This document shows, in pieces, positions 1-36,540 of a stretch of DNA of 36,540 nt. The DNA is taken from positions 1 through 36,540 of the forward strand of contig CAMDCW010000006.1 of NCBI GenBank assembly GCA_945890745.1. The letters are read 5' to 3'. The position numbers and the translations under genes are program-made. This stretch comes from Phycisphaera mikurensis NBRC 102666 (GTDB lineage: Bacteria > Planctomycetota > Phycisphaerae > Phycisphaerales > SM1A02). The number at the start of each line of letters is the position of its first letter. Positions within the stretch are counted from its first letter, which is position 1. Below the pieces are notes generated by a model. It was not told the origin of the DNA. It made no database searches and saw only the letters and a list, made by a program, of their open reading frames with translations.

Positions 1-174
1 GCGTTGGCACAGTTCATTGAGGATCCGCTTGCAGAGCGGCTGCTCAGTGGCGAGTTCGGCGAAGGCACTGCGATTGTTGCTGTGCACGAGACCGGCAAGG
101 ACTACCTGACCTTCACCGGTACTGGTACGGAGAGCACTGACGAGACTCGCAAGAGCGAGGCGCAGCCGACCTGA
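1..174 (+). CDS. clpB: ClpB/ClpA-type AAA+ chaperone, C-terminal fragment (truncated by window start)
   Basis: Frame 1 translation ALAQFIEDPLAERLLSGEFGEGTAIVAVHETGKDYLTF...; matches the Clp D2 C-terminal pattern (Q..IEDPLA..LL.GEF..G); stop TGA 172-174. Confidence 0.7.
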   Translation, partial: ALAQFIEDPLAERLLSGEFGEGTAIVAVHETGKDYLTFTGTGTESTDETRKSEAQPT

Positions 175-205
175 GTCGGTGCGATTGATACAGATTCCAG
201 CTTCC

Positions 206-246
206 ACCGGCCGGTCGTATGTTGCGACCGGCCGGTGTGTTTTTGT
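206..246 (+). terminator. Rho-independent terminator
   Basis: Perfect 12-bp stem ACCGGCCGGTCG (206-217) / CGACCGGCCGGT (225-236), 7-nt loop, followed by gtgtttttgt, just after clpB stop. Confidence 0.8.
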
Positions 247-267
247 AACTCGTATAGTTCCAACGCG

Positions 268-1107
268 ATGACTTCTGCCATCCCCACACCCACGAGCGGA
301 ACAAACCATCTTGTGGTGGATTCGCTGCACGTCTATCCACTCAAGGGCGCAGCAGGATTTTCGCCGCGGAGTTGGTCTGTTGATGAGCGCGGCCTTCGTC
401 ATGACCGTCGCTTCATGGTGGTCGATGGGGACGGGCTATTCATCTCGCAACGAACGAACCCGCGGATGGCACTGATTGGCGCAGCGATTTCCGACGCTGG
501 GCTACGCATTACCAGTGCCGCGGGAACGCTGGATGTTGCCTTCCCTTCCAGCAGCGCACCAACACTTCGCGCCACCGTCTGGGACGACTGCTTTGACGTT
601 CGCGTCTCGGATCCCACCGCAAGCCGCATGCTGAGTGAAGTACTTGGTGTGCCCGCACAGTTGGTGTGGATGGATGATGATTGCGAGCGACTGACGAGCG
701 TCAAACGCGGAGAGCCGCGACGGCATCTCAGCCTTGCAGACGCCGCTCCGCTGCTCCTCACAACGACTGCCGCACTGGAAGACTTGAACACGCGGCTGAT
801 GCGCGGCGGCTCATCAGCGATACCCATGGATCGATTCCGCCCGAATGTAGTGGTGCGTGGCGCCACGGCCGGCGACGACGATGAGTGGCGCGCCCTGCGC
901 ATTGGCAGCGCCGCGTTTCGCGTCAGTAACGCATGCAAACGCTGCAAGGTGATCACCATCGATCAATCCACCGGCGAGTTCACCGGCAACGAGCCGCTCG
1001 CCACCCTTGCCACCTACCGCGCCGAAGGACCAGGCGTGACATTCGGACAGCACTTGCTGACTGAGATAAGCGGCATGATCAGCGTGGGCGATACGGTGAC
1101 GGTCTAA
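268..1107 (+). CDS. MOSC (and MOSC N-terminal beta-barrel) domain-containing protein
   Basis: VDSLHVYPLKGAAGFSPRSWSVDERGLRHDRRFMVVD...FRPNVVV...RVSNACKRCKVITIDQSTGE; ATG at 268 rather than upstream alternative start. Confidence 0.85.
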   Translation: MTSAIPTPTSGTNHLVVDSLHVYPLKGAAGFSPRSWSVDERGLRHDRRFMVVDGDGLFISQRTNPRMALIGAAISDAGLRITSAAGTLDVAFPSSSAPTLRATVWDDCFDVRVSDPTASRMLSEVLGVPAQLVWMDDDCERLTSVKRGEPRRHLSLADAAPLLLTTTAALEDLNTRLMRGGSSAIPMDRFRPNVVVRGATAGDDDEWRALRIGSAAFRVSNACKRCKVITIDQSTGEFTGNEPLATLATYRAEGPGVTFGQHLLTEISGMISVGDTVTV

Positions 1108-1109
1108 GG

Positions 1110-1144
1110 CACAACGCGCACCCCCGATGGGAGTGCGCGTTGTG
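1110..1144. terminator. Hairpin between convergent genes, putative bidirectional terminator
   Basis: Perfect 12-bp stem CACAACGCGCAC (1110-1121) / GTGCGCGTTGTG (1133-1144); no T tract. Confidence 0.55.
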
Positions 1145-1175
1145 ATGTATGAGCCTCGATTTCTAAGCACCAGAC

Positions 1176-1841
1176 TCAGCGGCGGCGGCGCGCGCTACTG
1201 AGCAGGCCGACCGCGCCGAGCAGCGCGATGGCGCCTGGAGCGGGAACTACCGCGGTGCCGAGGTACATGGTTTCAGCACCGACGAAGTAGGCAGCGGCCG
1301 TGCCCATTGGCTGCACCTTAAAGGAAGTGATCGTCTGGTTCGGATCAGCAACCCAGAAGCCCATGAATTGGTTGGCAGAGCTGATGGTGCGGAAGATCGA
1401 CTCACCGGTGGAAAGCTTCAGCCAAATCTTGCCGGCAACGGCCTGACCTGCATCGTTCACAAACTGGAAGCCGCCCCCGATGCCGCGCACGCCGCCCATT
1501 GGCATTTCATACGGAGCGGTGAAGTTCATGGTGACCGTGGCCCCCGCTTGAGCGGCGTACAGACCAGTGCCGGTGGTCTGCAGCGAACCAACGGACGCTG
1601 TAGCCGTCCACGATGCCCAGCCTGCGCCACCAGAGACGGACGAGCCGGTCGCAAGGCCCTTGAAATCCTCGGTGTAGTACTCGGCGGTGTAGCCAGCACC
1701 AAAGAGATTGATGTCGGCGTCAGTCGGCGCGTTCTGCCACTCGGTGAGGTCGGTGAAGGCAATGACGTCTGAGGTGTAGCCAGCGTTGGCGGAGGCGATG
1801 AGCGAGCAGGCAGCGATGGTTGCGAATGCGAAGTTCTTCAT
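1176..1841 (-). CDS. Secreted PEP-CTERM-like (VPAPGA variant) protein, 221 aa
   Basis: Signal peptide MKNFAFATIAACSLIASANA; C-terminus VVPAPGAIALLGAVGLLSSARRRR (motif + TM + Arg tail); paralogue of the 1910..2575 gene. Confidence 0.8.
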   Translation of the reverse strand: MKNFAFATIAACSLIASANAGYTSDVIAFTDLTEWQNAPTDADINLFGAGYTAEYYTEDFKGLATGSSVSGGAGWASWTATASVGSLQTTGTGLYAAQAGATVTMNFTAPYEMPMGGVRGIGGGFQFVNDAGQAVAGKIWLKLSTGESIFRTISSANQFMGFWVADPNQTITSFKVQPMGTAAAYFVGAETMYLGTAVVPAPGAIALLGAVGLLSSARRRR

Positions 1842-1909
1842 GTGTTTACCCTGTTTCCCTGTGAAATACGAAATGTGTTTGCGTGTGTGTAAGGTGCCGG
1901 AGGAGTGAA

Positions 1910-2575
1910 TTACTGATTGACGGAGCGGCGACGGCCGCTAGCGAACATGGTGGCGATACCTAAGAGCGCGCATGCACCTGGTGCGGGAACTCCCGCGAAT
2001 CCGAAGTACAAGTTGGTGGTCGATACTGCATATGCCGTATCGAGCGGCTTGAGGAACAGGCCAGTGATGGTGACCTCTGGATCAATGACCCAGAATCCAG
2101 CGAACGACGCCTTGGCGGTGAAGTCCTGAATGACGGCTGCGCCGTTGGAGAGCGTGATCTCGATGCGCCCCGGCTGATAGTTGCCAGACGCGTCGATGAA
2201 CCCGAAATCTCCGCCGATGCCGTGGAGTCCGCCGAGCGCAGCGGGCTTATTGCCAAAGGTGAAGAACAGCGATGTACCAGACTTGGCGGTCGACATGGCG
2301 CCGAACTCTTGGGTGACATCGCCAGCGCCTGCAGAGGCGGTCCATGATGACCAGCCCAGGCCACCAGAGATGGAAGGCTGCGTCAACGAGCGCTTGGATT
2401 CAAAGTTCTCGACACTGGTAGCGGTGGTCCAACCGGCGGGGAAGATTCCCGGCTCCGCAGCGAACGCTGTCCATTCAGCGAGGTTGTTAAAGGCGACGGT
2501 GGAGACCACGCCCGCGAACGAACTACCTGTGAGAAGTCCGACCGTACCGATCAATGCCAAAGTCTGCTGTTGCAT
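1910..2575 (-). CDS. Secreted PEP-CTERM-like (VPAPGA variant) protein, 221 aa
   Basis: Start ATG at 2575 (MQQQTLALIGTVGLLTGSSFAG signal peptide); C-terminus VPAPGACALLGIATMFASGRRRSVNQ; shares GGxGWxSWTA, GIGGxFxF and FxGFWVxDPxxTIT with the downstream gene. Confidence 0.8.
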   Translation of the reverse strand: MQQQTLALIGTVGLLTGSSFAGVVSTVAFNNLAEWTAFAAEPGIFPAGWTTATSVENFESKRSLTQPSISGGLGWSSWTASAGAGDVTQEFGAMSTAKSGTSLFFTFGNKPAALGGLHGIGGDFGFIDASGNYQPGRIEITLSNGAAVIQDFTAKASFAGFWVIDPEVTITGLFLKPLDTAYAVSTTNLYFGFAGVPAPGACALLGIATMFASGRRRSVNQ

Positions 2576-2875
2576 CCCTGTTCCCTTTTCCGCGGGCACA
2601 CTGCCCGCTCCTTTCACTCCCTGGGTGATCCTCGGCCCGCACGGACCTATTGGATCCATCACCTCACTGGGGCTGGCCGCTCCCTGCGACCTGCTCCGAT
2701 GGGTGATCCCACGACACTTGAGGCGCAGAAATCCCGAAGGATGGATCACGTCTCATCGAGAAAAATGAAATGTCGCCGTTTCCAGTCAATAACATGAGGC
2801 GGACGTTGACCGTCCGCGCCCGAGCCCCCCAGAAAGCGGCCGTGGCGTCCCCGGCCGAGCGATACGATCGCCCTC

Positions 2876-3931
2876 ATGGACCTACTTGTTCTTGGAGGAA
2901 CCGCATTCCTCGGACCGGAAATCGTGGCGAGCGCTCAGCGCCGCGGTTGGAAGGTCACCCTGTTCAACCGCGGCAAGACACGTGCCGACCTGTTCCCAGA
3001 CCTGGAAACCATCCGCGGCGACCGTGATCCTGCCAAGGGCGAGGGTCTGAAGGCGCTGGAAAAGGCCATCGCCGACGGGCGCCGCTGGGATGGCGTCATT
3101 GATACCTCCGGCTATCGACCGCAGGACGTGCGCGCCTCCGCCACGCTGCTGGCCAAGGCCGCGCGACATTACGTCTTCGTTTCCACGGTTTCGGTGTACG
3201 CCTCGATGGCCACCCCGAACGCCGACGAGAGTGCAGCGGTGGGCACTATTGAAACACCTGAGGAACAGAAGCTCAGTAACGAAACGTACGGACCACTCAA
3301 GGCGCTGTGCGAACAAGAGTCGCTCAAAGCATTTGGCGAACGTTGCTCGGTGTTGCGCCCTGGCTTGATCGTCGGACCCGGCGATCCGACCGATCGGTTT
3401 ACGTATTGGCCCGTGCGTATTGCACGCGGCGGGCGCGTCTTGGTGCCTGGGCCCAAGGAGCCGCGCAAGGCGCTGATTAGTTTCGTTGATGTGCGCGACT
3501 GCGGGGAGTTCTGCGTTCGCTGCATCGCCGATGGTCACGGTGGAACCTACAACGTCACCGGACCTGCCGGACCATTGACGTTTGACGAAATGGTGGACGG
3601 CTGTAAGGCGTGTACCGCAGCGTCGGTGGAATTCGTCCCGATTGATGAGACGTATTTGCTTGAAACTGCGAAGGTTTCACCATGGATGGGGCTGCCGCTC
3701 TGGCTGCCTGAAGATCCACAATTTGCAGGCGCTGGCAACATCAGCCGTGCCCGCGCGGTTGCGGCTGGCTGCACGTTCCGTCCGCTGGCAGACACCGTGC
3801 GCGACACGCTGGCGTGGTGGGACAAGCAGCACCCCGAAGCTTATGTATGGGGCGCAAAGCCCGGCCAACCCGGTCTATCAGCGGAGCGCGAATCAACCAT
3901 CATCACCGAATGGGAAGCGTCAAAGAAGTGA
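2876..3931 (+). CDS. NAD(P)-dependent epimerase/dehydratase (SDR)
   Basis: MDLLVLGGTAFLGPEIV (Rossmann GGTxFLG), NRGKTRADLFPDLETIRGDRD, VFVSTVSVYA. Confidence 0.85.
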   Translation: MDLLVLGGTAFLGPEIVASAQRRGWKVTLFNRGKTRADLFPDLETIRGDRDPAKGEGLKALEKAIADGRRWDGVIDTSGYRPQDVRASATLLAKAARHYVFVSTVSVYASMATPNADESAAVGTIETPEEQKLSNETYGPLKALCEQESLKAFGERCSVLRPGLIVGPGDPTDRFTYWPVRIARGGRVLVPGPKEPRKALISFVDVRDCGEFCVRCIADGHGGTYNVTGPAGPLTFDEMVDGCKACTAASVEFVPIDETYLLETAKVSPWMGLPLWLPEDPQFAGAGNISRARAVAAGCTFRPLADTVRDTLAWWDKQHPEAYVWGAKPGQPGLSAERESTIITEWEASKK

Positions 3932-4677
3932 CTCCTGAAGAATTCCCCGTTGGACCGTTGGCTGCGCCCGAGCAATTGATGCTCGCTGGTCCACGACCAC
4001 GACTGGAGGAACTGTGGCGAGTCATTCGCATCGCGGTGGAATTCATTCGTGGCTTTCGACGGTTGCACTTTGTTGGTCCATGCGTGACGGTGTTTGGCAG
4101 CGCGCGCTTCCCCGAAGACCATCGGTGGTACGCCATGGCGCAACAGGTGGGCGCGGAACTTGGCCGGCGCGGGTTTACCGTGATGACTGGCGGCGGACCC
4201 GGGATCATGGAAGCCGCCAATCGCGGCGCGCGTGAGGTGGGCGCACCAAGCATCGGTTGCAACATCGCCCTACCGAATGAGCAGAAACCGAATCCATGGT
4301 GCGACCAAACCGTGGAGTTCCGCTACTTCTTCATTCGTAAAGTGATGCTGCTGAAGTATTCGTATGGATTCGTGGTGCTACCAGGCGGATACGGGACCAT
4401 GGATGAATTGTTTGAAACGCTCACCCTCATGCAAACCGGGAAGATTGCTGACTTTCCAGTGGTCATCATGGGCAAGGACTACTGGGATGAACTGGATGAC
4501 TTCGTTCAGCGGCGCATGATTCCAGACGGGACGATCGATAAGGAAGATCGCGGTCTTGTGAAGGTGACCGATGATCCGGTAGAAGCGGCAGAGTTCATCG
4601 CTGAAGTTACGCAACGGCAATTCGGGCTCCGCATCGGTGCACGCGCGCGCAAGCGTTGGTGGTTGTTCGAGGGCTGA
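3910..4677 (+). CDS. LOG family protein (TIGR00730-type Rossmann fold nucleotide-binding)
   Basis: VTVFGSARF, MTGGGPGIMEAANRGA, LPGGYGTMDELFETLTLMQTGK (PGGxGTxxE); ATG 3910 overlaps the previous stop by 22 bp. Confidence 0.88.
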   Translation: MGSVKEVTPEEFPVGPLAAPEQLMLAGPRPRLEELWRVIRIAVEFIRGFRRLHFVGPCVTVFGSARFPEDHRWYAMAQQVGAELGRRGFTVMTGGGPGIMEAANRGAREVGAPSIGCNIALPNEQKPNPWCDQTVEFRYFFIRKVMLLKYSYGFVVLPGGYGTMDELFETLTLMQTGKIADFPVVIMGKDYWDELDDFVQRRMIPDGTIDKEDRGLVKVTDDPVEAAEFIAEVTQRQFGLRIGARARKRWWLFEG

Positions 4678-4752
4678 CCGATATCGGTCGCCCGCGCCGA
4701 ATCGTCCGGCGTCGCTTGGGCTGGATGAACATAACGAGTATCACTTACCTCT

Positions 4753-6315
4753 ATGACACAGGCGTTCCGAATCACGATGGTTGATGGCCCCCCCGGCAGT
4801 GCCGGTCAGTTCGAGGTCCACTCCGACCGCCCCACTGTCATCGGGCGAGCGGATGAATGCCACGTCCAGTTACCAACGCTCACGATCGGTCGTCGACATG
4901 CTGCGCTGGTCTGGAGCACCGACCCAGGCACCGGCGATGGGCACATGCGGCTGCGCGACCTCGATAGTCGGACCGGCACCATGCTCAACGGCACCCGCCT
5001 GGCACGGAGTACGGAAATTCGCGTCGAATCTGGTGACCTGATTGGTGTGGGTCCCTTCCAATTCCGGCTCGACGGCGCGGACAACACTCAGTCCCCGATG
5101 CACTCGATTCGACTTGGTGAAGAGAACGTCAGCACCGGAATGCTGGCGGAGGCGATTCTGCTTGAGCACCCAAATGCGCTTGCCGCCGATTACTTGGTGC
5201 ATCTCCTCAACGCAACCGAATCGATGTCACACGCAACGGACCTGGCCAGTGTGGCGGATGCGGCGGTACGTTCATTGGTTGCAGCAACTAGTTTTTCGAA
5301 TGTTGCCTTCTTGCTGCAAGGTAACACCGTTGATCGAATTGACGCACTCGCATGTGCTGGGCGCATCCAAGATTCCACGGGTGCCGTCTTAGTCAGTCGG
5401 ACCATGCTGCGCAACGCACGAGACCGCGCGTATGTCTATCACCGCGAAAGCAGCAATGCGCCCATCCTTGCCAGCGAGAGTGTGCTGCGCATGGACATTC
5501 AAGAGGCTGCGTGCATTCCCGTGAAGACTGGAGCGACGTTCCATGGCTGGCTCTATCTCGACCGTCGCGGCGCGTCATCAAGCACAAACATTCATGAGGC
5601 TGTGAACTTCGCTGCTGCTATCGGCCACTTTGTGGGCTTGGCGCTTTCCAATGTGGCGCGTATGCAACTCCAAGAGCGCATGGATCGTGAGCAACGGGAA
5701 CTGTTCAGCGGCACCATGCGCACGCTCATTGAGGCGATTGATGCCAAGGATCCCTACACGCGCGGACACAGCGATCGCGTCAGTCGATTTGCCGCGCTGC
5801 TTGCCGAACGCGCCGAACTCGGAAGTCCGTTCGTTGAGCAAGCGCGCTTGTGCGGGTTGGTGCACGACATCGGCAAGATCGGCGTGCCCGAGGAGATTCT
5901 GCGCAAGCCGACCAAGCTGGAAGTACATGAGTTCGCGCTCATCAAGCAACACCCCGAGCGGGGATTGTCAATGCTGCGTGACATTCCGCAACTGCGTGAG
6001 ATCCTTCCCGGCGTGCTTGATCACCACGAGCGCTGGGACGGCCAGGGTTACCCCAACCAAAGTGCCGGCATGGATATCAGCTCCCTCGGCCGCGTGGTTG
6101 GCATCGCCGATGCGTTCGATGCAATGACAAGTTCACGGCTGTATCGCCCCGCGCGGAATACTGCGGCGGCACTGGACGAAATTCGCAGATGTGCAGGTAC
6201 GCAATTCGACCCCACCTTGGCTGAGGTGTTTGCCAGCATCTCGCCTGAAGAGCTCGAGCCGATTATGGCACATCGCAGACCGGTGATGCCGGAGACCGAT
6301 GCGCTGGGGACGTAA
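4753..6315 (+). CDS. FHA domain / GAF-like / HD-GYP phosphodiesterase-type response protein
   Basis: N-terminal FHA (VIGRADECHVQLPTLTIGRRHAAL...LNGTRL); C-terminal HD-GYP (GHSDRVSRFA, LVHDIGKIGVP, HHERWDGQGYP, IADAFDAMTSSRLYR). Confidence 0.9.
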   Translation: MTQAFRITMVDGPPGSAGQFEVHSDRPTVIGRADECHVQLPTLTIGRRHAALVWSTDPGTGDGHMRLRDLDSRTGTMLNGTRLARSTEIRVESGDLIGVGPFQFRLDGADNTQSPMHSIRLGEENVSTGMLAEAILLEHPNALAADYLVHLLNATESMSHATDLASVADAAVRSLVAATSFSNVAFLLQGNTVDRIDALACAGRIQDSTGAVLVSRTMLRNARDRAYVYHRESSNAPILASESVLRMDIQEAACIPVKTGATFHGWLYLDRRGASSSTNIHEAVNFAAAIGHFVGLALSNVARMQLQERMDREQRELFSGTMRTLIEAIDAKDPYTRGHSDRVSRFAALLAERAELGSPFVEQARLCGLVHDIGKIGVPEEILRKPTKLEVHEFALIKQHPERGLSMLRDIPQLREILPGVLDHHERWDGQGYPNQSAGMDISSLGRVVGIADAFDAMTSSRLYRPARNTAAALDEIRRCAGTQFDPTLAEVFASISPEELEPIMAHRRPVMPETDALGT

Positions 6316-6353
6316 CTAACACCGCGAGCATGCATGCTGCGCATCCCGCGCGA

Positions 6354-6842
6354 TTACTTCTTCGCGTCGGCTCCGGCCTTGACCTCAACCTCCAAGGTAA
6401 GAACCTGCTTGGCCGCAATGTTCTTGTCGGTGAGGCTCACCTGAGCAAACTCAATCTTGGTCTTGCCGACCTTGCGGGCGTGCAGGTGGTAGATGGTTTG
6501 CATGTCCGTGCCAGCCGCGAGCTTGCCGTCCGGCTCGATATCAAAGGATGCGTCCACCAACACATACGCATCGTTGGGCGTACGGCATTGCCACTCGTAT
6601 CCATCGCCGGACTTGGAAGCGAGAGAAACCTTGAAGTCTTCGCCATCAGTGGCAGTGCCGTCCGTGGACTTCGTGAGTTTCAAGACGTCACCCTGCGCGA
6701 TCGGACCGCCGTTGTGATCCTTGCCCCCCAAGAGGAGCCGCACGGCCATCACCGGCGGCGGACCGTTCTTGCAGCCCTGCATTGGAACCGACATGCAGGC
6801 GAACGCAAGAAGAGTAACGGTGACTTTGGAGCAAGTTGGCAT
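6354..6842 (-). CDS. Putative lipoprotein, chagasin/I42-inhibitor-like fold (tentative)
   Basis: MPTCSKVTVTLLAFACMSVPMQGCKNG lipobox-like; GDVLKL..., SGDGYEWQ, ARKVGKTKIEFAQ, LTLEVEVK resemble the chagasin beta-sandwich pattern. Confidence 0.6.
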   Translation of the reverse strand: MPTCSKVTVTLLAFACMSVPMQGCKNGPPPVMAVRLLLGGKDHNGGPIAQGDVLKLTKSTDGTATDGEDFKVSLASKSGDGYEWQCRTPNDAYVLVDASFDIEPDGKLAAGTDMQTIYHLHARKVGKTKIEFAQVSLTDKNIAAKQVLTLEVEVKAGADAKK

Positions 6843-6961
6843 GGTGAGAGCGTCTTTCGATGGCGTAGGGATGAATCCTGGTTCGCAAGCGGCGCCGCCG
6901 CCAGGGAACGGCACTCTACCCCCTATCGGCGCACCCGCCCCACTCTCCTACAATTCCGCCG

Positions 6962-9049
<2,088 letters not shown>

Positions 9050-9236
9050 CGGATCAAGCCCAAATCGCGTAGTCCGAAAATCTCGGCGCGGTTGAATGAG
9101 GCACACTGATTTGCCAAGCGATCTTCGCTAACCTTTCAAGCAGTTCCCGCAAGATCGATGGTGGATCGACCCTGATACGTGAGTGCCGAGGCACCCTTGG
9201 CATTGAATCTAGTCCGAACAGTGGAGACTCGTCACG

Positions 9237-10298
9237 GTGGCAATCCTCATTACTGGCAGCGCAGGATTCATCGGAAGCGCGTTTGTGCATTCATGGTTCC
9301 TGCACAGCGAGGAGCCTGCTGTCACACTGGATCTACTCACCTACGCAGGCAACCCAGACAATTTTGCGGGCCTACCCTCAACGGCCGCCCACACGTTTGT
9401 CCATGGTGATATTGCGGACCGCAACCTGATGCAACGGCTACTGGCTGAATTCCAGCCACGCGCAATCGTGCACCTGGCGGCGGAGACTCATGTCGACCGT
9501 TCTATTCGGACCGCCGAGGCGTTCTTTCAGACGAATGTCATCGGTACTACACGCCTCCTTGACGAGGTAACAGCGTATTGGCGAACCCTGTCTGAGGAAC
9601 GGCAACGCGCGTTCCGATTCCTCCACGTTTCGACGGATGAGGTGTTTGGCGCACTGACCGCACATGACCCAGCCTTCAATGAGTCAAGCCCGTATCGGCC
9701 GAGCAGCCCCTACGCAGCGAGCAAAGCGGCGGCAGATCACGCGGTTTCCGCCTGGCATACGACATACGGTCTTCCCGTACTGACGACCCACTGCTCGAAT
9801 AATTACGGTCCGCGGCAGTTCCCGGAGAAACTCATTCCGCTGTGCATCGCACGCGCAACGAGCGGCGAACCCATACCTGTGTATGGCAACGGGGCGCAAA
9901 TCCGCGACTGGCTCCATGTAGAAGACCATTGCGCCGCGTTACGTTTGGTATTAGAACGTGGCGCTGTCGGTCGGCGCTACAACATCGGTGGCTATGGCGA
10001 AACTGCCAATATTGACATGGTTCGTATGTTGTGCGAGATCCTTGACCGCAAGCAACCACGCCAGAACGGCGAACCGCACCATAAGCTGATCCGCTTCGTG
10101 ACCGACCGCCCTGGACATGATTGGCGCTACGCGATAGACCCGTCACGTATTCGCGATGAACTTGGATGGGCGCCAACTGTCTCCCTTACCCAAGGGCTCG
10201 CAGACACTGTTGACTGGTACATCACCAATTCACAGTGGCTTGAACGGGTGCGAACCGGCGAGTATCGATCGTGGGTCAGGACCCACTACGGCCAATGA
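9237..10298 (+). CDS. rfbB: dTDP-glucose 4,6-dehydratase
   Basis: GTG start; ILITGSAGFIGSAFV, DLLTYAGNPDNF, AAETHVDRSI, STDEVFG, YAASKAAADH, NNYGPRQFPEKLIPL. Confidence 0.95.
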   Translation: MAILITGSAGFIGSAFVHSWFLHSEEPAVTLDLLTYAGNPDNFAGLPSTAAHTFVHGDIADRNLMQRLLAEFQPRAIVHLAAETHVDRSIRTAEAFFQTNVIGTTRLLDEVTAYWRTLSEERQRAFRFLHVSTDEVFGALTAHDPAFNESSPYRPSSPYAASKAAADHAVSAWHTTYGLPVLTTHCSNNYGPRQFPEKLIPLCIARATSGEPIPVYGNGAQIRDWLHVEDHCAALRLVLERGAVGRRYNIGGYGETANIDMVRMLCEILDRKQPRQNGEPHHKLIRFVTDRPGHDWRYAIDPSRIRDELGWAPTVSLTQGLADTVDWYITNSQWLERVRTGEYRSWVRTHYGQ

Positions 10299-11191
10299 CC
10301 ATCCTGCTTTTTGGTGCGGAAGGTCAACTTGGGCGAGAGCTCGCGGTGTCACTTGCGGCGTTGGGGCCGATGACAGCGCTGTGCCGATCGCACGTTGACC
10401 TCCGAACGCCGCTAGCAGCCGCAGCAGTGATTCGCAGTAGTCGCCCGCAGTTCGTTGTGAACGCTGCTGGGTATACGAATGTCGACGCTGCGGAATCGGA
10501 ACCGGAACTAGCGCAACGAATCAACGGCGATGCCGTGGGCGAAATCGCCGAGGCGTGTTCATCGTGCGGATCTCACCTGCTGCACTTCTCAACTGACTAT
10601 GTCTTTGCGGGTACCGGCACCGCGCCACACCGCGAGGAAGATCCGGTTGGTCCCGTGAACGCGTACGGTCGCAGCAAACTCGAAGGCGAACGCCAAGCGA
10701 TGAACGCTGGTTGCCAACTGACCATTCTGCGAACAAGCTGGTTGCATGCCCCGCGCGGCAAGAACTTCATTCGAACCGTACTAGCGTTGGCACAAACGCG
10801 TCATGAAATCTCCGTCGTGAGCGACCAGTTTGGCGCCCCCACATCGGCACGGTGGCTAGCGGATATTGCATCACACATCGCTCGCCGGTCACTGGTAGGA
10901 GATCGTCCAACACCGCGGGTGCTGCACGCCACCTCGCGCGGTAGCGCTTCATGGCATGAGGTTGCGCAAACTGCTCTTTCCATAGCAGTCGAGGCGGGCA
11001 TGCCATCCCTGATTGCCAAGCACTCAATCACGCCGATCACTTCAAGTCAACTGCGATCACCCGCAGTGCGCCCGCTCAATTCGCGTCTATCAATCGAAAC
11101 GCTGGAAAGTACCCTTGGCATTGAGTGCCAAGCGTGGATCAACGGCGTACGCGAAACGGCGTGCGCCATCGCCAGAGAATCATTGTCGTGA
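10295..11191 (+). CDS. rfbD: dTDP-4-dehydrorhamnose reductase
   Basis: MTILLFGAEGQLGREL, NAAGYTNVDAAESEP, STDYVFAG, PVNAYGRSKLEGE, LRTSWL; ATGA overlap with rfbB. Confidence 0.95.
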   Translation: MTILLFGAEGQLGRELAVSLAALGPMTALCRSHVDLRTPLAAAAVIRSSRPQFVVNAAGYTNVDAAESEPELAQRINGDAVGEIAEACSSCGSHLLHFSTDYVFAGTGTAPHREEDPVGPVNAYGRSKLEGERQAMNAGCQLTILRTSWLHAPRGKNFIRTVLALAQTRHEISVVSDQFGAPTSARWLADIASHIARRSLVGDRPTPRVLHATSRGSASWHEVAQTALSIAVEAGMPSLIAKHSITPITSSQLRSPAVRPLNSRLSIETLESTLGIECQAWINGVRETACAIARESLS

Positions 11192-11234
11192 ACAGCGCAT
11201 CCAATCCACATCGCCGCTGCGGGACTGAGGAACG

Positions 11235-12248
11235 ATGACTGCCAATTCTGAAAATCCTGCTCACGCCGTGACCCTAGTCGTGCCAGCACGCGATGCAGCG
11301 GCGACATTGCAAGCGTGCTTGACGGCGGCGCTGGCGATCAAGTCATCGCCCGGGTCCGCGCTGACGGCGATCATTGTCGTTGACGACGGATCTGTTGATG
11401 AAACAAACACGATCGCGCGCCGGCTTGGAGTAGAGGTATTGGCTGGTACCGGCCGCGGTGCTGCTGCTGCACGAAACATTGGATGGCGAGCCGCCGCCAC
11501 TGAGCTTGTCTGGTTCATTGACGCGGACTGCATCCCGGATTTGAACGCACTCAACGCCCTGCTGCCGCACCTCCGCGATGCCAACGTCGCTGGAGCCGGC
11601 GGAACATACGACATTGAGCGAGACGCATCGCTCCTGCAGCGCCTCATTCACGAAGAGATCAAGGTCCGACATGCAAAAATGCCTGAGAATGTCGACTTTC
11701 TTGCTACCTTCGACGTTCTGTATCGGCGAGCAGTTCTCGCTTCCTTACACGGATTTGACGAGCGATATCTGAAAGGCCAAGACGCCGAATTTGCGTTTCG
11801 TGTGATTGAAGCGGGATACGCATTGCACTTTGACCAACGATCAATCGTGCAACATCATCATGCCGACCGGCTGAGTCGATACCTAGCCGTGCAACGACAG
11901 CAGGGATATTGGCGGGTGGCGCTCCATCTTGAACACCGCGGCCGCGGTCGCAGCAACTCTTACAGCAATGTCACTGATCATGCACAGCCATTCATCGCGA
12001 CGTTGATTCCGATTGCCGCGATCGCCACCCTGCAACTCCCGAAGTGGTGGCTCGTGATGATCCCGATCGTCGCGCTCTTGCTATTGCAACTGCCAATGGC
12101 GGTAGCGATGACCAAGCGCGCGGGACCAGCCATGTTGGCGTTCATCGTGCTTGGGGCTGTTCGTGCCGTCTATCGGGCGGTCGGCATGTGGCACGGGGTC
12201 ATTGATCGCGTCACTTCGTTTGTGATGGCGTCGGGTCGGAAACCCTAA
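11235..12248 (+). CDS. Glycosyltransferase family 2 with C-terminal TM region
   Basis: VTLVVPARDAAATLQACLTAAL, IIVVDDGSVDETN, AARNIGWRAA, FIDADC; hydrophobic C-terminus. Confidence 0.9.
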   Translation: MTANSENPAHAVTLVVPARDAAATLQACLTAALAIKSSPGSALTAIIVVDDGSVDETNTIARRLGVEVLAGTGRGAAAARNIGWRAAATELVWFIDADCIPDLNALNALLPHLRDANVAGAGGTYDIERDASLLQRLIHEEIKVRHAKMPENVDFLATFDVLYRRAVLASLHGFDERYLKGQDAEFAFRVIEAGYALHFDQRSIVQHHHADRLSRYLAVQRQQGYWRVALHLEHRGRGRSNSYSNVTDHAQPFIATLIPIAAIATLQLPKWWLVMIPIVALLLLQLPMAVAMTKRAGPAMLAFIVLGAVRAVYRAVGMWHGVIDRVTSFVMASGRKP

Positions 12249-13128
12249 AAATCATTGGCACTTCCATGACTTTCGGGTGATGAAAGCCGTGCTCCCATAC
12301 GCCTCCCTCGCCCCACGCGTCGCCGTGGTCACCGCAAATCATGATGTTCGCCTTTGAGAACGCGCCCACCAGCGGCGCAATTGCCTGGTCCACCCAAGTC
12401 AAACACGCGGCCTGGCGCCGCGCGCTTTCCACGGCATTGTTGGAACTTGCAAACGCGCGGCACGTCACATCAGCGTTACTCCAGGGCGCACCTTCGTAGT
12501 AATACGGAACATGCGTCTCGCCAATATTGATGAATGCAAACACCGGCCGCCGAGCGCCACCGACAGTCTCCGATAGCCACTGTAACTGCTTGCGTAATGA
12601 CCATGCATTCCCCGCATACATATAGTGCTGGAAGTCCTGAACAAGCAATCGGCCGACATCGGAGCTGTCGTCAAACCACTTCACTGCTCCAGTACCAGCG
12701 GTGATGTATCCAGCATTGTTAAAGCCCTCCATCATGCTCCGACCGCGCAACACAAATCGATCGTTTGCACGAGACGGCGACCCACCGCCGTGCAATCGCA
12801 CCAACTTTCCACACTTCGGATTCACGATCGCCTCTTGGCTCAGACCATCACCTGGGGTAAATCCAACAAACATCGCTGCGTGGGACGCATAGGTGAAGTA
12901 ACTCGGGGCCATGACTTTGTGAATTGGCCCGACCCCGCTGATGACCGGCACAGAACACGAAGACAATGTGTCAAACCGACACGAATCGAGCGTGATCAAC
13001 AACAGTGAGTCCGGATGTTGGCTGCCCGGCACCCATGGGCCAGGAATACGCGGGCGCCCCCGGTTGCGCCACGCAGTGCGCGTAGCAAGATTGAGTGCCC
13101 GAAAGCGCCGCTTGAACGCGAAGTTCAT
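12211..13128 (-). CDS. Alkaline phosphatase superfamily (sulfatase-like) protein
   Basis: SLLLITLDSCRFDTLSS, SYFTYASHAAMFVGFTPG, FAFINIGETHVPYYY, IMICGDHGDAWGEGGVWEHGFHHPKVMEVPMIFR; convergent 38-bp overlap with the preceding GT2. Confidence 0.8.
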   Translation of the reverse strand: MNFAFKRRFRALNLATRTAWRNRGRPRIPGPWVPGSQHPDSLLLITLDSCRFDTLSSCSVPVISGVGPIHKVMAPSYFTYASHAAMFVGFTPGDGLSQEAIVNPKCGKLVRLHGGGSPSRANDRFVLRGRSMMEGFNNAGYITAGTGAVKWFDDSSDVGRLLVQDFQHYMYAGNAWSLRKQLQWLSETVGGARRPVFAFINIGETHVPYYYEGAPWSNADVTCRAFASSNNAVESARRQAACLTWVDQAIAPLVGAFSKANIMICGDHGDAWGEGGVWEHGFHHPKVMEVPMIFRVSDPTPSQTK

Positions 13129-14372
13129 TCGTGAATCCTACCTTCAATTCCTAGTAACTCAATGAACCGGCGCATCAGCATCGCGTGATCCAATTCGCGC
13201 ACCGCAATCTCCCGCGACGCGATTCCAAGGCGCACCCGCAGATGGCTATCACTGAGGCGCACCATCGCCTGTGCCAATCCGGCTGCATCGCGCTCAGTTA
13301 CTGTGAACCCATTGACACCGTCGCGAACAATCTCCGGAATGCCACTGTGGCGCGTTCCGAGCACGGGCAAACCAGCAGCCATCGCCTCCATGACTACTAC
13401 AGGCATCCCCTCAATATCACCGTCGTCGGCGGTCTCGCTCGGGGCGATCAACACGTCCGCTCGCGCAAGCTCCGCCGACACCTGCGCGCGATCGCACCAC
13501 CCGGCAAATCGAATACGAGTTTCGACGCCAAGTTCTTGGGCGAGACGGTGCAAGTCCGCGGCGAGCGGGCCATCTCCGATCAGTGTCAATGTTGGACCCC
13601 GTTCACCTGCGAGCGCCATGGCGCGAATCAGCGTCGCAAATCCCTTCTTGGGGACGAATCGACCAATTGCGACCGCGGACCATCCGCCGTCAACGCGATG
13701 TTCCTTAGGAATTGGTGAGAATCGGTTTATATCGACGCCCAATCGATGGACAAGCAGTCGATCCTGAGGCGCTCCCGCATCCCGAAGCCTGCTTGCCAGA
13801 AACTCTGAATTGGGAAGAATGAGATCAGCGTCAACAAACAGGTCCGTGTACAGGCCAGCGCCAGAATTCCGAAGCGCGCGCGTGGTGTCGTAGCCGTAGA
13901 AGGCAACCGATAGTGGTCCATCGATCAACCCCGCGCGACGCATGACGGCCGCTACCACTCCACTCGGCCCAAACTCGGCATGAATTCTGTCGAAGCGATG
14001 GGGTACGCCCGCCATTCCGAGCGCATCGGCCGCAGCAAGAATTTGACCCGAAGGGGCACGCCACCCAAGGCGTGGATCGATCGCTTGGAAAGCGAGCCGC
14101 GGCGAGGAACAAGCCAGACGCCCTGCTCGAAAGACTCCCCGCGCAAGACGTTCTGCAATGGGACGGTTGATGTTCGCATAGCGCACACAGCGCGGCAATC
14201 CGATTGCAATTTCATTCGAGTCCCACGGCGAACCATCGCCGCCATCGAGAGCGAGCACCGTAAGGTTGCATCCCGCCTCAATCAATCCCGAAGCATGATC
14301 ACGAATGAATGTCTCAGACCGCAGCGGGAAGCCGCCACAGACCAGTAGAACTTTCGCTGGAACTTGAGGCAT
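13125..14372 (-). CDS. Glycosyltransferase family 4 (WcaL-like)
   Basis: LLVCGGFPLRSETFIRDHASGL; VAIGRFVPKKGFATLIRAMAL; APSETADDGDIEGMPVVVMEAMAAGLPVLGTRHSGIPEIV; ATGA overlap with next gene. Confidence 0.92.
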   Translation of the reverse strand: MPQVPAKVLLVCGGFPLRSETFIRDHASGLIEAGCNLTVLALDGGDGSPWDSNEIAIGLPRCVRYANINRPIAERLARGVFRAGRLACSSPRLAFQAIDPRLGWRAPSGQILAAADALGMAGVPHRFDRIHAEFGPSGVVAAVMRRAGLIDGPLSVAFYGYDTTRALRNSGAGLYTDLFVDADLILPNSEFLASRLRDAGAPQDRLLVHRLGVDINRFSPIPKEHRVDGGWSAVAIGRFVPKKGFATLIRAMALAGERGPTLTLIGDGPLAADLHRLAQELGVETRIRFAGWCDRAQVSAELARADVLIAPSETADDGDIEGMPVVVMEAMAAGLPVLGTRHSGIPEIVRDGVNGFTVTERDAAGLAQAMVRLSDSHLRVRLGIASREIAVRELDHAMLMRRFIELLGIEGRIHE

Positions 14373-15487
14373 TACTGCCGCTCTCCAGGACGAGGCATGC
14401 CAACCGCCAGCATCGCGACACCAATCCGCGTGACTGGTTTGATACCAATGAGTAACTCCACGCGACGCAGCGCGTATCCCATACAGCGAAGCGCGTAATA
14501 GAGTGCCAGCGCTGGGCTCGCACGCAGGAGTCCGAACGGAGTCTTGCCCTTGCGGGTTATCTCGTTCCAGGAAACTGCGGCGATACCCGCAAAGAGCGGT
14601 AGCAGCGACAAGACCGGTAGCCACTGCGCCCATGGTGAACGGATAACGAGAGCCACCGGCACCGCGATACAAACGGTCAGCAGCGCCAGCAGAAACGGCG
14701 CGACATCAAGCCGATCGGGCAGGGAAAATTTCCAGACCAATTCCGCTGCTGCACGTCCGCCGTGATAGGCCTGGCGCATGAAACTACGCGCCGAATATGG
14801 ATGATGATGCCGAAGTACCGCAGAAGGCTCGGCCAGTACCTTCCACCCGGCAGCGCGGATTGCCAAGTACAAACCTTCTTCATCACAGCGACCAGAAAAT
14901 GTTGTATCTGGCGGGGCTCCGTCCCGGCGCGTGGCATCGGAAAAATCCTCTTCCCACTGATGCGCAAGCAAGAGCTCACGGCGAACGCAGAGGTTGCAAG
15001 ACGTGAAGCGTGAAACTGGACCGCGCCGCGGCAATCGGTGCGTTCCAGAGAATGCTCGCTCCCAGATGTTGCTCTGACAAGTGTCTTCGACAAGTCCAGA
15101 AACTGCACCCACCGATTGATCGTGCAGCGGCGACACTAGGTTCTGAATCCACGTGTGGCCGGCGACGCAATCGGAATCCAAGAATGCAACAATATCGCCA
15201 GTCGCTGCAGCAACCCCAACATTTCGGCTGGCATTGGCACCGAGGTTGCGCCGATTTCGAATGACCCGAAGCAGTGTGGAGCCTGCATGCGGCAGCAAAG
15301 CGTGCAGCGCATCGGCTGTTCCGTCCCGGGAGAAATCGTCGACCACCACAATTTCTACGGGTGGCAACGATTGCCGAAGCAGGCCCTCCACGCAACTAAC
15401 AATCTGGACGCGTCGGTCGCTCGTGGGCACGACAACGGTCACTCGCGCCTGTACCGAAGACTTGGAATGTGACGGGTTGTCAGCCAT
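14372..15487 (-). CDS. Glycosyltransferase family 2, membrane-associated
   Basis: VTVVVPTSDRRVQIVSCVEGLLRQSLPPVEIVVVDDFSRDGT, NASRNVGVAAATGDIVAFLDSDC; C-terminal TM helices. Confidence 0.92.
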   Translation of the reverse strand: MADNPSHSKSSVQARVTVVVPTSDRRVQIVSCVEGLLRQSLPPVEIVVVDDFSRDGTADALHALLPHAGSTLLRVIRNRRNLGANASRNVGVAAATGDIVAFLDSDCVAGHTWIQNLVSPLHDQSVGAVSGLVEDTCQSNIWERAFSGTHRLPRRGPVSRFTSCNLCVRRELLLAHQWEEDFSDATRRDGAPPDTTFSGRCDEEGLYLAIRAAGWKVLAEPSAVLRHHHPYSARSFMRQAYHGGRAAAELVWKFSLPDRLDVAPFLLALLTVCIAVPVALVIRSPWAQWLPVLSLLPLFAGIAAVSWNEITRKGKTPFGLLRASPALALYYALRCMGYALRRVELLIGIKPVTRIGVAMLAVGMPRPGERQ

Positions 15488-15500
15488 CGCAACCCGGGCG

Positions 15501-15530
15501 ATGCTACACTTTTCTGGAAATAAGGGTCAA
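15501..15530 (-). promoter_or_regulatory. Candidate sigma70-type promoter for 14372..15487
   Basis: Minus strand TTGACC - 18 nt - TAGCAT immediately upstream of the ATG, within a 47-bp divergent intergenic region; short leader. Confidence 0.3.
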
Positions 15531-15534
15531 TCGC

Positions 15535-16467
15535 ATGCATGTGGTAATCGGTGTCATCACCCGCAGGAGACCAACGGGAATAGCCCGACTCCTTGCATCG
15601 ATCAATGCCCTGCCCAACTTGTCTGCTGCCACTGGAACAGCCGTTGTAACACAGGTGCTCATTGTTGAGAACGATGAGACAACATCTTTCAGTACTCCGC
15701 TGCACTGCAGCGTGCCTATTCATTACGCCATGGAGCCGCGGATAGGCATTCCCTGTGCCCGCAATCGTGTCATTGCGGAGGCGCTATTGCTGACGCCCCG
15801 CGCAGACTGGTTGGCATTTGTTGACGACGATGAAACCGTCGACGCCAACTGGCTAAAGGCCATGGCTGACCTGGCCGCTCGAACCACCGCCGACGTTGTT
15901 GCTGGACCTGCGATACCCATGCTGCCCGAGCCAGCGCCCGCATGGGCAGTACAGAGTGGCGCGTACGAGCAACCGCGCTACCCAACCGGAACGTCCCTGC
16001 CGCACGCATACACCAACAATGTTTGGACGCGGCTTTCGTGCCTTGAAGACGGGGCAGTTCGATTCGATGAGCGTCTACTGCAGACTGGCGGTAGCGACAC
16101 ACATTTCTACCGCCGACTTGCCCGCAGGGGTCACAAGATTGTCTGGTGTGACGAAGCCATTTGCCGTGAGTGGTATCCGCGCACCCGCATGACTCGCCGC
16201 TGGGCGCTCCAGCGTTCGTACCGAATTGGCGCAACAAATGCGTGGATCATGCGTGACCTTGGCGAACACGGACAGTTGCGGTGCATCTGGCAAGGGGTTC
16301 GATTCATCGCGCGTGGTTTGGTCGGCACGACACGCGCGCTCTTGCAAGGTCGGTTCGCTGCTGCTTCAATGACACTACCACTCGATGTCGCGCGCGCCAC
16401 CGGGCTGACGCTGGGAGCGCTTGGACTTGCGCGCCATCAGGAGTATCTGGTGCTCCATGGTGAGTGA
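15535..16467 (+). CDS. Glycosyltransferase family 2
   Basis: MHVVIGVITRRRPTGIARLLASI, EPRIGIPCARNRVI, LAFVDDDETVDANWL, GGSDTHFYRRLARRGHKIVWCDEA. Confidence 0.9.
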   Translation: MHVVIGVITRRRPTGIARLLASINALPNLSAATGTAVVTQVLIVENDETTSFSTPLHCSVPIHYAMEPRIGIPCARNRVIAEALLLTPRADWLAFVDDDETVDANWLKAMADLAARTTADVVAGPAIPMLPEPAPAWAVQSGAYEQPRYPTGTSLPHAYTNNVWTRLSCLEDGAVRFDERLLQTGGSDTHFYRRLARRGHKIVWCDEAICREWYPRTRMTRRWALQRSYRIGATNAWIMRDLGEHGQLRCIWQGVRFIARGLVGTTRALLQGRFAAASMTLPLDVARATGLTLGALGLARHQEYLVLHGE

Positions 16468-17410
16468 GATCCCCGCCATCACCATTGCTGTTTGCATTTC
16501 CACCTTGCATCGCCCTGCTGGACTAGAACAGACACTACGGAGCGTGGCGAAACAACGGGATTCCCTTCCAATTGGCCACGCACTTATGGCGGTGGTGGTC
16601 AGCAATGACCCTGACGATCCTGAACCGAAACAGGTGGTCATGCGCGTAGCTAAAGAGTCCGGCCTACGCATTGAATTTGCCGTGGAGCCGCACAGAGGGG
16701 TCGCTCCTCCGCGCAACTGCGCCCTTGGAATTGCGCAGACCGCTGTCGGCGCCAAGGGATTGATCGCATTCATTGATGACGACGAAGTGGCTGATCATGG
16801 GTGGCTAGCAGAATTGCTTTCTGTCAAGTTGCGATGGGGAGCAGCCATCGTGACCGGACCCGTTGTGCCAACATTTGACCACCAGCCAGCCGATTGGATT
16901 GTCCGCGGCGGATTCTTTGCACCCACCGTGCTACAAACCGGTGCATCACGGCGGTGGGCATTTACAAACAACGTCCTCTTTGACGCCGCGCTTCTAGCGA
17001 GTGTTGATCGCTGGTTTGATCCGCACTACCTGCGCGCAGGTGAAGATCGGCATTTCTTCCAACGTCTGGCCGCACGTGGCGCGCGGATCGTGTGGGCGGC
17101 CAACGCACGTGTGACAGAATCGATCCCACCAGCACGCGCGTGTGCGCCGTGGTTGGTGCGCCGGCAGAGATCGGTGGGCCGATGCGTTGCGCCAATCGAA
17201 CGCGATCTGTACGGCACTCCATATGCGGTGCTGAACTGCTCGGCACGGGGGATCGCCTGCATTGGGCTTGGTTCAGTGCTCACGCTCGTCGGCTGCTTGA
17301 GCAAGCGCCGACGTGTGCGCGGATTGATGTGGACCGCGTGGGGAATCGGACTCATCGAAGGCGTATGGCGCCCTTCTGTTGCCGGCGCGCCAGTATCAAT
17401 CGCTGATTGA
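16457..17410 (+). CDS. Glycosyltransferase family 2, paralogue of the preceding gene
   Basis: ITIAVCISTLHRPAGLEQTLRSV, EPHRGVAPPRNCALG, IAFIDDDEVADHGWL, GEDRHFFQRLAARGARIVWAANA; overlaps previous CDS by 11 bp. Confidence 0.9.
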   Translation: MVSEIPAITIAVCISTLHRPAGLEQTLRSVAKQRDSLPIGHALMAVVVSNDPDDPEPKQVVMRVAKESGLRIEFAVEPHRGVAPPRNCALGIAQTAVGAKGLIAFIDDDEVADHGWLAELLSVKLRWGAAIVTGPVVPTFDHQPADWIVRGGFFAPTVLQTGASRRWAFTNNVLFDAALLASVDRWFDPHYLRAGEDRHFFQRLAARGARIVWAANARVTESIPPARACAPWLVRRQRSVGRCVAPIERDLYGTPYAVLNCSARGIACIGLGSVLTLVGCLSKRRRVRGLMWTAWGIGLIEGVWRPSVAGAPVSIAD

Positions 17411-17422
17411 CGCGTTTGGCCG

Positions 17423-18196
17423 CTAGCAATTTTTACGCAGAAATACTGCGCGAATATGTGACGGATCCCACGGTATCCCCGCGGGGCTGACCGACACCCG
17501 CTCAATCAATGCTGGTTCAACCAAGTCTGCGAGCGCCATCGCAACGTCAATCGCTTTGGAATTTCGCGCCGCGACCGCAAAGCGCCCTTCGTCCATTGAA
17601 CAGTCCCATTGATGAAGGCCGGTGTACGAGGCTCGCCTTCCTTCTCGGTCAGCCACTTGCACAATGATTGCCCCGCCAGGACGAGTAACCAGCGCCATCT
17701 CACGCAACACCAGCAACGGATCCTGAGCGTGATCGATCGCATTGTTTGAGAATGAAACATCGAAGTGTCCTCGTGGAAAGTATGAAGAAAGCGCTTCGCC
17801 CGCAACAGCTACGACGGTGTGTGGTGGCGCGATGTGATGACGCTCGAGGAGCAACTGGTACTCCCGCGCTAATGGATCGCAACATGAGATCTCTATCGTT
17901 CCGATCGCACTCCTTCGACCGAGGACCGATAGTGGACCTGATCCAACGTCAATGATTCGCTGCACCGAACGACTTGGATCCATCCATGACTCGATCCACG
18001 GCTGAAGTGGCGACGTGGGATCCATCCGGAACCGAAATCCCGGAGAATCTGCGGCTCTCAACCATCGATCCCAGAAGGCCTGTTCATCGGCAAGCCCGCT
18101 ATTCCATGCAGAGGACGCACTCGACGGGCCAGCGAACAGTCTCCGCACTGCTCGCGCAGGTCGCATGAACCATGACTCACTGGCAACCCATTTCAT
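17423..18196 (-). CDS. Class I SAM-dependent methyltransferase
   Basis: RIIDVGSGPLSVLG, FDVSFSNNAIDHAQDPLLVLREMALVTRPGGAIIVQVADREG. Confidence 0.8.
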   Translation of the reverse strand: MKWVASESWFMRPARAVRRLFAGPSSASSAWNSGLADEQAFWDRWLRAADSPGFRFRMDPTSPLQPWIESWMDPSRSVQRIIDVGSGPLSVLGRRSAIGTIEISCCDPLAREYQLLLERHHIAPPHTVVAVAGEALSSYFPRGHFDVSFSNNAIDHAQDPLLVLREMALVTRPGGAIIVQVADREGRRASYTGLHQWDCSMDEGRFAVAARNSKAIDVAMALADLVEPALIERVSVSPAGIPWDPSHIRAVFLRKNC

Positions 18197-19059
18197 GCGT
18201 TAGTAATCCACGGTGGCGCATGGCCATTCCAATGCAATAGATTAGCTTCGGGAACATCAACACGCAAACGTTCAAGCGTTCCATCATCCCAACCATGACA
18301 ATTCCGAACGGCGCGGGTGTGCTTGACGCACATATTCCACGCCCAGGTATTCACCACGCGGTGCTCGAGCCCGCAACGCTGAATTGCCCAAATGAGCGCA
18401 CCTTGATCCCACCACGAAATCGCCTCCGCCACTCGATGATCAGCACAGGCAGCACGAACCGCTGTCATGTACGCGTCCAGCGCCGCCCGATCAATCTCCC
18501 TGGAGAGGTCCCACCCCGATACGCCAGCATTAATCCGCGGCTCCAGGGGATTGAACGTCCTGGCAATCGGCAACAACTTGTAGAGCATGGGCTTATTTGG
18601 CGTCACCTGCGGTGCAAAGTTCTCTGGTGTAAACACCGGTCCATCATCAAGCAACGAGAACAAGTCGCGCAGATTGCGCAGCACCACGATGTCACTATCC
18701 ACCCAGAACACCCGCGGGAACGGACTGGCGGCAATGAGAAATGGGCACGCCCAAATGGGCCAAACACGCTTGCCAGGTTTCGCCAGCGGGCCGGCACCGG
18801 CAAACGCGCGCCGCACTGCCGCCATGTCAGCGGTATCAGGTAGTGGCAGGATGGATAGATTGGAACACTTCGTGCGCGCTTGGTCAATCTCTTCCGGCGT
18901 GAGTCCAAGATCAAAGCACGCCACCGGCACATCGCAACTTTCCTGCACCGATTGGCAGAGTAATTTCAGACCAGGCAAATACCGGCTGTCAGCAAGGGTG
19001 ACGATGCCGATGTCGCTTCGCTGCTGAGCACCGATCGTGCCGTGAACGGCATCAACCAT
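18193..19059 (-). CDS. Putative nucleotide-sugar glycosyltransferase (GT8-like)
   Basis: IGIVTLADSRYLPGLKLLCQSV, FPRVFWVDSDIVVLRNLRDLFSLLDDGPVF (DxD), RINAGVSGWDLSRE, WWDQGALIWAI. Confidence 0.7.
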   Translation of the reverse strand: MVDAVHGTIGAQQRSDIGIVTLADSRYLPGLKLLCQSVQESCDVPVACFDLGLTPEEIDQARTKCSNLSILPLPDTADMAAVRRAFAGAGPLAKPGKRVWPIWACPFLIAASPFPRVFWVDSDIVVLRNLRDLFSLLDDGPVFTPENFAPQVTPNKPMLYKLLPIARTFNPLEPRINAGVSGWDLSREIDRAALDAYMTAVRAACADHRVAEAISWWDQGALIWAIQRCGLEHRVVNTWAWNMCVKHTRAVRNCHGWDDGTLERLRVDVPEANLLHWNGHAPPWITNA

Positions 19060-20785
19060 GGGGTATCACCTCCTCCTGAACGGATCCGCCCTCGATGCGC
19101 AACACACGGTCGCAGCGCGCCACCGTTGCGGCTCGGTGCGCGATGACCACAATCGTCTTGCTGCCGTGTAGAGCGTCAATTGCCTCCATCACAGTTGCCT
19201 CCGTCTCGCCATCGAGCGCGCTGGTGGCTTCATCAAGCACCAGTACCTCTGGATCGTGATAGAGCGCACGCGCAATTCCGATGCGCTGGCGCTGACCACC
19301 GGAGATTCGAACCCCGCGCTCACCGACGACTGTGGCAAGACCATTTGGCAAATCTGCCACAAATCCATCCAAATGAGCCAAGGAAATAGCCCTCGCTACT
19401 GCAGCGTCATCAATTCGATCCTCCGCGATCCCGAACGCTACATTTCGCCTCACACTATCGTCCAAGAGATATATCACTTGCGGCACATATCCAATACGCC
19501 GCTGCCACCAATCCATGCACGTAGCAATATCGGTCCCGCCAACGAGCACTCGCCCCGACCCGGGTGCAAGTAGCCCCAGCACCACATCAACAAGGGTGCT
19601 CTTGCCAGATCCGCTTGGACCAATGAGGCCGACGGCCTGTCCGCGCACGATTGAAAGAGATACGTCACGTAGCACTGTTGATGGCGGCGATGGATAGCTG
19701 AAGTGCAGTCGATCAACTTGAATGCAATCCCAATCTGCTGGCCCATGGCGTGTCGTTACGGTCTCAGGAGCGCTTGCGTTACTCAATGTCACGCTGAGTG
19801 ACCGCACCGAAACAAGTCCAAGACCTACGGCGTGCACTGCCGTCAGCATGCGACTGACCGATGGTACGAGTCGGAAGACAGCAACTGCGAAGAGCCCGGC
19901 AACCGGAACGATCGTGTCGGCTGGTCGCCCGCGCATGGTCATCACCACCACCAGTACCGCAAGCCCTGCGACTGCAAGTACCTCAATCCACAGCCGCGGC
20001 AGATCCCGAAGCGTCTGAACATGCCGGCCGATTCGCGCGCTTCGCTCCCCCGCGGCTGAAAACTGTCGGATGAACTCGCCCTCGCGATGCAGAAGCCGCG
20101 CCTCTTTGATCCCCCCAAAACCCTGCTGCAGGACACGAAAGCGCAGCCGATCAAGCCTTCGCCGTTCGGTAGTCAATCCGTCCGCCCGCGCGTCCGTCAC
20201 TCGATGGAAGCCGTATCCAACGACCCCAAGCACCCCGATCACTAGCAATCCACCCGTCGGCTCAATCAACAACAATAGCGCGCCGAGCGCCGCGACAACC
20301 AAAGCCTCAGATACAAATGCGAGTGATGGAACTACTACACCGAATGCAAACTGATCAACCTCCTGAGTAACGGCCTGCACGAGCGTTGCTGAGTTGTGTT
20401 GCAAGTGAAATGACCACGGCCGATGCAAATACGCAGCAAACAGTCGATTGCTTAGGGACCACTGCACTCCAAACGCATATCGATTCTGTTGCCAGGTCAG
20501 TGCTAGGCGGTATAGAGCCTTGACGAGATATGCAACAAGAAGCGCTAACACTCCAGCGAGCACTACGTATGACCGATCTTGTTCCGCTAGCCAAGCCTGG
20601 ACCCCGCTTGGAAGTAGTTCTAACGAACCACCCCCCGCCAGCAACGCAATGACCGGTATGGCAAGACCGACGCCGATTGTCTCCAGCGCTGCACCGACAA
20701 CCATCAACACCAACAACACCACTGCACCGCGCCTTTGGCGAGGTTCAAGCAGTTTCCATGAATCTCGAAGATCAGCGCCGTCCAT
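19052..20785 (-). CDS. ABC transporter, fused permease/ATPase (PglK/MsbA-type lipid-linked glycan exporter)
   Basis: N-terminal TM domain; Walker A GPSGSGKSTLVDVVLGLL, signature RISGGQRQRIGIARALYHDPEVLVLDEATSALD; ETIGVGLAIPVIALL start as in PglK-like exporters. Confidence 0.9.
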   Translation of the reverse strand: MDGADLRDSWKLLEPRQRRGAVVLLVLMVVGAALETIGVGLAIPVIALLAGGGSLELLPSGVQAWLAEQDRSYVVLAGVLALLVAYLVKALYRLALTWQQNRYAFGVQWSLSNRLFAAYLHRPWSFHLQHNSATLVQAVTQEVDQFAFGVVVPSLAFVSEALVVAALGALLLLIEPTGGLLVIGVLGVVGYGFHRVTDARADGLTTERRRLDRLRFRVLQQGFGGIKEARLLHREGEFIRQFSAAGERSARIGRHVQTLRDLPRLWIEVLAVAGLAVLVVVMTMRGRPADTIVPVAGLFAVAVFRLVPSVSRMLTAVHAVGLGLVSVRSLSVTLSNASAPETVTTRHGPADWDCIQVDRLHFSYPSPPSTVLRDVSLSIVRGQAVGLIGPSGSGKSTLVDVVLGLLAPGSGRVLVGGTDIATCMDWWQRRIGYVPQVIYLLDDSVRRNVAFGIAEDRIDDAAVARAISLAHLDGFVADLPNGLATVVGERGVRISGGQRQRIGIARALYHDPEVLVLDEATSALDGETEATVMEAIDALHGSKTIVVIAHRAATVARCDRVLRIEGGSVQEEVIPHG

Positions 20786-21648
20786 TACTGAAGCCTTCCT
20801 GAAGATTCGCGGATCAATCGCAGCGCATCGCGCAAACGAACATCGTGCTGCAGGCGACCCGAAGATACCTGCGCATCCACCTCACCATCGTCGGGATTCA
20901 GCCGCCGAAACTCCTCGGGGAGTCGACCGGCAAGCAGCGCCTGATAGAGAATCCGCCAAGTAGCGCCCACGGATGGCTTGAACTTTGTGTTACGAGCGTA
21001 TGCGGCCCCACCCAATTGAATCTTGTTGTGAAACTGAGCGTAAGAGCGGATGGGAAAGTGCAAAATTGTGAGGGGAACAGCTCCGCAATCAACAACCGCG
21101 CCATCGCAGCGTACCGCGTGATTCCCCTGGTCAACTTCTATGAGCGGATTGGCGCGATGTGCAACCTTTGGCGGCAATGGCTTTCCAACAGCCTGGATCG
21201 ACTGCGTATCACGCAACGTCAGACGTTCAAAGAACGGCGCTGATAGAGGTAATGATGTCGGGACCACCGGAAAATTCACCCGTGCAACACTTACTGCTGC
21301 CATCGCCGCTGCTGAACTTGCAAACACGTCCTTCAGGCTTGCGCCGGGGATATCGGGGAACCAGAATTCGTCTGCATCACTATTGATGACCCAGTCAGCA
21401 CCATGCTCGGTGGCGGCTAACCGAGCCATCCGAGTAACCCACGCGGTTTGCATGTAGTCATCTTGCGGCTCATGTAACACCCGTACCACGCCACGCCGTC
21501 GATACTCATCGAGGATCGCAGGCGTACTGTCGCGCGATAAGTTGTCTGTAACGATAATGAAATCGACACCACGGGACAGATGAAAATCCAAATTCTCCCG
21601 CAAGATGTCTTGCTCATCGCGCACTAACAGTGTCATGACAATTTTCAA
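20785..21648 (-). CDS. Glycosyltransferase family 2-like (DUF23/GT92-type, Glyco_tranf_2_4-like)
   Basis: (TTG start) KIVMTLLVRDEQDILRENLDFHLSRGVDFIIVTDNLSRDST, DWVINSDADEFWFP; ORF extends to 21699 so start is uncertain. Confidence 0.78.
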   Translation of the reverse strand: MKIVMTLLVRDEQDILRENLDFHLSRGVDFIIVTDNLSRDSTPAILDEYRRRGVVRVLHEPQDDYMQTAWVTRMARLAATEHGADWVINSDADEFWFPDIPGASLKDVFASSAAAMAAVSVARVNFPVVPTSLPLSAPFFERLTLRDTQSIQAVGKPLPPKVAHRANPLIEVDQGNHAVRCDGAVVDCGAVPLTILHFPIRSYAQFHNKIQLGGAAYARNTKFKPSVGATWRILYQALLAGRLPEEFRRLNPDDGEVDAQVSSGRLQHDVRLRDALRLIRESSGRLQ

Positions 21649-21715
21649 CGATGGCTCCAATTCCGCATATGTGCACAGTCTGCACATGCAATGGCGCAAT
21701 CATTCGATCGTGAAT

Positions 21716-22369
21716 TCATATGCATCCTGGCTGATATCCAAACGCTTCGAAGTCGCACTTATAGCGCTCTGCCACCAACGCAAGAGCGCGCGCGGTAAAC
21801 ATATCGGCTCGGCGCGACCGAACTCCGCGGTTTCGATGCGGCAACATGGCACGAGCGTTTATAGCGCCACAAATACGCGCAAAGTCTTGTTGCAGGTTCT
21901 CAAAACGACCGATTTCCTGGACCGCCAAACTTCCATCATCGCCCTGTAAGAATTCCAGTTGCGGTCGCAAGTGCGGATGATCAAGCCGAACTGCACGGAC
22001 CACGAATTCTTCAAACTGTAGTCCGCTCAATTCAACACCGCGTGCGCGCGCGTAATCCAACAAATCACCATCCAAATTGGCCCACTCAGAGGCGAGGCGG
22101 TGGAGTGGATGTCGCACAAATGCGAACGATCGGTAGCCGTGGCGCTGATCTTCAGGGACCGCCTGGATGAATTCGCGCCAAGTGAGATGTTGTAAAAAGT
22201 TTGATCGCCACTGCATGGCTAACCAGGCCGGCGAAGTAACTCGGCCGTACATGACGTCCGCATCCTCAGTCCGCCAATCACGCAACATCCCCAACGCATC
22301 CTCGAGGCTCGTGCCTCCACACTTTGGAACATGGATGAATATGCAGCGATACTGGTGTGAAATCGGCAC
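21716..22369 (-). CDS. Sulfotransferase family 2 (carbohydrate sulfotransferase-like)
   Basis: GTG start; CIFIHVPKCGGTSLEDALG (5'-phosphosulfate loop), FAFVRHPLHRLASEW (3'-phosphate R..S motif). Confidence 0.85.
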   Translation of the reverse strand: MPISHQYRCIFIHVPKCGGTSLEDALGMLRDWRTEDADVMYGRVTSPAWLAMQWRSNFLQHLTWREFIQAVPEDQRHGYRSFAFVRHPLHRLASEWANLDGDLLDYARARGVELSGLQFEEFVVRAVRLDHPHLRPQLEFLQGDDGSLAVQEIGRFENLQQDFARICGAINARAMLPHRNRGVRSRRADMFTARALALVAERYKCDFEAFGYQPGCI

Positions 22370-22370
22370 G

Positions 22371-23222
22371 TTATGCCACCTCCGCACTTGCGGCCTGCAG
22401 GCGTCGCGTGGTGGCAGCAACGCTCGCTCGTGCGCGTGTTCGCAGCATGAGATCGAGCGGCGGACGTGAATTCATGAGACTGGGATCAGTGCGGGTAGTT
22501 GTCGAGTGTTCTGGAAGCAGTACACCGCGTGACTCGCGCAGCCACCTCAGCAAACGCGGCATATGCTCTCCTGCGCGTGCACCATCAATGAACGCCACTC
22601 GACCAGGAAATCGCATCGCACACGCCAAGGCCCGATTGTTGTAGGTCTCCCAAAGCCGTATCGCCGCGTCATCTCGAGTCATCGGCAGCCCAAGTTTTCG
22701 AAGTGGCCACGCCCCACGAAAGTGATGCTGCAGCGGCAAGTCACGCCGGCGGCGCAAACTTGCCACGACGCCAGCCGCATCACGAAACGGAACGACAACC
22801 GTTAGCGATGGCAGCAATTCAAGCCAAAATTCAAGAAATAACGTAGTCCGCGGATCCTTCCACCCCCACGCCGAAGCCTCGGGCGTACCCATGGCGGAGT
22901 CAACAGATGACCTTCGCCGCGCCTCGTTCACGCGTTCACAAATCAATTCACGCGCTCGATCGCATAGGTCACCTGGCACCGACAAGGTGTGCGGCACATC
23001 AGTCAACGCCCAGTCCGTACCATTCGCTGCCAATATCGCGTCGTGCAAATCCACAACTCGGCGATCCTCAAAGTAGCCCCGCTGGTTGTGCAAATTTGCA
23101 GCGATGAAGTTACGCCCAAGATCGACTCCCGCATCACCCAACATGCTGGCAATCAGTGATGTCCCGCTCCGGTGCATTCCCGCAATTGCCACGCAGGCGC
23201 CGCATGAAATCTCTGAGCTCAT
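22371..23222 (-). CDS. Sulfotransferase family protein
   Basis: CVAIAGMHRSGTSLIASMLGDAGVDLG (PAPS-binding loop), WGWKDPRTTLFLEFWLELLPSLTVVVPFRDA. Confidence 0.83.
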   Translation of the reverse strand: MSSEISCGACVAIAGMHRSGTSLIASMLGDAGVDLGRNFIAANLHNQRGYFEDRRVVDLHDAILAANGTDWALTDVPHTLSVPGDLCDRARELICERVNEARRRSSVDSAMGTPEASAWGWKDPRTTLFLEFWLELLPSLTVVVPFRDAAGVVASLRRRRDLPLQHHFRGAWPLRKLGLPMTRDDAAIRLWETYNNRALACAMRFPGRVAFIDGARAGEHMPRLLRWLRESRGVLLPEHSTTTRTDPSLMNSRPPLDLMLRTRARASVAATTRRLQAASAEVA

Positions 23223-24190
23223 GCCGACTTCCTCGCCCGTGTACGCAGCAAGTACTTGATCCAAAGAAACGCCTTCCGCCGAGTGGACGCGTTGCGCCGC
23301 GGCATCGGTGGAACATTTCGCAGGAACGCCGCAGACAGCCCCAGGAGATGCAAAGCAGTGGAAAGTGCCTGTCCCGGGCGGCCAAGTGTCTGCCGCGCAA
23401 GGCGGCGGTGGCTCTCAATGAGGAGTGCTGGATTATGACCGTGAAATGCATGCGAATCACTCAAATGCGAAGTGCTCGCAGCACGAATGTGCGTCACCAC
23501 AGCGCCCGGCTCATAGCGACCAATCCAGCCCGCGCGATGCATGCGCCAACACCATTCGATCTCTTCGGCATAAAGAAAATATGCCTCGTTATAGCCACCA
23601 ATGTCGGCTACGACCTGGGCACGGGTCATGATTGCGGCGCCAGTAATCCAGTCAACACCGATGGCGGTGTCGTAACCGTATTGATGATGCAGCGAGAGGC
23701 AGTGCCTTGACTTTGGAAAGCGCCGGTCAAATCCGAGCATTGACCAGCTAAATAAACCAGAGAGCACTGTGTGGAATCGATATGCCGAAAGCTGATGGGT
23801 TCCGTCTGCATTCAACAGCTTTGGACCGACGTACCCAACTCGTGGATCGCGTTCAAGTATGTCCAGCAGAAACGAAATTGAACCAGGGTGACTCACTGTG
23901 TCTGGATTGAGGCAATAAACGAAGCGCCCGGTGGCATGGCGAAACGCACAGTTGTTGCCGCCCGCAAATCCAAGGTTGCGCTCAGTGCGGATCAGACGAA
24001 CCCACGGGAACTCTTCCGCAACCATGTCCGCCGAACCATCATGCGATTGATTGTCGACCACAAATGTTTCACTTGTGCGTCCCGCGCATGCTGCGTGAAT
24101 TGAACTCAAGCAGTCACGCAACAAGTCACGTGTGTTGAAGCTGACGATCACAATCGACACATCGGGACATGAATCAGCAGGTGCGGCCAC
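23219..24190 (-). CDS. Glycosyltransferase family 2, rhamnosyltransferase (WbbL)-like
   Basis: [111 protein letters not shown] open to 24283, GTG 24190 chosen. Confidence 0.88.
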
Positions 24191-24359
24191 GCCGGAAATA
24201 TACCAATTTCCTAGGCTAAATACCAAGATTGGCCATGTCTGTGCCATATCATCCAACCATGGACATGCACTCCCATTCCACAACCATGATTCGACTCACT
24301 CGGCTGACGGCGCCTCAGGATCCTTGTGGCGCGCTAGCAGCAGGTGCCGAGGGATCCCG

Positions 24360-25274
24360 ATGAACCGTCGCGGAATTGTTCTCGCTGGCGGCTCCGGAAC
24401 ACGGCTTCACCCTGCGACGATCGCCGTGTCAAAGCAGTTGCTACCAGTGTTTGACAAACCAATGATTTACTATCCGCTGACCACGCTCATGCTGGCCGGC
24501 ATTCGCGAGATATTGATCATCACCACGCCCGTGGACGCCCCGCTGTTCCGATTGCTACTTGGCGATGGCGCCCAGTGGGGAATCTCGATCTCCTATGCAG
24601 TTCAACCGAGTCCCGGTGGCATTGCCCAGGCATTCATTGTTGGCGCTGACTTTGTTCGCGATCAGCATTCGGCACTGATTTTGGGAGACAACATATTTTA
24701 CGGCCATGACCTTCCAGGAACGCTACGGACGGCATCAGGCGCACGAAACGGGGCCACGGTGATGGCGTACCGCGTGTCGGATCCCAACCGCTACGGTGTC
24801 GTGGAATTTGATGCGGCGGGTCGCGCCATTGGCATTGAGGAGAAACCGGTGAATGCAAAGTCACACCTTGCTGTCACCGGACTCTACTTCTATGACACGC
24901 GTGTTGTGGAGTTTGTGAAACAACTGCAACCTTCAACGCGCGGGGAGTTGGAAATCACAGATCTCAATCGAATCTACCTGGATTCAGGGGATTTAAACGT
25001 CACCGTGCTCGGGCGAGGATTCGCATGGCTGGATACGGGAACGCATGACACGCTCCTTGAGGCGGGACAATTCATCGCTACCCTGGAACGCCGCCAAGGA
25101 CTAAAGGTGGCCTGCCCTGAAGAGATTGCATTTCGACAAGGATGGATCACTGGAACTGACATTGAGCGTATTGCGGCGCGCATGGTCGGGAGCGGGAGTG
25201 CTGCTGCACGCAATGACTCCGCCGCTGGCTACGGGCGGTATTTGCGTGGCTTGCTCAAGGAGAGCGGCCAGTGA
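24360..25274 (+). CDS. rfbA: Glucose-1-phosphate thymidylyltransferase
   Basis: [86 protein letters not shown] at 24360. Confidence 0.96.
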
Positions 25275-25831
25275 AATGGGAGCCGCTATCGATCCCTGGT
25301 CTCATGCTCGCCACGCCGCGCATTCACGGCGACGAACGGGGATTGCTCTTTGAGAGCTTTAACGAGAGTGAATTTTGCAACGCCACTGGCGTCAACCCGC
25401 AATTTGTCCAAGAGAACCACTCGCGATCTGCATGCGGCGTCCTTCGAGGTATTCACTTACAGGCATTCCCGAGAGCGCAAGGCAAACTCGTGCGGGTAGT
25501 GCGCGGCGCGATATTTGACGTCGCGGTTGATGCCCGACGACATTCCCCCACATTTGGCAAGTGGTGTGGCGTGGAACTTTCCGAAACCAACCCCCAGGCG
25601 CTGTGGGTTCCCGCCGGATTCGGCCATGGCTTCCTATCGTTGCGCGACGACACCGAAGTCGTATATCGACTCACTGACTACTGGCAGCCCACGCTGGAGC
25701 GGTTCATCCGATGGAACGATCCCGACCTCGGCATTGAGTGGCCGCAACACCTGCAGCCGATACTTGCCCCACGCGATGCAAACGCCGGAACACTTTCGGA
25801 CATCCCAGACCATGAGCTCCCGCCGTTCTGA
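25271..25831 (+). CDS. rfbC: dTDP-4-dehydrorhamnose 3,5-epimerase
   Basis: GTG start overlapping rfbA stop; [68 protein letters not shown]. Confidence 0.95.
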
Positions 25832-25862
25832 CGCGGAATAGCGCTTTAGTTGCAGTATCTAT

Positions 25863-28800
25863 TCACTGACAGGGACCCCAATCGCCCAACAGCCGACCAA
25901 GGTCCGCCCCATTGACGACGCCATCGCGATTGAGGTCACTGGCAGTATTCATGCCCCAGTCACCCAGCAGGACTCCAAGGTCCGCACCAGCCACAACGCC
26001 GTCCCGGGTGATATCCGAAGCACACGTCCCGCATCGATCAGGAATTCCATCTCCGTTGGCGTCCACCAACGTCCCGTCCGTGATGTCACAACCATCCGGC
26101 TTCTGATTCTGATTGCAATCATTCGGCAATGAACCCGAGAATCCATAGGCGCGAATGAGCCCATCGCCTTGCGTGAGAGTTCCATACAGGGTCGAAACGC
26201 TCAGATTGTTGGGGTCAACCGTAACTCCAATCGACACCCATGTTCGTTGATTGGGCTCACTGAGGTCGACGCCGATCGGCGCTTGATTACCAAAGATGTC
26301 CCGATAAATCACACCGACGAAGAACGACGTTCCGGCTGGCCCGATGTAGGTCGCCGGGATTTGCACCGTATCGAATTGATTGCTGTTTGCGTAGTCCGCA
26401 AGTGTTGGCACGGAAGTGATGACTTGTGCATCATCCGGTAGGCCGTCTCCATTGGGATCGCTCCACAGTGCCACTCGGTATTGAACCCCTGAAAATGCAC
26501 TTCCGAGCATGACCCGAATCGCGCCGATCGTCTCGCCGCCAGTCGACGTGGTGCACGCGTTGAGCCAGATCAAGTCAGCTGCGCCGCTCACGCCATAGTT
26601 TCCATCGCGGGTACCGTCGTCGTACGCATACTCAACATCAAGCGGGGCATTGCCAAGCTGGCACTCGTCGGGAATGCGGTCCGCTTGACAATCAGCACTA
26701 AATCCAGTCGCCACATCACTGCTATCAAGCACGCCGTTTCGATTGCAGTCTTCGCATTCGTCCGGAATCCCGGTGCCGTCGAGGTCAGTGCTACTGCCGG
26801 ACGCAACGTCACAGCTGTCGATCACGTTGTTCCGGTTACAGTCGCCGCCAACCAACTGACATCCATCAGGAATGCCATCGGCGTTGCAGTCGAATTCACC
26901 GCCAAGCAATTGACACTCGTCGGGGGTGCCGTCCTGCTGGCAGTCCGGGCTCGTAGCGTTGGCAACATCGACGCTGTCAAGTACGCCGTTGCTATTGCAG
27001 TCTTCGCATTGGTCAGGAATACTGTTGGCATTGATGTCGGCACTCGTGCCATCAACAATGTCGCATACGTCCAAGATGGAGTTTCGATTGCAATCACCGG
27101 TCGTCGACAGTGCCACGCCACGAACAATCCACTTTCCTGGGAAGAGTGAATCCTCAATGGTCAAGATCTCCAACGCGTTACCTGCAAGATTGTTTGGATC
27201 AATCTCGCCTGAGGCCCCAACGAACCAAGCCCTGCGCAGCGCCGGAACACCACTCGCATCAAGGGGCGCCGGGTAGTAGCTCGCCTGATCGAGTGACACA
27301 ATCGCACCGACAAAGAACGACGTCCCATTCGGGCCAATCGCCGTGTCTTCACACTCAATGCGGCGAATGACTCCCTGTGGACCAGCGAGCGTATTAATCA
27401 CGCGCAACGCCTGAGCGTCCCTCGGATCACCATCATTGTTTGGATCGGACCAAATGCAAATCGTGACCGGCTGGAGTTCGGTCATGAAGACAAACTCGAT
27501 ATCAATGGCAGTAATCGTGGAAGCGTTATCCGCTACGCGGAATTGGTTCATCCACGCCATATGGGTTCCAAGCGAACGAATGCCGAATTCTGCACCACCG
27601 TCATCACGGCGGTACAGATAGTCGAGATTCATTTGGCAGTAATCAAGTTCTGCATCACCATTGCAGTCCGCGTCCGGGTTCGCGGTGATTTCGCACGCAT
27701 CAACAACGTTGTTCTTGTTGCAATCCTGCGTCGGCCATTGACACTCGTCCGGAACACCATTTGCGTCACAGTCGTTGCCCGACAATTGGCACTCGTCAGG
27801 GACACCGTCGTGGTTGCAATCTTGCGCCTGTCCGCCGCCGATTTCGCAATCATCAGATTCGCCGTTCTGGTTGCAGTCGGCTTCGCATACGTTGGGAAGA
27901 CCATCGAGGTCGCAATCTTGGGTGGTACCGCTGGCGATGTCACATCCATCGGGGACTCCGTTGCCATTGCAGTCAGCGCTCCCACTCCGTGCAAGCAGAA
28001 TCGGCGCATCAATGAGGCCAGAGGAAATCCGGAACTCGTCAATTGAGCCCCTCAGTCGTTGATTGATGAGCCCAGCGGAGTCAGTATGCGCGCCGACAAG
28101 TAGCGGCGCGGCAACCGCTACATGTCCATGATCAACAAATGGGACGAACTCAATCAATTGGTCGAGCACGAATCGTACTTCTTGATTCTTTGCATCCGCT
28201 GATACCGATACGTAGTGCCACTCAGTGTCATTGATGTTCAGATTGGAGGTCACCGTCCAGAAACTTCCTGAAGTGGCTCCGTTGTTGCCAAACAGAAGCA
28301 CCAATTCCCGACCGTTGAACTGTGACGACTTGCCGTAGTTGAACAGTGCAGCGCTCGGCATGTTGCCGCCTTGGGCAAAGACAATAAAGTCGGCCGCCTT
28401 GTCGCCAGTGGTAAGCACCTTGCGTTGCACCAACACCTGACGACTGGCCGCATCGGCACCGGTAGCCAACGTATCGAGGCGAATCCAGGCTTCGATGGTG
28501 AAGCTATCGCCTCCTATAACGAGAACGCTGGCGGGGTCATTCACGAGGAATGTTCCGTTGGCAGCAAGATCTACTGACTTGCGGTTGACTTGCGCAGTCG
28601 CCGGGATCATGGCGAGCGGTACTTCCTGAGATCGAATGATTCCGGTCGGCACACCATTGAGGGCGTTGGGGCTGGAATCCAGCACGTTTCCAGAGTCCTC
28701 TTCAAACCGCCAATAGCCGAGGGTGGCACTTTGTCCGATTTCACACTGGTCGAGAATGCAGTTTTCGTTGCAGTCGAGCGCGGTTCGCCCAAGAATCTCC

Positions 28801-29525
28801 TGTGCATCGGTCAGACCGTTTCCATCGCAGTCGCTACACGCGTCCGGCCAACCGTTGTTGTCGGCGTCGGTCATTGGCCGCAGCGCACTGCTCGGCACTA
28901 CCACACGCTGTTGACCTGTTGGCTTCCACTCCAGAGTCGCCTCCGCCCCGCCACCCGCCTCTTGATAGTCCATTCGCAATACATAACTCTGACCTTGCTG
29001 CAGCGTGATCGTGCCACTCCAAGTTGTGGGACTTTGCGAAATCCACTTGTCCACCAACAGTTGCCCATCGATCCATAGACGGGTGCCATCGTCGGTCGTG
29101 GTGTAGAAGGTGCAGGGCCCGGTGGTTGGCGCGGTGATCGTTCCAGTCCACCGTACAGAAAATGCGTCGACGGGTACCAACGGATCGGGACTTCCATCGT
29201 TCCAATTGAAGTTAATGTTCGAATCAATGCGCGTCAGCACCCGTGTGCGAAAGTCCCCGGTGTTCCCGTCATTACTGAAGTACTGCCCGACAAGTCCAGA
29301 GGCGGCGGCGCGCTCGATTGACTCCGGCATCCCGTTGCCATCGCAGTCGGTGCAGTCTTGACACTCGTCGGGAATTCCATCAATGTTCGAGTCAGCCGAG
29401 ACCCCCTGCGAAATGTCGATCGAATCGTCGACATAATTACGATTACAGTCAATCGGCGGTGCGACTCCGAGGATGCACGAGAGGTAGATCGATGTGACAA
29501 GCATGGCAGTGCACGAGTCCTTCAA
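25863..29525 (-). CDS. Large secreted multidomain protein: PA14, LamG/concanavalin-like, DCNxNGxxDxC Ca-loop repeats, two related beta-domains, C-terminal dockerin-like tail
   Basis: 1220 aa ORF; signal peptide; PA14 ~28875-29294 (VGQYFSNDGNTGDF...TTTDDGTRLWIDGQLLVDKW); LamG ~28020-28724 (YWRFEEDSGNVLDSSPNALNG...SFTIEAWIRL...GSIDEFRI); terminal ITRDGVVAGADLGVLLGDWG...LNRDGVVNGADLGRLLGDWGPC. Confidence 0.9.
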   Translation of the reverse strand: MKDSCTAMLVTSIYLSCILGVAPPIDCNRNYVDDSIDISQGVSADSNIDGIPDECQDCTDCDGNGMPESIERAAASGLVGQYFSNDGNTGDFRTRVLTRIDSNINFNWNDGSPDPLVPVDAFSVRWTGTITAPTTGPCTFYTTTDDGTRLWIDGQLLVDKWISQSPTTWSGTITLQQGQSYVLRMDYQEAGGGAEATLEWKPTGQQRVVVPSSALRPMTDADNNGWPDACSDCDGNGLTDAQEILGRTALDCNENCILDQCEIGQSATLGYWRFEEDSGNVLDSSPNALNGVPTGIIRSQEVPLAMIPATAQVNRKSVDLAANGTFLVNDPASVLVIGGDSFTIEAWIRLDTLATGADAASRQVLVQRKVLTTGDKAADFIVFAQGGNMPSAALFNYGKSSQFNGRELVLLFGNNGATSGSFWTVTSNLNINDTEWHYVSVSADAKNQEVRFVLDQLIEFVPFVDHGHVAVAAPLLVGAHTDSAGLINQRLRGSIDEFRISSGLIDAPILLARSGSADCNGNGVPDGCDIASGTTQDCDLDGLPNVCEADCNQNGESDDCEIGGGQAQDCNHDGVPDECQLSGNDCDANGVPDECQWPTQDCNKNNVVDACEITANPDADCNGDAELDYCQMNLDYLYRRDDGGAEFGIRSLGTHMAWMNQFRVADNASTITAIDIEFVFMTELQPVTICIWSDPNNDGDPRDAQALRVINTLAGPQGVIRRIECEDTAIGPNGTSFFVGAIVSLDQASYYPAPLDASGVPALRRAWFVGASGEIDPNNLAGNALEILTIEDSLFPGKWIVRGVALSTTGDCNRNSILDVCDIVDGTSADINANSIPDQCEDCNSNGVLDSVDVANATSPDCQQDGTPDECQLLGGEFDCNADGIPDGCQLVGGDCNRNNVIDSCDVASGSSTDLDGTGIPDECEDCNRNGVLDSSDVATGFSADCQADRIPDECQLGNAPLDVEYAYDDGTRDGNYGVSGAADLIWLNACTTSTGGETIGAIRVMLGSAFSGVQYRVALWSDPNGDGLPDDAQVITSVPTLADYANSNQFDTVQIPATYIGPAGTSFFVGVIYRDIFGNQAPIGVDLSEPNQRTWVSIGVTVDPNNLSVSTLYGTLTQGDGLIRAYGFSGSLPNDCNQNQKPDGCDITDGTLVDANGDGIPDRCGTCASDITRDGVVAGADLGVLLGDWGMNTASDLNRDGVVNGADLGRLLGDWGPCQ
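26655..27095 (-). repeat. Tandem DCNxNGxxDxC repeat block 2 (aa ~811-957)
   Basis: DCNRNSILDVCDI / DINANSIPDQCE / DCNSNGVLDSVDV / DCQQDGTPDECQ / DCNADGIPDGCQ / DCNRNNVIDSCDV / DLDGTGIPDECE / DCNRNGVLDSSDV / DCQADRIPDECQ. Confidence 0.9.
27633..27974 (-). repeat. Tandem DCNxNGxxDxC repeat block 1 (protein-level repeats, aa ~518-631)
   Basis: DCNGNGVPDGCDI / DCDLDGLPNVCE / DCNQNGESDDCEI / DCNHDGVPDECQ / DCDANGVPDECQ / DCNKNNVVDACEI / DCNGDAELDYCQ. Confidence 0.9.
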
Positions 29526-29744
29526 CTAGTTCCGAGCGGCGACCGAACCGTCCGCAACGAGCCCGAATGGCACGGCGCAGACCCAACTTCTATGTTCAAG
29601 GTACGCAGCCCGTTCGGGAATACAAACGAATTTCCGGAAATTTAGTCAAAGACCGGCCAGCCGCCCCGAAACCCCCAAATCCAGCCGGCGGCGCGCTCTT
29701 ACCATCCACCGAAATGTTAGTTATCGGACCCGAAAGCCGGAGTC

Positions 29745-30971
29745 CTACGCCCCCGGCTGCGGTACTTCGAGGGCCAACGATGACGGAATTGGCGGGAAGT
29801 TCACCTCGGCGCGGAACACCACGAATTCGGACGGATCCCACGCCAACCCCCGCATGCGATCCTCGAGGAACGCGGCGAGCCGAGGCACTCCATCAACCCG
29901 AACGCTGGCGATCCCCTTCGGCAAACGCGCTAGTTCCACACCGCAATGCAGCCGGTCTCCCAAACTGTATTGCATCGATCGTTCCGGCGCGGCGTTGAGG
30001 TCGCTGTACACGGTCGCGTCTGGCTGCACTCCGTCGGCAAGCAAACTGCGATGCACGGCAAACACCATGACTTGCGCCTCGGACGGCGTTCGAAGCCGGA
30101 ATACCTGAAAGATCCCCGAGTGCCCAGCGGAATTACCAATCGGCTGAATGCGACGCATGCAGCAGCCATGAACCACCGTGGCAACACTCGCACGACCGAC
30201 TTCGCCTTCGCCGAGCTCAAGCCCCTGCATCTTTCCAAGCATCGACGGGCGCAATTGTGGGAGCGCCGCAGAGCACAGTGATGGAATCAAAAACGGAGGC
30301 TGAGAACTCGGGCACGGTTCAAGTGGAGTGAGCGTCCGGCGTGTGTTGAGCTTGCCAACATCGTCGATCACTGCCGCCGATTCCAGACGCCACGAAGCAT
30401 CAAATCGAAGCCGCTCCAGGTCCACGAATCCGCGCACGGTGATGCAATCAACATGCTTTCCGCGTGCATCAGGAGCAATCACATCCACGCGAAATGCGGT
30501 GCTCGCTCGCATGCCCCAAACATGCATCCCGCCTTCATAGAGTTTCCGGCGGTGCTCCGAAATAAATCGCCCGTCTTGCGCGGTGGACAGGTTGGCGCTC
30601 AAGAGTTCAAACGCGCGCTTATTGCCGGCCCACTTCAGGCCAACTTCCTGCGCGAAACTCATCGCAGCGATCATTTGAGTGACCGTATCTCGCGGCACGC
30701 CACATTTGGTAGCCGCCTTCGCGGTGATCTTGATCCCCAACGGACCTGGCAGGTGCCGAACGCACGCAAACGGATCGCCAGACTGCGCAATGTGCGTTAG
30801 TTTCCATGCCAATTTCAAATCAACGCCAAGAGCCTTCTCGAGGTCAACCGGTCGAAACCCTTGCATGCCCGGTACCGCGGCCAGAAGATCGCGCATCGAC
30901 GCCTTCAGCGCTTGCAGCGCTTCGCGGACATCGCCAACGGCGGTGGTACTGGATCTTTCCGGGGATCTCAC
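29745..30971 (-). CDS. Conserved-looking protein of unknown function (~408 aa)
   Basis: Long ORF (open to TTG 31007; GTG 30971 lies 11 nt past the upstream gene's stop); helical N-terminal region then mixed alpha/beta; no family recognised. Confidence 0.7.
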   Translation of the reverse strand: MRSPERSSTTAVGDVREALQALKASMRDLLAAVPGMQGFRPVDLEKALGVDLKLAWKLTHIAQSGDPFACVRHLPGPLGIKITAKAATKCGVPRDTVTQMIAAMSFAQEVGLKWAGNKRAFELLSANLSTAQDGRFISEHRRKLYEGGMHVWGMRASTAFRVDVIAPDARGKHVDCITVRGFVDLERLRFDASWRLESAAVIDDVGKLNTRRTLTPLEPCPSSQPPFLIPSLCSAALPQLRPSMLGKMQGLELGEGEVGRASVATVVHGCCMRRIQPIGNSAGHSGIFQVFRLRTPSEAQVMVFAVHRSLLADGVQPDATVYSDLNAAPERSMQYSLGDRLHCGVELARLPKGIASVRVDGVPRLAAFLEDRMRGLAWDPSEFVVFRAEVNFPPIPSSLALEVPQPGA

Positions 30972-30981
30972 GCGACGCAGT

Positions 30982-33492
30982 TTACCTCGCCGATCCCGCA
31001 GTGCCAAGGATATTCAGTGCTTCCGCTGACTTCTGATGCTCCGGATCAAACTGCAGGGCGCGATGAAATTCCGCTTCTGCCTCCGGCTGCCGACCAGCGC
31101 GTATGAGCGCACTTCCAAGGTTAAAGCTGCCAGATGCAGCCATGCCGTCGTCCCGCGCGCGAGTCGCCAAGGCGACCGCTTCGCGGAATGTCGCCATCGC
31201 CTCCGCAAGCCGACCCTGAGCCTGCAGCGCATTGCCGAGCATCAATGCGAACCGCGCGTCCACTGGGTTGAGCGATCGCGCCATGGAATATGCGCGCTCT
31301 GCAGCACCAGGGCGACCGAGGGTCATCTCCGCATTCCCAAGTTGATACCAGCCACCAGCGATGTCCGGATACTGCTCCACCAACTGCAACAACTGGTGGT
31401 GCGCGTCTTCCGCACGGCCCCGAATGATGTCGCGCCCCAAATCCGCAATCTGCGATTGAATCCGCATTGCTGGGTTCGGCTCATCTCGTAACTTCACAAT
31501 GGTGTGACCATGTTCCGCGGTTGTGTCGAGTGCCCAATACTCAACCCATGCCGGCACACGACCAGGTAGCACAGCATGCGTCACCCCATAGTGGTGAAAG
31601 AGCAAGGCTCGCCGCGCTTCATCGGTTCGATCGTCAAGCATCTCTGCCGTTTGACGTACCCGCGTTGCTCCGCGAGGCACGCCAGTACTGCTGCGCTCCG
31701 AACAAACCAACGAAGATCCCCGCAGCATTGCCACCCACGTGCCAGTCAATCGACCGCACGCCACTACTGCGCCATCTGGAATTGCCATCCTCATCCACTT
31801 CTGTTGCTCAATCAAGCCGATGTATCGATCCGACGTCGGTGCGGAATCATCTGAGGTCGCTCGCTCCCACCACCGTTGTAATGAATACGGAGCAGTAAAC
31901 GACGCATGCGCCCATCCAAGCAAGAGTGCCAGCGCCGCCATGGCTGATGAAACCGCCAGCGCCGCGCCAGTTCGCCATGGTCGCATCGCCTCGCCAACCG
32001 CTGCAAGCGCTGGAACTGAGAGCGGAATCCAGAACACGAAGGCGAGCGCTTCAAATCGGGCAATCATCCACTGCGCCCCAAGAAATCGAATCGCTTCCGT
32101 ACACAGCGGCGGCGTCAGCATCACCACCTGAATGATTCCAATCGCAGCAGCAAGTAGCAATGCCTCACGGCGCCGCGCCAATCTCACCGCAAGGAATGTG
32201 CCGACAGCCATCAACAGGAGTCTCCAGCCCGGTACGCCCAATATGCCCCCAGAGAAACCCCGCCCGAACGTACGACTCACCCACTGGCTGTCCCGCGCTT
32301 GCCACATGGTGAATCCATCCTGAGCGTGGAGAGCGGAATCGCGAGCATTCCCCTCAGCGTCCGCGTTGCCTTGTACGGTGTTGGAACCAGCGCCGCCCGC
32401 ACGGGGTCCAGGTTGCGGCTTCGCTGCAAGTTCGCGCGCGCGTCGCGCCGCCTCGCGCGCAGACGGCGGCGCAACATTTCCGGTCGCACCTCCAGGGAAG
32501 GCCATCATGCGCGAGGTCAGTGGGAACATGCCGCCCGCTATGACCACCGTCACAGTCACCACTAACGCGGTGGATGCCCCGGCCTTACCACGAACCAGCC
32601 GCCAAACACCAACAGCACCCGCAATGGGCGCCACGATCACTAGCAGAAATCCTGCGTAGAGCGGGTGAATCATCCCCACCACAGCAGTGGTTCCTGCAAC
32701 ACGAAATACCGTAGCCCAAGCACTGCACACATCGCCGCGCCACGGCGCACTCAGCAGACGAATGACAACAGCCAATGCGATTGGCAAGGCAAACCACGGA
32801 GCAAGTTGATTGGGATAGAGCGTGTAGTCGTACGGTGCGCGATTGACCACCACCATCAGCGCCGCAATCCACGGCGCCCATGATCCGCCGAGCACTACCC
32901 ATGCGAGGTATGCCGCTGAACTAGCAATCATCAGCCGCGACGCCCCCAGCGATCCAAACCACATTTCTAACGGATCCATCGCCATTAACTTGCAGGCGAT
33001 TGCTTGCAGCGCATGAATGACATTGGTGTGATAGATGGGATACGGAAACTCCAACGGCACCTGAATGAACGGATCACAATTGGAGAGGCCATGTTCAAGT
33101 AGAAATCGAATACGAGTAATGTGCACGCGCGCATCGTTGTTGAGAATGGCACCAACGCGTTCAGCAAGCACCACGTCAAGCAGCAGCAACGCTCCGGCGA
33201 TGCCAATGATGGAAAGTAAACCTGCCTGCGCACCACGCCACGCTCGCGCGCGAACGAGATCCACTACTCCCCAAGCGATGAATGCCGCTACCAACGCGGC
33301 CAACGCCGTTACTGGCATTCGCAGGAGGTAACCAAGAATCACCGCTGGAGCTAGCACTACCAAAGCGGTCATCCACCAAACCGCCATGGAAGGAAGCACC
33401 CCACCCCGCAACTCCTGAGGCAACAATCGACGCGCAACGGCCGCTCCCGGAAAGAGCAATGCCAACCAGAACAATAACGGTCCGACACTCAC
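30982..33492 (-). CDS. Multi-pass membrane protein with C-terminal TPRs (putative GT-C-type)
   Basis: Many hydrophobic segments; NNDARVHITRIRFLLEHGLSNCDPFIQVPLEFPYPIYH loop; C-terminal TPRs (GGWYQLGNAEMTLGRPGAAERAYSMARSLNP...SFNLGSALIRAGRQPEAEAEFHRALQFDPEHQ). Confidence 0.8.
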   Translation of the reverse strand: MSVGPLLFWLALLFPGAAVARRLLPQELRGGVLPSMAVWWMTALVVLAPAVILGYLLRMPVTALAALVAAFIAWGVVDLVRARAWRGAQAGLLSIIGIAGALLLLDVVLAERVGAILNNDARVHITRIRFLLEHGLSNCDPFIQVPLEFPYPIYHTNVIHALQAIACKLMAMDPLEMWFGSLGASRLMIASSAAYLAWVVLGGSWAPWIAALMVVVNRAPYDYTLYPNQLAPWFALPIALAVVIRLLSAPWRGDVCSAWATVFRVAGTTAVVGMIHPLYAGFLLVIVAPIAGAVGVWRLVRGKAGASTALVVTVTVVIAGGMFPLTSRMMAFPGGATGNVAPPSAREAARRARELAAKPQPGPRAGGAGSNTVQGNADAEGNARDSALHAQDGFTMWQARDSQWVSRTFGRGFSGGILGVPGWRLLLMAVGTFLAVRLARRREALLLAAAIGIIQVVMLTPPLCTEAIRFLGAQWMIARFEALAFVFWIPLSVPALAAVGEAMRPWRTGAALAVSSAMAALALLLGWAHASFTAPYSLQRWWERATSDDSAPTSDRYIGLIEQQKWMRMAIPDGAVVACGRLTGTWVAMLRGSSLVCSERSSTGVPRGATRVRQTAEMLDDRTDEARRALLFHHYGVTHAVLPGRVPAWVEYWALDTTAEHGHTIVKLRDEPNPAMRIQSQIADLGRDIIRGRAEDAHHQLLQLVEQYPDIAGGWYQLGNAEMTLGRPGAAERAYSMARSLNPVDARFALMLGNALQAQGRLAEAMATFREAVALATRARDDGMAASGSFNLGSALIRAGRQPEAEAEFHRALQFDPEHQKSAEALNILGTAGSAR

Positions 33493-35258
33493 TGCGATGC
33501 CTCCGACGTGAACTTGTCGAACGTGCGCTTCGCCGCTGGCGGGTGATCAGCACACTCCGCTCGGCACATTTCCTCAAGCGCATGCCACTGCGCCGCGCTT
33601 GGGGCGAACACCGCCGCTCGGCGAAATGCATCAACCGCCTCGCAAGGCCTTTCAAGCGCGCGCAGCGCCTCGCCCCTTGCGCCGTGAAGTGTCGCACTAC
33701 GATTCAATGACGGCGTCACTTGATCGAACAATTCAAGTGCTTCCGCAGCGTGTCCGCGCCGCAACTCAAGTATGCCCCAGTAGAGCCCAAGCAGTGGGTC
33801 CTGCGGACGCAACCCAGCGGCAATGTCAAGATCCGCCTGCGCATCATCATTACGACCGCGTTGCATCAACAGTCCCGCGCGATTGATCCGCGCGCGTACA
33901 TGCTCAGGACGGCGAGCAATCACTTGGTTCCAAAGCAGGAGTGGATCCGCATAGTCCTGATTTCGCAAACTCGTACCGATAGTTTCCATCGTGACCACAA
34001 CGACGAGAAGTACGGCCATGACCACGGACATCCAATGCCCGATCCGCGAACTGCGATGTTGAGCAAAACTCCAAAAAGCCGCAGCGATTGAGACAATTCC
34101 CGCCATTACTATCACCAGCGGTAGGTACATCCGATGGTCGGCGGCAACGTCCGCGAGCGGCACGAAACTCGAAGATGGTGCCAACAGCAGCACAAAGCAA
34201 ACCGGCAGTACTCCCCACCATTGCTTGCGCGCCAAAGCAACTACCACCAGCACCGTCAGCAGCGCCAGCGTTGCCACCCCCACTGCGAGAGACCACGGAG
34301 CAACCAGTTCTTCTGCACCATGATCAATGGACATCAACGATGGACAGACCACTTCGCCCATGTACAGCCCAACGGCTCGCACTTGCGTCGCTGCGTACTG
34401 AAGTGGCGAGGTGCCTGCGACACGAAGCCCGGCACCAGCGTTTCCTGCCCCGTTCGCAAAGACGCCGCGCACCACGCCAAGCGGGAGCAGCACCAACGTT
34501 GTCGCCCACAGCGCACCATGCAAGAGCCATCGAAGCCGAAGCGTGGCAACCAGCGAACCAGTCAGGATGAATGCATCAACCGCAAGAAGCAGCGCGGGCC
34601 CACAGGCGGCGGTTGGCTTGGCAGCGATGGCGAGTAGGCAACACCCCACCGTGGCGGCATGCCACACTCCGAAACTACCACGCGTGCGAGCGATACCTGC
34701 TGCCCTGGGCAACTCTTGCGCCGCACAACAGAGGCACGCCACCGCAGTAAGAATGAACAACCCGGCCATCGCCTCAGCACGCTGAATGACGTAGGTTGCG
34801 GCAGCAGTTTGCAGTGGGTGCATCGCCCACAGCACCGCCACGGCAACAGCAGAAAATAGAGCCGCATGTTCCGAAATGGACACCAAGTGTCGCACGCGGA
34901 GTCGATCCACGCAGCACAACGCCGCGAGAAATGCAGCAACCGCCGCGGTGGCATGAACAAGAATGTTGAAGGCGTGATATCCCCAAGGATTGAGTCCCCC
35001 CAGCAGGTGATTCAAGCCAAGCGACAATTGCACCAGCGGACGCTGGCCGGAGACCATCGTCTGCCACGAGTTCCATGGAGCAACAATCAGACGCTCTTCT
35101 CCCAATATCCGCACGATGTCGTCGAAGACAAAGTCCGCCCCGAGCGCTCCGCGCCACGCAACCAATACCATCAACCAAATGCCGGCCGCTAGCAAAAGCA
35201 CTGCTATAGAGCGCGAACGCACCCACGATGCTGGTACCGAATGGTGCAGCGAATTCAT
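33489..35258 (-). CDS. TMTC-like membrane protein: N-terminal GT-C-like region plus C-terminal TPRs
   Basis: ALGADFVFDDIVRILGEERL ... GQRPLVQLSLGLNHLLGGLNPWGYHAFNILVHATAAVAAFLAAL ... YVIQRAEAMAGLF; TPRs from ARRPEHVRARINRAGLLMQRGRNDDAQADLDIAAGLRP; ATG 35258; overlaps next gene start (ATGA). Confidence 0.8.
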   Translation of the reverse strand: MNSLHHSVPASWVRSRSIAVLLLAAGIWLMVLVAWRGALGADFVFDDIVRILGEERLIVAPWNSWQTMVSGQRPLVQLSLGLNHLLGGLNPWGYHAFNILVHATAAVAAFLAALCCVDRLRVRHLVSISEHAALFSAVAVAVLWAMHPLQTAAATYVIQRAEAMAGLFILTAVACLCCAAQELPRAAGIARTRGSFGVWHAATVGCCLLAIAAKPTAACGPALLLAVDAFILTGSLVATLRLRWLLHGALWATTLVLLPLGVVRGVFANGAGNAGAGLRVAGTSPLQYAATQVRAVGLYMGEVVCPSLMSIDHGAEELVAPWSLAVGVATLALLTVLVVVALARKQWWGVLPVCFVLLLAPSSSFVPLADVAADHRMYLPLVIVMAGIVSIAAAFWSFAQHRSSRIGHWMSVVMAVLLVVVVTMETIGTSLRNQDYADPLLLWNQVIARRPEHVRARINRAGLLMQRGRNDDAQADLDIAAGLRPQDPLLGLYWGILELRRGHAAEALELFDQVTPSLNRSATLHGARGEALRALERPCEAVDAFRRAAVFAPSAAQWHALEEMCRAECADHPPAAKRTFDKFTSEASQ

Positions 35259-35362
35259 GTCTGCGCTGGGCGGACATGATCCTTCCGCCTGATCGGAATG
35301 CGGGATATTTCCTAGCATCGAGTGGTGGGCATGGTACCTTCGAATCACCCGTGACTGCCCAG

Positions 35363-36067
35363 ATGCACCATGAACCAGTGATTGATCAACAGGCAAATGC
35401 GGGCACATGGGTGGTGGTTGCCGTCTACAACGAAGTCAACACAGTCGCTGGCGTGCTGACTGAACTCCGGCAGGTCTTTCCAAATGTTGTTGCCGTTGAC
35501 GACGGATCGCAAGACGGTTCATGGGAGCACCTCCGTGCGATTGCGCCCTACGCACTTCGCCATGTCGTGAACCGTGGGCAAGGTGCGGCGCTACAAACAG
35601 GTACAGAATTTGCCTTAAAAATGGGGGCAATTCGCGTTGCCCACTTTGATGCCGATGGACAGCATCGAGTCGAAGACCTCGTTCGTATGGTCGCTGCGGT
35701 AGCGCGCGGCGAGTGCGATGTTGCACTCGGCGACCGCTTTCGCGGTCAGTCGAACCTGCCCGCCTCACGGGCCGCGCTCATTCGCGGAGCCGCGTTCATG
35801 CATCGGTTTACGAGCGGCATTATGCTTTCGGATGTCCACAATGGCTTACGCGTGCTGACCCGCCATGCGGCCTTGAAGTGCGAGATCACTGCTGATCGCA
35901 TGGCTCATGCCAGTCAATTCATTGACCTCGTCGCCAGCAGCGGCCTGCGCGTGCGTCAATATCCAACGTCCATTCGTTACACCGAGTATTCCATGGCGAA
36001 GGGCCAACGCGCGACGGAAAGTTTCCGCATTCTGTTCCACTATGTAATTGCAAGGATCTTCGGATGA
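35363..36067 (+). CDS. Glycosyltransferase family 2, dolichyl/polyprenyl-phosphate hexose synthase (DPM1)-like
   Basis: TWVVVAVYNEVNTVAGVLTELRQVFPNVVAVDDGSQDGSWEHL, NRGQGAALQTGTEFAL, AHFDADGQHRVEDL, LGDRFRGQSNLP; no TM at C-terminus. Confidence 0.88.
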   Translation: MHHEPVIDQQANAGTWVVVAVYNEVNTVAGVLTELRQVFPNVVAVDDGSQDGSWEHLRAIAPYALRHVVNRGQGAALQTGTEFALKMGAIRVAHFDADGQHRVEDLVRMVAAVARGECDVALGDRFRGQSNLPASRAALIRGAAFMHRFTSGIMLSDVHNGLRVLTRHAALKCEITADRMAHASQFIDLVASSGLRVRQYPTSIRYTEYSMAKGQRATESFRILFHYVIARIFG

Positions 36068-36423
36068 CATCGTTCCAAATCGTCTTACTCAGCTTCGCAC
36101 TCGTGGGTGCCGTCACCAGCATCGCCCTCGTGGCCAAGAACATCATTGGGCGCGCTACCGGTGCCGTGCTTCTGGTGCTCATAGCACTGGGCGCGATGTT
36201 CACCGTGGTTCCAAATTGGACTACCGCGCTCGCGCATGCACTCGGCATTGGCCGTGGTGCAGACTTGCTTCTTTACCTGCTAGTGATTGGCAGTTCGACG
36301 GGATTTCTGGTGTTGTATGTAAAGCTCCGGGCGGTTCGAAGAGAAGTCACCTTGTTGGTTCGCAAGATCGCCCTTGACGGGAGTGCCGGGGCGAGCAGCG
36401 ATGCCACGCACCGGAAATCGTGA
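36064..36423 (+). CDS. DUF2304-type small membrane protein
   Basis: ~119 aa with 3 hydrophobic segments then ...LVLYVKLRAVRREVTLLVRKIALD; translationally coupled (ATGA) to the DPM1-like GT2, the typical DUF2304 context. Confidence 0.75.
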   Translation: MTSFQIVLLSFALVGAVTSIALVAKNIIGRATGAVLLVLIALGAMFTVVPNWTTALAHALGIGRGADLLLYLLVIGSSTGFLVLYVKLRAVRREVTLLVRKIALDGSAGASSDATHRKS

Positions 36424-36502
36424 GCTGCGAATATACTTATCGGACAATCAGGTTCTAAAAAAGTCGCCTTAAATGCGGTAAAAACATGTTATTATTAGAC
36501 AT

Positions 36503-36540
36503 ATGGCTGTGGAAATATCTTTCTGGAAATGCTGTCGTAT
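36503..36540 (+). CDS. Possible start of a gene running off the window (MAVEISFWKCCR...)
   Basis: ATG with open frame to the window end only; 12 codons, weak evidence. Confidence 0.15.
   Translation, partial: MAVEISFWKCCR

Follow-up and report, generated by a model that had tools for sequence, protein, structure and literature searches.

Organization of the locus

The window, by which we mean the whole stretch of 36,540 nucleotides of planctomycete DNA that was analysed, carries two divergent gene pairs, one for the membrane proteins A and B and the other for a glycosyltransferase (GT2) and a DUF2304 protein; a fifth gene of the set, GT2b, lies apart from them. The features discussed below are the following.

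30982..33492, minus strand: protein B, 836 aa; putative second GT-C enzyme with a C-terminal alpha/beta segment and TPRs, DUF6541-related
33133..33135, minus strand: D120 of B, invariant acid in the DAxxHxxRxR motif; predicted catalytic residue
33489..35258, minus strand: protein A, 589 aa; putative TMTC-like GT-C membrane protein with 11 TM helices (residues 10-437) and a TPR domain (about 439-588)
35118..35123, minus strand: DD motif of A, D46-D47, in the first extracytoplasmic loop, after TM1; predicted catalytic base or metal site
35363..36067, plus strand: GT2, 234 aa; PpgS-like, putative polyprenyl-phosphate-sugar synthase; start approximate
36064..36423, plus strand: DUF2304 gene, small membrane protein; proposed Rv3632-like partner of GT2
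11235..12248, plus strand: GT2b, fifth gene of the module; 476 bits to the profile of the GT2b genes found between A and B
29745..31007, minus strand: X420, conserved neighbour that shares bases with the 3' end of B; no match in Pfam or NCBIfam

The gene calls agreed with the original prediction on the positions of its four genes (A, B, GT2 and DUF2304) and on the 104 bases that separate the start of A from that of the divergent GT2; the frame of A has a possible earlier start at 35408. The translational coupling of A to B had been ascribed to an ATGA overlap. This has to be corrected to GTGA, because the start codon of B is GTG, and ATGA is the overlap of GT2 with the DUF2304 gene. A search of the locus against plasmids gave no match.

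The dTDP-rhamnose genes rmlB (9237), rmlD (10271), rmlA (24132) and rmlC (25271) are found at 9237-25831 of the window together with several GT2 and GT4 genes, a methyltransferase and an ABC transporter (19052-20785), and this region is an O-antigen or capsule-like cluster. The 1220-aa protein encoded next, at 25863-29525, looks secreted: it combines PA14 and laminin-G-like domains with repeats of a DCNxNxxPDxC motif, and its C-terminus is dockerin-like. In several loci a homologue of this protein is encoded near the module, of which it is a possible substrate. X420 looks soluble and is unlikely to belong to the enzyme set; at eight of the scanned loci one of its homologues lies no more than about 10 kb from the module.

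Protein A and its relation to the TMTC proteins

The motifs that had been noticed in A (FVFDD, QRPLVQLS and NPWGYHAFNILVH) were found in its sequence, and the C-terminal TPRs expected in both A and B were detected by Pfam, which recognised the TPRs alone in these two proteins. The AF2 model of A, based on an alignment of 20 homologues, has a mean pLDDT of 85.2 and a pTM of 0.87, and its helices together with the hydropathy profile place 11 hydrophobic helices ahead of the TPRs. This corresponds to the TMTC topology, in which 11 TM helices with a DUF1736-type loop between TM7 and TM8 are followed by TPRs.

TMTC1-4 are eukaryotic O-mannosyltransferases of cadherins that belong to the DUF1736 family, and their loops carry DD (EL1), RxD (EL2), KE(T/Q)xxT (EL3), DW (EL4) and ERxxY (EL5) (PMC7801869). 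At the corresponding positions of A, loop 1 holds DD (46-47), loop 2 RxE (160-162), loop 3 K214, loop 4 D312 and loop 5 R376. Across the membrane domains of the 20 homologues D46, R73, P74, H147, P148, Y156, Q159, R160, E162, K214, D312 and R376 are invariant, and D47 and H375 are conserved in at least 90%. A shares with TMTC1-4 the DD of loop 1, the RP, the HPxxT...R.E of loop 2, the K of loop 3, the D of loop 4 and the R-x-Y-L-P of loop 5. The DD motif and the EL5 arginine are retained as such, whereas RxE, KPT, DHG and DHRMY are partial forms: KPT stands for KE(T/Q), DHG for DW, and (D/E)HRMYLP for ERxxY.

DUF1736, the Pfam signature of TMTC proteins, matched neither A nor any other protein of the window genome at E<=10, and it was not listed for the membrane domains of the 20 homologues. 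Proteins above the DUF1736 cut-off were found in 22 of the 392 sampled planctomycete genomes; none of these DUF1736-positive TMTC proteins came from the sampled members of the window's own family. Homology to them was seen at the profile level: the membrane-only profile of A reached up to 131 bits against the DUF1736-positive planctomycete proteins, and hhalign aligned the two with a probability of 100% (E 1.5e-42, 351 columns), motif on motif. The match is not due to hydrophobic composition, since B, used as a negative control against the same proteins, gave 8%. Additionally, Pfam PMT_2 was matched by two of the 20 relatives of A (best 2.5e-6).

When the whole model of A was compared with the PDB by Foldseek, the top 50 matches were TPR matches, the TPRs swamping the membrane domain, and an HMM search of PDB sequences with the membrane part of A found no match to a solved GT-C sequence. 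Since the whole-model search lists TPR matches alone, the assignment of a GT-C fold to A is based on profile homology and topology, and on these A is best read as a putative member of the GT-C-type enzymes. The assignment of A to the TMTC type holds for the homology over the whole membrane domain and for the topology, but it fails on the DUF1736 match and on the KE and DW pairs; by its sequence A is TMTC-like rather than an established TMTC member. It differs from TMTC1-4 also in its bacterial origin and in the coupling to a donor synthase of its own, a PpgS-like enzyme and not a mannose synthase.

In a comparison of the A model with BFVD, two Nitrosopumilus spindle-shaped virus proteins (A0A514K300 and A0A514K2W1) aligned over a long stretch; these matches are not significant (TM-score 0.55-0.57 on target, E 0.16 and 0.47), and TPR matches swamp the list.

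Protein B as a second GT-C protein

The AF2 model of B is of high confidence (pLDDT 90.4, pTM 0.86). Two GT-C proteins stand out in its Foldseek list, the other top matches being mostly of TPR type: the arabinosyltransferase AftA (8if8, E 1e-4 to 3e-4, TM-score on target 0.54-0.57) and the C-mannosyltransferase CeDPY19 (7zlh, 7zlg and 7zli, E 7e-5 to 4e-4, TM-score on target 0.43-0.44). The likeness lies in the fold; the sequence identity to AftA and DPY19 is 10-12%, and an HMM search of PDB sequences with the membrane part of B found no sequence-level match to them. The prediction that B is a GT-C protein is borne out by the model, on which B is best read as a separate GT-C enzyme. A recent duplication can be discarded as the origin of the pair, as hhalign of A against B shows no relation.

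The motifs DAxxHxxRxR and P-x-YHT of B were invariant in the first alignment, and D120, H124, R127 and Y154-H155-T156, the core residues, are invariant in 29 homologues; judged from the sequence, the two motifs would suit a catalytic first loop. DUF6541 (PF20176) was matched at E<=1 by seven of the 29 homologues (best 8.3e-16), although not by B of the window itself, and no paper on DUF6541 was found in the literature search. Shorter homologues of B, of about 600 aa, were seen outside the module at seven loci, in one of them as two genes in tandem.

The replacement of the loop-3 glutamate and of the DW tryptophan in A might suggest that A and B have lost catalysis and serve as TPR membrane scaffolds or regulators with a shared, degenerate GT-C fold, and we know of no activity for close relatives of either protein. 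The invariance of the loop-1 acid, loop-2 RxE, loop-3 Lys, loop-4 Asp and loop-5 Arg of A in 20 homologues, that of the DAxxHxxR core residues of B and the strong coupling to a lipid-sugar synthase speak against such a role, which we regard as very improbable.

The donor pair

GT2 has a PF00535 domain with DDGS and DADGQH in its sequence. It had been described as DPM1-like, and here the assignment has to be changed: its closest family is not the mannose-type DPM1 but PpgS, the polyprenyl-P-GalNAc synthase (NCBIfam NF058614, 199 bits, E 6.9e-59), which is far ahead of the next family. The curated cut-off of this equivalog is 370 bits, above the score of the window GT2 and above the 213 and 240 bits reached in relatives. 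The DUF2304 membrane protein was predicted correctly, its match to PF10066 (61 bits) exceeding the gathering cut-off of 25.5; no publication using the term DUF2304 was among the literature matches listed.

PpgS of M. tuberculosis, assisted by the small membrane protein Rv3632, produces polyprenyl-P-GalNAc, which the GT-C enzyme Rv3779 then uses (PMC9671496, PMC3485146). By analogy, the PpgS-Rv3632 pair is the closest functional precedent for GT2 and DUF2304, and it points to an N-acetylhexosamine rather than mannose as the probable sugar of GT2. The likeness to the mycobacterial and corynebacterial PpgS-Rv3632-Rv3779 system extends to the arrangement, because a PpgS-like GT2 is adjacent to a small membrane partner and a GT-C enzyme is encoded in the same conserved locus. 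C. glutamicum carries a DUF2304 protein above the cut-off and is among the control genomes with a match to DUF6541, the domain found in the family of B; Rv3632 and Rv3779 themselves are candidate members of DUF2304 and DUF6541, respectively. The module differs from the mycobacterial and corynebacterial system in that its GT2 scores below the PpgS cut-off, it has a further GT2 and a TMTC-like enzyme, and the phylum is different.

GT2b and the conservation of the gene set

The original prediction comprised four genes, and these four are supported as members of the module, but a fifth conserved gene was overlooked. In relatives GT2b is situated between A and B; it is absent from this site in the window, where the best homologue was found at 11235-12248, and thus the earlier reading missed a component. 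This copy adjoins rmlB and rmlD, more than 20 kb from the rest of the module, and was recognised with a profile built only from the GT2b genes between A and B of five other genomes. GT2b resembles the mycofactocin glycosyltransferase MftF (TIGR03965), its best family match, with 133 bits in the window and 133-143 bits overall, below the family cut-off of 280.

Scanning of genome contigs with B as the query yielded 37 loci, nearly all of them in records labelled as planctomycete and the others in records labelled as untyped bacteria or as doubtful MAGs. The full order, DUF2304-GT2 divergent from A-GT2b-B, is present in 19 of the 37 (several are near duplicates); in five more the right-hand part of the module is seen and a contig end cuts the rest, and ten have B without the module. 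Other genera and families show this divergent arrangement as well. The original observation goes beyond chance, given the invariant membrane-domain residues of A in its 20 homologues and a gene order kept across many genera. In two further loci a TMTC-like gene was seen 6-10 kb from a GT2 and DUF2304 pair with B absent, which is a looser form of the same association.

Among 81 related genomes strong A was detected in 15, DUF2304 in 14 and strong B in 8, the latter two always within the A set, 'strong' meaning a threshold of about 90-100 bits that was set after the scores were seen. Fisher tests gave p about 1e-14 for A-DUF2304 and 1e-7 for A-B, values which ignore relatedness, the genomes not being phylogenetically independent. 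The tree distances of A correlated with those of B (0.94), GT2 (0.86), DUF2304 (0.80) and GT2b (0.79), and 0 of 999 permutations did as well; near duplicates and one weak, probably unrelated GT2 were left out of this comparison. In the tree of A, those module copies that are nearest to the window form one cluster (support 0.998 for 15), and five deeper copies intermix with TMTC-like proteins from outside the module. B is rare at the level of the phylum: with three candidates scored per genome it was detected in 4 of 392 genomes, all of which have DUF2304.

Of 14 genomes of the genus two have the set, the window genome and a relative whose protein is 97% identical, so that the module behaves as accessory within the genus. 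Such a distribution is also that of a variable surface-polysaccharide island, where unrelated glycan genes may become neighbours by chance. The recurrence of the divergent order refutes this explanation in its plain form, and the joint presence of B and DUF2304 in a distant family of the phylum and the correlated gene trees likewise oppose it, hence we consider it scarcely credible. The conserved neighbourhood, the co-occurrence and the tree correlation uphold the view that the two GT-C proteins belong to a single module with a donor synthase and its partner, DUF2304.

Proposed mechanism and the acceptor

The reading of these genes as a module is built on homology, the predicted fold of B, the topology of A, motif conservation and genomic coupling, and in its general form we hold it with high confidence. 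The evidence supports the charging of polyprenyl phosphate in the cytoplasm and the use of the lipid-linked sugar outside the membrane by two putative GT-C enzymes. From this framework we infer the sugar, its flipping, the role of GT2b, the acceptor and the order of steps. GT2, anchored to the membrane by DUF2304, would charge polyprenyl phosphate with a nucleotide-activated sugar, most likely N-acetylhexosamine, and the lipid-sugar would then be flipped, possibly by DUF2304 itself. Outside the membrane A would move the sugar to the acceptor, with DD as the catalytic or metal site, K214, D312 and R376 holding the lipid phosphate and the TPR domain presenting the acceptor. GT2b and B may serve for extension of the glycan or for attachment of a second sugar, and the acceptor would most likely be a secreted or envelope protein. 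That the five genes form a module for glycosylation outside the cytoplasm, its two GT-C enzymes working in this manner and most likely on such a protein, is in our judgement more probable than not.

The module also recalls GtrA/GtrB/Gtr and the GT136 pentofuranose systems, in which a lipid-linked monosaccharide donor is made in the cytoplasm and used outside by a GT-C enzyme (PMC11127046), and from which it differs by two GT-C and two GT2 enzymes, by the TPR domains and by having no recognised flippase. It is a variant of this known lipid-linked three-component kind of system, extended by three enzymes: one TMTC-like, a further GT-C and a further GT2.

A protein acceptor is plausible, the chances being nearly even. 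It is favoured by the TMTC relationship, by the TPR domains and by a GalNAc-rich O-glycoprotein known in a planctomycete, the S-layer glycoprotein of Kuenenia, which serves as a precedent only (PMC5088730). In its most specific form the proposal is a dedicated planctomycete protein O-glycosylation, probably of O-linked HexNAc, which the TMTC-like enzyme would start from its own polyprenyl-P-HexNAc and the second GT-C would extend; this form is tentative, and we would not yet call it probable.

The main rival keeps the same enzymology and changes the acceptor to a surface polysaccharide or lipid glycan, A and B adding side-chain sugars to an O-antigen- or capsule-like glycan in the manner of Rv3779 or Gtr. 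It is favoured by the PpgS/Rv3779 precedent, the nearest known combination of a GT2, an Rv3632-type partner and a GT-C enzyme, whose galactosamine system decorates arabinogalactan; by the likeness of B to AftA, a polysaccharide arabinosyltransferase; and by the clustering of rhamnose, glycosyltransferase and ABC transporter genes in the window. Furthermore, three-component systems modify polysaccharides (PMC11127046). On the other side, TPR domains occur in the protein-modifying TMTC, the group to which A is closest, and DPY19, likewise matched by B, is an enzyme with protein substrates. We know of no TPR domains in the polysaccharide-decorating GT-C enzymes such as Rv3779 and Gtr. The rml genes, moreover, adjoin the module only in the window and in its near-identical relative, the relatives having been examined with window queries. 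On balance we consider a polysaccharide or lipid glycan acceptor rather unlikely and keep a protein as the preferred one. Taken as a whole, the original interpretation is partly supported: the protein acceptor, the O-linkage and the nearby secreted targets that it proposed are possibilities.

Significance

Prokaryotic TMTC homologues exist (PMC7801869). A limited literature search found no assigned function for bacterial TMTC-type TPR membrane proteins, and no description of the five-gene set as a whole was found in the literature. The present analysis links a TMTC-type bacterial subgroup, through a conserved five-gene set, to a second putative GT-C enzyme and to a dedicated lipid-sugar synthase with its membrane partner, which provides a testable donor and a small target for reconstitution. 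The module offers a way of finding out whether TMTC-type enzymes are restricted to mannose, and it is a possible route to planctomycete glycoproteins. If the protein O-glycosylation reading is true, bacterial TMTC-like proteins would represent a broad, unrecognised group of protein glycosyltransferases.
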